Below, piece by piece: positions 1 to 64,000 of a stretch of 64,000 bases of DNA; position 1 is the stretch's first letter, and every line of letters begins with the position of its first letter. The position numbers and the translations under genes were made by a program. Source of the stretch: an uncultured Clostridia bacterium (GTDB taxonomy: Bacteria > Bacillota > Clostridia > Lachnospirales > Lachnospiraceae); the NCBI GenBank assembly GCA_947385955.1, contig CANDNA010000011.1, positions 1 to 64,000 of the forward strand, given 5' to 3'. Under the pieces are notes generated by a model. That model was not told where the DNA came from, made no database searches, and saw only the letters and a program-made list of their open reading frames with translations.

Positions 1-190
1 GCCTTCTGCGTCCGCTCTCTGTTCCATGCGCTGTCCGGTCTGCTGCTGTTTTTTTATTTATTCCAGTTCCGCAGCAGTCCTTCCAGCGCATCTTTTGCGG
101 AACAGTTCCCGGCCGCCTTCTGCGTCCGCTCTCTGTTCCATGCGCTGTCCGGTCTGCTGCTGTTTTTTTGATTCCAGTCCCGCATCAGTT
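1..190. repeat. 114-bp in-frame tandem repeat at the 3' end of a GNAT gene
   Basis: Bases 1-55 are identical to 115-169, and similarity continues into about 62-79 versus 173-190. The period is 114 bases, an exact multiple of three, so on the minus strand it is an in-frame duplication of 38 codons rich in Gln, Arg, Lys and Glu. In the copy nearer the left edge three extra bases create a TAA stop (58-60) just after the Leu-Glu pair that opens the unit, so the rest of that copy lies beyond the stop. The array may continue past base 1. Confidence 0.85.
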
Positions 191-687
191 GCTGCCGTCT
201 TTTCATAGGCAAGCCGGGGGTAATTGTCCTCTTCTACGAAGATTGTGCCGCAGTGGGTAAAGCCAAGCCGGTTTAAAAGGGCCTGCATTGTTGTATTGTC
301 GCCATGTGTGTCTATTCTCAGGTGGCGGCACTTTTCATAGGCCCAGTCAATGCAGAAGCTGCCGGTTCCTCTTTCGGAGCCGTCAGCGGCAATGCGGTGG
401 ATAACGCCGTAGGGGCTGTGGTCCAGCCAGGCGCCGTCTGAGATAACCCGATAGGACGGTTCGATGTCTTTTCCATAATGGTAGAAAAAAGTTCCCACAA
501 TGCGCCCGTTGTGTTCGCATACATAACTATTGCCGCTTTCTATGTCACAGCGGATCAATGTTTCCGGCGGCCAGTTGGTATCTCCCCACTGATGAGGGTT
601 TCCATGCGCCTTCATATAGTCTCTGGCATATGCGTAGATCTCCATGATCCGGTCTGTATCCTGTATCTGTGAATGTCTGATTTTCAT
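58..687 (-). CDS. GNAT-family N-acetyltransferase with a repeat-derived C-terminal tail
   Basis: This 209-residue protein has a GNAT-like fold up to about residue 165. It contains the RIAADGSERGTGS segment where the acetyl-CoA loop should lie, then LLNRLGFTHCGTIF and a final acidic/aromatic strand, as in small stand-alone acetyltransferases. The substrate is not evident. The last 40 or so residues are a hydrophilic Lys/Gln/Arg/Glu tail encoded by a 114-base tandem duplication, unlike anything in the GNAT fold. The ATG at 687 has a GGAGAG site nine bases upstream. It is the last gene of the minus-strand run seen here, 23 bases after the ABC exporter, so it may or may not belong to the glycan pathway. 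Family membership is fairly sure; function is unknown. Confidence 0.75.
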   Translation of the reverse strand: MKIRHSQIQDTDRIMEIYAYARDYMKAHGNPHQWGDTNWPPETLIRCDIESGNSYVCEHNGRIVGTFFYHYGKDIEPSYRVISDGAWLDHSPYGVIHRIAADGSERGTGSFCIDWAYEKCRHLRIDTHGDNTTMQALLNRLGFTHCGTIFVEEDNYPRLAYEKTAATDAGLESKKQQQTGQRMEQRADAEGGRELFRKRCAGRTAAELE

Positions 688-710
688 TGGTAAATACTCT
701 CCGGCGCCGG

Positions 711-2453
711 TTATACGCTCAGGGACGCTTCTGTGATGCTGCCGTTTTCCACCCGGTAGATCAGGTCACAGTTTTCGATGGTCTTGATTCTGTGGGCGAT
801 AATCAGCATGGTCTTTTTCCCGTGAAATCTGTTGATGGCATCCATAATGGCAGCCTCCGTATCATTGTCCAGTGCGGAAGTGGCCTCATCCAGAATCAGC
901 AGTTCCGGATTGTGGTAGAGGGCTCTGGCAATGCCGATTCTCTGGCGCTGTCCTCCGGACAGGCGGACGCCCCGCTCTCCCACGATGGTATCGCTGCCTT
1001 CCGGCAATTGTTCCATAAAATCCAAAAGCTGGGCCTCTTCCAGCACTTCCCGTACACGCCCATCGTCAATCTCCTCTTCCGGGATGCCAAAGGCAATATT
1101 GGCCCGGATGGAATCGTCCATCAGATTGATGGTCTGGGGAATATAGCCGATGTTGGCCAGCCATCCGGCATAATTGTCAAATACGCTTGTATCACCGATA
1201 CAGACCCTGCCCCGCTCCGGCTGCAGCAGTCCCAGCATCACATCCACGATGGTGGATTTGCCGGCTCCCGATGTACCGATAATGCCTACCGATTTCCCTA
1301 CCGGGATTTCCATATGGGCATCCCGGAAAATATACCGTTCCGAATTGGGATAGCGGTAATCAATATGCTCCAGGCGGATGGGTGCGGTAACAGGCAGGGG
1401 CTTCGCCTCTTTTCTCCTGGTCCGCTTCATATCATACTGCTCCAGAGGCATCTCCACGTTCTCATAGACATAGTCCAGCGCAGGCTGGTAATACGCAATG
1501 TTAGCCAGATAGGTATTCATTCTGCTGGCGCAGGGCATCAGTCTGGCCGCAGCAAAAGCAAAAGCCGAAAGCTGGGAAAGCATGCCGGTCACGGAATGCC
1601 CCGTCAGTATCATCACTCCCAGATAGGCCAGAATAGAACCGATACAGGTGGTTTCAATCAAAAGTTTGGGAATATTGGAAAATACATTGTATCTTCTGGT
1701 CAGGGCATAATACTTCTTGCCCTGACGCCGGTAGGTTTCCAGAAACGCATCTTCTTTGGCAAATATTTTCACATCTTTGATTCCTGTCACCGACTGGAGA
1801 ATGGATTTGTACATCTTGCTCTGCCGTATCCGCGACTGCTCCCCCACCCGCTTTAAGCCAGGTTTGATCACAGCCGTTATCAATGCGGACATACCAAATA
1901 AAATACCTGCAATGACCACCGTCATCCAGAAATCCACAAACAGCAGGGCAATGCAGAGAAAAGCAGCCACCACAGCTTCTGTCATAAACTGGATACACTC
2001 CAGAATCAGAGTGAACACACTGCCCGTATCACTGTATATCGTCCGCAGCATATCGGATGTATCCGCATTCAGGAAAAATTCATAGGGCCTGTTTAAATAA
2101 TTCTGCAGAAAGATTCCGGAAGTCCGGTACTGGTTGTTGGTCACAAAGGTATACTGTACATAATACATAAACAGCAGATACAGGTTTTTTACCACAAATA
2201 AACCGATCAGAATCCCGATCATCAGAATCATAAATTCCTCCGGCGACGTGATTCCAATCCTGCTGCTGATCGCGGCAATCAGTTCATTTTCCGAAAACAC
2301 CTCCGGTTCCACCACCACCTGTACCACCGGCAGTATCATGGAGATACTCATGGTTTCCAGTACGGCCCCTATGATAATCATAAAGAGCAGTATGACGACT
2401 CTTCTTTTCTGTTTTTTATTTAAAATGGCATTCAGCTTTTTTACAATATCCAT
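711..2453 (-). CDS. PglK/MsbA-like ABC exporter half-transporter, probable lipid-linked glycan flippase (copy 2)
   Basis: A 580-residue fused permease-ATPase. The first 330 or so residues carry about six membrane helices. The nucleotide-binding domain has Walker A GTSGAGKST (about 393-401), the signature LSGGQRQR (about 498) and Walker B LLILDE followed by ATSALD (about 518-528). Proteins of this build, such as Campylobacter PglK, homodimerise and flip undecaprenyl-diphosphate oligosaccharides outward. It resembles the ABC exporter at 41629-43362 along its whole length, including the -LETMSIS- segment of helix 1. No Wzx-type flippase is in the window, so these two are the natural export candidates. 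The ATG at 2453 has AGGA seven bases upstream. The substrate is inferred from context. Confidence 0.88.
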   Translation of the reverse strand: MDIVKKLNAILNKKQKRRVVILLFMIIIGAVLETMSISMILPVVQVVVEPEVFSENELIAAISSRIGITSPEEFMILMIGILIGLFVVKNLYLLFMYYVQYTFVTNNQYRTSGIFLQNYLNRPYEFFLNADTSDMLRTIYSDTGSVFTLILECIQFMTEAVVAAFLCIALLFVDFWMTVVIAGILFGMSALITAVIKPGLKRVGEQSRIRQSKMYKSILQSVTGIKDVKIFAKEDAFLETYRRQGKKYYALTRRYNVFSNIPKLLIETTCIGSILAYLGVMILTGHSVTGMLSQLSAFAFAAARLMPCASRMNTYLANIAYYQPALDYVYENVEMPLEQYDMKRTRRKEAKPLPVTAPIRLEHIDYRYPNSERYIFRDAHMEIPVGKSVGIIGTSGAGKSTIVDVMLGLLQPERGRVCIGDTSVFDNYAGWLANIGYIPQTINLMDDSIRANIAFGIPEEEIDDGRVREVLEEAQLLDFMEQLPEGSDTIVGERGVRLSGGQRQRIGIARALYHNPELLILDEATSALDNDTEAAIMDAINRFHGKKTMLIIAHRIKTIENCDLIYRVENGSITEASLSV

Positions 2454-2462
2454 CCTTTTGTC

Positions 2463-3338
2463 CTATCGTTTGTTCTGATTTGGTTTGCGTTTTCCGGCTC
2501 TTTTCAGTGCAATCAGCCTCCACAGGCCAAACAGCCGCTTTTTCCGTTTCCGGGAAGGGTTTTCATCCCAGGTTTCCTGCAGATAAGCCTGCATCGTGGG
2601 ACTTTCCGCAGTCAATTTCCTGATCCGGCGCCGCAGCAGGTTCTGCCGCTCCTGCAGGCGTATTTTCACCGTTTTGCCCGGATACCAGAGCTGTTCCAGA
2701 ATTTCTGAAAAGGGAAGCACCTGCTGGATATGCTGTTCCAGAAAATTTTCCAGCTCCCGGTAATCATTCTCATGCAGCTCATTGCAGTGGATGCAGATGG
2801 TATCCACACCGCCGGAAAGTACCGGCCTGGAACTTCTGCATGGTACGAACAGCAATCCCTTTGTCCGGTATGGGATATTAGCATAGCCGTCGGTGACACA
2901 GGTAAATTCCAGACGGCGCAGCGCCTTCAGGGTATTTTTGTCATAGGTATGCCCCGGCGCCATAAACACAGGCGCATGCAGCCCGTTCTGCTTCAGGATT
3001 TCCCTGCCGGCCCTTATTTTTTCATATTGGATCTCATAGGGCAGCCCCGCAAACTCACTGGCCTTTTTCAGGCCCAGCATACCGGAATTTCTGGTTTCAT
3101 ACACATGCCGGTATCCGTGCTGGGCAATCTGCCATCCGCTCTGCTCCAGAGAGGCGATGTACTCCCAGAAATCGGCATGGTACTCTCCCCGGCAAAGCCC
3201 GGCATCCCCGTTGTCCGGCACCACTCCCACCAGCGGTTTTACCTTATATTTGTCAAAAATAGCCTTGACTCTGTAGAATTTATTCCAATCCATATCCGGT
3301 GTAATATCATCCAGCCGGAAAAGACATACACTAATCAT
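2463..3338 (-). CDS. Polysaccharide deacetylase-like protein (DUF2334 / carbohydrate esterase 4 fold)
   Basis: 291 residues. The N-terminus has FRLDDITP (Asp10-Asp11), the usual catalytic/metal Asp pair, and QHGYRH (about 77-82) supplies the two metal-binding His of the NodB/DUF2334 fold. APGHTYD and IHCNELHEND lie further on. These enzymes remove N- or O-acetyl groups from glycans. The last 60 or so residues are strongly basic (Arg/Lys clusters), which could hold the protein near membrane or polymer; no signal peptide is visible, so a cytoplasmic role is likely. It overlaps the FemAB-like gene by 8 bases, suggesting that a freed amine is then acylated. The start at 3338 has TTGGAG nine bases upstream. 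Confidence 0.8.
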   Translation of the reverse strand: MISVCLFRLDDITPDMDWNKFYRVKAIFDKYKVKPLVGVVPDNGDAGLCRGEYHADFWEYIASLEQSGWQIAQHGYRHVYETRNSGMLGLKKASEFAGLPYEIQYEKIRAGREILKQNGLHAPVFMAPGHTYDKNTLKALRRLEFTCVTDGYANIPYRTKGLLFVPCRSSRPVLSGGVDTICIHCNELHENDYRELENFLEQHIQQVLPFSEILEQLWYPGKTVKIRLQERQNLLRRRIRKLTAESPTMQAYLQETWDENPSRKRKKRLFGLWRLIALKRAGKRKPNQNKR

Positions 3339-4104
3339 CCGTCAATGCTCCAATCAGATTGATCATCCCTTTGACTGCTTCCGCCTTCCATCCTGTGATT
3401 TCCTCACAGTCATAATAGTAAAGCTCCTCCCCGCCAAAGGATTCCTTAAATTCCGTAATGCTCTTTACCTCTTCCCGCAGTCCTGCACCGCCCCAGTCAT
3501 AGATGCGCTTTCCCATCTCCTTAAAATGCATCATATCCGCCTTATGCAGATACCGGTTGGCGATACCTACGATTCTGGCGCTTACATTTTCATTGCGGAA
3601 CTGGGATGCCGACTGATAAGACCGGACAAAATCATCTCCCACAATATACGTATGGTACACCAGGACCGCATCCCCCTGCCTGGCACAGGTAATGGCAAAT
3701 ACCCCTTCGCCTGCATAGGTTTCGATCTCTTCTTTATATTTTTCCCAGGTTTCGGCCTCTCCTTTTGCTGCCTCCCCCTTACTTTTCCAGAACTCCATAA
3801 AGAACGTACAAAACGCCTCGATATCCTGTTCTGTAATCTCTTTGCCGATTTTGTACTCCGCCGTAATCCCCTCTCTGGCTGCCCGGCGGATCTGATAGCG
3901 GCAGTCTTTCTGGCACCGGGCCACGATTTCCTCTTCGCTCTGTGTCAGATCGGTGATCAGTGTCCGCACCTTCCGCAGTTCCTTCCCGATGGGCTTTTTC
4001 GCTCCCCGGTACAGAATGATCCCGTCCAGTCCGCAGCTTTCTTCCGCATACCAGACTTCCCGGAATGCCACACCATGTTTTTTTCTACGATTTACCACCA
4101 GCAT
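3331..4104 (-). CDS. FemAB/BioF2-like acyltransferase (tRNA-dependent or acyl-CoA amino acyltransferase family)
   Basis: 257 residues, one GNAT-like domain of the FemAB-related type. Family hallmarks are CRYQIRRAAREGI near residue 90 and the C-terminal block DWGGAG followed by ITEFKESFGG, the most conserved region of these proteins. Relatives add amino acids or acyl groups to amines on peptidoglycan precursors or exopolysaccharides. Here it sits between a glycosyltransferase (20-base overlap) and a deacetylase (8-base overlap), so modification of a sugar amine on the repeat unit is plausible. The upstream ribosome site is weak (GGGTGAAAGACT), so expression may depend on coupling to the gene before it. 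The acceptor and donor cannot be read from sequence. Confidence 0.78.
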   Translation of the reverse strand: MLVVNRRKKHGVAFREVWYAEESCGLDGIILYRGAKKPIGKELRKVRTLITDLTQSEEEIVARCQKDCRYQIRRAAREGITAEYKIGKEITEQDIEAFCTFFMEFWKSKGEAAKGEAETWEKYKEEIETYAGEGVFAITCARQGDAVLVYHTYIVGDDFVRSYQSASQFRNENVSARIVGIANRYLHKADMMHFKEMGKRIYDWGGAGLREEVKSITEFKESFGGEELYYYDCEEITGWKAEAVKGMINLIGALTDD

Positions 4105-5224
4105 AGTCTTTCACCCTGCCTTCTATTTCTTCCTGCCACAGTCTGCATACCTTTTCCGGGCTTAACGCGGCGGCCAGCTTTGCCGCCTCCCGTCCCAGCC
4201 TCTCCCGGAGGGCTTCATCCCCCAGCAGACGTTCCAGTGCCTGCGTCAGCGCCGTTTCATCCCCCACCGGAATCAGGATACCGTTTTCTCCGTCCCGGAT
4301 TACACTGCGTGGGCCTCCGCAGGGACAGTCTGTGGAGATCACCGCCAGCCCGGTGGCCATCGCCTCCAGCAGCGCATTGGGCATCCCCTCATAATCGGAA
4401 GCCAGCACAAAGATCCAGGCATCCTCTATTTTCTCCCGGATACGGCTCTGCCGTCCCATAAAATCCACTTTTTCCCCGATGCCCAGCTCCGTAACAAGAC
4501 TGCGCAGCATCGGTTCCGTATCGCTGCCCGCAAGGCCCGCCCCATAGAAAGCCACTCTCACATCCGGATAGCTTTGGTGCAGCCGGGCAAATGCCCGAAG
4601 CAACATGGCATGATTTTTATTGGCATCCAGCCGCCCCACCATGACGATTCTGGCATTTCTGTTTCCTGTAAACCGGGGCCTGACAAAACTTTCATCCAAT
4701 GCATTGGGCAGTACCGAGGCACGGGCCTGTACCCTTGCCGAAAAGGCCCGCCTGGCATCCTCCGTCTGAAAAACCACGCCGGCAGCTTTCTGAAATAACA
4801 GATTGGCCATCCCCATCTGCAGACGGGACGGATATTCTCTGGCAGGATCGCTGCGTACCGACAAAATCACAGGAACAGACAGCCCGCTCACAGAAAGCAT
4901 GGCATACAGATTCATCTTGCCGATAAAAGACACGATCACATCCGGTCTCTCCTGCTTCCAGATCTGCCGCAGCTTCAGCGGCCTGCCCACAATCCTGCCT
5001 GCTCTTCCAAGCGGCATATGCGAAAGCTCCTCTTCCAGCAGCCGGCGTCTGACCGGAAAGGACAGCTCATATTCTTCCGGCAGCTTCCTGGAAGTCACCA
5101 GCAAAATCTCATATCCCAATCTGTGAAAATGCTCGGCCAGGTTCACTGCCACCCGCTCTGCGCCGCCCTTTCCCAGGCTGTTGATTAAAAATGCAATTTT
5201 TTTCCCTGTCTTTTTCTGTTTCAT
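4085..5224 (-). CDS. Glycosyltransferase family 4 (GT-B)
   Basis: About 379 residues. The N-terminal KKIAFLINSLGKGGAERV is the acceptor-side Gly-rich loop of GT4 enzymes. IVMVGRLDANKNH opens the donor domain, and SDYEGMPNALLEAMATG contains the E-x7-E-type motif that binds the nucleotide sugar. The ATG at 5224 is chosen because it gives an ATGA overlap with the preceding gene; the longer frame to 5269 starts with GTG and adds residues that do not belong to the fold. It resembles the next upstream gene (5221-6333), so the pair looks like a tandem duplication with divergence. Cytoplasmic side of the membrane; the sugar is unknown. Confidence 0.9.
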   Translation of the reverse strand: MKQKKTGKKIAFLINSLGKGGAERVAVNLAEHFHRLGYEILLVTSRKLPEEYELSFPVRRRLLEEELSHMPLGRAGRIVGRPLKLRQIWKQERPDVIVSFIGKMNLYAMLSVSGLSVPVILSVRSDPAREYPSRLQMGMANLLFQKAAGVVFQTEDARRAFSARVQARASVLPNALDESFVRPRFTGNRNARIVMVGRLDANKNHAMLLRAFARLHQSYPDVRVAFYGAGLAGSDTEPMLRSLVTELGIGEKVDFMGRQSRIREKIEDAWIFVLASDYEGMPNALLEAMATGLAVISTDCPCGGPRSVIRDGENGILIPVGDETALTQALERLLGDEALRERLGREAAKLAAALSPEKVCRLWQEEIEGRVKDYAGGKS

Positions 5225-6333
5225 CCCGCCGATCCGTGTCCGCAGACATCCTCTATATAATTCTTCCACATTCCGTTTATTTTATCAGGATGAAGAGATA
5301 AACTGAACTGATAAGCCGCCTGCCGCAGCCTCTCCTCCAGTTCTCTGTCATCCAGAATGCGCAGCATGGCCTGTGCCATCCGCTCTGCATCCCCCACAGG
5401 CACCAAAAGTCCCCTTTCATCCGCTCCCACCAGCATCCGTGCCCCGCCGCTGGGACAGTCTGTAGACACCACAGGAATCCCCAGCGCAAAGGCTTCCGCC
5501 ACCGCATTGGGCATCCCCTCAAAATCCGAGGACAGCACAAACAGCCGGGCATCTTTTATTTTCTCCGCAATCTCTCTGCTGTCTCCCGGCAGGCTGACCC
5601 GGTCTGCCAGTTCCAGCTTCCCGGCCTGTTCTTTCAGCGCTTCCATACAGTCGCCGCCGCCGTAAATGGTCAGATGCAGCGGCAGATCCGGCCTTTGTGT
5701 CACTGTGAGCGCAAAGGCATCCAGCAAAAGCGCATGATTTTTGACCCGGTCCATACGCCCTACTGTGACGATTTCATAGCCCCGCTCTCCCTGATAAGGC
5801 TTTCGCACATATTCCGGCGACAGGGGATTGAACAGAATCCTGGATTTTTTACGGGCCGCTTTCGGAAAAAACGCCTGCGCCCCCTCAGACTGAAAGACAA
5901 TGCCATCCGCCAGACAGAACAGCCCCTTTGCCAGCAGCCCCTGCACCCGGCCCGGATATTCCCGCCCCGGCGCACTGCGCACCGATACAAATACCTTTGT
6001 TTTTAAAAACATCCCCGCCAGAATGGCACGGAGATTGGTTTTGCCGATAAAGGACACCAATGCCGCAGCCCCTGTTTTTCGTAACAGTCTGCGTACCTGT
6101 GTGATCCGTCCCAGCGCGTTCCGGATGCGGTCTGCCCTGTTTCGGACAGGAGGCGCAGACAGTACCACTTTCCGGATTCCGGCCTCCATCGGATACAGCC
6201 CCTCATCCTCTTCCAGCGTCACCATATAGACCCGCCAGCCCTGCATGCAGAAGTAATTGGCAAGATTCACAATCACCCGTTCCGCTCCGCCTCTTGTAAG
6301 CGTGGCAATGTAAAATACAATCGTCCTTTTCAT
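5221..6333 (-). CDS. Glycosyltransferase family 4 (GT-B)
   Basis: About 370 residues, opening with KRTIVFYIATLTRGGAERV and continuing with IVTVGRMDRVKNH and SDFEGMPNAVAEAFALG, the donor-binding EX7E region of GT4. The domain order and several motifs match the gene just downstream (4085-5224), so the two are probably paralogs acting on successive linkages. The ATG at 6333 is preferred: it makes an ATGA overlap with the gene before and has AGAGGAAG six to seven bases upstream. An ATG at 6357 (8 residues longer) also has a possible site. The sugar donor and linkage cannot be predicted. Confidence 0.9.
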   Translation of the reverse strand: MKRTIVFYIATLTRGGAERVIVNLANYFCMQGWRVYMVTLEEDEGLYPMEAGIRKVVLSAPPVRNRADRIRNALGRITQVRRLLRKTGAAALVSFIGKTNLRAILAGMFLKTKVFVSVRSAPGREYPGRVQGLLAKGLFCLADGIVFQSEGAQAFFPKAARKKSRILFNPLSPEYVRKPYQGERGYEIVTVGRMDRVKNHALLLDAFALTVTQRPDLPLHLTIYGGGDCMEALKEQAGKLELADRVSLPGDSREIAEKIKDARLFVLSSDFEGMPNAVAEAFALGIPVVSTDCPSGGARMLVGADERGLLVPVGDAERMAQAMLRILDDRELEERLRQAAYQFSLSLHPDKINGMWKNYIEDVCGHGSAG

Positions 6334-7262
6334 CCCCGGCTTCCTCTGCACTTCCATTCTATTTTCTTCCCTATGGTCCGCAGGCTCACTTCCCTGTGCA
6401 GCACATCAATCACCTCATAATGGGCATTCCGGTTATAGGTGTGGATCCCCACCGGATTGACCTGAGGTATGGAAAACTGCTCCGGCAGCAGCCGGAAAGC
6501 CTCATGCTCTGCAAATGTCTCCCCGTCCATCCGGTCAATCTCATACAGAATCAGCTCCTGTCCGTAATAATCCGTACAGTTCTGGGCAGGACGGTATACC
6601 CTTTGCCCTTCTGTAAATACCCTGCCGCCCGGACGGACTACCTTCGAGCATTCAGACACATACACTTTTTTTAGTCCCCGAGCGCGGAACCGTTCCTTTT
6701 CCAGCCCGAAATGATACAGTTCCAGCCGTCCTTCCGTATATGTAAATGCAAAACAGCCCTCCCCGGTCTCCCGGCTTTCGTCAAATCTATCCGGCAGCTC
6801 TTCCGGAAACACCAGCGTGGTATCCACCGCAGACAGGGGGAAAAGCTGTGCCACCCGCTCCCATTCCCCCGGAAAGCGGACACAGCGGTACAGCCTGACT
6901 TCTCCCGCATTCCTTGTTTCCGGCAGGAGATACGTATATTTCCCATACCGGAATACCTGAGGATAGGACAGATGAAACGGCTCTTCCAGCACCAGATACG
7001 GCTTTTCCTTTGGCTCATCCAGATTCCGGCACCACAGAGTCCCTTTCATATCTGTCAGATCCTGTCTCTCATAAAACAGCCAGGTCTTTCCCTGATGGGT
7101 GAATAAAAACGGATCTGCCTGTGTGATATAACGCTTCTGTGGCAAAAGCTGAAACCCGGACTGATCGTTAAACACAGTCCTGTTTCCGCACCGCTTCCGC
7201 CAGGCAATGACCCAATATTCACAACTCTTCATCCGGCAAAACCGTTCCCCAATCCCACTCAT
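6330..7262 (-). CDS. Beta-propeller protein resembling the N-terminal domain of GINT1-type glycosyltransferases (GH43-like)
   Basis: 310 residues with a repeated strand pattern: QADPFLF, TWLFYER, LWCRNL, YPQVFRYGKYTYLLPET, VDTTLVF and RPAQNCTDYYGQ. This arrangement resembles the five-bladed propeller seen in glycoside hydrolase family 43/32/68 and in the N-terminal part of plant GINT1 glucosaminyltransferases. Such proteins recur in polysaccharide loci without a proven activity; they may hydrolyse, transfer or bind sugars. It is joined to genes on both sides by ATGA overlaps, so it is made with the GT4 enzymes. No signal peptide or membrane segment is visible, pointing to the cytoplasm. Fold assignment is moderate; function is unknown. 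Confidence 0.62.
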   Translation of the reverse strand: MSGIGERFCRMKSCEYWVIAWRKRCGNRTVFNDQSGFQLLPQKRYITQADPFLFTHQGKTWLFYERQDLTDMKGTLWCRNLDEPKEKPYLVLEEPFHLSYPQVFRYGKYTYLLPETRNAGEVRLYRCVRFPGEWERVAQLFPLSAVDTTLVFPEELPDRFDESRETGEGCFAFTYTEGRLELYHFGLEKERFRARGLKKVYVSECSKVVRPGGRVFTEGQRVYRPAQNCTDYYGQELILYEIDRMDGETFAEHEAFRLLPEQFSIPQVNPVGIHTYNRNAHYEVIDVLHREVSLRTIGKKIEWKCRGSRG

Positions 7263-8323
7263 GCCATCTCCTCGTAGCTTTTCACCATCTGTCTGATATC
7301 AAATCCTTTTTCCGTAAAAAGAGAATAGTCCGGCGCCGTCCGTTTTTCCCCGCTCAGTCTGACGATCTCCTCTGCCCAGTCAGACGGCGGTGCGGACAAG
7401 GCCAGTTTATGCACCGACGGCGTCACCATGGTCTCCTGTCCTATCACATCGGATACAAGACAGGGCAGGCCGCTGCACTGGGCTTCCACCAGGGCAATGG
7501 GAAGCCCTTCATACCTGGACGGAAACAAAAACAAATCCATAGCCTGCAGAAGCGCTGCCGTATCCGTCCGTACCCCTGTCAGAATCACATGCTCCTTAAG
7601 CCCCAGCACCGCTCTCCTTTTCTCAATCTCTTCCCGCATCACACCGTCCCCCACAAACACCATCCTGGCATCGGGACGCCGCTTTACCACTTCCGCCATC
7701 ACATCCAGCATAAACAGATGATTTTTCACCGGCAGCAGATTGCCGGTATGACCGATAACCAGGCAGTTCTCCAGTCCTTCCTGTTTCCGCATCCGCTTTC
7801 TGATCACCTCATTATAGGCAAACTCTTTCAGATTGATGGCATTGATAATCACTTCGCAGGGCCTGTCCCCATACAGCCAGATACCCGCCTGCTTGGAACA
7901 GGCAAAACGGCGGGTACAGAGAAGGTTCAGCATGGGCTGAAACAGTTTATGCATCCGTACATTGGATGTACTGGTGGAATGGGAATGGGCAATCCGTACC
8001 TTCGCACCTCCCAGCCAGGCCGCCAGCAGATCCAGCGCAACCGTGGAAATATCCGTATGACGGAATACGATCCGGTACCGGCCCTTTTTTACCACCTGAT
8101 AGATTTCCCGGAAGTTTCTGGCCGGACTGACAGATTTGCGGGTCACGTAAAACAACCGTCCGCCCAATGCCCGGATCTCCTCATCAAAGCTCACATCCCG
8201 GTGCTCATGCACAATAAAATCGAACTGCACCTTACTCCGGTCTATATTTCTGTAAACATTCATAATAAAATTCCCGATGCCGCTGGGCGACATGGAACCT
8301 ACGATGTGAAGCATCCGTGTCAT
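7259..8323 (-). CDS. Glycosyltransferase family 4 (EpsF/CapM-like)
   Basis: 354 residues. The start MLHIVGSMSPSGIGNFIMN, followed by QFDFIVHE, is typical of the EpsF-like subgroup of GT4. VIGHTGNLLPVKNH marks the donor domain, and FPSRYEGLPIALVEAQCSG carries the EX7E-type motif. IAHSHSTSTS in the first domain is also characteristic. The enzyme would add a hexose or hexosamine to the lipid-linked repeat unit in the cytoplasm. The ATG at 8323 has GGAG nine bases upstream. It lies just downstream of the WbpP-like epimerase, so a GalNAc-type donor is possible but not shown. Confidence 0.9.
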   Translation of the reverse strand: MTRMLHIVGSMSPSGIGNFIMNVYRNIDRSKVQFDFIVHEHRDVSFDEEIRALGGRLFYVTRKSVSPARNFREIYQVVKKGRYRIVFRHTDISTVALDLLAAWLGGAKVRIAHSHSTSTSNVRMHKLFQPMLNLLCTRRFACSKQAGIWLYGDRPCEVIINAINLKEFAYNEVIRKRMRKQEGLENCLVIGHTGNLLPVKNHLFMLDVMAEVVKRRPDARMVFVGDGVMREEIEKRRAVLGLKEHVILTGVRTDTAALLQAMDLFLFPSRYEGLPIALVEAQCSGLPCLVSDVIGQETMVTPSVHKLALSAPPSDWAEEIVRLSGEKRTAPDYSLFTEKGFDIRQMVKSYEEMA

Positions 8324-8326
8324 ACA

Positions 8327-9310
8327 TTATTTCTCCGATAAGTTCTCTTTATACCATGCAATCGCCAGGCTGATCCCCTCCGCAAAGTCATATTCCGGAT
8401 CATAGCCCAGAAGTTTCCGGGCTTTGGAAATGTCCGCATTGGAATGTTTGATATCCCCTGCCCGGTCCGGCCCGAATACAGGCTCTCTTTCTATATTCAG
8501 CGCCCTGCACAGGTCATAATAGATATCGATCAGATATTCCCTGCCGCCATAGGCAATGTTATATACTTCCCCGGCAGCCCCGGAAGGCGCCAGCGCTGCT
8601 TTTAAATTTGCCTCAATCACATTGTCAATATAGGTGAAATCCCTGGATTGTCTGCCGTCTCCGTTGATAGTGGGCGCCTCTCCCTGCAGAAGCTGACGGA
8701 TAAACCGGGGAATCACTGCCGCATACCCTCCGTCCGGGTCCTGCCTTCTGCCAAACACGTTAAAGTAACGCATTCCGTAGGTATCCAGCCCATACAGCCT
8801 CTTATACAGCTTTCCGTATTCTTCTCCCACCCGCTTGGTCACCGCATAGGGAGACAGGAGATTTCCTTCCTGTCCTTCCACTTTCGGCAGTATGGGATGA
8901 TCTCCATACACGGAAGAGCTGGAAGCATAAACGAATTTTTTCACCCCCTGCTGCCTTGCAGCCTCCATCATATTCAGCGTTCCCCGGATATTGATCTCTT
9001 CATAGAGCTGGGGCATTTCGATGCTTCTGGGCACACTGCCCCAGGCCGCCTGATGCAGCACATAGTCTGCTCCTTCACAGGCTTCCATGCAGGTATCCGT
9101 ATCCCGGATATCTCCCCTGATAAAGGTATAGTTGTCCCTGCCGGAAATAAAATCTATATTTTCCTGTTTCCCGGTAGACAGATTGTCCAGACATCTGACC
9201 TGGTATCCCATACCGGTAAGCGCGTCGCACAGGTTGGAACCGATAAATCCGGCGCCGCCGGTTACAAGAAACACACTGCCCTTAGGAAACTCCAATTCTT
9301 TATATTCCAT
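8327..9310 (-). CDS. wbpP: UDP-N-acetylglucosamine 4-epimerase, WbpP/TviC-like (UDP-GlcNAc to UDP-GalNAc, or acid forms)
   Basis: 327 residues, an extended short-chain dehydrogenase. TGGAGFIGSN binds NAD near the N-terminus, SSSSVYGDH and SPYAVTKR supply the Ser/Tyr-x3-Lys catalytic set, and YFNVFGRRQDPDGGYAAVIP plus GDGRQSRDFTYIDN match the WbpP/TviC subgroup closely. WbpP prefers N-acetylated substrates. Together with the WbpO-like dehydrogenase at 11534-12850 it would supply UDP-GalNAc and UDP-GalNAcA. The ATG at 9310 has AGGA eight bases upstream. UDP-glucose 4-epimerase is an alternative, but the WGSVPRSI motif favours WbpP. Confidence 0.87.
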   Translation of the reverse strand: MEYKELEFPKGSVFLVTGGAGFIGSNLCDALTGMGYQVRCLDNLSTGKQENIDFISGRDNYTFIRGDIRDTDTCMEACEGADYVLHQAAWGSVPRSIEMPQLYEEINIRGTLNMMEAARQQGVKKFVYASSSSVYGDHPILPKVEGQEGNLLSPYAVTKRVGEEYGKLYKRLYGLDTYGMRYFNVFGRRQDPDGGYAAVIPRFIRQLLQGEAPTINGDGRQSRDFTYIDNVIEANLKAALAPSGAAGEVYNIAYGGREYLIDIYYDLCRALNIEREPVFGPDRAGDIKHSNADISKARKLLGYDPEYDFAEGISLAIAWYKENLSEK

Positions 9311-10778
9311 TGTGATTGTCCTTCCTTTTTGTTATATATAATGTCCATAATTCGGCAAGACACAGCAGGCCTGCAATATAAAACAAAGCCGTGTTATAAA
9401 TCATATAGCGGGACAGGCACATAATCATCAGGGCAGTGGCCGATACATTGGCCCCGATCATCAAAAGAGCAAACAGCATCAGAAGCGCCGCCCTGCTGTT
9501 TCTGTCTTTCCAAAACAAATACATCATCAGCAAAACCGCAAGCAGATACATGACTGCCGCATAAATACCCATGACGGTCCCGCTGGCTGCAATCGAACGG
9601 GTCAGCCCGCTGACAACCGTTGCAAAATAGTTGGAAACATAAGCCCCCGCCAGATGAGGAAACAACTCCCGATCCATCTGCGAGGCCATCCTGACCACCG
9701 CATTCAACGCCTCCCCGTCGGGAATGCCCTGCTCTTCCACATAACCGAACAGACACGGCTGCTGTATCCCGAATCCGATCCGGTCATAAAATTCCTCATA
9801 GTGATAAGCCCGGTTCAAAAGCCCTGCAGGCGCATCGGCTCTGGTCATCCCTTCCGCTTCCATCTGCCCGTGCATCGTTTCAAACAACGCCCGCTGCGTA
9901 TCGTCCGTAAACAGCGCACCGTCCCCGCTGTCGGAAAGATACAGAAGTGTGGTCAGCATATTATAGCTGCCCGTAGCCGCTCCGCTGTATCCCTCATGGG
10001 CCAGCCGGTTGTAAATCTGGTGACACAGCATCCGGCCCCCGAAAAAGACCACAAGAGACAACGCCAGCCCGGCCAGCCACTTCCACCTGCGGCTTCTGAC
10101 AATCTCAAAAAAAACCACTGCGCTCCAGACTGCCGCCGTTACCAGCATCTGATTTCTGGTCAGAGTAAGCAGCAGTGACCAGACAAGCGCCGCACCATAG
10201 AAACGCTGCTTGTTTTCCTCTGCGAACAGCCCCTGCACCATACATCCGGTAAATACCGCAGACATGGGAAAAGCCAGTCCCTCTGTCAGCACCGCCTTAT
10301 TCAGCACCATATGTGAAGAAGAAGCCAGTGGTGTCAATATATAAGGAATCAGGGTACACAGTCCGGTCAGGACAGTCAGAAATCCGTTCAAGGAAAACAC
10401 CTTCCGGATTACATGGGTCAGATACCAGCAGGCACAGCCCGCCGCCATACTCTGCACAAACAGGGAAACCCGCAGGGCCGGCCAGGTATGGATCAGCTCC
10501 ACGGCTTTTTCACTGTCAAGCTGTCCGGAAGCGGCCAGCCACACAATGGTATCCCCTTCCCGGAAAAGGAAGCGGAAAAACGCAAGAAAAAGAGGGTATA
10601 GCGGCTCTCTTCCACTCTGAAGAGAAATATAGGAGCCTGAATCCGGATAAATCCCAATGGGAGAAACATACCAGAGAATCCCGAAAAATATCAAAAAGGC
10701 GCCAGGCAGTATGATCTGCCTCGCCCCTTCCTGCCTGTCTCTCTTTTGGTTCCTGTTGCCAATCATTTCTCCAGCCAT
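9300..10778 (-). CDS. Multi-pass membrane protein, GT-C-like (polyprenyl-phosphate-sugar dependent transferase candidate)
   Basis: 492 residues with roughly ten hydrophobic segments. After the first helix an extracytoplasmic loop reads GIYPDSGSYISLQSG; an acidic pair or Asp-Ser in this first loop is the usual catalytic spot of GT-C glycosyltransferases. A larger outside loop lies around residues 270-370. No family can be named with confidence. If GT-C, it would use an undecaprenyl-phosphate sugar outside the membrane. The ATG at 10778 has AGG seven bases upstream; ATG 10766, which would give an ATGA overlap with the PIG-L gene, is a possible alternative. It overlaps the epimerase start by 11 bases. 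Confidence 0.6.
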   Translation of the reverse strand: MAGEMIGNRNQKRDRQEGARQIILPGAFLIFFGILWYVSPIGIYPDSGSYISLQSGREPLYPLFLAFFRFLFREGDTIVWLAASGQLDSEKAVELIHTWPALRVSLFVQSMAAGCACWYLTHVIRKVFSLNGFLTVLTGLCTLIPYILTPLASSSHMVLNKAVLTEGLAFPMSAVFTGCMVQGLFAEENKQRFYGAALVWSLLLTLTRNQMLVTAAVWSAVVFFEIVRSRRWKWLAGLALSLVVFFGGRMLCHQIYNRLAHEGYSGAATGSYNMLTTLLYLSDSGDGALFTDDTQRALFETMHGQMEAEGMTRADAPAGLLNRAYHYEEFYDRIGFGIQQPCLFGYVEEQGIPDGEALNAVVRMASQMDRELFPHLAGAYVSNYFATVVSGLTRSIAASGTVMGIYAAVMYLLAVLLMMYLFWKDRNSRAALLMLFALLMIGANVSATALMIMCLSRYMIYNTALFYIAGLLCLAELWTLYITKRKDNHNGI

Positions 10779-11392
10779 TTGATTACCTGGAAGCCTTCTG
10801 CATAGGTTACCCCATTCTGGCGTCCGTTATTCTCCGCATCATTTTTAAAATACGCAATTTTATTTTCCTTTACTCTGCCGGAATCAGACTGATATTTCCG
10901 CATTGCAGCCTCTTTCTGTTCCCAGACATCTGAGATGTCCACAAAGAAATTGGCTGTAAAAGGCACTTCCGACTGATACCAGGTGCAGCGGTACCCCAGA
11001 ATCCGCGGTACATGCCTGCCCGCATGCAGGACAGCCCTGGCCAGTGATCTGTGATCATGCTGCACATCTCCCGGAAAATGGGTATAGATCAAATCAAACT
11101 TTTCTTTTTCGGCCATATGAATCAGTCTGGCGTTCAGACTGTCATCAAACTCCAGGTGCAGGGTTTCAAATCCGCCGCAGATCAGTTTCCCGCCCAAAAT
11201 CTCCGCCGATTCCTGCGCATTCCGGAACACCAGCTCATCTTTTCTGACCTCCATACGCTCGGAATTTAAAAATCCGGAGGTAGCTGCCACAAAGAGAGTG
11301 ATCTTATCCCCCTTCTGCTTATGTTTCAGAAGAGCCCCTCCACAGCCGATTTCGATGTTGTTAAAGTGAGATCCCACCGCCAGTACATTCAT
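10763..11392 (-). CDS. PIG-L/LmbE-like deacetylase fold protein with altered metal motif
   Basis: 209 residues. The fold is that of PIG-L de-N-acetylases: NVLAVGSH at the start, IEIGCGGALL, and a later GDVQHDHRSL that keeps the His of the third zinc ligand. The usual AHPDD motif is replaced by SHFNN, so both the zinc-binding Asp and the catalytic-base Asp are Asn here. The bases are unambiguous (AAC AAC at 11370-11375 on the minus strand). It may therefore be inactive, use another mechanism, or bind sugar only. The ATG at 11392 is preferred over GTG 11395 because AGGAGG sits eight bases upstream. The second PIG-L gene (32280-32966) has the normal motif. Confidence 0.8.
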   Translation of the reverse strand: MNVLAVGSHFNNIEIGCGGALLKHKQKGDKITLFVAATSGFLNSERMEVRKDELVFRNAQESAEILGGKLICGGFETLHLEFDDSLNARLIHMAEKEKFDLIYTHFPGDVQHDHRSLARAVLHAGRHVPRILGYRCTWYQSEVPFTANFFVDISDVWEQKEAAMRKYQSDSGRVKENKIAYFKNDAENNGRQNGVTYAEGFQVIKWLEK

Positions 11393-11435
11393 CACATCAA
11401 CCTCCTTTTATTCCATTTGCCGCATGCCGCCCCGA

Positions 11436-11463
11436 CATATGGCATATGGCATACAGCATACTG
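11436..11463. repeat. Four tandem 7-bp units in the leader of the PIG-L gene
   Basis: On the plus strand four heptamers follow each other: CATATGG, CATATGG, CATACAG and CATACTG. They lie between a predicted promoter (11487-11515) and the PIG-L start at 11392, so they would be in its 5' leader. Read on the minus strand each unit contains an ATG, in a rotating frame; some open short leader frames, for example 11452-11408, which ends beside the AGGAGG site. The role is unknown and could be accidental. Confidence 0.55.
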
Positions 11464-11486
11464 CCTGTAACTGCTGTCATGATAAC

Positions 11487-11515
11487 AGTATACCATTTTT
11501 ATCCACATAAGGCAA
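11487..11515 (-). promoter_or_regulatory. Predicted sigma-A-type promoter before the PIG-L gene
   Basis: On the minus strand: TTGCCT (11515-11510), a 17-base spacer, then TATACT (11492-11487) preceded by TGG, an extended -10. It lies in the 141-base gap between the WbpO-like gene and the PIG-L gene, one of the few real gaps in the locus. It would start a transcript near 11480 with a leader of about 88 bases. Confidence 0.55.
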
Positions 11516-11533
11516 TTACGGTTTGCCTTCCGC

Positions 11534-12850
11534 CTACAGTCTCCAGTACAGATACCCGGCCTGTTGGTATGACTTCTGATCCAGCATCCCTTTGATATCC
11601 GCAAGCACCTTTCCCTTGCCTCTGTTTCCATACAGTCCATCCAACTGCTCTCTGGTCAGATCCCTGTACTCTCTGTGAGCCACTGCCAGTACCACGCCGT
11701 CCAGGTCCCTAAGCTCTTCCCCGCTACTGAACCGGACCCCATATTCCCGCTGTGCCTCTGCCTCGTCTGCCACCGGATCGGTAATCATCGGTTCGATGCC
11801 ATATTCCTGCAGTTCTCTGACAATATCAATGACCTTGGTATTCCTGGTATCAGGGCAGTTTTCCTTAAAGGTAAATCCAAATATGGCCACTCTGGCCCCC
11901 CTGACGGGAATTTCCGCCTTAATCAGATTTTTAACCAGACATTCTGCCACATATTTTCCCATGTCATCGTTGATCCTGCGGCCTGCCAGAATAATCTGAG
12001 AATGATACCCCAACTGCTCTGCTTTATAAGTCAGATAATAAGGGTCCACACCGATGCAGTGGCCGCCCACCAGCCCCGGGGAAAACGGAAGGAAATTCCA
12101 TTTTGTCCCGGCCGCTTCCAGTACGGCTCTGGTATCGATTCCCATTTTATTAAAGATAATCGAGAGTTCATTCATAAAGGCAATATTGATGTCCCTCTGG
12201 CTGTTTTCGATGACTTTGGCTGCTTCTGCCACTTTAATGGAGGGCGCCCGGTGTACTCCGGCTTCCACCACCAGCTCATATACCTTCGCCACTTCCTCCA
12301 GTGTTTCCTCATCCATCCCGGATACAATTTTGGTAATGGTTTCCAGCCTGTGCACCTTATCCCCCGGATTGATCCGCTCCGGAGAATAACCGATCTTGAA
12401 ATCAACACCGCACCGAAGTCCGGACTCCGCTTCCAGAATCGGTACGCAGACCTCTTCTGTCACGCCCGGATAGACAGTGGATTCAAACACCACAATAGAA
12501 CCTTTCGTCAGGTTCCGCCCCAGGATACGGCTGGCTCCCTCTACCGGTGTCAGATCCGGGGTATGATCCGGATTGACCGGCGTAGGAACTGCCACAATGT
12601 GAAATCCGGCTTCCTGCAGACGGCTTTCATCACTGGTAAATTCCACACTGCATGCGGCAATGGCTTCGTTCCCCACTTCGCCCGTGGGGTCAATGCCGCT
12701 CTGATACTGGGCGATCTTGTTTTCATTCAGGTCAAAACCGATGACCTTTATCTTTTTGGAAAATGCCACCGCAATCGGCATTCCTACGTATCCCAGGCCC
12801 ACCAGCGACAGCGCTGCTTCTTTTCTGATCAGTTTTTCATAAAAACTCAT
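11534..12850 (-). CDS. wbpO: UDP-N-acetyl-hexosamine 6-dehydrogenase, WbpO/TviB-like (forms UDP-GalNAcA/GlcNAcA)
   Basis: 438 residues, nucleotide-sugar dehydrogenase with two Rossmann domains. LVGLGYVGMPIA is the NAD site, STVYPGVTEE and SPERINPGD follow, and GLVGGHCIGVDPYY contains the catalytic Cys. FGFTFKENCPDTRNTK is the conserved C-terminal domain motif. These signatures match the WbpO/TviB/VipA group, which oxidises UDP-GalNAc or UDP-GlcNAc at C6 in two NAD-dependent steps, rather than Ugd (found separately at 61701-63011). With the WbpP-like epimerase nearby, UDP-GalNAcA is the likely product. It is joined to the PglA-like gene by an ATGA overlap. Confidence 0.9.
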   Translation of the reverse strand: MSFYEKLIRKEAALSLVGLGYVGMPIAVAFSKKIKVIGFDLNENKIAQYQSGIDPTGEVGNEAIAACSVEFTSDESRLQEAGFHIVAVPTPVNPDHTPDLTPVEGASRILGRNLTKGSIVVFESTVYPGVTEEVCVPILEAESGLRCGVDFKIGYSPERINPGDKVHRLETITKIVSGMDEETLEEVAKVYELVVEAGVHRAPSIKVAEAAKVIENSQRDINIAFMNELSIIFNKMGIDTRAVLEAAGTKWNFLPFSPGLVGGHCIGVDPYYLTYKAEQLGYHSQIILAGRRINDDMGKYVAECLVKNLIKAEIPVRGARVAIFGFTFKENCPDTRNTKVIDIVRELQEYGIEPMITDPVADEAEAQREYGVRFSSGEELRDLDGVVLAVAHREYRDLTREQLDGLYGNRGKGKVLADIKGMLDQKSYQQAGYLYWRL

Positions 12851-13971
12851 TTCTTATGTCCTCCATCTTTTTGCTTCGTGATCTCCCGGACAGCTTCTAT
12901 ATAGGTCCGAATCACGATTTTTCTGTCAAACCGTCTCTCCATATATTGTCTGCCGCATATTCCCATCTGTCTGCGCTCCCTGGGACTCAGAGATAAAAAA
13001 TATTCTATTTTATCAGTCAGATCCCGGCTGTCCCGCTCCCTGACCAGCAGACCGCTCCTTTTATCCTGAATCGTTTCCCGGCATCCCGGCCGGTCGGTGG
13101 TAATGACCGCTCTGCCGCAGGCGGCGCTTTCCAGGCATACATTGGACATCCCTTCCGGATACCAGGATGGGTGTACGGTACACTGGCTGTCCCGTATATA
13201 AGGGATCACATCCTCCACGCTTCCTGCAAATTCCACGATGCCTTCCTTCTGCAGCCGTTCCAGCCGTTCTCTGCCCCGGTATCCGTCCTCCAGAAACCCC
13301 AGGATACGAAAACGGGTCCGGGGATGGCGCCTTTTTACTGCCTGCGCCGCATCCAGATATTCTTCAATACCCTTTTCCTCCATAATACGGGAAATAAACA
13401 AAAAGCCTGCTTCCTCATCTTCCGGAAATTCCTGATACGTAAAATGCTCCAGATTCACGCCGGAGCCGGGCAGCATCCTGTGTCTGCCCGGTGCGATTTT
13501 CCGCTTCCGGAAAATCTTTTCATTGGCCGTGTTCTGGAAGAAAACCACAGCCGCCCGCCTCAGGGCAGCCCGGTACAGCACGGAAACCCCTTTCTGCAGA
13601 AAGCCCTCGCCTTCCATTGCCGTTCCCAGCCCGGTAATGGTAGGCATATATGGGATTTGATATCTGCCGCACAAAAATCCCATATAAATATTGGGCTTAA
13701 TGGTATAAGTCAGTACCACATCCGGCCGAACCTGCCTCAGTATCTTCCGGTAACGGGAAAGCAGGGCCAGCTCCTGAAGCGGATTCATCCCCCGTCTGCG
13801 CAGAGCGGTATCATGCAGACAGCATCCCATCGCCTTCAGTCTTTCTGTATAGTCTCCGAAGGGCACCGCAATATGCACTTCACAGCCATTTTCCAGCAGC
13901 GCCTCCAGCAGTTCTTTTCTGAAATTATACAATCCCTCATCAAAATTGATGGCCAGCAGTACCTTCTTCAT
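12847..13971 (-). CDS. Glycosyltransferase family 4, PglA-like
   Basis: 374 residues. It opens KKVLLAINFDEGLYNFRKEL and contains TITGLGTAMEG, GSGVNLEHF, LFISRIMEEKG and PSWYPEGMSNVCLESAACG. The GSGV(D/N) block and the short N-terminus lacking the Gly-rich loop resemble PglA/WbnK-type enzymes that add GalNAc or a related sugar to a diphospho-undecaprenyl diNAcBac or amino-sugar acceptor. That fits its position just after the PglF/E/C-like genes. It is linked by ATGA overlaps to the ATP-grasp gene before and the UDP-sugar dehydrogenase after. The acceptor assignment is inference; the GT4 call is secure. Confidence 0.88.
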   Translation of the reverse strand: MKKVLLAINFDEGLYNFRKELLEALLENGCEVHIAVPFGDYTERLKAMGCCLHDTALRRRGMNPLQELALLSRYRKILRQVRPDVVLTYTIKPNIYMGFLCGRYQIPYMPTITGLGTAMEGEGFLQKGVSVLYRAALRRAAVVFFQNTANEKIFRKRKIAPGRHRMLPGSGVNLEHFTYQEFPEDEEAGFLFISRIMEEKGIEEYLDAAQAVKRRHPRTRFRILGFLEDGYRGRERLERLQKEGIVEFAGSVEDVIPYIRDSQCTVHPSWYPEGMSNVCLESAACGRAVITTDRPGCRETIQDKRSGLLVRERDSRDLTDKIEYFLSLSPRERRQMGICGRQYMERRFDRKIVIRTYIEAVREITKQKDGGHKK

Positions 13972-14942
13972 GCATTCCCCCGGTCTTTCCGCAGCATGAT
14001 CTCATTGTATTTCATCATCACCACGCCCTCTTCATATCTGCCTGTGATCACTTCATTCGTCCTGCCTTCCAGATTGTTCACGATCAGCTTCATATGATCC
14101 ACACCACATTCATAGGCATGGGGATAGCCGCCGCCGAATCTGGGATTCACCTCTGAAATATAATATTCTCCTTCTATCTCAAAAATATCAATATCAATCT
14201 GTCCCAGAAAACCGGATTCTGCAATAAAACGCCGGATCAGTTCAAACAATCGCTCATCCTGAAAGGAGATTCCCTTGTCTGTCTCTCCCGCACGCATCAC
14301 CAGCTTCTTTTTGGTAAAAATCGAAACGGTCTGGCCGCTGCACAGATCAATGTAGCAGTCTGCACCGATCTCCTGTCCGTCCAGATATTCCTGTATCATC
14401 ATCTCTTCCCCATGACTGACCAGCAGACGGACGGTTTCTTCATCCCAGGCTTTGGAGATGGCGATACTGGCGCTTCCTCTGGCCGGTTTGACAAAAACCG
14501 GATAGGAAATCAGCCCCGCCCGGACATCCGCCGTAAACGCCTCCACATCCATATAAGATCGGGCACACCGGTATCCGTGCCCGGTCAGCCACTGATACAT
14601 CTCCCATTTATTCAGAGTCCGTTCACACAGCTCATAGGAAGAGCCGATCACCGTTACCCCCAGCGCCTCAAACGCCTCCTGATGCAGGGCCAGAAGCGAC
14701 AATTCCGGATCAATCAGTGAAAGAACACCTGTTATCTTTTCTTTCCGACAAATCTCATACAGGCATTCCAGATAGCCCGGCTCCGTGATCCGCGGAACGA
14801 TGTACCAGGCATCCGCCTCATACAGAGCCGGTGCATTGGGATTACAGTCGGTGGCAATCACCCTTCCCTTCTCTTCCAGCGCCCGCTTAAAATATTGCAC
14901 GATCTTGTTTCTTGTACCACAGCTTGCAATCAATACATTCAT
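13968..14942 (-). CDS. ATP-grasp domain protein (carbamoyl-phosphate-synthase-like), possible amide-forming ligase
   Basis: 324 residues. The N-terminal NVLIASCGTRNKIVQYF is a Rossmann-like pre-ATP-grasp domain. The ATP-grasp core follows with FVKPARGSASIAI (ATP-binding Lys), IQEYLDGQEIGAD and the magnesium segment IDIFEIEGEYYISEVNPRFGGGYPH. Such enzymes join a carboxylate to an amine through an acyl phosphate. The position beside a PLP decarboxylase-fold protein and PglF/E/C-like genes suggests it attaches an amino or organic acid to the C4 amine of the new amino sugar, where PglD would acetylate. This is inference. The start at 14942 gives the full first beta strand. Confidence 0.8.
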   Translation of the reverse strand: MNVLIASCGTRNKIVQYFKRALEEKGRVIATDCNPNAPALYEADAWYIVPRITEPGYLECLYEICRKEKITGVLSLIDPELSLLALHQEAFEALGVTVIGSSYELCERTLNKWEMYQWLTGHGYRCARSYMDVEAFTADVRAGLISYPVFVKPARGSASIAISKAWDEETVRLLVSHGEEMMIQEYLDGQEIGADCYIDLCSGQTVSIFTKKKLVMRAGETDKGISFQDERLFELIRRFIAESGFLGQIDIDIFEIEGEYYISEVNPRFGGGYPHAYECGVDHMKLIVNNLEGRTNEVITGRYEEGVVMMKYNEIMLRKDRGNA

Positions 14943-14969
14943 TATTTACCCTCTGCCTGACTGTCTTGT

Positions 14970-16232
14970 TTAAAATGCATCCCGAAAATGACTTTTCCGC
15001 ACATATTCCTCTGTGCCCCACCGTTCTCTGACGCAGGTAAGCTGCCCGCCCTCTTTTACATACACCGGCGGAAAATACCGGATAAACAAAGGGGTCAGAC
15101 ACATGGTATATCCGCCCACTTTCCGGTAGGCAATCACATCCCCCGGACGGAGGGCCGGCCTGCCTTCCAGCACAAACAGCCGGTCATTTTCCATACAGGT
15201 ATGGCCGCAGATCACCTGCCGGTCCAGGATTTCCCTGCCTTCTGCCGGATTCTCCTGCCCTTCCTCTTCCCACGCATACAGTACCTCTTCCGGTATCGCA
15301 TAACAGTCGTTACGGTCTGCCAGTTCATATCCCACTTCATGAAAATAGGAACGTTTCCCGTGCAGCGGGTCAATATCACTGCGGCTGCCATTGGTAACCA
15401 CAAATCGTCCCGCATACGTATCCTTACAGTCCACTACTGCCGTAAGGTATTCCACCGGCGGCGTGATCAGAGATGTCCCCGGCTCCACCACCAGCGTGGT
15501 TTCTTCCGGCGTATAGCCGGCTGACAGTTCTTCCCGGATCGCCTCCATATAGGCAGGAAATTCCGGCCGGTTCTCCATCCCGCCAAAATAGCCGCCGCCG
15601 ATATCGATATAGGCCGGTTTCCAGCCATATTCCTGTTTCAGCTTTACCGCCATCCGTGCCAGCGCCCGGTATATGTTAATGCTTCTCGTTCTGGAGCTGA
15701 CATGCAGATGCAGGCCTGACAGCTTTACCCCCATACCCGCCAGCCGCTCTGCTGCACGCTGCAATGCACCGGTTTCATAGGAAAACCCGAATCTGCCTCC
15801 GTCCTCCCCGGACGAAGTCTCTCCGGGACAGACCGCCTCCAGGTCAAAGTTGACCCGAAGCCCCACCTGCACCTCCTTAAGTCCTGACGCTTCCAGCCAG
15901 TCCAGCTCCTGCTCCGCATCCAGATTCACCATATGCCCTCTGGACAGGGCATCCAGAAACGAATCCCGGCTTTTTACCGGCCCGTTATAGATCACATGGG
16001 AAAATCCCATATAGCGGGCGAGATTGTATTCATCTTCCGATACCACCTCCGCATAAAAACCGGCCCTTTTCATCTGCATCAGCACCCAGGGCAGGGCATT
16101 GGTTTTAAAAGAATATCCTGTGATATGATTGCCCCAGTTCTCATCCAGCGCCTTCTTTAACAATGCGATCTGGCCGTCCAGTCTCTCCTTATGGATCACA
16201 TAACAGGGGGTTGTGATCTGACCTTGCTTCAT
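14970..16232 (-). CDS. PLP-dependent decarboxylase-fold protein (DapDC/ODC-like, fold III)
   Basis: 420 residues. GYSFKTNALP holds the Schiff-base Lys (about 43) of alanine-racemase-type barrels. LSGLHLHVSS supplies the substrate-facing His, YIDIGGGYFGG the phosphate-binding Gly loop, and CGHTCMENDRL the second-domain Cys/Asp of diaminopimelate decarboxylases. The usual EPGR motif reads EPGTS, so the carboxylate-binding Arg is missing and the substrate is probably not meso-diaminopimelate. The real start is ATG 16232, with a GGAAAGG site close upstream; the frame runs back to 16565 but that part is antiparallel-irrelevant sequence inside the sugar transferase gene. It likely works with the adjacent ATP-grasp protein. 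Confidence 0.83.
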   Translation of the reverse strand: MKQGQITTPCYVIHKERLDGQIALLKKALDENWGNHITGYSFKTNALPWVLMQMKRAGFYAEVVSEDEYNLARYMGFSHVIYNGPVKSRDSFLDALSRGHMVNLDAEQELDWLEASGLKEVQVGLRVNFDLEAVCPGETSSGEDGGRFGFSYETGALQRAAERLAGMGVKLSGLHLHVSSRTRSINIYRALARMAVKLKQEYGWKPAYIDIGGGYFGGMENRPEFPAYMEAIREELSAGYTPEETTLVVEPGTSLITPPVEYLTAVVDCKDTYAGRFVVTNGSRSDIDPLHGKRSYFHEVGYELADRNDCYAIPEEVLYAWEEEGQENPAEGREILDRQVICGHTCMENDRLFVLEGRPALRPGDVIAYRKVGGYTMCLTPLFIRYFPPVYVKEGGQLTCVRERWGTEEYVRKSHFRDAF

Positions 16233-16240
16233 ACCTTTCC

Positions 16241-16858
16241 TTACCTCTGCCTTTCTCTCTCGTCCCAAAGATATCCTTCCACAGAATCGGTTTCCACTGC
16301 CACATCCGTTTCCCGCAGCACCACCATCACCGTTTTCCACAATATTTTCAAATCCGTCAAAAATGTCAAATGCTCCACATATTCCACGTCTTTGGCAAGC
16401 CGTTCGTCCCAGGCGATAAAGTTCCGTCCGCTGACCTGCGCCAGCCCTGTCAGGCCCGGACGTACCGTATGCCGCAGCCTTTCCCGTTCCGTATAGTAGG
16501 GCAGATAGCCTGTCAGCAGCGGCCTGGGGCCGATGATGCTCATATCCCCTTTGAAAATATTCCACAGCTCCGGCAGCTCATCCAGACTGGTCCTGCGCAG
16601 AAAGGAACCAAAGGGCGTCAGCCTGACGCTGTCCGGCAGCAGTTCCCCATGTTCGTCCTTCTCATCCGTCATAGTCCGGAATTTACACAGGGTAAAGATC
16701 CGCTCTCCCCGGCCCGGCCGCTCCTGGTGAAAAATCACCGGGCTTCCCAGCTTCACCCGTACCAGCAGCGCCACGATCAGAAACACCGGACTCAGCACCA
16801 GCAGCGCCATCCCGGATAACAGCAGATCCAGCCCCCGTTTTATAAACAATCGATACAT
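16241..16858 (-). CDS. PglC-like initiating phosphoglycosyltransferase (monotopic sugar transferase)
   Basis: 205 residues, one hydrophobic re-entrant helix near the N-terminus (LLLSGMALLVLSPVFLIVALL) followed by the cytosolic domain. FHQERPG, LCKFRTMT, RRTSLDELPELWN with the catalytic Asp-Glu pair, and IGPRPLL are all classic for small phosphoglycosyltransferases. It transfers a sugar 1-phosphate, probably a UDP-diamino-trideoxy sugar from the adjacent PglF/PglE-like pair, to undecaprenyl phosphate, starting a glycan. The ATG at 16858 is preferred over GTG 16882 because it has AGGA eight bases upstream and begins at the conserved YRLFIKRGLD. It lies 8 bases before the decarboxylase-fold gene. 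Confidence 0.92.
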   Translation of the reverse strand: MYRLFIKRGLDLLLSGMALLVLSPVFLIVALLVRVKLGSPVIFHQERPGRGERIFTLCKFRTMTDEKDEHGELLPDSVRLTPFGSFLRRTSLDELPELWNIFKGDMSIIGPRPLLTGYLPYYTERERLRHTVRPGLTGLAQVSGRNFIAWDERLAKDVEYVEHLTFLTDLKILWKTVMVVLRETDVAVETDSVEGYLWDERERQR

Positions 16859-16891
16859 GCATACATTCCTTTCCCTGTTCACGTATCCCTT

Positions 16892-18022
16892 TTACTTTCC
16901 AAACACCCCTCTGACGATCCCGATGATACGCTCCATATCTTCCTTTGTATTCTTCACATCGCTGGGAAGACAGAGCCCCCGTCTGAATATGTTCTCTCCC
17001 ACACTGCCTTCTTCCAGATGGGAGAAAAAGTCACAGCCTGCAAATACCGGCTGCAGATGCATGGGCTTCCAGATGGGCCGGGATTCTATGTTTTCCGCCT
17101 CCAGAGCATCCATCACCTGATCCGGCGTCACCGGGCAGGCAGACGCAATGGTCATACAGGAAAGCCAGTTGTTGGCTTCTCCGTCCGGATTCATGGGATT
17201 CATGGAAATTTCCCGGATATCGGCAAACGCCTCCCGATATGTCCGGTAAATCTCCTGTTTTAAATGTCTGTGCAGATCCAGGGATTTTAACTGCCCCCGG
17301 CCGATGCCTGCATCCACATTGCTCATCCGGTAATTGTAGCCGATCTGGGAATGCTGATAATGCCTGGCCGGATCTCTGGCCTGTGTAGCCAGAAAACGCG
17401 CTCGGGCAATCGCTTCCTGATCCTTTGATACCAGCATCCCGCCTCCGGAAGTGGTAATGATCTTATTGCCGTTAAATGAATAAATACCGAAAACGCCAAA
17501 CGTTCCGGTCTGCCTGCCCTTGTAAGTAGCGGACAGGGATTCTGCCGCATCCTCAATCAGCGGCACCCCGGCTTCCTCACAGATCGTCATGATCTCATCC
17601 AGTTTGGCCGGCGTACCATAGAGATGGACGCAGATCACCGCTTTGGCATCCGGATGCTGTTTCAGCGCCCGCCGCAGGGCATCGGGAGACATATTCCAGG
17701 TATCCGGCTCCGAATCCACAAAGACAGGGACTGCTTTTTCATAGCAGACCGGATTGCAGCTTGCGGAAAAGGTAAGAGATGAACACAGTACTTTGTCGCC
17801 TTCTCCGATCCCAAGCAGCTTCACTGCCAGATGGATGGCTGCGGTTCCTGCACTGAGCGCCGCCGCATAACCGGCTCCTGTATAAGCCGCCATTTCCTCT
17901 TCCAGCGCACTGACATGAGGCCCCACCGGTGCGATCCAGTTGGTATCAAATGCCTCCTGCACATACTTCTGCTCCCACTCATGCATGGTGGGAGAAGCCA
18001 GATAAATCCTTTTTCTTTCCAT
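16892..18022 (-). CDS. DegT/DnrJ/EryC1 aminotransferase, PglE-like
   Basis: 376 residues. Begins RIYLASPTMHEWEQKYVQEA and has SAGTAAIHLAVKLLG, VHLYGTPAKLDEI, IEDAAES and SFNGNKIITTSGGG, where the Lys binds PLP. This subgroup, which includes PglE, transfers an amine to C4 of UDP-4-keto-6-deoxy-GlcNAc with glutamate as donor. It follows the PglF-like dehydratase by 18 bases, so the product would be UDP-4-amino-4,6-dideoxy-GlcNAc. AAAGGAG sits ten bases before the ATG at 18022. No PglD-type acetyltransferase is next to it, which is unusual; a decarboxylase-fold protein and an ATP-grasp enzyme take that place. Confidence 0.9.
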   Translation of the reverse strand: MERKRIYLASPTMHEWEQKYVQEAFDTNWIAPVGPHVSALEEEMAAYTGAGYAAALSAGTAAIHLAVKLLGIGEGDKVLCSSLTFSASCNPVCYEKAVPVFVDSEPDTWNMSPDALRRALKQHPDAKAVICVHLYGTPAKLDEIMTICEEAGVPLIEDAAESLSATYKGRQTGTFGVFGIYSFNGNKIITTSGGGMLVSKDQEAIARARFLATQARDPARHYQHSQIGYNYRMSNVDAGIGRGQLKSLDLHRHLKQEIYRTYREAFADIREISMNPMNPDGEANNWLSCMTIASACPVTPDQVMDALEAENIESRPIWKPMHLQPVFAGCDFFSHLEEGSVGENIFRRGLCLPSDVKNTKEDMERIIGIVRGVFGK

Positions 18023-18040
18023 AACCTGTAAGCTCCTTTG

Positions 18041-19900
18041 CTACGCCTCATTCCTGGGCACATAGGTGGGGACGATCTCCCGGATCATTTCCCGGACATT
18101 GTCGCTTTCCCCTTCCACTGCTTCTTTCAGTTCTTTTAACTGCACGAAAAAACGCCGTTCGTCAAATTCAATGGGCCTGCCGATATGAATGAGCCGGTTT
18201 TCCGTTTCCTTCATTCCTTCCTCATCCATCAGCAATTCCTCATACAGCTTTTCTCCCGGCCGAAGGCCCGTAAACTCTATGCGGATGTCCTCGTCCACCT
18301 TGTAGCCCGACAGTCGGATCAGGTTTTTCGCCAGATCCAGTATTTTCACCGGCTCTCCCATATCCAGAATAAAGATTTCCCCGCCCTTTGCATAGGCGCC
18401 TGCCTGCAGGACCAGAGATACCGCTTCCGGTATGGTCATAAAATAACGGATGATATCCGGATGGGTCACCGTTACCGGCCCGCCCGCTTCTATCTGTTTG
18501 CGGAACAGGGGGATCACACTGCCGTTGCTGCCCAGCACATTACCGAACCGCACGGCTACAAATTCCGTATCATAGTATTTATTAAAAGTCTGGACGATCA
18601 TCTCACAGATCCGTTTGGAAGCGCCCATCACATTGGTGGGGTTCACCGCTTTGTCCGTGGAAATCATCACAAACTTTTTCACATTGTTCATGGCTGCCGC
18701 CTGGGCGGTTTTCCATGTGCCGAACACATTGTTCTTGATGGCCTCATCCGGGCTGACTTCCATCAGCGGCACATGCTTATGAGCTGCCGCATGATAGACG
18801 ATATCGGGCCGGTACGTTTCAAATATTTTGTTGATCCGCCCGGTATTGCGCACGGAACCGATCAGCACCGTCATTTTCAACGCCGGATATTTCAGCAAAA
18901 GTTCCTGCTGGATGTCATAGGCATTGTTTTCATAAATATCCAGTATCATCAAATGTCCGGGCTGATGGGAAGCAATCTGCCTGCACAGTTCACTGCCGAT
19001 GGAACCGCCGCCGCCGGTCACCAGCACTGTTTTCCCCTTCACATAGCCCAGGATGGAGTCCAGATCCACCTTGATCGGCTCCCTGCCCAGCAGATCTTCC
19101 ACATCCACATCCCGCAGCTTGCTGACATCCACTTCCCCGTTCACAAGCTGGTACATTCCCGGCAGAGTCCGCAGTTTACAGTTGGTCTGCCCTGCAATCT
19201 CCACAATCTCTTTGATGGTACGCCGTCCTGCGGAAGGGATGGCAATGATGATTTCGTCAATGCCATACAACGCGGCATTTTCCACAATTTTGTCTCTGCC
19301 GCCTGCCACCTTGATCCCCTGGATAAATCTGCCCTGCTTATGAGGGTCATCATCAATGATCGTTTTGATCCGCATGGTGCTGAAATAGCTGGAATTGATT
19401 TCTTTGATAATCGTATTGCCCGCATCGCCGGCGCCCACAATCATAACTGCCGTTCCGTTATTTTTATTGTGCCGGCGCCGCCGCTTTTCCCTGGCAAACC
19501 GGTACGCAAACCGGCTCATCATTGTGGCTGCCACCAACAGAAAAGCATTGAAAAAATAATAGCTCTTGGGAACATCCCTGTCAAATACAAGCAGCGTAAG
19601 CCCCTGCAGGGCCGCGCTGACAAAACATGCCACAATGATATTCTGCATCTCACTGACACCGGCATAGGCCCACAGACTGTGATACAGCCTGAAACAATAA
19701 AACAAAAGCAGCGTAATCAGGATACTGACCGGCAGATGCGCCCATACCGCATCCCGGTAGTACCCAGGTATATCATCCAGACGCAGCTCATACCGGAGCA
19801 ATAACGACAGAAAGTTGCAGCAGCATACCGCAATGATATCATAGGCAACCAGAAATGCCCTTCTTGTAACCAGCTTATAATTCAGTTCTATCTTTTTCAT
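18041..19900 (-). CDS. Membrane-bound UDP-GlcNAc 4,6-dehydratase, PglF/FlaA1-long type
   Basis: 619 residues. Four to five N-terminal helices (about residues 10-130) precede a CoA-binding-like domain with MIVGAGDAGNTI (about 153), then the SDR domain with VTGGGGSIGSELCRQI (about 293). The catalytic segment STDKAVNPTNVMGASKR has the Thr-Asp-Lys and the Met replacing Tyr known from PglF. The enzyme makes UDP-4-keto-6-deoxy-GlcNAc, retaining C5 configuration, unlike PseB at 37303-38307. It is the first gene of the second block and feeds the aminotransferase 18 bases downstream. The start at 19900 has AAGGGG upstream. Confidence 0.92.
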   Translation of the reverse strand: MKKIELNYKLVTRRAFLVAYDIIAVCCCNFLSLLLRYELRLDDIPGYYRDAVWAHLPVSILITLLLFYCFRLYHSLWAYAGVSEMQNIIVACFVSAALQGLTLLVFDRDVPKSYYFFNAFLLVAATMMSRFAYRFAREKRRRRHNKNNGTAVMIVGAGDAGNTIIKEINSSYFSTMRIKTIIDDDPHKQGRFIQGIKVAGGRDKIVENAALYGIDEIIIAIPSAGRRTIKEIVEIAGQTNCKLRTLPGMYQLVNGEVDVSKLRDVDVEDLLGREPIKVDLDSILGYVKGKTVLVTGGGGSIGSELCRQIASHQPGHLMILDIYENNAYDIQQELLLKYPALKMTVLIGSVRNTGRINKIFETYRPDIVYHAAAHKHVPLMEVSPDEAIKNNVFGTWKTAQAAAMNNVKKFVMISTDKAVNPTNVMGASKRICEMIVQTFNKYYDTEFVAVRFGNVLGSNGSVIPLFRKQIEAGGPVTVTHPDIIRYFMTIPEAVSLVLQAGAYAKGGEIFILDMGEPVKILDLAKNLIRLSGYKVDEDIRIEFTGLRPGEKLYEELLMDEEGMKETENRLIHIGRPIEFDERRFFVQLKELKEAVEGESDNVREMIREIVPTYVPRNEA

Positions 19901-19910
19901 AATACCCCTT

Positions 19911-21818
19911 TTATACTATGAGTCCTGACCTGTCCTGGTTCCTGCTCTTTTCATTCTTTTCAGTCTCTTTTGCCGCCACCAGCGGTGTCAGACCGATCAG
20001 GAATGCAAAACCGATGGGAATGCTGGGATGAAAGATCCATTCCGTAATCCCTGCAATCATAAAAGATATTATCACAATCACGGGAAAAATGGCAAAATCC
20101 ACTGTAAGAAAATTTCTTTTATAGTATACAATGCCCGCCGGCACTCCCAGGATGACCGTCAGTACGAACAGGATTCCTGTGGGAATCCCGTGGTCATGCG
20201 CTGTCTGCATATAAGAATTATGGGCATGATACAGCGTAATATTCTCATCCACATCCTCCACCAGCATGGAATCGTGCCCTGTCAGGTTCAGATTTTCATA
20301 ATAGATCCGGAAAATATCAAACCGGCCGTTGGAAACATCCTCTGTATCTTCATTGATAAAGGTATAGTCTTTGATCGTATATACCTGTCCGTCCTCGCCC
20401 ACATAATGGTCCACCACATTGTCGGCAAAGGTTATATTGCCGTCTTCATCCCGGATGATGCCGTCTCCGGGCCCGCTGACCGCTCCGGCCAGTTTGCTCA
20501 GATTGATGTCGATCCCCAGCAGCTTCTCCAGCAGGCTTTCCGCCAACTGGGGGACATTCATAAATTTGCTGGAATCCGCCGGCTCCTTTTTCTGAATCCG
20601 GTCACTGAACCATTCCGCGCCTGTGATCCATACCGGCCTGCCCACTACCGCCGGAATACATCGGGTCAGTGTATACACCACCGGAAACAAAATCAGGACC
20701 GGGCCTGCCACCAGGGCGATTTTAACCGCCATCCCCTTTACCGAATCCCGATAGCGCACCACTTCCACCAGCAGAAACGTAAACACCGTCACCATGCCGG
20801 TCCCCAGCAGAGAAGTCCGGGACATCCCCATCAACAGATAGACCCCCGACGCCCCCAGCGTAAACAGCTCCGGCAGGCATCGTCCGATGCTTCCTGCTCC
20901 CTCAAATCTGGCCAGTATGCAGCTGATGCTGCACCCGAATACCAGCATCCAGAACAGTCCGGCTGTAGCCACCGAGTTAAACCAGCCCGGATACCGGACA
21001 AATTCAAAGCTGTAATAGGGACGGAATAAAATACCGCTTCCAAACATCAGCCAGAATGCCAGCAGACAGCCATAGCAGAAATTTTTCAGAAAACGGTTGA
21101 GTGTATCCGGTGTAAACCGGTAGAGATACAGACTGCCAAAAGGAATTGCCACCGAAAAAGGCCAGGTTCTTGTATTCCGGAAAATCACCAGCCCTGCAAA
21201 CAGGGAAAAAACCAGCCATCCATAGGGCGAAAACCGGCTGCGGATCTCTTTTCTCCGTATTCTGTCCGCCAGGGCTCCCAGCACACCGCAGTAAATCCAT
21301 ACGGTCACACCGCTCATCACATACAGGACCAGTTCTTTTGCATCCCGCGGCTTCCCCCATGTCCCCGCAATGAAAACCACTGCACAGACTGCCTGTAAAT
21401 AACCGATGTGCTTCCGCCTCCTCTCCTCTTTCCCATACAGGTAAAAAAGAGCGATGCCGAATGCGCTGTTCATCACTCTGGTAGCCAGGCTGTGGCCGTA
21501 TTCACTGCCGGAATTATAATAATAGAGCGTCATCAGACAGATACAGGCAAAGCAGCAGAGCTGGATCGCATCAACCTGCACCTGCTCTTCCCTGGCCATA
21601 CGGAAAAGCCGCAGAAACGGTATCCGGCTGATCCAGAGCTGCATCAGACCCGCAAACAAAACGGCTGCCAGCCCATACACACCCTTGTCCCAGACCGTAC
21701 CGCCAAACAGATTCCGGAATACTGCTGCATAAAAAAACAGAGCTGCCAGAAGCCAAACCACCAGGCAGAGTGTCTGTCTGATCCGTTTTTCAGTTTTTTC
21801 TTCTGTTTTGTTATGCAT
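19911..21818 (-). CDS. O-antigen ligase/polymerase family membrane protein (Wzy_C)
   Basis: About 635 residues with eleven or so membrane segments and a large outside loop (about residues 430-540). The motif HNSYMQTAHDHGIPTG near the C-terminus is the signature of the Wzy_C family, whose members polymerise O-units, ligate O-antigen or transfer glycans to proteins. With an EpsG-like polymerase elsewhere (47690-48790), this may serve the second glycan as polymerase or as protein O-glycosyltransferase. ATG 21818 (GGGGAAG just upstream) overlaps the preceding gene by 8 bases; a GTG at 21839 is an alternative. Family call is good; the exact role is open. Confidence 0.82.
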   Translation of the reverse strand: MHNKTEEKTEKRIRQTLCLVVWLLAALFFYAAVFRNLFGGTVWDKGVYGLAAVLFAGLMQLWISRIPFLRLFRMAREEQVQVDAIQLCCFACICLMTLYYYNSGSEYGHSLATRVMNSAFGIALFYLYGKEERRRKHIGYLQAVCAVVFIAGTWGKPRDAKELVLYVMSGVTVWIYCGVLGALADRIRRKEIRSRFSPYGWLVFSLFAGLVIFRNTRTWPFSVAIPFGSLYLYRFTPDTLNRFLKNFCYGCLLAFWLMFGSGILFRPYYSFEFVRYPGWFNSVATAGLFWMLVFGCSISCILARFEGAGSIGRCLPELFTLGASGVYLLMGMSRTSLLGTGMVTVFTFLLVEVVRYRDSVKGMAVKIALVAGPVLILFPVVYTLTRCIPAVVGRPVWITGAEWFSDRIQKKEPADSSKFMNVPQLAESLLEKLLGIDINLSKLAGAVSGPGDGIIRDEDGNITFADNVVDHYVGEDGQVYTIKDYTFINEDTEDVSNGRFDIFRIYYENLNLTGHDSMLVEDVDENITLYHAHNSYMQTAHDHGIPTGILFVLTVILGVPAGIVYYKRNFLTVDFAIFPVIVIISFMIAGITEWIFHPSIPIGFAFLIGLTPLVAAKETEKNEKSRNQDRSGLIV

Positions 21819-22473
21819 GTTCTTCCCCGCTCTTTTCACCTGTTTCCCTGCCTGCCCGTTTCCCCAGCCGGAGGATACAGACGCCCAGAAGAAGAATCAG
21901 GCTGTCATAAAATAAAATCTGTGAAAGCGTAAGCGGAATCCGGTAAATATACCGTATATTTGCGCTGGCATCTTCTATCACATTGGGCCCATAATAAAAA
22001 TGCAGATTTTCGGAAGGCCCGTTTCCCGACAAAGACCGGTAATGAACTATGGGCGCCGCATCCCCGAACTCCTCACACAATATCCCCACATAGTAGCGTC
22101 TGCCTGCTTCCAGCTTCAGGTTCACCGGAATATCCGTCAGTTCGCCATCCTTCATCTCTTCAATGTCCTGGGGGATTTGGGCAAATTCCTCCAGATTTTC
22201 ATTGTACAGATGCAGATACAGGGTTCCCTGATTCGCTGCCCCGTCCAGTTTGCCGATGTCCACTCCGATGGATTTGATGTGGTCATACTGAGGGACAAAC
22301 TCCTGAATCGCAGCCACCTCCCCTACAGGGCCGGTATTCATACTATAGTCTGCGGCTGTCCTGGAAATCAGCTCATCTTTGATCAGTCCTGCCGGCCAGA
22401 CCATGCACCAGAGCACAGCCATACACAACAGGGTCATCCAGACGCCAATCGGTTGTTGTTTGATTCTTGTCAT
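21811..22473 (-). CDS. Membrane-anchored extracytoplasmic domain protein, unknown function
   Basis: 220 residues. One helix near the N-terminus (WMTLLCMAVLWCMVWPAGLI), a soluble part of about 130 residues, and a C-terminal helix (LILLLGVCIL) followed by a charged tail. The soluble part has an alternating strand pattern (IGVDIGKL, GTLYLHLYN, IPVNLKLEAGRRYYVGI) suggesting a beta sandwich, possibly carbohydrate-binding. It overlaps the Wzy_C gene by 8 bases, so the two are probably partners. ATG 22473 is chosen: AGGA is six bases upstream, whereas ATG 22479 abuts it. I do not recognise the family. Confidence 0.65.
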   Translation of the reverse strand: MTRIKQQPIGVWMTLLCMAVLWCMVWPAGLIKDELISRTAADYSMNTGPVGEVAAIQEFVPQYDHIKSIGVDIGKLDGAANQGTLYLHLYNENLEEFAQIPQDIEEMKDGELTDIPVNLKLEAGRRYYVGILCEEFGDAAPIVHYRSLSGNGPSENLHFYYGPNVIEDASANIRYIYRIPLTLSQILFYDSLILLLGVCILRLGKRAGRETGEKSGEEHA

Positions 22474-22487
22474 ATCCATTCCTTCTG

Positions 22488-23906
22488 TTACAGTCTGGTT
22501 ATCCGAAAGATTTTAAAATCATTGTGTTCGATTCCGAAATTGCCCATAAAGGTTTTCTGAAAGCCATGCTCCGCCAGATATTCCTCTGTGGGGGTGGGCC
22601 AGTAAATGGTATCCAGAAGCCAGATATTCTCATACTCTGTGTTGTCCAGATCCATTCCCTGCCACAGCACCTTTTCCTCATCGCTCCAGTAATAGTCATA
22701 AATGAATTTATAGCTCTCATAATTATAGGCAATGATATCCCGTTCTCCCACATGGGCATCCAGAAACGCTTCTGTCTCCGCCGTATGGGTCCATTCATAC
22801 TCCCGGTATACCGACTGTTTATAATCCACCAGGCCCGCACACAGGAAACAAAGCAGCAGAGCCCCATACACCGCTTTGTCCGCATACCGGGACAGGGTAA
22901 TGGCAAGAAACAGTGCCAAAAGCCCCATACAGGGCAGGAGATAACGTACGATAAACACCGGCCGGATCAGTGCGGACGCTGTGATTCCCGTCAGGGCCGT
23001 TCCCACAGGCACCAGCAGACACAGCAGTGCAAACAAACCTGCTCCCACCTCTTCTTTCTGCCCTGTCCTGGCCGACAGCATCATCCGGATGGCAAAAAAC
23101 AGAGAAAGAGCCAAAAATCCCAGCCAGAACGCTGTCGTACCCGGTATACCCATATCGAACAGAAACGGGAAAAATGCCTTTACCGTTTCCCCGGTGATCT
23201 CCTCAATCCAGTAATTTCTTGACACCCCTTTGACCTGCAGCTCCATATAGGGCATCCAGGGCGCAAACAGCACCAGGGATGCGATCACCGACAACAGCCA
23301 TTTGAGCAGTTCCCTCCGCTTTCCAATCAAAAGCGCCAGAAACAGAAATCCGTAAATCAAAATGGCGGAAACGAATGCAAAATAATGGGTATAGGCAGCA
23401 GCCACAGAGGTCAGGACAATCCCTGCATAAAAACGCAGGCCCTGCTCCAGATATGCCTCATACGCCCACAATGCCATAAACGTAAGAAAGAAAATCGCCC
23501 AGGAATACATACGCACCTGCACTGCATATTCCATCGTACAGGGGATCACTCCCAGTAAAATACTGTACAGCACCGCCGCCCGCAGGCCAAACCGCCTGCG
23601 GACGATCAGGGCGCCCCAGCTCATACACAGAAACATGGGCAGGATGGACACCAGCTTCAGGCACAGCAGGCTGTCTCCGAATGCCAGCGTAAAGCACTTG
23701 GCAATCAGATAATACAGCGGCGGGTGCACATCCGAGGCAGTCCCCTTTAAAATACCTGCAAAATCCGAATGCAGCAGTTCAATGGTAAATGCCTCGTCTG
23801 TCCATATATTGTTGTTGAAACATAAAGACAGATAACACAGGAAGAAAAGCAGGGCCAGTCCCAGCAAAATCCCCTGCTGCTGTCTGTTGGATACGTTACT
23901 CTTCAT
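22488..23906 (-). CDS. GT39/ArnT-like membrane glycosyltransferase (GT-C)
   Basis: About 472 residues with ten to twelve helices. After helix 1, NNIWTDEAFTIELL holds the acidic pair of the catalytic loop, and SDVHPPLYYLIAKCF is the second conserved loop of the GT39/GT83 group. A final soluble domain starts near residue 370. These enzymes move a sugar from polyprenyl phosphate to a glycan, lipid or protein outside the membrane. The neighbouring GtrB-like GT2 (23896-24843) overlaps its start and would make the donor, a classic two-gene side-chain module. ATG 23906 is preferred over 23912 because of AAAGGA seven bases upstream. Confidence 0.8.
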   Translation of the reverse strand: MKSNVSNRQQQGILLGLALLFFLCYLSLCFNNNIWTDEAFTIELLHSDFAGILKGTASDVHPPLYYLIAKCFTLAFGDSLLCLKLVSILPMFLCMSWGALIVRRRFGLRAAVLYSILLGVIPCTMEYAVQVRMYSWAIFFLTFMALWAYEAYLEQGLRFYAGIVLTSVAAAYTHYFAFVSAILIYGFLFLALLIGKRRELLKWLLSVIASLVLFAPWMPYMELQVKGVSRNYWIEEITGETVKAFFPFLFDMGIPGTTAFWLGFLALSLFFAIRMMLSARTGQKEEVGAGLFALLCLLVPVGTALTGITASALIRPVFIVRYLLPCMGLLALFLAITLSRYADKAVYGALLLCFLCAGLVDYKQSVYREYEWTHTAETEAFLDAHVGERDIIAYNYESYKFIYDYYWSDEEKVLWQGMDLDNTEYENIWLLDTIYWPTPTEEYLAEHGFQKTFMGNFGIEHNDFKIFRITRL

Positions 23907-24843
23907 TTTCATTTCCTTTTTGCCCGATGACCTCCCGGATCACATATTGGGGCGAATTATTCAGGCTGATATAGATTCTTCCCACATATTCCCCGATCAG
24001 CCCCAGCATCAGCATAATCATCCCTCCGAGAAAGACCACTGCGGACATCAGGGAACTGAATCCCACCGGTACAGCCGGATTGATCAGGCGCTTGATAATC
24101 GTATAAATCCCATACAGAAAACCGCTGACCGCGCACAGGATGCCTATAATAGTGGCAAACCGCAGAGGCTGGATGGAAAATGCGGTGAACCCGTTAAACC
24201 ACAGGCCCAGCAGGGCTTTCATCGTATAGCCCGAATGCCCCGATTCCCGCTGCCTGTGTTTTATGTCCACATTGCTGATATTTTTGGTGGTCCGCAGCAC
24301 CAGCCCGATCACATAGGGATAGGAATTTTCATATCTGACCACTTCCTCTATTACAAATCTGCGGGCGGCAAAATAACTGGAAATATACAGCTCCTTTGGT
24401 TTGCCCAGCATAAAGCGGGTCATAATCTCATTGACTTTACTGCCAAAATTGCGGAACGCGGAATGCTGTTTATTCAGATATCTGGCATAGACCACATCCT
24501 GGCCTGATTCGATGCCTTCCAGAAATTTTCCCACATCTTCCGCCGGCGTCTGCCCATCGTCATCCAGACAGATCACAATATCGCCGGTCACATGCCGGAA
24601 CCCGGCCATCAATGCGGCATGCTGCCCGAAATTCCTGGCCAGAGAGATTCCCCGGATATTGTCCTGAGCCGCGCAAAGTGACCGGATCACCTCCAGTGTC
24701 TGATCCGGCGAGCAGTCATTGACCAGAATGATCTCATATACATATCGGGAAAGCTGTGCCATCGTCCTGTTAATTTCATCCACCACATGAGGCAGCGTCA
24801 GCTCAGACCGATAACAGGGAATCACAAAACTTACTTTATCCAT
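23896..24843 (-). CDS. GtrB/ArnC-like family 2 glycosyltransferase, polyprenyl-phosphate sugar synthase
   Basis: 315 residues. The GT-A domain has SFVIPCYRSE, ILVNDCSPD, SLARNFGQHAALMAG and the metal motif CLDDDGQTP (about 93-101). Two C-terminal membrane helices (about 232-256 and 267-292) end the protein, with the GEYVGRIYISLNNSPQYVI tail typical of GtrB, ArnC and CsbB. It forms undecaprenyl-phosphate-sugar in the inner leaflet. Overlaps with the GNAT gene before (8 bases) and the GT39 gene after (11 bases) suggest that its donor feeds the GT39 enzyme and that the sugar could be the amino sugar acetylated by the GNAT. Confidence 0.9.
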   Translation of the reverse strand: MDKVSFVIPCYRSELTLPHVVDEINRTMAQLSRYVYEIILVNDCSPDQTLEVIRSLCAAQDNIRGISLARNFGQHAALMAGFRHVTGDIVICLDDDGQTPAEDVGKFLEGIESGQDVVYARYLNKQHSAFRNFGSKVNEIMTRFMLGKPKELYISSYFAARRFVIEEVVRYENSYPYVIGLVLRTTKNISNVDIKHRQRESGHSGYTMKALLGLWFNGFTAFSIQPLRFATIIGILCAVSGFLYGIYTIIKRLINPAVPVGFSSLMSAVVFLGGMIMLMLGLIGEYVGRIYISLNNSPQYVIREVIGQKGNENEE

Positions 24844-25378
24844 GATAACCCTCCTGCGGATTCAGGATCCGCATTAAAATCAAATCCTTATAACAGCCCC
24901 GGATGCACACCTCATCTTTCAGATAAGCCTCCTGCAGAAATCCCGCTTTTTCATAGGATCTCCTTGCAATTTCATTGTCTGCAAGAACCCGCAGAAATAT
25001 TTTATGCAGCCGCAGAGTCGTAAACCCGTATTCTGCAATCAGGCGGATACATTCTGAGCCGATGCCTTTCCTCATCTGGGATTCCTCTCCGATAAAAATA
25101 CCAAATTCCGCACGCCGGTGCGTCCGGTCGATATCCCGCAGATACACGCTTCCCACATCCATATCCGCATCCCTGCTGTGAATAATAAACTGCTCCACCA
25201 GTCCGGTCCCCACCTTGTCCCGGAGCCATTCCCGGTGGCTTTCCGGTGTAAACAGCGTCTGATATATGAAATTCCTTCTCACATGATCGCTGTTGCGCCA
25301 ACGGACAATATTCTCCGTATCCTGATCCGTTATCGGCCTCAGCGTCACATGTTCGCCTGTGATAATCTCCTGGTTCAC
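24836..25378 (-). CDS. GNAT acetyltransferase (RimJ/RimL-like), possible amino-sugar N-acetyltransferase
   Basis: 180 residues. HVTLRPITDQD opens a RimJ/L-type GNAT, SQMRKGIGSECIRLI is the acetyl-CoA loop, and DNEIARRSYEKAGF is the conserved C-terminal segment. It starts at GTG 25378; there is no nearby ATG, and GGGG lies about nine bases upstream. In this setting (GtrB-like and GT39 genes downstream, WecE-type aminotransferase upstream) it could acetylate the C4 amine of a 4-amino-6-deoxy sugar, the WecD role, though the sequence is not WecD-specific. A ribosomal or unrelated substrate cannot be excluded. Confidence 0.75.
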   Translation of the reverse strand: MNQEIITGEHVTLRPITDQDTENIVRWRNSDHVRRNFIYQTLFTPESHREWLRDKVGTGLVEQFIIHSRDADMDVGSVYLRDIDRTHRRAEFGIFIGEESQMRKGIGSECIRLIAEYGFTTLRLHKIFLRVLADNEIARRSYEKAGFLQEAYLKDEVCIRGCYKDLILMRILNPQEGYHG

Positions 25379-25405
25379 GTTCTTTTTCCCCGTCTGCTTT
25401 CTGTC

Positions 25406-27178
25406 TCAATCTGTTTCCAGAATCCTGTATATGGAAAAGCTGCCGCAGACATCCTCCTGCTGTAAAGCCACATCCATACCCTTTTCTTTATAATACCCGA
25501 TCAGAAAATCCGGTTTTCTCTCTTCCTTTGTATGATCTGTCACAAAATATGCACTGCCCTTCAAAAGAGCCGCCTGCGCATTGCCGATTCCTGCCCTCTC
25601 CCGCTTTTCGGCGGCAGCCGGGCTTTTCACACACCAGCCTCCCAGCAGGTCAAAATTCCGAAAGGCAGGAGAGGTATCGGAAAAGAGCTTCTCCGAATAA
25701 GCCACTGTGGAATACACATCCAGATAATAAAACCGCTTTGGTTTTTCCTCACAATATGCTTTCCATGCCTGCCATTGTTCGTTCCTCTGCTCTCTGCCTT
25801 TATATTCCAGTCCCGCCGTACCGCTTTTTTCCACCGCTGTGCAGACAAGCAGCACCACATACAAGGACAGTATAGCCGATCTTTCAAATTTTTTCCACCG
25901 CAATGACGCCCCGTGGAATAAAAAAAGCAGTCCCAGCATGGTCAGCTCCGCCAGATACAAGGGATGGGTGATCCGTTCCGGTACTCTCCCCCGATACAGT
26001 AAAAACAGCCAGAGCCCGGTTCTGACCAGGCCGGTCATGGCCAGACTTCCAAGCAGCTTTCTGTTCTTTTCTGCCATAGCCAGACGGAACAGCAGAAAAT
26101 AAGAAAACACTGCCAGCAGATCAAAAGCCAGTTCCTGTCCGTGGGTAAACCGGTAAATATATGTGTACAGGCTCAGATACAGTCTCCGGGCCGGCCCTGT
26201 TTCCTGATGAGCTGCCGCATAAGAAGCAATCTGCCCCATCATCTCCGTGTCTATGCCCTCATCCAGGTCAAAATTATAATTGTCCAGCAGCATATACTGT
26301 GCTTCTGATATGCCGGCGGCTTCATAAAATGCCCGGTGCTTTTCATACTCAGGCAGTCCGTAAAAATCATATACCCGGGTCCTGTCGTCAAAAAACTGCC
26401 GGAATGCTTTCCATTCTCCGCTGCCATAGGCCACGGAATCAGCCGCTAGAGAAAGCCCCAGAAGCAGCGCTGTCCCCAGCACAAAGCCTCCATATTTCAG
26501 AAAGATACGCCGCCGGCCTGCATGAGACAAATCAGCATCCTGTCCGTCCTCATCCTGCCCGCTCCCCGTTCCTGCCAGCCGTAAAAGTACTGTCAGACCC
26601 AGGAACGGACACAGCAGCAACGTCATCTCTGTTCGCAGGCAAAAGGCCAGGCAGATCATAGCCGCCGTACCGGCCTGGTATCGGAAAAATCCGGCTTCGT
26701 CCTCCCCGGGCCCTGCCAGCAGCCGGACCAAAGCCCCGCAGACCAGCAGTCCGGCAGTTACCGTATACTGGACAAATACAAACTCGTACAAAAACAGGCT
26801 CACAATCCCAAAGGTAAGCAATAGCGCCGCCGCCGGCTTTTTTTCAGGCTTTTTCACATAGTGCAGAATACAGGAAACCGCCGCCCAGACAGCTCCGAAC
26901 TGACAGAGACACAGGAAAATACCGTACCAGGGAACGGCAGGCAGCAGCCGGTAACAAAGGGCAATACACCAGCCCAGAGGATACAACATCTGTATATTGT
27001 GCCCATCCGGTTCTCCGGTATAAGTACCGGATAAAATATCCTTCATAGCCGTATCGTCATTGAGATCATAGTAAAAATCAAAAAATACAGATAAAAACAG
27101 CCAGACAGCCGCCACAAACAGCCCTGCTGTCACCGCATCCTTCCTTCTGTCCCGATCCTGTATTCCGGCAAATCTCAT
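25406..27178 (-). CDS. Multi-pass membrane protein, GT-C-like, unknown specificity
   Basis: 590 residues with about eleven helices. The loop after helix 1 reads DFYYDLNDDTAMKDILSG; the acidic pair there matches the catalytic position of GT-C enzymes. A soluble C-terminal part (about residues 470-590) lies outside or is peripheral. A short acidic stretch around residues 210-225 (GQDEDGQDAD) sits in a loop. It is linked by an ATGA overlap to the WecE-like aminotransferase. It may transfer the amino sugar from polyprenyl phosphate. I cannot assign it to a named family from sequence alone. Confidence 0.6.
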   Translation of the reverse strand: MRFAGIQDRDRRKDAVTAGLFVAAVWLFLSVFFDFYYDLNDDTAMKDILSGTYTGEPDGHNIQMLYPLGWCIALCYRLLPAVPWYGIFLCLCQFGAVWAAVSCILHYVKKPEKKPAAALLLTFGIVSLFLYEFVFVQYTVTAGLLVCGALVRLLAGPGEDEAGFFRYQAGTAAMICLAFCLRTEMTLLLCPFLGLTVLLRLAGTGSGQDEDGQDADLSHAGRRRIFLKYGGFVLGTALLLGLSLAADSVAYGSGEWKAFRQFFDDRTRVYDFYGLPEYEKHRAFYEAAGISEAQYMLLDNYNFDLDEGIDTEMMGQIASYAAAHQETGPARRLYLSLYTYIYRFTHGQELAFDLLAVFSYFLLFRLAMAEKNRKLLGSLAMTGLVRTGLWLFLLYRGRVPERITHPLYLAELTMLGLLFLFHGASLRWKKFERSAILSLYVVLLVCTAVEKSGTAGLEYKGREQRNEQWQAWKAYCEEKPKRFYYLDVYSTVAYSEKLFSDTSPAFRNFDLLGGWCVKSPAAAEKRERAGIGNAQAALLKGSAYFVTDHTKEERKPDFLIGYYKEKGMDVALQQEDVCGSFSIYRILETD

Positions 27179-28305
27179 ACGTGATAAAACTCCTTCACTT
27201 TTCCTGTAATATAGGAAACTTCCTCTGCAGTCAGTTTATAAAACATGGGAAGCCGGCAAAGCCGTTCGCTTTCCCTGGTGGTATATACATCCTCACCATG
27301 AAATCTGCCGAATTTCAGTCCGGCAGGCGCCGTATGCAGCGGGATATAATGGAATACGGATAAAATATCTTGTTCCTTTAAAAAGGCCAGCAGCGCCGTC
27401 CGCTCCTCCAGGTCCTTTGCCTTGATATAGAACATATGGGCATTGTGCACACATCCCTGCGGCACTGTGGGCAGTTCCAGCAGCCCTTTCTCCTGCAACG
27501 GCCCAAGCTCCTCATAATACTGATTCCACAGGGCCAGCCTGTGATCATTGATTTCATCCGCCATTTCAAGCTGCGCCCACAGATATGCCGCATTCATATC
27601 GCTGGGCAGATAAGAAGAGCCGTAATTGACCCAGGTATATTTGTCGATCTGCCCCCGGAAAAATTTACTCCGGTTGGTGCCCTTCTCCCGCAGGATTTCC
27701 GCCTCTTCCACATACCGGGCATCCCGGATCAACAGGGCGCCGCCTTCTCCCATACTGTAATTCTTGGTTTCATGAAAACTGAACGCCCCGAAATCGCCGA
27801 TGGTTCCCAGCGCCTTCCCTTTATAAGTTGACAGAATCCCCTGAGCCGCATCTTCGATCACAAGCAGATTATGGCGGCGGGCAATCTCCATAATGGTATC
27901 CATTTCACAGGCTACGCCGGCATAATGTACCGGTACAATGGCCTTTGTCTTTTCCGTAACGGCATCCTCAATCAGTGTTTCATCTATATTCATGGTATCC
28001 GGACGGATGTCTACAAACACCGGCACCGCCCCACGCAGCACAAAAGCGTCTGCCGTGGAAACAAAAGTATAAGAAGGCATAATGACCTCATCCCCAGGAC
28101 CGATCTCCGCCAGCAGCGCTGCCAGCTCTGTGGCATGGGTACAGGAGGTGGTCAGCAGGCATTTTTTCGTACCGGTGCGTTCCTCGATCCAGGCATTGCA
28201 TCGCCTGGTAAACTCACCGTCACCACAGATTTTCTGCTGCTCCACTGCCTGACTGATATACTCCAGTTCTCTTCCTGTATACGGCGGTACATTAAATACA
28301 ATCAT
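27175..28305 (-). CDS. wecE: dTDP-4-amino-4,6-dideoxy-galactose transaminase, WecE/RffA-type
   Basis: 376 residues. MIVFNVPPYTGRELEYI is characteristic of WecE/RffA, followed by LTTSCTHATELAA, MPSYTFVSTADAFVLRG, IEDAAQG and SFHETKNYSMGEGG, with Lys as PLP anchor. RffA converts dTDP-4-keto-6-deoxy-glucose to dTDP-4-amino-4,6-dideoxy-galactose, later N-acetylated to Fuc4NAc. The rmlA/rmlB genes needed for the substrate are not in this window, so they would have to be elsewhere, or the enzyme uses a UDP-linked ketosugar. AAGGAG lies seven bases before the ATG at 28305. Confidence 0.88.
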   Translation of the reverse strand: MIVFNVPPYTGRELEYISQAVEQQKICGDGEFTRRCNAWIEERTGTKKCLLTTSCTHATELAALLAEIGPGDEVIMPSYTFVSTADAFVLRGAVPVFVDIRPDTMNIDETLIEDAVTEKTKAIVPVHYAGVACEMDTIMEIARRHNLLVIEDAAQGILSTYKGKALGTIGDFGAFSFHETKNYSMGEGGALLIRDARYVEEAEILREKGTNRSKFFRGQIDKYTWVNYGSSYLPSDMNAAYLWAQLEMADEINDHRLALWNQYYEELGPLQEKGLLELPTVPQGCVHNAHMFYIKAKDLEERTALLAFLKEQDILSVFHYIPLHTAPAGLKFGRFHGEDVYTTRESERLCRLPMFYKLTAEEVSYITGKVKEFYHV

Positions 28306-28317
28306 TCTGCTTCTCCT

Positions 28318-30036
28318 TTACTCTGATACATGGTATATTGTCACCTTTTCATTTTCAAACCGTTTCTGATAACCGTTTCTGTCCATAAACGCCTGCAGCA
28401 GGTCTGCCTTTTCATCCACCGGTACATAGGCATTGCCGATGACCACTACCGGTCTGACTGTGTCAATCTGCTCCTGTACATGGGCAAAATCCCGTTCCCA
28501 GAAAGTCATATTATAGGATTCCAGATTGGCCCAGGTAGTGGTGATGGCCGCAGGCACATCCAGCAGATAGGAAAGCCCCGGTACATCACCATACAGGATA
28601 ACCGGCGTATCCTCCAGCCCTGCCTCTTCCCAGAAGCCGATGATCTCTTCCAGCGCTGCAGCATTGGACTGTGTGGTATACATTCCTTTTAGTATACCAT
28701 TATTTTCCACTTTTGTATTCCTTTTTTCTGCAAAGCTGCCGTCCCGGAATACAAAAACCCATCCAAACCCCCAGCTCTGGACAAAGCATGTCATCAAACA
28801 GCCTGCGCACACCGCCCGTACCGGAAAACTCCGGGGCAGAAATCTGTGCAGGAAATACAGCGTAACCGGCCCGACCAGAAACAGATCGTTGATAAGCGGA
28901 TAGGAGCGATTATTGCTGCCCAGCGGTAAAATCAAAATGCTGATTACCATCAGCATGGCCAGCAGTTTTTCTTTCTCATCGGTATCCTTACGCACAAGAG
29001 CCAGCATATTAAGCAGAAGCGCCGCTGTATTAAACAGACTGACCCACCAGAATATGGAAAAATACGTATGATAATCAAAACCGAACATACCACGGCCATA
29101 TACCAGACGGAGGAGCACCAGAAAGCCCAGTGCAAACAGTACCTTTTTTCCGGTTTCCCAGCGCCCTTTCCCCATTCGGAACAAAGCCAGCCCCGAAAGG
29201 GCATACAGGATAAAAAGGATCCCCCATTTCATACTGCCTCCATAATCAATGAAAGCCCCCGCTATCATTTCCGCAGCGGAATAACCGCTGGCGCCTCCTG
29301 ACATGGTCTGCAGGCCGGACAGCATGGTAAAATAGCCTGACAGACCGTACTGGGCCTGTATCATCAAAAGAAAGGCGGAAACGCCTGCCGCATACCCCAA
29401 TATACACCAGAGGGTATCCCCGGCCACCGCTTTTGCGCCCCGCTTTCTCAGAAAACCGTCATACCAGAGTCCCAGGATCAGCGCCATATGGGTCAGATTG
29501 GAAAACCGGACTCCTACGCCCAGACCCAGCACCAGGCCCGCCAGCACGTAATACCGCTTTTTCTCTGTCCGGATACCTCTGTATAACAGAATCGTGCCCC
29601 CGGTCAGCCCCAGATAGGTCAGATAATTGTACAGAATCACATGGGGACACCAGCACAGCATAATTGCCAGTATCTCTCCGGCCAGCGCATACCCCCAGTG
29701 CAGTTTGTCTTTCAGAAAATACCAGGCGCACAGCGCAATCCCGCTGACCACCAGTGAGCAGTACAGGTTCATCCCCAGCATGGTATGACCAAGCGGCAGC
29801 TTCGTAAACAGATGCCCCACACCATTGGCCAGATACGTCACATAAACCCACATACCGTCCAACTCCCCGAACCACCGGAAACAGGCCAGATTATAGCCCG
29901 TATCACTGATGTCGATTCCCTGCGTGATATGACGCAGCGGCAGCAGAAAAAGAAGCAGCGGGCAGATCACCCGGGGAATAAAACCATATCCGCCATATTT
30001 ACAATTCGAATCCTGTGCCCGTCCCAGTGTTGTCAT
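28318..30036 (-). CDS. Multi-pass membrane protein, GT-C-like, unknown specificity
   Basis: 572 residues with about twelve helices. The first outside loop is HITQGIDISDTGYNLACFRWF, again with acidic residues in the GT-C catalytic position; the C-terminal soluble part (about residues 455-572) includes DTPVILYGDVPGLSYLLD. The frame stays open back to 30231 but ATG 30036 is preferred because AGGAAG lies eight bases upstream and the open part overlaps the acyltransferase gene. It could be a glycosyltransferase using polyprenyl-phosphate sugar or a transport-type protein. It resembles the other GT-C-like genes here only in overall plan. Confidence 0.6.
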   Translation of the reverse strand: MTTLGRAQDSNCKYGGYGFIPRVICPLLLFLLPLRHITQGIDISDTGYNLACFRWFGELDGMWVYVTYLANGVGHLFTKLPLGHTMLGMNLYCSLVVSGIALCAWYFLKDKLHWGYALAGEILAIMLCWCPHVILYNYLTYLGLTGGTILLYRGIRTEKKRYYVLAGLVLGLGVGVRFSNLTHMALILGLWYDGFLRKRGAKAVAGDTLWCILGYAAGVSAFLLMIQAQYGLSGYFTMLSGLQTMSGGASGYSAAEMIAGAFIDYGGSMKWGILFILYALSGLALFRMGKGRWETGKKVLFALGFLVLLRLVYGRGMFGFDYHTYFSIFWWVSLFNTAALLLNMLALVRKDTDEKEKLLAMLMVISILILPLGSNNRSYPLINDLFLVGPVTLYFLHRFLPRSFPVRAVCAGCLMTCFVQSWGFGWVFVFRDGSFAEKRNTKVENNGILKGMYTTQSNAAALEEIIGFWEEAGLEDTPVILYGDVPGLSYLLDVPAAITTTWANLESYNMTFWERDFAHVQEQIDTVRPVVVIGNAYVPVDEKADLLQAFMDRNGYQKRFENEKVTIYHVSE

Positions 30037-30041
30037 TTCCA

Positions 30042-31160
30042 TCACTTCCTTTGTGTTTGTACAGATCCCGACAGGACACTCTTTCCGAGCCTGCCGATTC
30101 CCCAAAACAGCGCCTGCCGGATAAAATCGATCAGCATACAGACGCCATATACAGCCAGAACCGAAGGGAGCCAGTGGAGCAAAAACAGGGGATTCTCCGC
30201 AAAATGACCGGTTCCCAGCCACCGGGGCCACAGATAACGCAGCGTAAGATGTTCATGAATCAGATAAACGCCAAAGGAAGCGGAAGCGATCCTGCAGACC
30301 AGTCCCGCCCCCTTTTCTCTGGAAAGCCACCGGCCCGGCCCGGTTCTCTGCCGCATACCGGCAAAGGCCGTAAATAAAAATACGGAAGCCGCCAGACAGA
30401 GGATACTGTTATACTGGTACTGCCTGTTGATAAATCCTTCCAGACTCCCTGTTTTCTCATAAAAGATATGCAGGGCTGCAAAGCTGCCTGCTATCAGCAG
30501 GCTGCAGAGCCCGTAACCGGCGAAACCCCGGATACATACCCCGGGCATACCTTCCCCGATCGCCGTATGATACCTGAGGTAAGCGCCGATCAGATACAGA
30601 CAGAGAAACCAGAGCGCATCGTACCCCATCCGGTCAACCGGCAGCTTTACCGGAAGGATACTGCTGCTGAGACATAAAAACAGCAGCAGCAGGCCGATTC
30701 CCTGTTCCAGTGTCCTTTTGGGAAGTCCCCGCAGGGTTTCATTCATCAGCGGCGCCAGCAGGTACATCAGCAGATAGGCTGTCACAAACCAGTAATGCTC
30801 CTCCACCACCGGCAGCAGATACGTAAGCAGCCTGTATTTGTCCATCTCCGCCCAGGAAGAGACCCCCGTCAGCAGAGCCAGCACTGCCAGACCTGCGGAA
30901 TAAAAAAACACCTGTATCCAGAGTTTAGCCGCTTTCATTGGCCTGTAGTCACTTCCCGCCAGAAAATACGCGCTGATCAGTACATATACATTGACCGCAG
31001 GTACGCAAAACGCCTCCAGCAGCCAGGCCAGATAACCGGCGGCAGAAAATTCTGCGCCCGGCTTTGGCAGGATACCCCCCTTGTCCAGATAATGCAGGGT
31101 AATGATCATCAGCATCGCCACGATCCGCAGCAATTCAAACTTTGCCTCTCTTTTTTTCAT
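30042..31160 (-). CDS. Acyltransferase family 3 (OafA/OatA-like) integral membrane O-acyltransferase
   Basis: About 372 residues, ten or so helices. KFELLRIVAMLMIITLHYLDKGG carries the catalytic-type His and flanking Arg/Glu of acyltransferase-3 proteins, and later VYVLISAYFLAGSDYRP and SFGVYLIHEHLTLRY are family marks. Members move acetyl or succinyl groups across the membrane onto polysaccharide hydroxyls. ATG 31160 is chosen, with AAGGA seven bases upstream; the frame to 31244 overlaps pseG. It follows the pse genes, so it may O-acylate a Pse-containing or nearby residue. Confidence 0.87.
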   Translation of the reverse strand: MKKREAKFELLRIVAMLMIITLHYLDKGGILPKPGAEFSAAGYLAWLLEAFCVPAVNVYVLISAYFLAGSDYRPMKAAKLWIQVFFYSAGLAVLALLTGVSSWAEMDKYRLLTYLLPVVEEHYWFVTAYLLMYLLAPLMNETLRGLPKRTLEQGIGLLLLFLCLSSSILPVKLPVDRMGYDALWFLCLYLIGAYLRYHTAIGEGMPGVCIRGFAGYGLCSLLIAGSFAALHIFYEKTGSLEGFINRQYQYNSILCLAASVFLFTAFAGMRQRTGPGRWLSREKGAGLVCRIASASFGVYLIHEHLTLRYLWPRWLGTGHFAENPLFLLHWLPSVLAVYGVCMLIDFIRQALFWGIGRLGKSVLSGSVQTQRK

Positions 31161-31164
31161 CCCT

Positions 31165-32250
31165 CTATCCTTCGCTGCCCGTGTCTGTTTCCTGCCCGGC
31201 CGCAGCAAGCAGCGCCCGCGCCAGTCTCCCGGCGCCTCTGCCATCGGTCAGCCCTTCCATCTGTCTGCGGATTCGCCGGCGCAGCGCACTGTCCTGTTCC
31301 AGCCTGGAAATCTGCTCCAGCAGCCGGCATAACACCGCATCCCTTTCTTCCGTCACATTGCCCACATAACGGATATCGGTTACTGCATCAAAGCAGGCCG
31401 CCATGCGCAGTTGATTTTCCGCGAATGTAAAGCAGACTGCCGGAAGCCGCAGACTGCACAGCTCATACATCGTGGAACCTGCAGCACTGACAGCTATGTC
31501 ACATTCCTCCATCAGCTTACACATATCCGTCACATTTTCGTGGATCCGAAACGCCGGATGTTCCCCGGCAAACTGCTTCAGCATTTCTTTCTGCCCGGAA
31601 AAAGGGCCGCATACCACATGATAACGGATATCCGGATGCCTGCCCTGTCTGATCTCGACAGCCAGCCTGCGGCAAAGCTCTCCTGCCACATTGGCCGCAT
31701 CCCCGCCTCCGGTGGTAATCAGCACATCCGAAACCCGCTCCTGGATGCGGCTGTGTATCCCGTTTGCAAACTGCGTCCGAAGCGGCGCATATTCGCAGCC
31801 CAGCAGGCGCAGCCCCGGAAGCCGGATCCCTGCCTGCCGGTAAGCCTCTTCATAGGGCAGCTCTTTCCCGTAAATATTATAATCAATCAACACATCCGCC
31901 GGATACACACGCTCTCCCAGATCATCCATCCAGGCAGTCCGGGTCCAGCTCCCGACGGTTTCCATATAACGGCGGGTGACAAAATAACTGTCCACCAGGA
32001 TCAGCTCTGCCGGATGCTGCCTGAAATAGATTTCGAACCGTTCAAGTTCCGATTCCATTTCCCGGTAAGAACTCTCCAGTACAAAGGGTTCATACCCTCT
32101 TTCCCTCAGCAGTGTCAGACTTTCCCGGCCCGCTGTGACAAAAACCGCTTCCGCTCCCTCTGCCCGCAGCGCATCCGCGATGGAAAGGCACCTCATCATA
32201 TGCCCCATTGCAATCTCCTGATTGCCGTCTGCTCGAATTATGACACGCAC
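31165..32250 (-). CDS. pseG: PseG: UDP-2,4-diacetamido-2,4,6-trideoxy-L-altrose hydrolase
   Basis: 361 residues, a GT-B-like nucleotidase. VIIRADGNQEIAMGHMMRC holds the conserved catalytic His of PseG (in GHMMR), VDSYFVTRRYM and WMDDLGERVYPADVLIDYN follow, and ITTGGGDAAN plus SAAGSTMYELC bind the UDP part. It removes UDP from the Pse precursor. The start is GTG at 32250, with CGGAGG six bases upstream. It lies downstream of the pse genes and of the PIG-L gene in the same run. Confidence 0.92.
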   Translation of the reverse strand: MRVIIRADGNQEIAMGHMMRCLSIADALRAEGAEAVFVTAGRESLTLLRERGYEPFVLESSYREMESELERFEIYFRQHPAELILVDSYFVTRRYMETVGSWTRTAWMDDLGERVYPADVLIDYNIYGKELPYEEAYRQAGIRLPGLRLLGCEYAPLRTQFANGIHSRIQERVSDVLITTGGGDAANVAGELCRRLAVEIRQGRHPDIRYHVVCGPFSGQKEMLKQFAGEHPAFRIHENVTDMCKLMEECDIAVSAAGSTMYELCSLRLPAVCFTFAENQLRMAACFDAVTDIRYVGNVTEERDAVLCRLLEQISRLEQDSALRRRIRRQMEGLTDGRGAGRLARALLAAAGQETDTGSEG

Positions 32251-32279
32251 GTCACACCTCCGTTTTCAGGCTGCTTCTG

Positions 32280-32966
32280 TTACGGCCGCAAAATCCTTAC
32301 CGCTTCAAAGGCTTCCACATAATGGGCCCCGGCCACACCGCCCCACCGGGCAGCCACAGCCCGCAGCATTTCCAGAGAGCGTGGGTGGGGATAGGCACAC
32401 AGTTCTGTCTCATAGGCCTGCATGGCTGTCAGCTTCTTTTCAAACTGCTCTTCTGTCAGCTTTATAAACACATTGGGGGCAAACTGGGCGTCCCCATAGG
32501 CGAAATTCCATTCGGTAGAGGAAACTGTCTCAAATGCATAAAGCTCCCGTACCGACTGGCCTTCCATGGGCCGGGTGGCCGTCAGCACCGCCCGGTAAGT
32601 GAGCGTATGATCCACATTCAGATCTCCTCCATGATGGGTATAGACCACGGCAGGCGAAAGGGCGCTGATCTTTTGCTCCACTGCTTTGACCAGCTCCAGC
32701 AAATCCACACTGTCAAACCGGTTATCGGCAAAATTTTCAAAAAACACTTCCCGGATTCCCAATATGCGGGCTGCCTCTTTGGTATTGGCGTGCAGACGCC
32801 CTATAAGCTCCGCTCCCGCATCCTCTCTTTTTTCAAACCGTGAAGTCTGTCCCTCTCCCAGTATCAGGGCATACACATTGTCACCGCACTCCGCATGCCT
32901 GGCAGCGGTCCCGCCCACTCCCAATATCTCATCGTCCGGATGGGCTGCCACAATCAAAACATTCAT
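32280..32966 (-). CDS. PIG-L family deacetylase within the pse operon
   Basis: 228 residues. NVLIVAAHPDDEILGVGGTAARH contains the intact His-Pro-Asp-Asp zinc/base motif, and YTHHGGDLNVDHTLTYRAV supplies the third metal ligand. Such proteins remove N-acetyl groups from sugars or lipid-linked sugars. PIG-L is not part of the standard Pse pathway; its ATGA overlap with the GNAT-formyltransferase gene means the two are made together, suggesting that an acetyl group is removed and a formyl or other acyl group placed. Substrate unproven. Confidence 0.88.
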   Translation of the reverse strand: MNVLIVAAHPDDEILGVGGTAARHAECGDNVYALILGEGQTSRFEKREDAGAELIGRLHANTKEAARILGIREVFFENFADNRFDSVDLLELVKAVEQKISALSPAVVYTHHGGDLNVDHTLTYRAVLTATRPMEGQSVRELYAFETVSSTEWNFAYGDAQFAPNVFIKLTEEQFEKKLTAMQAYETELCAYPHPRSLEMLRAVAARWGGVAGAHYVEAFEAVRILRP

Positions 32967-34168
32967 TCTCTGTCCGTCCTTTTCTCAAACCTTACCTGCG
33001 CCGTTACCCGGCCATTCTGAAAATCAGCTCCATAAAACCGCAATGTATACTCTCCCAGGCGGATAAACGCATTGGGATAGCCTTCCCCGTCCAGCATACG
33101 GATGTAATCATAGATAGTTTTCTCATCCATCTGCGGCAAAAGCTGCCCGTCCTCCGGTTTCCTGCGCTTAAATACCACCGCTTCCCCGCTCTGGGGCACC
33201 GGGTCTGGCCTGTGTTCCAGCAGGTACGGAATCATTTTTGAAAACACAATGCCGGAAGCCCGCCGCAAAACCTCTTCTGCCGTCCCTTCCAGAGAAAGCT
33301 CCTCTTTCAGATACACATCGCCCGTATCCAGCCCTGCATCCACCCGGATGGCAGACAGCCTGGTGTGGGTATGTCCCCGCACAATCAGATTCTGCAGAGG
33401 GCTGCCCCCTCTGCCATAAGGCAGATCTGTCATATGAAATACCACACAGGGAAACCGGCTGTAAATCGCCTCCGGTATCAGATACGACCAGTGCGGGAAA
33501 AACACATACACAGGAGACAACGCCTCCACCCGTTCCCGGGTCAGCTCTTCTTTCTTTGTGATGACGCTTATGTCATATTCTGTGTCATATCTTTCCTTCA
33601 TCTGACGGGCCAGCTCTGCATTCCAGGATTTCTGCGTACAGATCAGGATGGCCGGACGCTGCCTGCGTACATCCTCACAGACTTTTTCAAAGACCAGACA
33701 GCCGTCCTCCTCCTTCTTTTCAAAACCGCATTTTTCAAACACACGGGCTGAGGCCGGATTGCTCTTCTTCACCCTGCCTGTAAATGTCCTGACCCTCTTC
33801 CCTGCGCCGGCAAACTCTTCCTGTGCCCGTTCCATCCCCTGTTCCAGAAGGGAGGCGCCATATCCCTGTCCCCGCAGGGAGGATACGACAGAATAATCGA
33901 TTTCCGCCCTGCCGTCCTCCAGATCCAGCCGTATCTGTCCCACACATTTTTCCGACATATCTGTCATATAAATAAAACCGATATAGATCAGACAATTTTC
34001 ATCTGCCAGCTTCCCCTTCAGCCACTGCAGATGCTCTTCCCAGACAATTTCTTCCTGAGAAAAGGCATTCCGCCTCACATCCATATCATTGGCCCAGGAA
34101 AATAACAACTCCCCATCCCCTGCGCCTGCCCGCCTTACATGCAGCCGCCTCCTGCCTGCATCCTTCAT
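32963..34168 (-). CDS. Fused GNAT acetyltransferase (PseH-like) and N10-formyl-THF-type formyltransferase
   Basis: 401 residues, two domains. Residues about 1-165 form a GNAT of the PseH kind (SWANDMDVRRNAFSQEEI, LRGQGYGASLLEQGM, ARVFEKCGFEKK). Residues about 170-400 form a formyltransferase: FHMTDLPYGRGGSPLQNLI contains the catalytic His and LDTGDVYLK the catalytic Asp; the usual Asn two residues before the His is Val here. PseH acetylates C4-NH2 of UDP-4-amino-4,6-dideoxy-AltNAc; the second domain would transfer a formyl group to a sugar amine. No tRNA binding domain is present, so methionyl-tRNA formylation is unlikely. Joined by ATGA overlaps to pseI and the PIG-L gene. Confidence 0.88.
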   Translation of the reverse strand: MKDAGRRRLHVRRAGAGDGELLFSWANDMDVRRNAFSQEEIVWEEHLQWLKGKLADENCLIYIGFIYMTDMSEKCVGQIRLDLEDGRAEIDYSVVSSLRGQGYGASLLEQGMERAQEEFAGAGKRVRTFTGRVKKSNPASARVFEKCGFEKKEEDGCLVFEKVCEDVRRQRPAILICTQKSWNAELARQMKERYDTEYDISVITKKEELTRERVEALSPVYVFFPHWSYLIPEAIYSRFPCVVFHMTDLPYGRGGSPLQNLIVRGHTHTRLSAIRVDAGLDTGDVYLKEELSLEGTAEEVLRRASGIVFSKMIPYLLEHRPDPVPQSGEAVVFKRRKPEDGQLLPQMDEKTIYDYIRMLDGEGYPNAFIRLGEYTLRFYGADFQNGRVTAQVRFEKRTDRE

Positions 34169-35238
34169 TTTATTTCTCCCCGTATCATATCCATCTGCAG
34201 CGGCGTCCCCCGCTTTAAATCCGCCGCCGCTTTTTTTCCCAGCACCGCTTCATAATACTTGGGGGCCAGTCCGTTGGAGGGACGGATCACACGGATGTTT
34301 TCTTCTGTCAGTATTTCTCCGGCCCGGATGTCCTGTACCACAAACACGGAACGACGGAATGCCAGATTCCCCTGCTCACCCTCTGTGGCGCCAAAGCTGG
34401 CACTGCCCACGGCCCGCTGGGCTGCCCGTACATCCCGCACCATCGCCGCAAACTCTGTTGGTTCCATTGAAAACGAGGAATCCGGATTTTTGATTTTCCG
34501 GTCCAGGCAGAAATGCTTTTCAATGATCCTGCCGCCCAGCGCCACTGCAGCCACGGCGCCCACAGACCCCATCGAATGATCGGACAGTCCTGTCGGCACA
34601 TTGAAAATCCGTTCCATCTCTGTCATAGCCGCCAGATTCATATGTTCCGAAACCGCCGGATAGGCACTGGCACAGCGCAGCAGGGCGAGCTGACTGCATC
34701 CCGCTTCCCTTGCTGCCTCCACCGCTTCTCTGATTTCCTGTAAAGTCCCCATTCCGGTTGACATAATCATCGGTTTGCCTTTGGAGGCCACATAGCGGAT
34801 CAACGGGATATCCACCAGCTCAAAGGAAGCAATTTTATAAAACTGCATACCGATGCTTTCCAGAAAATCCACCGATGTCCGGTCAAAGGGAGTGGAAAAA
34901 AAATCAATCCCCACCCTTTTTGCCTCTTCCATCAGACTGGCCTGCCACTCCCAGGGCGTATAGGCTTTCTGATAAAGGCCATACAGATTTTCCCCCTTCC
35001 AGGTCCCGTCCTCAATATGAAAGCAGGCATTGTCACAGTCTATGGTCATGGTATCCGCCGTATAGGTCTGGATTTTCACGCAGTCCGCACCGGATTCCTT
35101 TGCCGCATGGATGATTTCCCTGGCATGCTCCAGGCTGCCCGCATGGTTTGCCGACATTTCGGCTATGATATAGACCGGGTGCTCTCCTCCGATCTGCCGC
35201 TCTCCGATTTTGATTACAGGTTTCTTCTTCTCCGGCAT
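34165..35238 (-). CDS. pseI: PseI: pseudaminic acid synthase
   Basis: 357 residues. The NeuB-like barrel (about 1-290) has YIIAEMSANHAGSLEHA, CVKIQTYTADTMT, FFSTPFDRTSVDFL, IASFELVDIPLI and DHSMGSVGAVAAVALGG, and the C-terminal SAF/antifreeze domain ends the protein. The TYTADTMTID segment is typical of PseI rather than NeuB or LegI. It condenses the trideoxy-altrose derivative with phosphoenolpyruvate. GAGG is seven bases before the ATG at 35238. It sits between pseF and the GNAT-formyltransferase fusion. Confidence 0.94.
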   Translation of the reverse strand: MPEKKKPVIKIGERQIGGEHPVYIIAEMSANHAGSLEHAREIIHAAKESGADCVKIQTYTADTMTIDCDNACFHIEDGTWKGENLYGLYQKAYTPWEWQASLMEEAKRVGIDFFSTPFDRTSVDFLESIGMQFYKIASFELVDIPLIRYVASKGKPMIMSTGMGTLQEIREAVEAAREAGCSQLALLRCASAYPAVSEHMNLAAMTEMERIFNVPTGLSDHSMGSVGAVAAVALGGRIIEKHFCLDRKIKNPDSSFSMEPTEFAAMVRDVRAAQRAVGSASFGATEGEQGNLAFRRSVFVVQDIRAGEILTEENIRVIRPSNGLAPKYYEAVLGKKAAADLKRGTPLQMDMIRGEIK

Positions 35239-35251
35239 CCTTCCACCTCGT

Positions 35252-35953
35252 TTACTTTCCTTTTTTCATCATCTGATATTTCAGTTCTGCCAGTTCCCAG
35301 TCGGTTTCATTGTCAATGTCCTGCACTTCCAGCTCCGGCATTTCAATCGAAACAGTCCTGTCCGTAAAAATTTGCCGCTTTTGTAAAAACTGCTCCGTCC
35401 GCAGCAGATAAAACTGGCCGCAGTCATGAAAATAAGGCTCCAGATCCTGAGAACGGGTACCGGCATGCTCTGGATGCTTCATTACCGTCAGCCCGCCGCG
35501 GATCACAAAAGCCCGCTGAGGCGGAAAAGAGTACCGCACCACCGGCACCACCGAATCCGCGCCGCTCTCTGTCAGCAGCGCTGCAGCCTGCTGCAGCTTC
35601 CCTGCCGTTACAAAAGGGGCCGTGGGATACAGGCAGCATACCTCTTCAAAGCTCTCTCCCCGCTCTCTGTAAGCGTCCAATACCTCCAGCAGCACCTCCG
35701 CCGTTGTGGCAAAATCCCCGGCATTTTCCCTGCTCCGCAGAAAGGGCACCTGTGCCCCGGCTGCTCTGGCCGTTTTTGCAATCTCCGGGCTGTCCGTGGA
35801 TACCATGACCTCATCAAACAGGCCGCTTTCCAGGGCAGCTTCCACCGGATAGGCCAGCATGGGCCTGCCGCAGAAGGGCCTGATATTTTTTCCCGGAATC
35901 CTCTTACTGCCTCCTCTGGCAGTAATGATAGCAATCCGTTTTTTCTGTTCCAT
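35252..35953 (-). CDS. pseF: PseF: CMP-pseudaminic acid synthetase
   Basis: 233 residues. RIAIITARGGSKRIPGKNIRPF is the CTP-binding loop of CMP-sialate synthetases, then MLAYPVEAALESGLFDEVMVSTDSPEIA and YPTAPFVTAGKLQQA. The GGSKRIPGKN spelling matches PseF. It activates Pse with CTP. ATG 35953 is used because the longer frame to 36103 runs into the pseC reading frame; AAGGA is about ten bases upstream. The product is the donor for a CMP-sugar transferase, possibly the GT52 protein at 43362-44429. Confidence 0.93.
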   Translation of the reverse strand: MEQKKRIAIITARGGSKRIPGKNIRPFCGRPMLAYPVEAALESGLFDEVMVSTDSPEIAKTARAAGAQVPFLRSRENAGDFATTAEVLLEVLDAYRERGESFEEVCCLYPTAPFVTAGKLQQAAALLTESGADSVVPVVRYSFPPQRAFVIRGGLTVMKHPEHAGTRSQDLEPYFHDCGQFYLLRTEQFLQKRQIFTDRTVSIEMPELEVQDIDNETDWELAELKYQMMKKGK

Positions 35954-35976
35954 GTATCTTCTGTCCTTCTTTCCCT

Positions 35977-37170
35977 TTATTTCCGATAATATGTGCACAG
36001 TTTCCGTACTGCTTCGATCACATCCGATACGTCCTGATCTGTCATGGAATAGTACAGAGGCAGGCTCATGATCTCCCCGTACAGCTTTTCCGCTTCCGGA
36101 CACAGCCCCTTTTCATACCCGAGATGCTCATAATAGGGATGCCAGTACACGGGAATATAATGTACATTACAGCATATATTTTCTGCTGCCATAGCATCAA
36201 AAAACTGCTTCCGGTCTATGGTCAGCCGCTCCGGTCTGAGCCTTAAAATATACAGGTGCCTGGTTGTTTCGGACTGTTCGATCTCCTGCTGTACCGCCAC
36301 TTCCGGAATCTCCTGGAATGCCTCATTGTACCTGGCCACAATCTCACTTCTCCGTCCGGAAAACAACTCCAGCTTGTCAAGCTGGCTGCGGATTAAAGCA
36401 GCCTGAATGTCCGTCATCCGGTAATTCATCCCCAGTGCCAGTTGTTCATAATACCAGCCTCCCTGGGACTTATGTTCCAGCAAAGACTCATCTCTTGTGA
36501 TTCCATGTGCCCGGAACAGCCTGACTTTGGTATAGATGTCACTGTCATTGGTCAGGACGGCGCCTCCCTCTCCTCCGGTGACGGTTTTTACCGGATGAAA
36601 GCTGAATGTGGTCAGATCCGCAATCGAACCCACCGGCCTGCCGTTATAACGGGTACCGATGGAATGGGCCGCATCTTCAATCAGAAGGATTCCCCGCTCC
36701 CGGCACAGGGCCAGCAGCGCATCCAGCTCCGCCGCCTGTCCGGTAAAATCCACTGCCACCACAGCTTTTGTGGCATCGGTGATCTTTTCGGCCACAGATG
36801 CCGGATCTATATTATACGTATGGGGATTGATATCGGCAAACACCACTCTGGCGCCGCAGTACAATGCACAGTTGGCCGAAGCCGCAAATGTAATGGGGGT
36901 GGTAATTACCTCATCCCCCTCCTGTATCCCCGCTGCCTGACATGCCACATGCAATGCAGCCGTTCCGTTGCTGACCACTGCCGCATGTCCTGCTCCTGTC
37001 AGATCGCACAGCCGCTGTTCCAGCTTCGTAATTTCCGGCCCGCATGTTAAATTGTCACTGCACAGTACACGGACCACAGCTTCGATATCCGCTTTATCCA
37101 GATACTGATGTCCATAAAACAGCTTACTGCTCCGGACGGGCCTGCCGCCTTCCACAGCCGGTTTTTCCAT
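35977..37170 (-). CDS. pseC: PseC: UDP-4-amino-4,6-dideoxy-L-AltNAc aminotransferase
   Basis: 397 residues. FYGHQYLDKADIEAVVRVL at the start and LTCGPEITKLE are PseC marks, with SNGTAALHVACQAA, TPITFAASANCALYCGA, VDFTGQAAELD and SFHPVKTVTGGEGG (PLP Lys) following. It transaminates the product of PseB. AAAGGAG lies nine bases before the ATG at 37170. A 12-bp inverted repeat sits in the 132-base gap that separates it from pseB. Confidence 0.95.
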   Translation of the reverse strand: MEKPAVEGGRPVRSSKLFYGHQYLDKADIEAVVRVLCSDNLTCGPEITKLEQRLCDLTGAGHAAVVSNGTAALHVACQAAGIQEGDEVITTPITFAASANCALYCGARVVFADINPHTYNIDPASVAEKITDATKAVVAVDFTGQAAELDALLALCRERGILLIEDAAHSIGTRYNGRPVGSIADLTTFSFHPVKTVTGGEGGAVLTNDSDIYTKVRLFRAHGITRDESLLEHKSQGGWYYEQLALGMNYRMTDIQAALIRSQLDKLELFSGRRSEIVARYNEAFQEIPEVAVQQEIEQSETTRHLYILRLRPERLTIDRKQFFDAMAAENICCNVHYIPVYWHPYYEHLGYEKGLCPEAEKLYGEIMSLPLYYSMTDQDVSDVIEAVRKLCTYYRK

Positions 37171-37209
37171 ATTGGTATGCTCCTTTCCATGCGCACCTGC
37201 GCAGATAAA

Positions 37210-37244
37210 ACAATAGAAAGTACGCTCCGCGGACTTTCTATTGT
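37210..37244. repeat. Perfect 12-bp inverted repeat between pseB and pseC
   Basis: ACAATAGAAAGT at 37210-37221 is the exact reverse complement of ACTTTCTATTGT at 37233-37244, with an 11-base loop that itself contains TCCGCGGA. In the pseB-to-pseC transcript the hairpin is followed by UUUUAUC, so it could be a weak terminator or attenuator, an RNA-processing site or a protein-binding palindrome. It lies about 40 bases upstream of the pseC start. Confidence 0.8.
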
Positions 37245-37302
37245 GATGTATCGGGATTTCGGGCCGACTGCAGTGACAGCACCCGGCCGGTTCCTTTTCT
37301 TT

Positions 37303-38307
37303 TTATTTCTCCAGTTCCACCGTTTTCAGGCGTTCCCGGATCTGTTCCACATCCAGCCACTGGGAATTGCTGCCCGAACTGTAGGCAAAGCCCTCTGCCA
37401 CCTTTATCCCGGTAGGCCGGGGCTTCCTGGACTCGCTCCATACCATCTGAGGATAGACAATAAAGTGATTGTCATATTCCCATGTCGTCAGGGAGTCCTC
37501 CACAGTCACCATAATCTCATGCAGCTTTTCTCCCGGCCGGATACCCACCTGGGGCATCTCACAGCCCGGCAGCATAGCCTGCGCCAGATCTGTCACCTTA
37601 AAAGAAGGAATCTTGGAAATAAAAGTCTCTCCGCCCTTAGCCTCTGCCAGCGCTTTGATCACCAGTTCCACCCCTTCTGTCAGACTGATCCAGAAACGGG
37701 TCATACGATAATCCGTAATCGGAAGCTCTTTTCCGCCGTTTTGAATGATATTATGGAAAAACGGAATTACCGATCCTCTGCTGCCTGCCACATTGCCATA
37801 TCTGACAATAGAAAAGCAGATCTTTTTGGAGCCTGCATAGGCATTGGCTGCAATAAACAGCTTATCCGATACCAGCTTGGTACCCCCGTACAGATTCACC
37901 GGATTGACTGCCTTATCCGTAGACAGCGCCACTACCTTTTCCACACTGCCGCTGTCCAGCGCCGCGTCGATCACATTCTGCGCACCGTGGATATTGGTCT
38001 TGATGGCCTCGTCCGGATTGTATTCACAGGCAGGCACCTGCTTCAGCGCCGCTGCATGAATCACATAATCCACGCCTTCCAGCGCCCGTCTGAGGCGCTC
38101 TTTGTCCCTTACATCCCCGATAAAAAAGCGGAGCTGATTCTCTTTATTCAGTTCCCGGAACTCGTTCTGCATAATGAACTGCTTAAACTCATCCCTGGAA
38201 TAAATAATAATCTTTTTGGGATGATAATGGGTCAGCGCATATCTGGTAAAGCTCTTTCCAAACGATCCGGTTCCTCCGGTTATCAGTATTGTCTTATCAT
38301 TCAACAT
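37303..38307 (-). CDS. pseB: PseB: UDP-GlcNAc 4,6-dehydratase (C5-inverting)
   Basis: 334 residues. ILITGGTGSFGKSFTRYAL binds NADP near the N-terminus, RFFIGDVRDKERL and HAAALKQVPACEYNP follow, and STDKAVNPVNLYGGTK holds the Asp-Lys and Tyr-x3-Lys active-site set of short soluble inverting dehydratases. TGIKVAEGFAYSSGSNSQWL is the usual C-terminal mark. It opens the Pse pathway. ATG 38307 is preferred over 38322 because GGGAGG lies seven bases upstream. A predicted promoter sits at 38344-38372. Confidence 0.96.
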   Translation of the reverse strand: MLNDKTILITGGTGSFGKSFTRYALTHYHPKKIIIYSRDEFKQFIMQNEFRELNKENQLRFFIGDVRDKERLRRALEGVDYVIHAAALKQVPACEYNPDEAIKTNIHGAQNVIDAALDSGSVEKVVALSTDKAVNPVNLYGGTKLVSDKLFIAANAYAGSKKICFSIVRYGNVAGSRGSVIPFFHNIIQNGGKELPITDYRMTRFWISLTEGVELVIKALAEAKGGETFISKIPSFKVTDLAQAMLPGCEMPQVGIRPGEKLHEIMVTVEDSLTTWEYDNHFIVYPQMVWSESRKPRPTGIKVAEGFAYSSGSNSQWLDVEQIRERLKTVELEK

Positions 38308-38343
38308 CGTCTGTCCTCCCATTCCTGGTACAAAATCAGTCTT

Positions 38344-38372
38344 ATCTTACCATATATTTCCTGTCTTAGCAA
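38344..38372 (-). promoter_or_regulatory. Predicted promoter before pseB
   Basis: On the minus strand: TTGCTA (38372-38367), a 17-base spacer, then TAAGAT (38349-38344) preceded by TGG, an extended -10. A transcript would start near 38337, about 30 bases before pseB. A near-identical TGGTAAGATA box lies in another gap at 53682-53690. This would let the pse genes be expressed apart from the upstream block. Confidence 0.5.
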
Positions 38373-38384
38373 ACTCTGTGCATT

Positions 38385-40541
38385 TTATCGTTCTGTAAAC
38401 AGCCAAATCTGTTCCCCGCTGCCGGTGTATGGTTCCACAGCCAGCTCTCCGTCCCTGGCCGTCAGGGCAAAGCCCCCGTCACAAGTGATAGCATAACCCT
38501 TTTCCCCATCCGGTATACCCGCCTTTCTCAAAGCATCCGATGTGCCTCCTTCCTCCCGGCCGGACACCGGCACAATCTTCCACATAACAGATTCGCAGTC
38601 CTGTGCCGCCCTTACCGGGCCCTCGGCAGGACTGCCGTCAAAAGAAAGCAGATACTGGGTGGACTTCAGCCGCAGGAAATCATACCCATACTCATGATAC
38701 ACACTGACCATATCCCCGCCGTTTTCCGATACGGGTGAAAGGCCCGCCCGGGGCATTCCCCGCTCATCCGGTACATCCAGTGATGACACTGCCTGCTCCG
38801 GCATCAGAAGAGGCCGCAGCCTGTAATAGCCGTTTGCCAGCACAGCCTCCTGTTTTGCCGCCTCTGCATCCTGCTCCGTCCTGGCTTCTGTATAGGAAAC
38901 CGTATCCTCCTGCAGCCGGAACAGGGCCTGAAAAATACCCACAGGCAAAAGCCCCACCAGGGCTGTCACCACAGCCAGGACAGCCAGCACCGTCACGCCT
39001 GCCCGGTCAGGTTTTTTCTCCTCCGTAAAGGCCAATACCCGTTCCGCTGCTGCCAGATAGCCGGAAACAGCACAGGGAATCAGCAAAAGAAAATAGAACA
39101 GCGTATACTGGGCATAGGTTTCCCAAAACAGTTGAAAGAGAAAGCCGCCGATCAATACCACCGCAAAGAACAGTCCTGTGATTTTTTCCCGCTTTCCCCG
39201 TAAAAGCGCCCAGCTAAGCGCCCCCATCAGTACAAGGGCATGAAAGAGATTGGCCCACTTAACCAGCCCGTTCCGGTTATCTTCCCGCAGCATCCTCCGG
39301 ATGAGAGCAGGCCGCTCTGTCTGTGCTTCCGGCCTGTTATTGGCCACCAGACTTTCAAAGGTAGGCTCATTCCATTCCATTGCAATTTTCCTGCCCATAA
39401 ACTCCGCAAAATGCATGGGGGTGTCGGTCAGTCTGGCCAGACGCCGTTTCAGCTCCTCTCCTGCTGCCTGTGCTGCCTTCCCGGTATCCAGATCGTTTTC
39501 CAGATAAACTTCCCGGTTATAGCCGTCAAACTTTACCGGCCTGCCTTCCTCATCCTCACCAAAAGCCATCGTCACCCAGGCGATCATCGGAGAACCTTCC
39601 GACAGAGGAAACCCCAGCCTGTGTTCCACCAGAAGATCCGATCCTTTGCCAAGCAGTGACACCGCTGCCAGAATACATACCATACCGATCAGATTCTGAT
39701 ACCGTCTGCTGCTCCAGAAATCCACCAGCAGAAATACCAGCAGTGCCACCATAAAAATCAAAAATGTATTTTTCAGCCATACCCCGGCGGCGCACAGCAA
39801 CACGCAGCCCGCCAGAAACCGGATGCGCCTCTCTTCCAGATACCGCAGCAGCAGATACACGGCTCCCATAATACAGGCAAAGCCGGGCACATTGCCATAA
39901 ATAAACGTTACATAAAACAAATAGGGCCAGAACAGCATACAGGCCAAAAGGACCGGCAGTTCCCTGTCCCTGCTGCCAAAGATTATGACAGAGCTTTTTG
40001 CCACCAGATTCAGGGAGATCACGATACAGATCACGTTCATGATCTGAAACGCCAGATAATTCAGATTACCGAATACGGCAAAAAATCCCCACAGAAATAC
40101 GGTAATACGGGACTGGAACGGCCAGTATACAAAGTAGCTTTCATTGGCAAACAGCGAGAAATCATACTTTCGCAGCCCCACCGCCCCATTGCTGATGGCC
40201 AGTTGGTCACCATGCGGATGAATCTGATTGGAAACCACAAAAAAGACCAGGAACAAAAACAAAAGACCATTCAAAACCACATATATCCATCGCCGGTGTC
40301 CGTCCAGCCATATCCCGATCCCCGTTCCCCATTTTTTCAGGACAGCCAAAGCTCCCACCAGGGCAGCATACCCAAACAGAGCTTTCCAGGGCGTGTCCGA
40401 AACAAAGAGGGCCGGCTCCCCTACAAAGCAATAATTTGTACTGTACAGGCTCAACAGGGTCAGATACCCCACAAACAGCACAAATAAAGACAATACAAGG
40501 GCACGAAATACGGCGTCCAGTTTTTCTGACAGTTTTGTCAT
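38385..40541 (-). CDS. GT39-like membrane glycosyltransferase with a C-terminal ricin-type beta-trefoil domain
   Basis: 718 residues. Helices fill about residues 15-500, with the first catalytic-type loop at NQIHPHGDQLAISNG and a soluble loop around 320-430. A last helix near 515-538 is followed by a domain of about 145 residues (570-718) that begins NGYYRLRPLL and has YLLSFDG, ESVMWKIVPV, ITCDGGFALTARDG and GEQIWLF. The spaced W-containing repeats look like a ricin B beta-trefoil. Eukaryotic protein mannosyltransferases also carry beta-trefoil (MIR) repeats. ATG 40541 overlaps the GT2 stop (ATGA) and has AGGA five bases upstream. The trefoil would lie outside the membrane and may hold the acceptor glycan. 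Confidence 0.74.
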   Translation of the reverse strand: MTKLSEKLDAVFRALVLSLFVLFVGYLTLLSLYSTNYCFVGEPALFVSDTPWKALFGYAALVGALAVLKKWGTGIGIWLDGHRRWIYVVLNGLLFLFLVFFVVSNQIHPHGDQLAISNGAVGLRKYDFSLFANESYFVYWPFQSRITVFLWGFFAVFGNLNYLAFQIMNVICIVISLNLVAKSSVIIFGSRDRELPVLLACMLFWPYLFYVTFIYGNVPGFACIMGAVYLLLRYLEERRIRFLAGCVLLCAAGVWLKNTFLIFMVALLVFLLVDFWSSRRYQNLIGMVCILAAVSLLGKGSDLLVEHRLGFPLSEGSPMIAWVTMAFGEDEEGRPVKFDGYNREVYLENDLDTGKAAQAAGEELKRRLARLTDTPMHFAEFMGRKIAMEWNEPTFESLVANNRPEAQTERPALIRRMLREDNRNGLVKWANLFHALVLMGALSWALLRGKREKITGLFFAVVLIGGFLFQLFWETYAQYTLFYFLLLIPCAVSGYLAAAERVLAFTEEKKPDRAGVTVLAVLAVVTALVGLLPVGIFQALFRLQEDTVSYTEARTEQDAEAAKQEAVLANGYYRLRPLLMPEQAVSSLDVPDERGMPRAGLSPVSENGGDMVSVYHEYGYDFLRLKSTQYLLSFDGSPAEGPVRAAQDCESVMWKIVPVSGREEGGTSDALRKAGIPDGEKGYAITCDGGFALTARDGELAVEPYTGSGEQIWLFTER

Positions 40542-41590
40542 GTTTTTCCTGTTCCTTTCCACTTTCTTCTCAGTTTCCGATAACCGGTCAGCGCCCTGTA
40601 ATAGAAAAGAAACAGCGGCGCAGAGCGCATATGCAGACTCACCAGCTTTTTCTGCTCCCTGTCATACTCCTTCTGAAAATAAGGATTGTGCTGAAAATCC
40701 GGAAATGCTTCCAGCATCCCCCGGCGCAGTTCCTCCAGAAATCCCACCCTTACATGATTCACCCCGATGACATACGTAAACAAAGTGTTGAAATAATACA
40801 GCTTGGCAAATGCAAACTCCAGCTCCTGTCTGTATGGCTCATAAAATCCGCATTCCCTGCACCCGGACAGCAGCAGCTCTCCCGCCCGCATCCTGTCCCT
40901 GCATTTTGCCTCGCTGATGTTATGGGTCGTGGATACCGGATCCTGATAATAATAGTACAGCGGCTCCTCCACTTTTTCAAAATGGGTAAAATGCAGCATC
41001 CACAAAGGACCGGCACAGTTATCCTCATAAAAAATCCCCTCCGGAAACCGGAGATGATAACGGTCTATCACTTCTTTTTTATAAATCTTGATCACCATAC
41101 TGCAGGGGTTCAGCATCAGTTTCCTGTACTGCTCCTCTCCCAATGCTCCGGTCTGATCCATCGTATTGGCATTGACAATCCTGCCGATCTTCATGCTGTG
41201 CTCACCGGTTTCATGCAGATCGCAGCCCACCACATCCGCACCGGTTTCCTGCGCCCTGCGAAGCAGCTTTTCATACATCGTATCCGCAGCCCAGTCATCT
41301 CCGTCCATAAAGCCGATCCATTCTCCCTGTGCCGCATCCAGGCCCAGATTCCGGGCGCCGCCCTGTCTTTTGTTTTCCGGTGTCTGAAACGCCCGCACCG
41401 TTCCCGGATACCTGGCTTCGTAATCCTTCAGCAGTTCATAAGTGCCGTCCTGAGAGCAGTCGTCCACCGCCAGTATTTCCATATCCCCGATCATCGTCTG
41501 ATGCACCAGAGAATCCATACAGTATTTCAGATATTCCGGCCTTTTGCCCGATGCCATTTTATAAAACGGGACAATGACGCTCAGTTTCAT
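40538..41590 (-). CDS. Family 2 glycosyltransferase
   Basis: 350 residues. KLSVIVPFYK opens the GT-A domain, EILAVDDCSQDGT and NKRQGGARNLGLDAAQGEWIG follow, and FMDGDDWA is the metal motif. The C-terminal half is helical with EGIFYEDNCAGPLWML, a region seen in capsule GT2 enzymes that add hexoses or hexosamines. No membrane segments, so it works in the cytoplasm on the lipid-linked repeat. ATG 41590 has AGAGGAGG eight bases upstream. It is followed by the GT39/trefoil gene with an ATGA overlap. Confidence 0.9.
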   Translation of the reverse strand: MKLSVIVPFYKMASGKRPEYLKYCMDSLVHQTMIGDMEILAVDDCSQDGTYELLKDYEARYPGTVRAFQTPENKRQGGARNLGLDAAQGEWIGFMDGDDWAADTMYEKLLRRAQETGADVVGCDLHETGEHSMKIGRIVNANTMDQTGALGEEQYRKLMLNPCSMVIKIYKKEVIDRYHLRFPEGIFYEDNCAGPLWMLHFTHFEKVEEPLYYYYQDPVSTTHNISEAKCRDRMRAGELLLSGCRECGFYEPYRQELEFAFAKLYYFNTLFTYVIGVNHVRVGFLEELRRGMLEAFPDFQHNPYFQKEYDREQKKLVSLHMRSAPLFLFYYRALTGYRKLRRKWKGTGKT

Positions 41591-41628
41591 CCGGCACACC
41601 TCCTCTTACCATCTGCCTGCAGCGGCTT

Positions 41629-43362
41629 TCACCTCTCCCTGCTGATCTTTCCGTCCGCAACCCGGTACACCATATCGCACTTTTCAATGGTCTGCAGCCT
41701 GTGGGCAATGATGACCAGTGTCTTTTTCCCCTGGAACCGGTTGATGGACTCCATAATTGCCGCCTCTGTATCATTGTCCAGTGCGGAAGTTGCCTCATCC
41801 AGGATCAGTACCTCCGGATCATGGTACAGTGCCCTGGCAATGCCGATCCGCTGCCGCTGTCCGCCGGAGATCCGGATGCCCCGTTCCCCGATTCCCGTGT
41901 GGACCCCTTCCGGCAGGGTTTTTACAAACTCATCCAATTGGGCTTCCTGCAGGGCATACCAGAGCTTTTCCTCATCAATCTCCTCTTCCGGTATACCAAA
42001 GGCCACGTTCCGGCGGATGTCATCGTCCAGCAGGAAAATCATCTGGGGGATATAGCCCACATTTTTCAGCCACCCTCTGTAATCTTCCATAATGTCCACG
42101 CCGTCTGCGCAGATACTGCCCTCTCTTACCTTTAAAAGGCCCAGCAGGATGTCCACGATCGTCGTCTTGCCGGAGCCGGAACCGCCCACGATACCTACGG
42201 AGCTGCCCACAGGAATGGTCATATCCGCATGGTCAAAGATCAGCTTGTCCGTATTGGGATAGGCATAGGTAATCCCCTTCAGTGTAATTTCCCTCTCCAC
42301 CGGAAGTTTCTCCGCTTCCTCCGCATAGGACAGGTCTGTGTTTTCTTCACTGGTTTCCTCCAGCAGGTTGTCGCTTACATTCATAAAAAACGGCTCATAA
42401 TAAGCCAACTGGGTCAACTGGTTGTTAATCCTGCTGGCAGAAGGCATCAGACGCACTGCCGCCATTGCAAATGCAGACAGAGCCGGCATCATTTCCGTCA
42501 GATCCTTTCCCGTCATCACGATTACCAGCATATAGGCCACCATGCCTGCGATACATACGGTTTCGATCAACAGCTTGGGGGCATTGCTGAACAGATTCAG
42601 CCGCTCCATTGCCGCCACATAATGGGCGCCCCGGCGGGAATATTCCCGGATAAAATAATGTTCTTTTCCGATGATCTTGATTTCCTTCATGCCGCCCACC
42701 GTCTGGCTCAGCCACTGATAGATCAGGCTGGAATAATCCTGATTCTCCTTGCCGGTGCGGTACATAATGGGTTTGATTACCTCTTTGATCACCACCAGCG
42801 TCACCACCAAAAGCCCGGCAATCACCAGCGTCATCTTGAAATCCACCACAAACAGCGCCACTGCCAGCATAAAAAATACGGTACACTCCGAAAGTATCTG
42901 CAATAACGATAAAATAAGCAGATAGGCATTGACCACATCCGCCGCTATAATACGCTGGATGGTGGAAGTCTCAATATTCAGATAGAACTCATAGTCCCGT
43001 TTCACAAAGCTGCGGAGCATCTTTTCCTGGGTTTCAAACTGATTTTTATAGACAAACCGATACATCATTTTCTGCAGAAGAAACAAAAACAGGTTTTTGC
43101 AGACAAATGCAATGACCATTGCCGCCATGACAAATACGGTAAACTGCCTCGGACTTGTCATATGCAGTCCCTGATAGACTGCTGCCATCACCCGGTTGTT
43201 TTCCACCGCATCCGGAGAAAGCACCAGTGTCATCACCGGAATAATCAGGGAGATACTGGCAGTTTCCAGAAATGCACCGAATACCATCATCACCAGCAAA
43301 AGCCCCATTGTCCGCTTCTGTTTCCTGTTCATGATCATCATGAGTTTTTTATATATTTTCAT
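41629..43362 (-). CDS. PglK/MsbA-like ABC exporter half-transporter, probable lipid-linked glycan flippase (copy 1)
   Basis: 577 residues. Six helices in about the first 320 residues, then the ATPase domain with Walker A GGSGSGKTT, signature ISGGQRQRIG and Walker B VLILDEATSALD. It shares the whole plan and many stretches with the exporter at 711-2453, e.g. the NDTEAAIM(D/E)(A/S)INRF segment after Walker B, so the two are paralogs. Homologs flip undecaprenyl-linked oligosaccharides. ATG 43362 shares its first base with the stop of the GT52 gene (TAATG) and has GGAG nine bases upstream. No Wzx is near, so this is the likely flippase of the first glycan. Confidence 0.88.
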   Translation of the reverse strand: MKIYKKLMMIMNRKQKRTMGLLLVMMVFGAFLETASISLIIPVMTLVLSPDAVENNRVMAAVYQGLHMTSPRQFTVFVMAAMVIAFVCKNLFLFLLQKMMYRFVYKNQFETQEKMLRSFVKRDYEFYLNIETSTIQRIIAADVVNAYLLILSLLQILSECTVFFMLAVALFVVDFKMTLVIAGLLVVTLVVIKEVIKPIMYRTGKENQDYSSLIYQWLSQTVGGMKEIKIIGKEHYFIREYSRRGAHYVAAMERLNLFSNAPKLLIETVCIAGMVAYMLVIVMTGKDLTEMMPALSAFAMAAVRLMPSASRINNQLTQLAYYEPFFMNVSDNLLEETSEENTDLSYAEEAEKLPVEREITLKGITYAYPNTDKLIFDHADMTIPVGSSVGIVGGSGSGKTTIVDILLGLLKVREGSICADGVDIMEDYRGWLKNVGYIPQMIFLLDDDIRRNVAFGIPEEEIDEEKLWYALQEAQLDEFVKTLPEGVHTGIGERGIRISGGQRQRIGIARALYHDPEVLILDEATSALDNDTEAAIMESINRFQGKKTLVIIAHRLQTIEKCDMVYRVADGKISRER

Positions 43363-44429
43363 TACACCGTTCTCCAATTATGCTTTTCCGGGTCCTCATA
43401 CTGATCCCAGAAGGTATCTCCCAGATTGATTTTTTCATCTGCAAAATCAATGGTATCCAATGCGGTGGTGGCAATGGATATCACCTTTTTAAAATGTACC
43501 CCTTCCAGAAAGTTCAGTACCTCCACCGGGAATTTCCCACGGATTACCGTACAGTCCGGCCGCAGCGCCCCATAATCAATCAGATCCCTGGGATGAGGCT
43601 TGATGATTACATGAGCGCCCTGGCAGTAATCCCGGATAATATCATGGCAGATCTGTTTTCTGGCCTCCTCGGACTGGGGATGGGGCTGTGTCAGAAACAG
43701 GATACAGTCTCCCTTTGCCTTCTCCCCCAGTTCCTGCACAAAGCGTTCCCCGTCCTCCATAAAAATTTCCAGCATGGTCCGCTTCTGTTCCCCGGTCAGT
43801 CCCTGTTCCAGCGGTTTTCTCGGTACCACCTTATAGTTGGGACCGATATGCCGCAGACAGGACAGATCGTTGACTTCCATATCCAGGCAGTACCTGCCGT
43901 AACCGTTCTGGATAAAGATGATATTCAGGGACGAAAGAAAGGCTTTCAGTTTAAAATGTCCCCGGTTATCATAATGGGCGCCGTCCAGATATTTCAGGCA
44001 GTCCAGCCCGTCCTCCAGGGCATGGTAGCAGATATGTTTATAATTCAGATAATAGCCGATGGGGTCGCTGTCACAATATACGTACACATCCTGATATTGC
44101 TCAAACGGTATGGTCATATAGGGCGCTTCCCGTCTGCCCAGCTTTTTGGTGTACAGGATTCGGTTATACAGATGCCGCAGAATATTATGATAAGATTTCT
44201 TATACTTTGCCAGTTCCGGAAAGAAACTGTCTTTTTTTTCATCCAACAGATACACGTGGGCAAAAACCCCGCATTTCTCCAGCCGTCCCTTCAGCACCGA
44301 CAGGTCGGAAGAGATCGTGCTCAGGGCAATATCCGCCTGTCCCTGCTGCTCCGCGGGCAGGGCAAATTCCTTTAACAATGTCACATAAATATTGTAAAAG
44401 GTATGGCAAACATAGATTCTCTCTTTCAT
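43362..44429 (-). CDS. GT52-like sialyltransferase family protein, candidate nonulosonic acid (Pse) transferase
   Basis: 355 residues. ERIYVCHTFYNIYVTLLKE is the usual N-terminus of GT52 lipooligosaccharide sialyltransferases. YHALEDGLDCL provides the acidic D/E-D/E-G motif, IIKPHPRDLIDY the His-Pro motif for the CMP donor, and SIATTALDTI the late Ser/Thr stretch. Group B streptococcal CpsK is also GT52, so a Gram-positive example is known. Because this locus makes CMP-Pse and shows no NeuA/NeuB, the donor is probably CMP-Pse or a derivative. ATG 44429 overlaps the GT4 stop (ATGA) and has AAGGAG nine bases upstream. Confidence 0.82.
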   Translation of the reverse strand: MKERIYVCHTFYNIYVTLLKEFALPAEQQGQADIALSTISSDLSVLKGRLEKCGVFAHVYLLDEKKDSFFPELAKYKKSYHNILRHLYNRILYTKKLGRREAPYMTIPFEQYQDVYVYCDSDPIGYYLNYKHICYHALEDGLDCLKYLDGAHYDNRGHFKLKAFLSSLNIIFIQNGYGRYCLDMEVNDLSCLRHIGPNYKVVPRKPLEQGLTGEQKRTMLEIFMEDGERFVQELGEKAKGDCILFLTQPHPQSEEARKQICHDIIRDYCQGAHVIIKPHPRDLIDYGALRPDCTVIRGKFPVEVLNFLEGVHFKKVISIATTALDTIDFADEKINLGDTFWDQYEDPEKHNWRTV

Positions 44430-45616
44430 CTTCCGCATCTCCTTGTATAGTCATATCCCTCTGCGGGAGATATGACCGGCGCCCGGCTTAAGGGCCCCTC
44501 CTGATTGACCACCATCTGTCCCTGCAGCAGACCTTCCGCAAACGCCAGCAGGCTTTCCGCCGCATAGGCCGGATTCCACAAGCTGACAATCGTGTCATAT
44601 GCATTTTTTCCCAGATGTCTGCGCAGATGAGCCTCCCGTACAAGCTGCATTCCGTATTTCAAAAATTCCGCCCGGTCCCCGTCCTGATACACCATACCGT
44701 TTTTCTCATGGCGCAGCAAAAACGGCACCGCACCCACAGCGGCATCCGCGATGACCGCACAGCCGCTGTTCATGGCCTCATTGAGGACAGCGCCCCAGCC
44801 CTCCAGATAATTGCTTGTCATCAGGAACACATCCGCCCGTTCCATATAGCCCCGGACTGTCTGAGGGTTCTGATACCCTGTAAAAGTCACCGAATCCCCC
44901 AGTCCGCTCTCTGACACTTCTTTTCGCAGCGCTTCTTCCATCTCACCGCCCCCTGCCATCGTCAGATGAAAAGGCAGCCCTTCCTTTTTCAGCTCTTTTG
45001 CCAGTAAAACGGCATATTCGGGATGCTTTAACGGAAGGAAACGGCCTGCAAACAAAAGTTCTGCCGGTTTCTCCCCGGCTCCCGGCTTCTCCGCCAGCAG
45101 TTTTTCGATGTCATAGGTTTTCAGCTCTGTAAAATAGCCCCATTGAAACATTTTGTCCGGATACGACCGGACAATATGAAAATCCGATGCCACATAGGCG
45201 CCGGAGCAGAGCAGATAGACATCTTTGCCCCGGTATCTGGTATGGTCCTTATATTTTTTGATCAGCCCTCTGGGCGATATGGCCTTCCACTGCCCCTCCC
45301 GGTACAGCCGTTCACTGTAACGGATCACTACCTTGCCGCTCTGGAGCCTCTCCTCAATGTAGCTTTCTTCTTCCACACCGCCAAATACCACCACATCACT
45401 GTCTGCCACCAGCCCCCGGCAGACTTCCGGCTCCTGATACCAGCACTTTAAATAAGGCAGACTGTTTTCCTCCACAGCCCAGCCCATCTCCTGCCGCTCC
45501 TGCTCCATCCGCCGGGTCTGAATGAAATGATAGTCCCCGCCCAGTTTTTCATACAGGATGGAGGACACCGGTATTTGATGGTGATTGATATAATTAGACA
45601 CAAAGGTAAATTTCAT
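44426..45616 (-). CDS. Glycosyltransferase family 4
   Basis: 396 residues. KFTFVSNYINHHQIPVSSIL starts the acceptor domain, ELLFAGRFLPLKHPEYAV the donor domain, and SNYLEGWGAVLNEAMNSG carries the donor EX7E motif. This build (two-part GT-B with the HHQIP start) recurs in capsule loci. ATG 45616 is chosen since GGAG is seven bases upstream; the frame to 45727 overlaps the upstream GT4. It shares a 23-base overlap with that gene and is followed by the GT52 gene. Donor sugar unknown. Confidence 0.88.
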   Translation of the reverse strand: MKFTFVSNYINHHQIPVSSILYEKLGGDYHFIQTRRMEQERQEMGWAVEENSLPYLKCWYQEPEVCRGLVADSDVVVFGGVEEESYIEERLQSGKVVIRYSERLYREGQWKAISPRGLIKKYKDHTRYRGKDVYLLCSGAYVASDFHIVRSYPDKMFQWGYFTELKTYDIEKLLAEKPGAGEKPAELLFAGRFLPLKHPEYAVLLAKELKKEGLPFHLTMAGGGEMEEALRKEVSESGLGDSVTFTGYQNPQTVRGYMERADVFLMTSNYLEGWGAVLNEAMNSGCAVIADAAVGAVPFLLRHEKNGMVYQDGDRAEFLKYGMQLVREAHLRRHLGKNAYDTIVSLWNPAYAAESLLAFAEGLLQGQMVVNQEGPLSRAPVISPAEGYDYTRRCGR

Positions 45617-46874
45617 GATAGATCTCCAACAGACGTCTGTAATTGGTTTGTGCATCATGGGTTTTGAGTGCACGCATCCGGGCCGTCCGGCCCAGTTTTT
45701 CCACTTCGGCTCTGTTGTTTTTGTCAAACACGTAACAAAGCCGCTCTGTCAGCGCATCCGTATCTCCTGCCGGATACAGAAGCCCTTCTTCCCCGCTGCG
45801 AAGCATGGACGAAACGCCGCCGGCATCGGAGCTGATCACCGGCATCCCCACCAGCATGGCCTCTCCCACAGAATTGGGAGAATTTTCAATGGAGGAAGGG
45901 GATACAAATACGTGACTGCCCAAAAACCGCCCAAGCATCTGCTCTTCATCCAGCCTGCCCAGAAAGGTAACTGCCTGTTCCAGATGATACTTTCTGATCA
46001 GTTCCCGCAGGTACAGTCCATAACCCGACAATTTCAGCCTTTCCTTCCAGGTGGAAGCGCGGGTAATCTCATCCCCGGCCACAAAGATATGTGCCGGCGG
46101 GAACCGTTTCAATACCCCGGACATAGCTTCCAGAAGATAATGCAGGCCCTTGATGGGGTAATTTCCCTGGCTGACAAAGATACTGCAGGGCATACATGCC
46201 TCACTGTCCCATACCGGCCCATAAAAAGATTCCCGCAGCGTTTCATTCATAAAATGATACACTGCAGAGGGATTGACCCGCTTTGTCCACATCCGGTCCC
46301 AGTCCGTCCGGCCGGTCACATGGCCTGTCCTTTTCAGCGCTTCCTGCTCAAAAGCGCCCCGCAGCCTGTATTTTTCCTGCTGTCTGATCAGATTGTCCCG
46401 TTTCAGAAAATCCCGCAGCGATGTCCTGCGCCGTATCTGTTCCGGCAAATCCGCCATATACGCATCCGCATAGACAAAACAAAGCCCCTGTATACCGATC
46501 AGCGTCCGCTCCGGCCGGTGAAACGCTCTGGTCATAGCCAGGGTATGCGGATATTCCGTCCCGAAAATATGCACGAGATCCGGCTGAAAATCCATCAGTA
46601 TCTGTAAAAGGCGTTCTTCCACTGCCTTATCATACCGTTCCGGATGCACCGTATCCTCCGAAAATCCATACCACCGGATGCCGTCCAGCTCTCCCTGTAT
46701 GGACCCCGTCCCTTCTCCGGACGGAAAACAGAGTCCCAACTCCAACTCCGGCGGATGTTCTCTTTGCAGCTTTGCCGCCAGTCCCGACAGCCAGCCTTCT
46801 TTATTGCTGGCCGGCAGTCCCAGATGCGCCGCAATCACCGGGAGCATGATGTTACACAGCCACAGTACCTTCAT
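45594..46874 (-). CDS. Glycosyltransferase family 4
   Basis: 426 residues. KVLWLCNIMLPVIAAHLGL opens the protein, PDLVHIFGTEYPHTLAM sits in the first domain, and HVFVSPSSIENSPNSVGEA holds the donor EX7E-type motif, with FVSQGNYPIKGLHYLLEAM opening the second domain. The -SIENSPNS- motif is characteristic of a GT4 subgroup in capsule clusters. ATG 46874 overlaps the GT2 stop (ATGA) and has AGGAG five bases upstream. Linkage unknown; works in the cytoplasm. Confidence 0.88.
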   Translation of the reverse strand: MKVLWLCNIMLPVIAAHLGLPASNKEGWLSGLAAKLQREHPPELELGLCFPSGEGTGSIQGELDGIRWYGFSEDTVHPERYDKAVEERLLQILMDFQPDLVHIFGTEYPHTLAMTRAFHRPERTLIGIQGLCFVYADAYMADLPEQIRRRTSLRDFLKRDNLIRQQEKYRLRGAFEQEALKRTGHVTGRTDWDRMWTKRVNPSAVYHFMNETLRESFYGPVWDSEACMPCSIFVSQGNYPIKGLHYLLEAMSGVLKRFPPAHIFVAGDEITRASTWKERLKLSGYGLYLRELIRKYHLEQAVTFLGRLDEEQMLGRFLGSHVFVSPSSIENSPNSVGEAMLVGMPVISSDAGGVSSMLRSGEEGLLYPAGDTDALTERLCYVFDKNNRAEVEKLGRTARMRALKTHDAQTNYRRLLEIYHEIYLCV

Positions 46875-47686
46875 CCTTTCTCCTGCCCTCTTCTCTGATA
46901 AATGCACGCCTTGATCTTATTATAAATGCCTGCCAGATTTTTATTCCGGGCAATCCTGGTCCGCAGCGGCGCAAGAGAAAGCAAAAGCAGCAGACGAAAC
47001 CGTAAAATCTGTGCCTTGCTCATATATTTTTCCGTAATCGCCTTATGCTCTCTGGCAGAACGCTTTTCATTCTCTTCCGTTTCCGAAAAACCGCCTCCCT
47101 CATAGGAAGCAATCACAATCTGCAGATAGACCGGCCTCACACCGTCCTCAAAATAGCTGCCCAGAAAATGTTCATAATCGGCCCGCACCCGATAAGCGGG
47201 TTTGTAGTGCCGGCGGCGCATCAGGCTCCGGGCATACAGGCACGCCTGATGGCAGGGGATATTCCGATAGCAGGCAAATGCATTGATCCGGGGATTGGAA
47301 ACCACCTTCGCTTCCACAGTCCGGTTATAAATATCCCCATAATAAATTTCGGAAGATGCCCGGTCGGTGCCGATCCAGGCCCCTGCTTTTTCCAGCACCT
47401 TTTCATGATAAAGATAATCGCCGCAGTTCAGATAGAGCAGATAATCGCCCTCTGCCAGCAGCGTTGCCTGATTCATAGCATCATAGATTCCCTTATCCTT
47501 TTGCCGCACAATCCGTATCCTGTCATCTTCCGGCAGCTTTTCCACCGAACCGTCCGAAGACATGCCGTCTTTTATGATAATCTCATAATCCGAATAGGTC
47601 TGTGCCAGAATACTTTTCACTGTCCGGCTCAGTTTATCCCCTGCATTCAGGCAGACTACAATAATACTGAATCTGATCCGCTTCAT
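46871..47686 (-). CDS. Family 2 glycosyltransferase (WcaA/Colanic-type)
   Basis: 271 residues. FSIIVVCLNAGDKL and YEIIIKDGMSSDGSVEK open the GT-A domain; QKDKGIYDAMNQATLLAEG and LYLNCGDYLY (acidic metal site as CGD) follow. The KDGxSxDGT and GIYDAMN pattern is typical of capsule GT2 enzymes related to WcaA. The C-terminal part is basic and ends without membrane helices. The upstream ribosome site is poor, so translation may be coupled to the EpsG-like gene, which ends 3 bases earlier. Sugar unknown. Confidence 0.87.
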   Translation of the reverse strand: MKRIRFSIIVVCLNAGDKLSRTVKSILAQTYSDYEIIIKDGMSSDGSVEKLPEDDRIRIVRQKDKGIYDAMNQATLLAEGDYLLYLNCGDYLYHEKVLEKAGAWIGTDRASSEIYYGDIYNRTVEAKVVSNPRINAFACYRNIPCHQACLYARSLMRRRHYKPAYRVRADYEHFLGSYFEDGVRPVYLQIVIASYEGGGFSETEENEKRSAREHKAITEKYMSKAQILRFRLLLLLSLAPLRTRIARNKNLAGIYNKIKACIYQRRGQEKG

Positions 47687-47689
47687 TTC

Positions 47690-48790
47690 CTACACCGCCT
47701 TTCCAACGATCTCCCCTGGGAAAATCCATGTATGATAAGGCACGATCCGCACCAGCAGATCCTGCGCCTTTACCAAAAATACGCCAAAATAAAGTACTGC
47801 GGCTGCCACCACCACAATGTTCCAGAATCTCTGCTGCCGCACATCTCCAATCCGCCTGATCAGCGACGGCAGCAGAAAGATATGCCCCGCCGTCATATAA
47901 TAACCGATTCTTGAAATTTCCGGCAGAAAGGAACCGCAGGTATACAAAAGCAGCGCAAACAGATTCAGATGAAAGTAAAACCGGTTCTGCTGATTTCCTT
48001 CAACGGCCCTGTGATAATAGAACAGGGACAGCACAAATACCCCGAAAATACGTACAATATTGATCAATGAAGTGCCGCCGTCCAGATAGGACGTATCCTC
48101 ATAGCTGGGATACAGTCTGATAATCAGTTTCAGATACAGCTTGGAAAACACCAGCCCGCTGGATGCAAATACCGCCAGGGCCGCAAGCTGCCACCGTTTC
48201 CAGGGCAGAGCCGCCAGCAGATATACGGGAATCACCAACAGCACCGATTTGTGTATTGTGGCCGTCGGTAAAATCAGCAGAATAAATTTCACGTACTGCC
48301 CTTTCAGCACATACTTCATGGAAAATACGGCAACCGACCATGCCAGATAGTACCGGACCGTATTCAGGCTCTGAAAATAATAGCTCAATGTCATAAACAG
48401 AAAAAAGGAAAACAGAAAGTGTTCACTCTGGTCATATATGGCCTTCAGCATAAACCCCACCGTCACGAATGCAAACAGTCCGAAAATGGAAATCCCCGCA
48501 TCCGCGCCGAACAGAAACTGCATCAGCAGCACCACTGCATTAAACCCAAATTCTGTGGGCACCACCTGATGCAGCGGGATCAGATGAAAAAATTCCTCAT
48601 ACCGGCTGTAATCATTTCCCACCTGATACCGGCAGAAAGACACGCCGAACAGAAAGACAAACAGCGTAAGCAGGCATACATAATTGCATGCCTGCTGTCT
48701 GGTAAGTATCACTCCCGGCCCGGCTTCCTGTTTTTTAATCAGGGCAGCCGTCCCCACGGTCAGTATCGTCAGTATGATATAGACTGTCAT
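47690..48790 (-). CDS. EpsG-family polysaccharide polymerase (Wzy-type)
   Basis: 366 residues, about ten helices. FCRYQVGNDYSRYEEFF is the first outside loop of EpsG proteins and SLNTVRYYLAWSVAVFSMKYVLKG is the signature helix (R-x-x-L-A). HKSVLLVIPVYL is also conserved. It joins flipped repeat units outside the membrane and would be the polymerase of the first block. It overlaps the GT2 stop by ATGA at 48790. The fold call is good; EpsG members are diverse in repeat unit. Confidence 0.88.
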   Translation of the reverse strand: MTVYIILTILTVGTAALIKKQEAGPGVILTRQQACNYVCLLTLFVFLFGVSFCRYQVGNDYSRYEEFFHLIPLHQVVPTEFGFNAVVLLMQFLFGADAGISIFGLFAFVTVGFMLKAIYDQSEHFLFSFFLFMTLSYYFQSLNTVRYYLAWSVAVFSMKYVLKGQYVKFILLILPTATIHKSVLLVIPVYLLAALPWKRWQLAALAVFASSGLVFSKLYLKLIIRLYPSYEDTSYLDGGTSLINIVRIFGVFVLSLFYYHRAVEGNQQNRFYFHLNLFALLLYTCGSFLPEISRIGYYMTAGHIFLLPSLIRRIGDVRQQRFWNIVVVAAAVLYFGVFLVKAQDLLVRIVPYHTWIFPGEIVGKAV

Positions 48791-49575
48791 CCTCTCGCCT
48801 CCCGCAGACCGTCACACATCAGGGCATATGCCCGTTTCACCGGAATTTCCCGGCACATCACCCCGCGATGGCGCAAAAGAAACTGCAGGGCCATCGGCCT
48901 GGCCAGCCTGCCGTACAGAAATGCATAGAGCACACCCCGGTCAAAGAAAAATTTCTCATGATATCCGGAAAACCAGGTGGACTTCCGTTCTTCTTCCCGT
49001 CCGATGGTCACCGGTGTCTTATATACTTTCATACCGCTTTTGATGCAGTCCCGGATAAACAGGCTGTCCTCTCCATTGCTGTAGCGGGCGCCGCCGCCAA
49101 ACAGCAGAGAAAAGGAAACATGCTTTTTGTGCATGACCTCTCTGCGCAACGCAAAGCTATAGGCCGGGTATCTGCCGCAGTTCCAGCGGCCTACTCTGCC
49201 ATAGGTATCCGTATGATAGGTCCGTCTTGCCTCACATACCTCCACGTTGAACAGGAGCATATCCGCCTCCGGGTGACGGGCAAACTCTCTGGTCACCTTT
49301 TCCGGATAGTCCCCGTCATATATGATGTCTTCATCCGCAAACAGGCAGATATCCTGATCCGCGCGCAGCAGCGCATTGTTCCGGCTCAGTCCCACACCTT
49401 TCTCCCGCAGACTGTAAACCCGGATCAGAGCGCCTTCCCGACGGATTTCCTCATAGGCAAAATGATCACACTGATTGATCAGAACGGCATCGCTGCGGAC
49501 ATTCATTTTTTCCACCAGCCTGGCAGGGTCCTGGTTTACTGCCGAAATCAAAAGCTGTAAACTCATTGTTTTCAT
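48787..49575 (-). CDS. Family 2-like glycosyltransferase (GT-A)
   Basis: 262 residues. LQLLISAVNQDP starts the fold, SLREKGVGLSRNNALLRADQDICLFADEDIIYDGDY carries the GT-A metal motif (ADED), and SLLFGGGARYSNGEDSLFIRDC the acceptor-side Asp. This short group lacks the classic SVIIPxYN start but is common in capsule loci. ATG 49575 overlaps the Wzz stop (ATGA) with GAGG eight bases upstream; the longer frame to 49803 is overlap with the Wzz gene. Donor unknown. Confidence 0.84.
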   Translation of the reverse strand: MKTMSLQLLISAVNQDPARLVEKMNVRSDAVLINQCDHFAYEEIRREGALIRVYSLREKGVGLSRNNALLRADQDICLFADEDIIYDGDYPEKVTREFARHPEADMLLFNVEVCEARRTYHTDTYGRVGRWNCGRYPAYSFALRREVMHKKHVSFSLLFGGGARYSNGEDSLFIRDCIKSGMKVYKTPVTIGREEERKSTWFSGYHEKFFFDRGVLYAFLYGRLARPMALQFLLRHRGVMCREIPVKRAYALMCDGLREARG

Positions 49576-50549
49576 GGCTGTTTCCTCTTTTTTCCTGTAA
49601 AATACAGGCGGTACAGACTTTTGTCCGCGCCGGTGATCACCGCACCCAGGATCGGGCAGCCCGTAAGCCCCGCTTCCCGCACCCATCGCTCCAGCAGTCT
49701 GCCATTGCCGCTTCCACAGGGAATCCGCAGGATGATCCCCCATCCGTTTTCTCTGGCTTCTTTGGGGATTCTCACCTCCCGCTCTCCGGTATCGGCGTAC
49801 CACACATGCTCCATCCCCCTGGAAACCAGCTCCACATGCTCCTGCAAAAGCGCATCGCCGCTCTCCTCTTCTCCGGCAAAGGTCACCCCCAGCACCGGAT
49901 AAGGATACCGCTTTTCAAAGTCAGAAGGGACATACACAGAATCATCCAGGATGCGGGCATAAGCCAGCCCCAGCAGGGACAGGATAAAGCCGATGACCAT
50001 GCCTGCTGCTACTGCCCGCATGGTTTCATCTTCCACTACCACCAGCGCTGCCTTCCAGCGCCCCCACAGCTCTATCTTTTCAAATTCCACCTGTTCCTCT
50101 CCGAATCTGGCCAGAGCCTTTTCGGATGCCTTCAGGATACGGTTTGTTTCCTCCGGATCAGGAGTTCTGACAGTCACCGTCAAAAGGCGGATGTCAGATA
50201 ATATATCAGCCGTTATCGAATCTTCCACCATCTCCCGGTCCGTTTCCGGAGGAAGCTCTTCCATAATCTTGTCCATAATCGGGTCGGTTTTCATCAGATC
50301 ATTCCAGGTATACCCGTTATAATATTGATACGCATCTCCGTTGTCGTCGGCGGCAAAGGTCAGATGCACCTTGGATTCAGCCTCATATTCCCTGGCCGGG
50401 GCATACAGAACATGCAAAATCATATACACCCCCCCTGCCAGAAGCCCTCCCGCCAGAGCGCCTGCCAGTGAAATCCATATTTTTCTGCGGTACAAAAGAA
50501 CCAGGAGCTTCAGATCCAGTCCTTCCTTCATCCATTCTCTTTCTGTCAT
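49572..50549 (-). CDS. Wzz/CapA-like chain-length determinant with a degenerate kinase-like tail
   Basis: 325 residues. Helix 1 is at about 24-46; a soluble outside part has the Wzz pattern (DLMKTDPIMDKIMEELP, RLLTVTVRTPDPEETNRILKA); helix 2 is at about 178-199. The inside tail (about 200-325) includes LDDSVYVPSDFEKRYPYPVLGV and TGCPILGAVITGADKSLYRLYF, like the end of BY-kinases, but shows no Walker A loop. So it seems a Wzz with a kinase-like part that cannot bind ATP in the usual way. No BY-kinase or phosphatase is nearby. It likely sets chain length with EpsG. Confidence 0.78.
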   Translation of the reverse strand: MTEREWMKEGLDLKLLVLLYRRKIWISLAGALAGGLLAGGVYMILHVLYAPAREYEAESKVHLTFAADDNGDAYQYYNGYTWNDLMKTDPIMDKIMEELPPETDREMVEDSITADILSDIRLLTVTVRTPDPEETNRILKASEKALARFGEEQVEFEKIELWGRWKAALVVVEDETMRAVAAGMVIGFILSLLGLAYARILDDSVYVPSDFEKRYPYPVLGVTFAGEEESGDALLQEHVELVSRGMEHVWYADTGEREVRIPKEARENGWGIILRIPCGSGNGRLLERWVREAGLTGCPILGAVITGADKSLYRLYFTGKKRKQP

Positions 50550-50569
50550 GCCGCCCTCTTTTCCACACG

Positions 50570-51931
50570 CTATTTTTTCAGTGCCGTCGTCTGGCTGCTG
50601 TCCACGCCTTCTGTGCTTTCCGGACGGAACAGAATCTTTAATGTCAACAGCATCAGCTTAATATCCAGCCAGACAGAATAGTTCTCAATATAAAATAAAT
50701 CCAGTTTTAATTTATCATAAGGGGTCGTATTATACTTTCCATATACTTGAGCATAACCGGCCAGTCCTGCCTTTACCTTCGTACGGAAGATAAACTCCGG
50801 CATATCCTCCACATACTGAAGGATGATCTCCGGGCGTTCCGGACGGGGACCGATAAAGGTCATTTCCCCCTTCAGAATATTGAATAACTGGGGCAGCTCA
50901 TCAATCCGTACCATACGGATAAATTTCCCCACCGGCGTAATCCGGTCATCATGTTTGGATGCCAGTCTTGCCACTCCGTCTTTTTCCGCATCCACCCGCA
51001 TGCTCCGGAATTTCAGAATATAAAATTCCTTCATATCTCTTGTACACCGAACCTGCTTATACAAAACCGGCCCTCTGTCATAGGCCTTGATGGCAATGGC
51101 CGTCAGCAGCATAATCGGGGAAGAGATGATACAAAGAAGCAGCGCACAGACAAAATCAATGGTACGTTTTGCCAGCCGCTGGTCAAAGCTCAGCACATAT
51201 TCTCTGGTCAGCAGAATGGGGGTATCAAACAGATGGAGCTGGTCGGCTCCTTTGATCAGAATATCCGGTATCTTCGGCATCATATAAACCCGGATGCCCA
51301 CGCCAAAGCAAAACTTGTACAGCTTATTCCGAATCTGTGCCGGAATGTCCCAGAGTATCACACCGTCATACCCCTGCTCTGCCTCCCGGCAGATCACTTC
51401 CGCACCCATACCGATATGAATGCTTTTGCTCACCTGATACTTGTCCTTTCTGGTGGCAAACTTCTGCAGAATGTCCTCCACCGGACGGTCCCCGTGTACC
51501 AACAGCAGATTTCTGGGTGAAAAAATACGTCTGTAAATCCCCGCACTGCCCATCGTCCACAGGACAATTACCGCCGCTTCTGACAAGGTCATATAAAACA
51601 GGGGCCGGATATCCAGAAATCCCCTCACCATCAGACACATTTGCAGATACGTAATGGCATTGACGCAGAGGGTGGCAAATACCTGGGAAAACATCACTTC
51701 ACCGTAACGCAGATACCCGATCCGCATACCGCCATACATCTGAGAAAAGAAAAACAACAACACCACATAGACAAACAGCATCAGCAGATGCCCTTTGAAA
51801 TAAAACTTCAGATACATCCGTTCACTGTAATAACCATACCAGAATACCGCGTAAATCCCCATCTGCATGGCAATGCAGATAGACGACATGGCAATCTGAA
51901 TCAGCCTTTTGTATGTTTCCAGTTTTTTCAT
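50570..51931 (-). CDS. Polyprenyl glycosylphosphotransferase (WbaP/WcaJ-type initiating transferase)
   Basis: 453 residues. Four N-terminal helices (about 10-130), a CoA-binding-like central domain, then the catalytic domain with a hydrophobic helix near 260-285. GPVLYKQVRCTRDMKEFYILKFRSM, MVRIDELPQLFNILKGEM (catalytic Asp-Glu) and IGPRPERPE are the transferase motifs. It puts a hexose or N-acetylhexosamine phosphate on undecaprenyl phosphate to start the first glycan. GAGGAG is nine bases before ATG 51931. A second, small initiator (16241-16858) is in the locus. Confidence 0.93.
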   Translation of the reverse strand: MKKLETYKRLIQIAMSSICIAMQMGIYAVFWYGYYSERMYLKFYFKGHLLMLFVYVVLLFFFSQMYGGMRIGYLRYGEVMFSQVFATLCVNAITYLQMCLMVRGFLDIRPLFYMTLSEAAVIVLWTMGSAGIYRRIFSPRNLLLVHGDRPVEDILQKFATRKDKYQVSKSIHIGMGAEVICREAEQGYDGVILWDIPAQIRNKLYKFCFGVGIRVYMMPKIPDILIKGADQLHLFDTPILLTREYVLSFDQRLAKRTIDFVCALLLCIISSPIMLLTAIAIKAYDRGPVLYKQVRCTRDMKEFYILKFRSMRVDAEKDGVARLASKHDDRITPVGKFIRMVRIDELPQLFNILKGEMTFIGPRPERPEIILQYVEDMPEFIFRTKVKAGLAGYAQVYGKYNTTPYDKLKLDLFYIENYSVWLDIKLMLLTLKILFRPESTEGVDSSQTTALKK

Positions 51932-51944
51932 AATGTCTGTCTCC

Positions 51945-52706
51945 TCAAACTCTGCGCAGAACCGCCCGCACCGCGTAGAAGATAAAATTGTACATACTGT
52001 AGGGCAGTGACAGCCCTTCCACCCGTCGATAGAGATTCCAGATTCTCCGGATTGCCTCTATCTTATTGGAAGAAAGCGTCCCTGTACTTCTTCGGTACAG
52101 CACCAGATTCCGATCCAGCCCGTAAGCTGTATACCCATGCCGGAGTATATTCCACCAGGCAGCCGTATCCTCACTTTTCACAGGCGGCATACAAAGCAGC
52201 GCTTTCGGTACGATATGAGTATCAAACAGTACGGTGGAGGTGAAAATCGTGGTATTTTTCAGCGCCTGTCTGTAACTGAGTGTTTCCGGCACCCGCACCA
52301 CCCGGCCTGTGCCCTTTCCGCTTTCATCGGCAAATTCATAACCGCTGAATACAAACCCGGCCTGACGGGCTTCCATAAATGCCAGTCCGGCCGAAAGCCT
52401 GTCCTGTTTCCACAGATCGTCGCTGTCCAGAAATGCAATGTATCTGCCGGATGCTTCTTCCAGCCCCCGGTTGCGTGCCGCTGCCGCACCCAGGTTTTCC
52501 GGCTGACGCAGCAGCCGGATCCTGGAATCCTCTTTGCCATACCGCAGTACAATCTCCGGTCCTTCATCGCGGGAACAGTCATCCACCAGCAGCAGTTCCC
52601 AGTCCTGCTCTTCCTGACTGCGGACAGACTCGATGGTTTCCCTCAGAAAAGCCGCCGCCTGATACATCGGAACAATGATACTTACTTTTGTTTTCATATG
52701 GTACAT
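51945..52706 (-). CDS. Family 2 glycosyltransferase
   Basis: 253 residues. KVSIIVPMYQAAAFLRETI, LLLVDDCSRDEGPEI, ENLGAAAARNRGLEEASGRYIAFLDSDDLW and SEDTAAWWNIL are the full GT-A set, including the LDSDD metal motif and the acceptor Glu/Asp. Close to the WcaA/SpsA group. ATG 52706 has AGGA six bases upstream; ATG 52697 is the alternative. It is made just after the GtrB-like GT2 and before the initiating transferase, so it likely adds the second or third sugar. Confidence 0.9.
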   Translation of the reverse strand: MYHMKTKVSIIVPMYQAAAFLRETIESVRSQEEQDWELLLVDDCSRDEGPEIVLRYGKEDSRIRLLRQPENLGAAAARNRGLEEASGRYIAFLDSDDLWKQDRLSAGLAFMEARQAGFVFSGYEFADESGKGTGRVVRVPETLSYRQALKNTTIFTSTVLFDTHIVPKALLCMPPVKSEDTAAWWNILRHGYTAYGLDRNLVLYRRSTGTLSSNKIEAIRRIWNLYRRVEGLSLPYSMYNFIFYAVRAVLRRV

Positions 52707-52718
52707 TCCGTTTCCTGG

Positions 52719-53651
52719 CTAAAATTCTTCCTTTATCAGATAAATTGGTCTGTTTTTCACTTCCATATACATTTTGGCCATATATTGTCCCACAATTCCC
52801 AGACACAAAAGCTGTACACCGCTGATCAGGGAAATAATGCATACCAGAGAAGGCCAGCCCGAAGTAGGATCTCCGAATATGACCGTTCGCACAATGGTAA
52901 AGACAATCAGGATAAATGCCAAAAGGCAGAACACCAGGCCAATGATAGATACAAACGCCAGAGGCATTGTGGAAAAAGCCAGAATACCGTCCAGAGAATA
53001 TAAAAAGAGTTTCCAGAAATTCCACTTGGTCTCCCCTTTGGTACGCTCTATATTTTCATATTCCAGCCACTTGGTTTCAAATCCCACCCAGCCGAAAATC
53101 CCTTTTGTAAAGCGGTTATACTCTGTCATGGAAAGGATGGCATCCACTACCTTCCGTTTCATCAGCCGGTAGTCTCTGGCCCCGTCCACGATTTCCGTAT
53201 GGGAGATCCGCTTCATCAGCGCATAAAACCTTCTGGCAAAGAAAGAACGGATCACCGGTTCTCCCTTCCGTGTCACCCGTCTTGTTGCCACAGAATCATA
53301 GCCCTCTTCTTCCAGATAATGAAGCATCTCCGGAAGCAACGACGGCGGATCCTGCAGATCCGCATCCATCAACACCACATATTCTCCCGATGCTTTCTTA
53401 AGGCCGGCATAAATTCCCGCTTCCTTTCCAAAATTCCGGGAAAAGGAAACCAGATGGACCCGTTTGTCCTTTTCATACAGCTTTTTGACTTCTTCCACCG
53501 TTCTGTCTCCGGAACCGTCATCCACATAGATCAGTTCCAGCCCGATCTTGCGCTGCTCCAGAGCGGCTTCCTGCTTCATCAGCTCTTCATAAAAATAGGA
53601 TACATTTTCTTCTTCATTATAACAGGGGACAATTACGCTCAATACTTTCAT
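52719..53651 (-). CDS. GtrB/CsbB-like family 2 glycosyltransferase, polyprenyl-phosphate sugar synthase
   Basis: 310 residues. LSVIVPCYNEEENV, IYVDDGSGDRT, SFSRNFGKEAGIYAGLKKA and MDADLQDPP (metal motif) form the GT-A domain. DYRLMKRKVVDAIL and TKGETKWNFWKL follow, and two C-terminal helices (about 232-255 and 262-289) end in the GQYMAKMYMEVKNRPIYLI tail. Such proteins attach glucose, GlcNAc or another sugar to undecaprenyl phosphate. The donor could feed the DUF6077-like or GT-C proteins outside. TAGGAG is six bases before ATG 53651. Confidence 0.92.
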   Translation of the reverse strand: MKVLSVIVPCYNEEENVSYFYEELMKQEAALEQRKIGLELIYVDDGSGDRTVEEVKKLYEKDKRVHLVSFSRNFGKEAGIYAGLKKASGEYVVLMDADLQDPPSLLPEMLHYLEEEGYDSVATRRVTRKGEPVIRSFFARRFYALMKRISHTEIVDGARDYRLMKRKVVDAILSMTEYNRFTKGIFGWVGFETKWLEYENIERTKGETKWNFWKLFLYSLDGILAFSTMPLAFVSIIGLVFCLLAFILIVFTIVRTVIFGDPTSGWPSLVCIISLISGVQLLCLGIVGQYMAKMYMEVKNRPIYLIKEEF

Positions 53652-53681
53652 GTCTTGCTCCTAACGGACATTCATTGTCTG

Positions 53682-53690
53682 TATCTTACC
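53682..53690 (-). promoter_or_regulatory. Possible extended -10 box in the gap before the GtrB-like gene
   Basis: On the minus strand TGGTAAGATA-like sequence (TAAGAT at 53688-53683) lies in the 66-base gap between the DUF6077-like gene and the GT2. It matches the box before pseB. No good -35 hexamer is visible at 17 bases, so activity is uncertain. Confidence 0.3.
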
Positions 53691-53717
53691 ACACTTTTTC
53701 CGCTTTGGAAAGATTTG

Positions 53718-55340
53718 TCATCTGCAGTAAACGGCATAGCCCGGGATTTCCCCGGTTTCCTGCCAGCCATACTGCCGGAGGGCATCCTCGCTCATCCTCT
53801 CCCTCAACACCAGAATATTGCACTCCATATCCACTGCCAGAGCTGCTATGGTATCCGGCTGCTGGTAATCTGTTTTCATCTGCTCATACAGGATCATTTC
53901 CGCTTCCCCATAGGGGTAGAAGCTGCGGATCTCCCGGCCGCATCCCGGATGCCAGAGGTCTTTCCCATAAGGCAGCAGGATCCGGCCGTCCGTCAGTCTG
54001 GCCTGCTCCATCACCGTTTCCGGCGCCACCAGCAGCGCCCCCTCTTCATAAGGTTGTGCAAGAAACCGGATTTTATCCAATATCAGGATGTTGTCCTCCG
54101 AAATGTGCCAGGTTTTCGGAAGCTGTGCCTGAAAAGGCAATACCGTGCCGGTCATACAGATCATCACCATCAGACCGGCAAACATAACCGCGCCCCGCTT
54201 CCATTCGTCCGCCACACCCCACATCCCGGTCAGAGAGAACGCAATCCCAAGAACCGCAAACGGCGCTCCCGGAAACATCCCAAGCAGCAGACAGGCCGCC
54301 AGCAGTATGACTTCCCGCCGCTTCCACTTTTTCCTCGTGCGCTCCCGCACCAGATACAGGCCAAGAACCGTAATCAGCAGCATCCCCCACTGCCTGTCAT
54401 TGCCGGGCATAAACATGGACTCCGGTGGGAACAGAAGGGGCTGGGTGAAAATCATCCCGCACAGGGAAAGCAGGATCCCTGCACCGCCATACAGCCATTC
54501 TTTTCCCACCACCATAACATAGAGTATGTAAGCGCCCGTCAGCAGCACGATCACCATCCCGGTGGTCCCACGCCATCCATGATGAAGCAGGGCATAGGCA
54601 TACGAGTCCGTGTCTCCCTCCCCCATAATCAACAGCAGGCTGACAAAAATCAAAAACAGATTCCGTTTCTCTTTCTGTTCTCCCAGAAGCGCCCCTGCCC
54701 ATGCCCGCATGACGATAAACTGCAGAAGCAGCATCCAGACCGGTACTGCCACATATAAAAAAGATGGCAGTGACATACCGCACAGCCGATGGATCCCGCC
54801 GTACAAAAGCGGCAGTGACGCCAGCTTAAAAGGAGGATACATACCATTTGCCAGCAGCTTTCCCGTCAGGGGATCATAGCGGAATATGGTATCGGTCATC
54901 TCTGCCGTCCGGATGGTTTCTGTCATAATATCCCCTGCGGTATCCGGTACATACATAAAGTATCCCCCGATCTGCACTGCCAGCAGCACCCCCAGTACTG
55001 CGGCTTCCACCCACTGCCTTTTGCGCCTTTTATACTTTCCTTTTGTATAGGAAAACAGGCCTTTCACATGGCCCCACAGCAGCCCTGCCGGCTTCCGGTT
55101 CACTGCCAGGGACAACAGGCTGCAGACGCAGACCATGCCTGCCAGCAGGCTGCAGTAAAGAGAGAAACTTCCTTCCAGCTTAATCACAATACAACCGGCA
55201 GTTTCCGCAAGCAGGAAACAGAATAAAAGCCCGGTAATATAGCATTCCGTCAGCGTTATGGTTTCTTTGTCTTTTTTCAGCCTTATAAAAGTAAGTCCCG
55301 GCAATATGGGGAGCATTGCACACAGCAAAAACAATAACAT
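53718..55340 (-). CDS. DUF6077-like multi-pass membrane protein, unknown function
   Basis: 540 residues, about eleven helices. The outside loop VPDTAGDIMTETIRTAEMTDTIFRYDP resembles the conserved acidic loop of DUF6077 proteins, which are common in Clostridia glycan loci and have a GT-C-like layout. A soluble C-terminal part (about 415-540) has AALAVDMECNILVLRE and GYAVYC. It may be a sugar transferase using polyprenyl-phosphate sugar from the GtrB-like gene downstream. GGAGG is four bases before ATG 55340. The family call is tentative and the activity unknown. Confidence 0.62.
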   Translation of the reverse strand: MLLFLLCAMLPILPGLTFIRLKKDKETITLTECYITGLLFCFLLAETAGCIVIKLEGSFSLYCSLLAGMVCVCSLLSLAVNRKPAGLLWGHVKGLFSYTKGKYKRRKRQWVEAAVLGVLLAVQIGGYFMYVPDTAGDIMTETIRTAEMTDTIFRYDPLTGKLLANGMYPPFKLASLPLLYGGIHRLCGMSLPSFLYVAVPVWMLLLQFIVMRAWAGALLGEQKEKRNLFLIFVSLLLIMGEGDTDSYAYALLHHGWRGTTGMVIVLLTGAYILYVMVVGKEWLYGGAGILLSLCGMIFTQPLLFPPESMFMPGNDRQWGMLLITVLGLYLVRERTRKKWKRREVILLAACLLLGMFPGAPFAVLGIAFSLTGMWGVADEWKRGAVMFAGLMVMICMTGTVLPFQAQLPKTWHISEDNILILDKIRFLAQPYEEGALLVAPETVMEQARLTDGRILLPYGKDLWHPGCGREIRSFYPYGEAEMILYEQMKTDYQQPDTIAALAVDMECNILVLRERMSEDALRQYGWQETGEIPGYAVYCR

Positions 55341-55366
55341 GATTCCTCCGGTTTGTCCTGGGCCGG

Positions 55367-56467
55367 CTACAGATACCGGGTTTTCCCGTCCGCTTCCAGC
55401 TTCTCCACAATTTGTTTTACATCCTGCGCCCTGTTTTTCCCGCAGACCAGGATAGTCTCTTCCCCCTCCACTACAATCAGGTCTTTCACACCAATCAGTG
55501 CGATCAGTTTATCCCTGCTATAGCTGATACAGTCCGCCGTATCCAGACTGATCTGTTCCCCATACTGCTGATTGCCGTTCTCATCCGGCGGATACAGTCC
55601 GCCCAATGCATCCAGACTGCCTACGTCGCTCCAGCCGAAATCCCCTTCCAGCACCACCACATTGTCAGCCCGCTCCATAATGCCATAGTCTACAGAAATC
55701 TTGTGAATACCGGGATATACCTCCCTGATGACATCCTTCTCCTGTGCAGTCCCCATGCTGTCTCCGATCCGCACCAGGTCGGCATAAATATCCGGCAGCA
55801 GCTTTGCAAACTGTTCCAGTATCACAGAAGCCTTCCAGACAAACATGCCGCTGTTCCAAAGATATTCTCCCGACGCAAGATACGCCTCTGCCGTTTCTGC
55901 ATCCGGCTTCTCCACAAATTCCCTCACCTGATAAACGATACCGCTTCCTGTATCTGTTTCGGTACCCCCGTCCACACCTGCCTTTGTCTCCCGGCGGATA
56001 TAACCATATCCTGTGGAAGGAAATGTGGGACGGATCCCAATCGTCACCAGCCGGTCTGTCCGCTCCGCTTCCGTCATGGCCTGCTCCAACACCCGGCAAA
56101 AGCCTTCCCCGTCCCGGATGTAGTGATCTGAGGCAAATATCCCCATCACCCCGTCTCCGTATTTCCGGATGATCTCCATTGCGGCATAGCCGATACAGGC
56201 AGCCGTATTTCTGGCAGCAGGCTCGGACAGGATGTGGTCCTGACGAAGCCGCCCTGCGGCAGTCCCGTATGTCAGCTCTGTATAAGCCTCATTGGTTACC
56301 ACAAAAATATCCTCTCCGGATATAACCGGCAAAAGGCGGTCGATTGTCTCATTCAGCATACTGCCTTTTCCGGTCAGATTCAAAAACTGTTTGGGCAGCT
56401 TTTTTCTGCTCAGCGGCCAGAACCGGGTGCCGCTTCCGCCTGCCATGATGATGCCATACCGTTTCAT
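55367..56467 (-). CDS. manC: Mannose-1-phosphate guanylyltransferase
   Basis: 366 residues. GIIMAGGSGTRFWPLSRKKLPKQFL is the GTP-binding loop; LSEPAARNTAACIGYAAM, FASDHYI, FVEKPDAETAEAYL, WNSGMFVWKAS and EGDFGWSDVGS are all conserved in ManC/CpsB. The protein stops before the phosphomannose isomerase domain that longer ManC proteins have. It makes GDP-mannose, which the two next genes turn to GDP-L-fucose. GGAGG is nine bases before ATG 56467. Confidence 0.95.
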   Translation of the reverse strand: MKRYGIIMAGGSGTRFWPLSRKKLPKQFLNLTGKGSMLNETIDRLLPVISGEDIFVVTNEAYTELTYGTAAGRLRQDHILSEPAARNTAACIGYAAMEIIRKYGDGVMGIFASDHYIRDGEGFCRVLEQAMTEAERTDRLVTIGIRPTFPSTGYGYIRRETKAGVDGGTETDTGSGIVYQVREFVEKPDAETAEAYLASGEYLWNSGMFVWKASVILEQFAKLLPDIYADLVRIGDSMGTAQEKDVIREVYPGIHKISVDYGIMERADNVVVLEGDFGWSDVGSLDALGGLYPPDENGNQQYGEQISLDTADCISYSRDKLIALIGVKDLIVVEGEETILVCGKNRAQDVKQIVEKLEADGKTRYL

Positions 56468-56472
56468 TCCCG

Positions 56473-57420
56473 TCAGCCTCCCATTCTCGCACTGTCTGCA
56501 TGTTCCCGGAACCAGTCATAGGCCAGCTTTACCCCTTCCTCCAGTTCCACCTTATGTTTCCAGCCAATGCTGTGCAGCTTTGTCACATCGGTCAGCTTTC
56601 TCGGCGTCCCGTCAGGCATATCGTGATTCCAGACAATGTCGCCTTCATACCCCACCGTTTTCTTCACCAGCTCTGCAAGACTGCGGATGGTCAGTTCCTT
56701 TCCGGTTCCGATGTTGACATGCTGCTCGCCATTATAATGTTCCAGCAGATAGATACAGGCATCCGCCATATCATCCACATACAGAAATTCCCGCAGAGGG
56801 GCTCCGGTTCCCCAAAGCTCCACCGAAGGCGCTCCGGACAGCTTTGCCTCATGGAATTTACGGATCATGGCAGGCATTACATGAGAACCGTCCAGGTCAT
56901 AATTGTCATACGGCCCATACAGATTCGTGGGCATACAACTGATAAAATCATCTCCATACTGGCGTTTATAAAATTTGCACATTTCCATCCCTGCAATCTT
57001 GGCAATGGCATACGCTTCATTGGTCTCTTCCAGAGGCCCGGTCAGAAGCGCATCCTCCGGAATGGGCTGAGGAGCCATCCGGGGATAGATGCAGGTACTG
57101 CCCAGAAACAGCAGCTTCTTTACCTGATAATCGTGACTGCATTTGATCACATTGCACTGAATCTGCAGATTTTCATAGGCAAAATCCGCCGGAGCCGAAT
57201 TGTTGGCGCCGATTCCGCCCACTCTGGCCGCTGCCAGCACCACCACATCCGGCCTCTCTGTATCAAAAAAGGACCTTACTGCTGCCTGATCTGTCAGATC
57301 CAGCTCCCGGTGCGTGCGTCCGATGATGTTATGATATCCCTGTCTCTTCAGGCTGCGGACAATCGCACTTCCCACCAGCCCCCTGTGGCCTGCCACATAT
57401 ATTTTATCTGTTTTTTCCAC
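56473..57420 (-). CDS. fcl: GDP-L-fucose synthase
   Basis: 315 residues. [17 protein letters not shown] is the NADP loop of Fcl; [35 protein letters not shown] (Tyr-x3-Lys) and [13 protein letters not shown] are hallmarks. It converts GDP-4-keto-6-deoxy-mannose to GDP-L-fucose by epimerisation and reduction. The start is GTG at 57420, with GAGG seven bases upstream. It follows gmd by 45 bases. Confidence 0.95.
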
Positions 57421-57465
57421 TCTTACACCTCATTCCCGGTCTGTATCATGTCTCTTTGTTATACT

Positions 57466-58536
57466 TTACTGTGCCTTTTTCTCTCTGTATTCCTGACAGC
57501 CCATTCCTGCGATTGCCTTCATATCGCTGTCCATCATCATGGCCACCAGTTTCCTGAAATCCACTTTCCTCTTCCAGCCAAGCTCCCGTTCTGCCTTTTC
57601 GGCATTGCCCCACAAAAATTCCACTTCTGCCGGACGGTAAAACTCCGGATTCACATCCACCAGCACCCTGCCGCTTTCCGCATCCATGCCTTTTTCATGG
57701 ATGCCTTCCCCTTCCCACTTTACGGCAATGCCCAGTTCCCCAAACGCCGCTTCCACAAATTCCCGGACTGTATGGGTTTCATTGGTGGCCAGCACAAAGT
57801 CGCCCGGTGTATCCTGCTGCAGCATCAGCCACATGCCTTCCACATAATCGCCTGCGTATCCCCAGTCCCGCTTGGCATTCATATTGCCAAGCGACAGCTT
57901 TTCCTGCTTTCCTGCCACCATATTGGCAATGGCAAGCGTAATCTTTCTTGTGACAAAGTTTTCCCCTCTTCTGGGGGACTCATGATTAAACAGAATCCCA
58001 TTGCAGGCATAGAGATGATAGGATTCCCTGTAATTCACTGTAATCCAATAGGAATACAGCTTGGCCACACCATAAGGGCTCTTGGGATAAAAAGGTGTTT
58101 CTTCATTCTGGGGCGCCGTTTCCGGCAGCCCGCCGAACAGCTCCGAGGTGGATGCCTGATAGTACCGGCAATTTCCCCCATTGACCCGGATCGCCTCCAG
58201 CAGTTTCAGCGTACTGGTCCCTGTAGCCTCTGCCGTATATTCCGGTACTTCAAAAGAAATCCCCACATGGGACTGGGCTGCCAGATTATACACCTCTGTC
58301 GGCCGGATCTCCGCAATCAGACGCATCAGATTGCTGGAATCCGTAGTATCTGCAAAATGCAGGAAAAATTTCACTTTATAATAATCGGATGCAATCAGAT
58401 GGTCGATCCTGTCCGTATTGGAAATGCTGTGCCTGCGGATCAGCCCATGTACCTCATATCCCTTTTCCAGCAGAAATTCGGCCAGATAACTGCCGTCCTG
58501 CCCGGTAATTCCCGTAATCAATGCCACATGATTCAT
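57466..58536 (-). CDS. gmd: GDP-mannose 4,6-dehydratase
   Basis: 356 residues. [27 protein letters not shown] is the GMD nucleotide loop; [58 protein letters not shown] (catalytic Tyr/Lys) and [16 protein letters not shown] are all GMD marks. It is the first gene of the long minus-strand run. ATG 58536 has AAGGAG nine bases upstream and begins at the conserved strand; ATG 58557 is an alternative. A predicted promoter is at 58604-58633. Confidence 0.96.
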
Positions 58537-58603
58537 ATATTGATTCTCCTTTATCATTTCTGGATCGTATTTACAGTTTTAACAGATTTTACATTCCTTC
58601 TGT

Positions 58604-58633
58604 AGTATAACAGCACTTGCCGCCAATTGACAA
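58604..58633 (-). promoter_or_regulatory. Predicted promoter of the long glycan operon (before gmd)
   Basis: On the minus strand: TTGTCA (58633-58628), an 18-base spacer, then TATACT (58609-58604). The start point would be near 58597, giving a leader of about 60 bases before gmd. It lies in the 250-base divergent gap with the DUF212 gene and is the best candidate to drive the whole run. Confidence 0.6.
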
Positions 58634-58728
58634 GACTTCTGTCGGTAATGTCTGTTTTTTGCAGGAATTGTGTGCCTTATTTTTTCTATCCTTTATCATG
58701 TTCAAACAGGCAAAAATTATGACAACTC

Positions 58729-58757
58729 TTGAATCTTATAAAAAATCGTAGTAAACT
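58729..58757 (+). promoter_or_regulatory. Weak predicted promoter before the DUF212 gene
   Basis: Plus strand TTGAAT (58729-58734), 17-base spacer, TAAACT (58752-58757). Both boxes match the consensus only in part. The start would be close to the AGAGGAGG ribosome site at 58774-58781. Confidence 0.3.
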
Positions 58758-58786
58758 GACAGGAGTTACAGAAAGAGGAGGAAAGT

Positions 58787-59245
58787 ATGCACTTTTTCAA
58801 AGGAATTTCCGGAAATGAATTTTTTATTTCTGCGGCACTGGGCTGGCTTCTGGCACAGATTTTAAAAACGCTGATCCATACGGCGCTGACCAGGACCTTT
58901 GTGGCAGAACGGATGGTTGGCAGCGGCGGTATGCCCAGCTCTCATTCTTCTACTGTATGCGCCCTGGCCACTTCTGCCTGTCTGCAGTACGGCAGCGGAA
59001 GTTTTGAATTTGCCATTGCCGCTTTTTTTGCGATTGTCGTTATGTATGATGCCATCGGTGTCCGCCGGGAAACCGGTATCCAGGCTAAGGTACTGAATGA
59101 AATGATGGAGCTTTTTTCTCATATGGGCAAAGATGTCAGTATGGAAGACAAGCTGAAAGAATTTGTGGGACATACGCCGCTTCAGGTTCTTGCCGGTGCC
59201 ATACTGGGTATTGGGGTGGCCTTTGTGGTACACGGACTGGTATAA
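58787..59245 (+). CDS. DUF212/YuiD-family membrane protein (acid phosphatase/haloperoxidase-related)
   Basis: 152 residues with three or four helices. GWLLAQILKTLIH near the N-terminus, GGMPSSHSSTVCALATS (the phosphatase-like Ser-His motif) and YDAIGVRRETGIQAKVLNEM are diagnostic for DUF212. Family members relate to PAP2-type phosphatases but the substrate is unknown; a polyprenyl-phosphate or lipid phosphate is possible. Strong AGAGGAGG site before the ATG. It is divergent from gmd and upstream of the CotH gene by 41 bases. Confidence 0.9.
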   Translation: MHFFKGISGNEFFISAALGWLLAQILKTLIHTALTRTFVAERMVGSGGMPSSHSSTVCALATSACLQYGSGSFEFAIAAFFAIVVMYDAIGVRRETGIQAKVLNEMMELFSHMGKDVSMEDKLKEFVGHTPLQVLAGAILGIGVAFVVHGLV

Positions 59246-59286
59246 CCCTCTCCGGCAGGAGAACCCAACAGAAAGCAGGACCCGAA

Positions 59287-61572
59287 ATGTTTCGACACAA
59301 AAAAATCATTTGTATTATCATTGCAGTTATTTTAGTAGCCCTGTTCCCCTGGATGCAGGATACCCTGACGCTTCCGGCCCGGCCCGCCAGTGCTGCCGTG
59401 CCGGAAACCATTTCTTTTTCTCTGGAAAACGGATTTTATGATCATGACATCGAAATTACGCTGTCCCCCGCATCCCTGCATACCCGGCCGGTGGAGATCC
59501 ATTATACGACAGACGGCAGTACGCCGGATGCCTCCTCTCCCCTTTATACAGAACCCCTGTCTTATCCTGCAGAAACGGAAGTCAGGCCCGTAGTGCTCAA
59601 AGCCATCATCTGTGATCAGGAGCAGACGATTCTCGGCGGGCCGTACACCGCCACCTATTTTGTAGGAAAAAATATAGCTGCATGGACCAACGCACTGGTG
59701 GTTTCCATTACAGCAGATCCGGAGGACCTTTACTCACCGGAAAACGGTATCCTCTATCCCATGTCAGACTGCGGCCCCACAGAGGAGGACTGGTCCTGGT
59801 TCAAAGAACAGAACTGCAAACAGCGGGGAGAGGACTGGATACGGCCTGCCCATATGGATCTGTTCGAGCCGGATGGCAGCAATGTAATCAGTCAGCACAT
59901 CGGTCTGTGTGTGGACGGTGATCACGGCTCCATGACCCACTATCCCTATTCTCTGAAAGTACTGGCCGGGGCAGAATATGATCCCCTTCATGCTTCATTT
60001 ACCTATGATGTATTTCAATATTACAATACAAAAGGCACCCTCTTTCCCCATATTCAGGACTTCAACAATATGGTATTTCGAAACGGCGGCAACGAATACA
60101 ATGCCGGTACAGCAGATCCGGAACAGAAGGGGACCATGCTGCGCTGGAATGTGGGCAGCCGTCTGGCCGATGAGGCCGGCTATATGGTGGCAGGCGCCAG
60201 ACCGGCCATGATTTTCCTGAACGGGGAACTGTACGGTGTTGCCCAGCTTCAGGATACTTACAATAAACACAATACGGAATCAAAAACCCGGCTGAACAAG
60301 GATGCGCTGGAAATTTACAAAGATTCTGAAAGAGCCTGCACAGAGTACGGCGGTTACCAGACTCTGTATTACAGCTATCCTGACTTAAAAGCATCTCCCA
60401 TCCTGCTGCCCGAAAATCAGGAACAATTTGAAGAAACCGTATCAATGGATGATATGTTTTCCTATTATGCCTTTGAGGTGCTTATCAATAATACGGATTA
60501 TCCCAAAAAGAACTATGCCATCTGGCGTTATACCGATGAGCCGTCGGATGTCCCCTATTCCGACGGTAAATTCCGTTTTCTGATCAACGATCTGGACTGC
60601 ACATGGGATTTCCGATATGATGATGACCTGTGGACCGCGCTGTTTGACAACATTAAGGAAAACGGCACTGTTATGGGTTCTCTGATACAGATCGCCGATT
60701 ACAGGGACCGCTTTCTGAACGCCCTCTGCGATCTGATGAACAGCGGGCTTTTTGACAGAGAACATCTGGAAACTGTAATCAATGAAGCGGAAAATGCGTT
60801 TCATCTGATTGCTTCCTATTATTATTCTCCCGAAGATGAAGCCAAACGCCAGCAGAATGTAAACCTGCTGAAAGAAAGCGCCTTTTCCAGAAAGGAAAAA
60901 GTTCAGACATTTATTCAGGATACCTTTCATCCCACAGCGCCCTACACCTTATCTGTCAAAGCGCCCGAAAACGGCACTTCCATCCGTTTCAGCACCACCC
61001 GGCTCACTGCAGCGGACGGAGATTTTGAAGGTACTTATTATGGAGATTATCCCATGACACTGTCCTGGGAATGCAACAATTATCAGAAATTTGTCTGCTG
61101 GAAAATCAATGGCCAGCCGATCCGGGAATCCAGTGTTACCTTAAGCTCTGCCCTGATCCAAAACGGAAAAATCACTGCACAGTTAGTCACTGCCCCCGTT
61201 TCCTCCGAAAAAGGACTGCTGATCAGCGAGATCTATACCGGTCAGGACGGGCCGTGGATCGAACTGTACAACGCTTCCAATGAATCCCTGCATCTGGACA
61301 GCTACAGCCTTTCCAACCGCTTTCCTTCTCCCCTTCTGAAATTCAACCTGCCGGAATATACGCTGAAACCCGGTGAAATCTTTGTTGCAGGTGTTGACAA
61401 TACCGGTATCTTCCGGCTGGAACAGGGAAATACCATATATCTGGTCCATAACAACGAAATTGCAGATCTTACCGTGATTCCGATTATGGCCGACACGGAA
61501 AGCTACGCCCGCCTGGGAGAAACCAATGAATGGCGCTTTTATATCCATCCCACCAGAGGGGTGGTTAACTGA
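59287..61572 (+). CDS. Secreted CotH-kinase-family protein with CHB_HEX and lamin-tail-like domains
   Basis: 761 residues. A signal peptide or anchor (IICIIIAVILVALFPW) is followed by a small domain with IHYTTDGSTPDASSPLYTEP, the CHB_HEX_C/FN3-like pattern (about 70-100). The CotH domain runs about 130-560 with WIRPAHMDLFEPDG, LCVDGDHGSMTHYPYSLKVLA, PAMIFLNGELYGVAQLQD and RFLINDLDCTWDFRYDDD, the acidic metal segment. A C-terminal part (about 640-761) has LLISEIYTGQDGPWIELYNAS, a lamin-tail-domain pattern. CotH proteins are atypical protein kinases, often secreted or coat-associated. The target is unknown. Confidence 0.88.
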   Translation: MFRHKKIICIIIAVILVALFPWMQDTLTLPARPASAAVPETISFSLENGFYDHDIEITLSPASLHTRPVEIHYTTDGSTPDASSPLYTEPLSYPAETEVRPVVLKAIICDQEQTILGGPYTATYFVGKNIAAWTNALVVSITADPEDLYSPENGILYPMSDCGPTEEDWSWFKEQNCKQRGEDWIRPAHMDLFEPDGSNVISQHIGLCVDGDHGSMTHYPYSLKVLAGAEYDPLHASFTYDVFQYYNTKGTLFPHIQDFNNMVFRNGGNEYNAGTADPEQKGTMLRWNVGSRLADEAGYMVAGARPAMIFLNGELYGVAQLQDTYNKHNTESKTRLNKDALEIYKDSERACTEYGGYQTLYYSYPDLKASPILLPENQEQFEETVSMDDMFSYYAFEVLINNTDYPKKNYAIWRYTDEPSDVPYSDGKFRFLINDLDCTWDFRYDDDLWTALFDNIKENGTVMGSLIQIADYRDRFLNALCDLMNSGLFDREHLETVINEAENAFHLIASYYYSPEDEAKRQQNVNLLKESAFSRKEKVQTFIQDTFHPTAPYTLSVKAPENGTSIRFSTTRLTAADGDFEGTYYGDYPMTLSWECNNYQKFVCWKINGQPIRESSVTLSSALIQNGKITAQLVTAPVSSEKGLLISEIYTGQDGPWIELYNASNESLHLDSYSLSNRFPSPLLKFNLPEYTLKPGEIFVAGVDNTGIFRLEQGNTIYLVHNNEIADLTVIPIMADTESYARLGETNEWRFYIHPTRGVVN

Positions 61573-61593
61573 ACTGAAAATCTGCATGCAAAA

Positions 61594-61630
61594 AGCCGGC
61601 GGTTCCTGATAAACCGCCGGCTCTTATTTT
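61594..61630. terminator. Bidirectional rho-independent terminator between the CotH gene and ugd
   Basis: AGCCGGCGGTT (61594-61604) pairs with AACCGCCGGCT (61612-61622) around a 7-base loop. On the plus strand CTTATTTT follows; on the minus strand the stem is followed by TTTTT. It can end both convergent transcripts. The rest of the 128-base gap shows nothing else. Confidence 0.88.
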
Positions 61631-61700
61631 ACCGGTCACATTCTCTGATGGCATCCTCCACACCCGGAACCATCTCAAACCATTTACTTTTTCTATAGGA

Positions 61701-63011
61701 TTATACTTCCATTGTATTTACGATTCCGCGTCCGATGCTTTCATAGATGATCGGCACTTTCTTTACATCCTCTATACGATAACAGTTGCGGCCGTCCATG
61801 ACGATGGGCCTTCTCATCAGTCTGGCATACTGGTTCAGATCCAGTTCTCTGACTTCGCTCCATTCGGTAAAGATAAAGCAGATATCCGCATCTTTCAATG
61901 CTTCCTCCACCGTATCATAATAGGAGATATTTTCATCCTGAATCCGCTTTTTAAAGTTCTCTGCTCCTACCGGATCCCAGGCTTTTACATGAGCGCCGTC
62001 CTCCAGGAAAACCGGCACATTGACCAGGGAAGGGGCTTCCCGCAGATCATCCGTACCCGGTTTAAAGGTCAGGCCCAGCACCGCAATATTCAGCCCGTTA
62101 TAATCTGCATAGTATTTTCTTGCCTTTTTGGACAGCTTGTATTTCTGCCCTTCATTGACTTCTATTGCCGCCTTGACAGTTCTCATCTCACAGCCGTTCT
62201 GGGCAGACAAATGATGCAGTGCCTTTGTATCCTTCGGGAAACAGGAACCGCCATAACCGATACCGGCATGCAGGAATCTCTTTCCGATCCGTTCATCAAA
62301 TCCCATTCCTTTTGCCACTTCTTCCACATCCGCTCCAATGGCCTCGCAAAGATTGGCAATTTCATTCATATAAGAAATTTTCAGTGCCAGGAAATCATTA
62401 GACGCATATTTAATCATTTCCGCACTTCTCCGGTTGCAGACCATCACCGGTGCATCAAAATTCTGATACATCTCCAGCAGCTTTTCTTCCGCAAATTTAT
62501 CATTGACGCCCAGAACAATACGGGAAGCGTGCATCGTATCCGGCACTGCCGTACCCTGGGCCAGAAATTCCGGATTGGAAGCCACATGCACTCTCAGCTC
62601 CAGCGGATTCTCATTCAGGAGCCGTTCCACCTCATCGTTGGTTCCGATCGGCACTGTGGACTTCACGATCACCACACATTCTTTGCTGATACTTTCTGCA
62701 ATCTGACTTGCCACCCGGAATACATAAGCAAGGTTGGCAGAACCGTCCCTTTTTTCCGGAGTACCCACTGCGATAATAATGACATCCGCATCCACATAGG
62801 CTTTTTTATAATCTGTCGTAAAATAAAGATGGTCCATATTTTTTACCATCAATTCTTCCAGACCCGGTTCATATATGGGAGATTTCCCGTTTTCCATCAT
62901 TTTTACTTTATTTTCATCCACATCCACACAGGTCACTTCATGTCCATGTTCTGACAGACAAACCCCTGTCACAAGTCCCACATATCCTGTTCCTGCCACT
63001 GCTATCTTCAT
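61701..63011 (-). CDS. ugd: UDP-glucose 6-dehydrogenase
   Basis: 436 residues. KIAVAGTGYVGLVTGVCLSEHGH binds NAD; KSTVPIGTNDEV, ASNPEFLAQGTAV, GIGYGGSCFPKDTKAL (catalytic Cys) and LTFKPGTDDLREAPS are the usual Ugd set. It makes UDP-glucuronate. ATG 63011 is used because GGGAG is eight bases upstream; the frame stays open to 63197 without similarity. It lies divergent from a GT2 and an SDR gene. A clear promoter is at 63081-63109. Confidence 0.95.
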   Translation of the reverse strand: MKIAVAGTGYVGLVTGVCLSEHGHEVTCVDVDENKVKMMENGKSPIYEPGLEELMVKNMDHLYFTTDYKKAYVDADVIIIAVGTPEKRDGSANLAYVFRVASQIAESISKECVVIVKSTVPIGTNDEVERLLNENPLELRVHVASNPEFLAQGTAVPDTMHASRIVLGVNDKFAEEKLLEMYQNFDAPVMVCNRRSAEMIKYASNDFLALKISYMNEIANLCEAIGADVEEVAKGMGFDERIGKRFLHAGIGYGGSCFPKDTKALHHLSAQNGCEMRTVKAAIEVNEGQKYKLSKKARKYYADYNGLNIAVLGLTFKPGTDDLREAPSLVNVPVFLEDGAHVKAWDPVGAENFKKRIQDENISYYDTVEEALKDADICFIFTEWSEVRELDLNQYARLMRRPIVMDGRNCYRIEDVKKVPIIYESIGRGIVNTMEV

Positions 63012-63080
63012 TCTGCATTCTCCCTGCTTTTCTTTTGATTGACAACGTTCCGTCCGTATCCTCTGCCGGACAACATGCTT

Positions 63081-63109
63081 ATTATAATATATCCTATCCT
63101 GTTTTTCAA
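63081..63109 (-). promoter_or_regulatory. Strong predicted sigma-A promoter for ugd
   Basis: On the minus strand: TTGAAA (63109-63104), a 17-base spacer, TATAAT (63086-63081). The -10 is perfect and the -35 has five of six matches. Start near 63074, a leader of about 63 bases. Confidence 0.8.
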
Positions 63110-63149
63110 TAAATAACCCAGTGAATAAATGGATTTTTCTGTCAACTCG

Positions 63150-63158
63150 TGGTATACT
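63150..63158 (+). promoter_or_regulatory. Predicted extended -10 promoter for the GT2/SDR pair
   Basis: Plus strand TGGTATACT (63150-63158) is an extended -10 with no good -35. Start near 63165, leader about 44 bases. A 10-base palindrome, GGCATATGCC (63168-63177), lies just after the start and could be an operator. Confidence 0.5.
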
Positions 63159-63208
63159 ATTCAGGCAGGCATATGCCATGCATAAAACATACACCAAAGG
63201 AGTCAGTT

Positions 63209-63931
63209 ATGAATAAAACTATGAATGATATCGTACTGTCCGTTGTCATTCCCTGCTATAACGAGAAAAGTACCATCGAGACCGTATTGGATGCTGTACG
63301 TAATTGCGGGATAAAGCATACCGAAATCATTGTGGTGGATGACTATTCCACTGATGGTACCAGAGATTTGCTGCAGGGTCCCCTGCGCGGAAAAATTGAC
63401 CGTCTGCTTTTTCATAAAGCCAATCAGGGCAAAGGTGCGGCGCTGGCAAAGGGCTTTCAGGCTGCCACAGGGGATGTGGTGGTGGTACAGGATGCCGATC
63501 TGGAATATGACCCCAAAGACTTTGTACGTCTGCTGGAGCCTTTTATCAGCGGCAGGGCTGATGCGGATGTGGTATATGGTTCCCGCTATGCCAGAGGGGA
63601 AAAATATATGATCAAACGGTTTTATCACACCGCCGGGAATAAATTCCTGACTTTTGTATCCAATCTTTTCACAGACCTCGGTCTGACCGACATGGAAACC
63701 TGCTATAAAATGTTCCGTCGTGAAGTCATCCAGTCCATTACCATTGAAGAAAAACGGTTTGGCTTCGAACCGGAAATCACAGCTAAAATTGCCAAAAAGG
63801 ACAAGCGTTATCATATTTATGAAATTCCGATTTCCTATTATCCCCGCTCCTATAATGAAGGGAAAAAGATCGGGATCAAAGACGCGTTCCGTGCCATCTA
63901 CTGTATCCTGAAATACAATCTTTTTGCATAA
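63209..63931 (+). CDS. DPM1-like family 2 glycosyltransferase
   Basis: 240 residues. LSVVIPCYNEKSTIETVL, IIVVDDYSTDGTRDLL, ANQGKGAALAKGFQAATG and VQDADLEYDP (metal motif) are typical; later YGSRYARG and MFRREVIQSI. The domain is of the dolichol-phosphate-mannose-synthase kind but has no C-terminal membrane helices. ATG 63209 has AAAGGAG six bases upstream. It precedes an SDR gene by 12 bases. It may make a polyprenyl-phosphate sugar for the GT-C proteins of the locus; this is inference. Confidence 0.88.
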   Translation: MNKTMNDIVLSVVIPCYNEKSTIETVLDAVRNCGIKHTEIIVVDDYSTDGTRDLLQGPLRGKIDRLLFHKANQGKGAALAKGFQAATGDVVVVQDADLEYDPKDFVRLLEPFISGRADADVVYGSRYARGEKYMIKRFYHTAGNKFLTFVSNLFTDLGLTDMETCYKMFRREVIQSITIEEKRFGFEPEITAKIAKKDKRYHIYEIPISYYPRSYNEGKKIGIKDAFRAIYCILKYNLFA

Positions 63932-63943
63932 CGAGGTATCCTT

Positions 63944-64000
63944 ATGAATCGAGTACTTGTAACAGGGGGCGCAGGTTTCCTGGGTTCTCATCTGTGCGAA
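63944..64000 (+). CDS. SDR-family NAD-dependent sugar epimerase/decarboxylase (partial)
   Basis: Only the first 19 codons are in the window. They encode RVLVTGGAGFLGSHLCE, the NAD-binding loop of extended SDR enzymes. The GAGFLGSHLCE spelling is common in UDP-glucuronate decarboxylase (UXS), which would fit ugd next door and give UDP-xylose, but UDP-glucose epimerases and dTDP-glucose dehydratases start similarly. A GAGG site is upstream. The gene runs off the right edge. Confidence 0.75.
   Translation, partial: MNRVLVTGGAGFLGSHLCE

What the first reader, a model, noticed from the sequence alone, without database searches (positions are those of the whole stretch)
38385..40541. GT39-like glycosyltransferase fused to a beta-trefoil lectin domain
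The last 145 or so residues after the final helix look like a ricin-type trefoil (repeated W motifs, YYRLRP start), outside the membrane. Eukaryotic protein O-mannosyltransferases carry trefoil MIR domains on a similar scaffold, so this may be a bacterial parallel in which the lectin holds the glycan acceptor.
Basis: partly seen in the sequence, partly recalled or inferred. Interest (0 to 1): 0.6.

Follow-up and report, generated by a model that had tools for sequence, protein, structure and literature searches.

The report
Membrane sugar transferase with lectin tail
A membrane enzyme in a bacterial surface-sugar gene cluster carries, on the outside of the cell, a small ricin-like sugar-binding-type domain that probably holds the growing sugar chain while the enzyme decorates it; this arrangement is known in principle, but this particular combination was not found in the papers searched.

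Summary
The gene is real: minus strand, ATG at 40541, stop at 38385-38387, 718 aa, overlapping the upstream GT2 gene by 4 bases. Its core matches Pfam PMT_2 (PF13231, E 3.5e-8). Residues 570-718 form a degenerate ricin-type beta-trefoil. The single sequence hits nothing, but a profile of 12 homologous tails finds almost only trefoil lectins in the PDB (best 1.7e-6), and its reversed control finds none. The window's own close subfamily aligns end to end with genuine RicinB domains (hhalign 94.4%; reversed 0.1%). Repeats beta and gamma are recognisable; alpha is degenerate. Charge pattern and homologue anatomy put the tail outside the membrane: untailed relatives end in a positively charged, presumably cytosolic stub, while tailed ones add one more helix. 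A core tree places all C-terminally extended forms on one side of a supported branch. AlphaFold failed (pLDDT 35-39), so the fold rests on sequence profiles. Most likely it transfers a sugar from an undecaprenyl-phosphate donor to a surface glycan held by the trefoil. Sugar binding is unproven: canonical ricin binding residues are missing, as far as can be aligned by eye. It is not a MIR domain and sits elsewhere than in eukaryotic PMTs. Best precedents: EmbC, GT136.

The parts
38385..40541 (-). whole gene, 718 aa: PMT_2-type GT-C glycosyltransferase with C-terminal beta-trefoil
   Evidence: single copy in the genome
39045..40541 (-). membrane core, residues 1-499 (about 12 TM helices; PMT_2 match at 149-295)
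   Evidence: tree of 53 cores
40206..40208 (-). Asp112 in the first large extracytoplasmic loop (HPHGDQ), candidate catalytic acid
   Evidence: D in 51 of 51 cores with a residue there
38934..38990 (-). extra last TM helix, residues 518-536, absent in untailed homologues
38835..38933 (-). charged linker, residues 537-569
   Evidence: sequence
38388..38834 (-). degenerate ricin-type beta-trefoil, residues 570-718
38682..38834 (-). trefoil repeat alpha, residues 570-620; no QxW; holds His616 of the conserved H-D-R set (D621 and R624 follow at the start of beta)
   Evidence: not detectable as a repeat on its own
38568..38681 (-). trefoil repeat beta, residues 621-658 (W654)
   Evidence: beta-gamma profile similarity 86.1%
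38388..38498 (-). trefoil repeat gamma, residues 682-718 (QIW713)
40538..41599 (-). upstream GT2 glycosyltransferase, overlaps the target gene by 4 bases
   Evidence: same order in relatives L073 and L074
37303..38322 (-). downstream PseB, first of the pseudaminic acid genes (PseC 35977-37170, PseF 35252-36103, PseI 34165-35238)
   Evidence: NCBIfam, all above cut-off
41629..43377 (-). ABC flippase resembling PglK (below NCBIfam cut-off)
52719..53651 (-). GT2 with two C-terminal hydrophobic segments, candidate undecaprenyl-phosphate sugar synthase
   Evidence: PF00535; DPM1/GtrB likeness by eye
23896..24843 (-). second such GT2 (ArnC-like by eye), overlapping an untailed PMT_2 gene at 22488-23912

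Best explanation
The protein is a 12-13 helix GT-C glycosyltransferase of the PMT_2 type in the cell membrane of a Clostridia-like bacterium (organism inferred, not named by the tools). It takes a sugar from undecaprenyl phosphate, made in the cytoplasm by one of the cluster's DPM1/ArnC-like GT2 enzymes and flipped outward, and with Asp112 in the first outer loop as base transfers it to an acceptor outside the cell. The acceptor is most likely the surface polysaccharide or glycan built by the same cluster. The C-terminal beta-trefoil, hung outside by one extra helix and a short linker, binds the acceptor chain, keeps it near the active site, and so raises processivity or sets which residue is modified. 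Shown here: gene, domain limits, trefoil homology, distribution of the extended forms on one side of a supported branch, purifying selection. Inferred: topology in detail, donor, acceptor, sugar binding, catalytic role of Asp112.
For: PMT_2 match above cut-off. Asp112 invariant in 51/51 cores. Tail profile A2 versus PDB: mostly trefoil lectins, best 1.7e-6; close subfamily A4: ThreeFoil first (0.022), 3 of 4 hits trefoils; reversed control: none. A2 profile ranks 30 PF14200-bearing ORFs of sister genomes ahead of all other ORFs. hhalign of A4 with those domains 94.4% over 128 columns; reversed 0.1%. L015 tail matches RicinB_lectin_2 at 4e-5, one bit under the cut-off. Positive-inside pattern puts the tail outside. 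Untailed homologues end in about 20 residues with 4.3 K/R to 1.75 D/E. All 13 trefoil, 6 stub and 2 other C-extended cores lie on one side of a 97/93 branch. dN/dS of the tail 0.08-0.25. Cluster context: initiating transferase PF02397, EpsG, ABC flippase, many GTs, Pse genes. Precedents for acceptor-binding modules on GT-C enzymes: EmbC (PMC3044687), GT136 ORF12 (PMC11127046); trefoil in Pmt2 binds O-mannosyl peptide (PMC7759382).
Against: AlphaFold with two sequences gave pLDDT 39 (tail) and 35 (whole), so no structural confirmation. The single tail sequence has no Pfam or PDB match. Repeat alpha is degenerate and the ricin site residues are not conserved in beta and gamma by eye, so the domain may have lost sugar binding. 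Six relatives keep the extra helix but no trefoil, so the trefoil is not essential for all members. No donor or acceptor was shown.
Confidence: 0.6

Rival explanations
1. The trefoil no longer binds sugar and is a structural or protein-protein module: it stabilises the enzyme, pairs it with a partner of the assembly complex, or anchors it to the cell wall.
For: Across 12 tails only structural residues are invariant or nearly so (Y4, L124, W144, G2, L63, W85). Ricin-type Q, W and N of the galactose site are replaced in beta (P, R, S) and gamma (A, E, E) by hand alignment. Tails evolve faster than cores (53% versus 66% identity).
Against: A polar set H616, D621, R624 is invariant in the six close tails and could form another site. 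GT-C enzymes with extra outer modules of known function use them to bind acceptor glycan (PMC3044687, PMC11127046).
Confidence: 0.25
2. The enzyme is a true protein O-glycosyltransferase like eukaryotic or actinobacterial PMT, and the trefoil holds already glycosylated protein product, as the Pmt2 MIR domain does.
For: PMT_2 core; MIR site alpha prefers mannosylated peptide (PMC7759382); the neighbouring Pse pathway is used in flagellin glycosylation in other bacteria (general knowledge).
Against: No MIR match; domain placed at the C-terminus instead of between TM7 and TM8; the cluster has an initiating sugar-phosphate transferase, EpsG and many GTs, which suits a polymer. Homologues with trefoil occur in genomes without PseI (G282, G091).
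Confidence: 0.1
3. The tail is not a trefoil; the similarity comes from composition or short W motifs.
For: Single-sequence searches are empty and the predicted models are uninformative.
Against: Reversed controls are empty or 0.1%, the match is end to end, and independent routes (PDB, PF14200-bearing ORFs) agree.
Confidence: 0.05

Closest known systems
EmbC (mycobacterial arabinosyltransferase, GT-C) with C-terminal lectin-like CBM (PMC3044687)
   Same: GT-C enzyme with a carbohydrate-binding-type C-terminal domain outside the membrane; the CBM binds acceptor and its mutation impairs chain extension
   Different: EmbC CBM subdomain is a beta-sandwich/jelly roll in a 390-aa two-subdomain C-terminal region; here a 149-aa trefoil; acceptor here unknown
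GT136 ORF12 of Citrobacter youngae O1 (GT-C plus CBM, PMC11127046)
   Same: Extracytoplasmic decoration of a surface polysaccharide from an Und-P sugar, with a CBM on the GT-C enzyme
   Different: Different GT and CBM families; the donor and flippase of the present enzyme are not identified
Eukaryotic Pmt1/Pmt2 with MIR trefoil (PMC7759382)
   Same: GT-C mannosyltransferase-type core with a trefoil on the outer/luminal side
   Different: MIR lies between TM7 and TM8 and carries LH(S/T)H; here ricin-type and C-terminal, after an extra helix
Polypeptide GalNAc-transferases with ricin-type lectin domain
   Same: Ricin-type trefoil C-terminal to a glycosyltransferase, tethered by a linker, steering acceptor choice (PMC5716993)
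   Different: Soluble GT-A catalytic domain and UDP donor (general knowledge), not a GT-C membrane enzyme
RicinB_lectin_2 (PF14200) proteins of sister genomes
   Same: Domain homology end to end
   Different: They lie in other kinds of ORF; none was found in the window's own genome by PF14200

Membership tests
PMT_2 / GT-C fold | PF13231 match over the curated cut-off | tested here: met
   34.3 bits versus 26.1, E 3.5e-8
PMT_2 / GT-C fold | multi-helix core with an acidic residue in the first large outer loop | tested here: met
   hydropathy and positive-inside pattern; D112 in 51/51; function of D112 not tested
CAZy GT39 | sequence membership with characterised GT39 protein mannosyltransferases | tested here: inconclusive
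   only PMT_2, which is broad; no GT-C chain found in the PDB with the core profile at E up to 1; no CAZy library available
Ricin-type beta-trefoil (RicinB_lectin_2, CBM13-like) | family match by Pfam | tested here: not met
   window tail: no hit; homologue L015: 24.6 bits versus 25.6. So it is called a diverged homologue, not a Pfam member
Ricin-type beta-trefoil (RicinB_lectin_2, CBM13-like) | homology of the whole domain by profile methods | tested here: met
   controls in 42 and 56
Ricin-type beta-trefoil (RicinB_lectin_2, CBM13-like) | three repeats with QxW | tested here: inconclusive
   beta and gamma similar (86.1% with A2); gamma has QIW, beta VMW; alpha not detectable
Ricin-type beta-trefoil (RicinB_lectin_2, CBM13-like) | three-dimensional trefoil fold | tested here: inconclusive
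   predictions from two sequences failed, pLDDT 39 and 35
Ricin-type beta-trefoil (RicinB_lectin_2, CBM13-like) | sugar binding | not testable with these tools
   canonical site residues not conserved by eye; needs binding assay
MIR-bearing eukaryotic PMT | MIR domain in the loop between TM7 and TM8 | tested here: not met
   no MIR hit in Pfam scans; domain is C-terminal

The most novel reading that the evidence does not exclude
A clade of Clostridia-type PMT_2 glycosyltransferases acquired, in one event, an extra helix plus an outer ricin-type trefoil that binds the enzyme's own glycan acceptor through a non-canonical site (H616, D621, R624), making it a processivity clamp for surface glycan decoration.
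Probability: 0.3. Interest if true: 0.55.

Novelty: new variant of a known kind. Interest (0 to 1): 0.42.

Why it matters
Outer carbohydrate-binding modules on GT-C enzymes are known from only a few cases, with beta-sandwich CBMs in bacteria (EmbC) and MIR trefoils in eukaryotes. A ricin-type trefoil attached to a bacterial PMT_2 enzyme would be an independent solution to the same problem of holding a polymer acceptor. The close set of tailed, stub and untailed relatives makes the role of the domain testable by simple removal.

Tried and rejected
Single-sequence Pfam, NCBIfam and PDB searches of the tail: empty. Scan of viral contigs with A1: no relative. Idea that the trefoil serves pseudaminic acid specifically: weakened, since tailed enzymes occur in genomes with no PseI match (G282, G091), though the GT2-PMT-PseB order is kept in the genus and PseC-like genes lie next to L045 and L047. 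Idea that all long C-terminal tails are trefoils: rejected; L036 has CotH in one copy and another membrane part in the other, L037 and L083 something else. Literature: no paper found describing a ricin-type trefoil on a bacterial PMT_2/GT39 enzyme, in an open-access library only.

Full report
Observation. The gene at 38385-40541 (minus strand) is an intact 718-residue reading frame whose ATG overlaps the stop of an upstream GT2 gene (ATGA). It occurs once in the genome. Pfam recognises PMT_2 at residues 149-295, 34.3 bits against a cut-off of 26.1.

Relatives. The full protein was searched in 299 genomes of the same family: 33 hold homologues, most about 510-550 aa, some 650-780 aa. Within the genus 6 of 10 genomes hold it. 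Two of the genus copies are broken as assembled: split in G634 and with an in-frame TAG in G635. Tails of the long forms were aligned (A2, 12 tails; A4, six close tails).

Is it a trefoil? The A2 profile found 39 PDB sequences up to E 10, nearly all trefoil lectins: mosquitocidal toxin trefoils 1.7e-6, HA33-type hemagglutinins from 2.2e-6, ricin-B-like chains, mistletoe lectin, ThreeFoil. The same alignment with letters reversed found none. The close subfamily A4 found four sequences, three of them trefoils, ThreeFoil first at 0.022. In the other direction, ORFs bearing PF14200 were fetched from sister genomes; the A2 profile ranked 30 such ORFs above all other ORFs, with full-length domain alignments in the best. 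hhalign of A4 against twelve of these domains gave 94.4% over 128 columns, and A2 97.5%; reversed alignments gave 0.1%. A2 also aligned in registers shifted by one repeat (76.5 and 74.3%), and repeats beta and gamma match each other at 86.1%, whereas alpha does not. A caveat: the twelve domains were cut out using the A2 profile, so that comparison is partly selected, although the ORFs themselves were chosen by PF14200. In one relative, L015, the tail reaches PF14200 at 4e-5, one bit below the cut-off. AlphaFold with two sequences failed; its strand pattern is not used as evidence. I put the trefoil homology at about 0.9-0.95.

Topology. Hydropathy gives 14 hydrophobic segments; with one of the two segments at 146-188 read as a juxtamembrane helix, the positive-inside rule gives 13 helices, N-terminus in, Asp112 loop out, the 123-residue loop out, the K/R-rich stretch 500-517 in, last helix 518-536, tail out (interpretation mine). 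Homologues without the tail stop about 20 residues after the preceding helix with a positively charged end (mean 4.3 K/R, 1.75 D/E), so the trefoil came with one more helix that carries it outside.

Evolution. In a tree of 53 cores (508 columns), the 13 trefoil forms, six forms with extra helix but only a stub, and two with other large tails lie together on one side of a branch with 97/93 support, along with three untailed forms; the other 29 untailed forms lie on the other side. One gain followed by losses and replacements is the simplest reading, but the tree is unrooted, and the trefoil label alone needs three changes. The tail is under purifying selection: dN/dS 0.08 between L074 and L077, 0.25 between window and L002 with high dS. 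It changes faster than the core.

Function. Invariant or nearly invariant core residues include D112, Y136, Y215, K385, W390, W473, E474 and Y479. In GT-C enzymes an acid in the first outer loop is catalytic (general knowledge; DE motif of Pmt in PMC7759382). The cluster holds an initiating sugar-phosphate transferase, EpsG, a PglK-like ABC transporter (below its NCBIfam cut-off), many GT1/GT2 enzymes, Pse genes, ManC and GDP-mannose dehydratase, and two GT2 enzymes with C-terminal hydrophobic pairs that look like Und-P sugar synthases by eye. This suits a surface polysaccharide or complex glycan decorated outside the cell. Precedents: EmbC, whose C-terminal CBM binds acceptor (PMC3044687); GT136 ORF12, whose CBM is an added outer domain of a GT-C enzyme (PMC11127046); Pmt2 MIR, which binds O-mannosyl peptide better than bare peptide (PMC7759382); GalNAc-transferases, where a linker-tethered lectin domain steers acceptor choice (PMC5716993). 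Hence the acceptor-holding model. Against a canonical lectin: by hand alignment, the ricin galactose-site Q, W and N are replaced in beta and gamma, and the only conserved polar set is H616, D621, R624 in the close tails.

Pseudaminic acid link. PseB, C, F and I directly downstream are confirmed over NCBIfam cut-offs, and the GT2-PMT-PseB order recurs in relatives. But PseI is common in this family generally, and tailed enzymes occur without it, so Pse is not a general ligand.

Comparison with eukaryotic PMT. Same general idea, different trefoil type and different place in the chain; not a member of the MIR-PMT group. Novelty: a new variant of a known kind. No paper held here describes the combination, but the library is open-access only.

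Noticed in passing
window 32963-34168 (-): A PseH-like GNAT domain fused to a formyltransferase-type domain (PF00551, PF21553) at the end of the Pse genes; it may make an unusual N-acyl or N-formyl pseudaminic acid.
   Followed up: partly
L036 3321-6671 and 6671-10402: Two neighbouring homologues of the core carry, in place of the trefoil, a CotH kinase domain and a second large membrane part, respectively.
   Followed up: partly
window 59287-61572 (+): CotH-kinase-like protein with Fn3-associated, chitobiase C-terminal-like and lamin-tail domains next to the glycan cluster.
   Followed up: no
window 22488-23912 (-): A second PMT_2 enzyme, 474 aa without tail, overlapping an ArnC-like GT2 gene.
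   Followed up: no
L045 3695-4885 (-) and L047 3649-4284 (-): PseC-like aminotransferase genes lie convergent to distant tailed homologues in another genus.
   Followed up: partly
G467:C75:8578-12417 (L048 holds the first): Two homologues in tandem whose matches both run to the end of a trefoil-tailed query.
   Followed up: no
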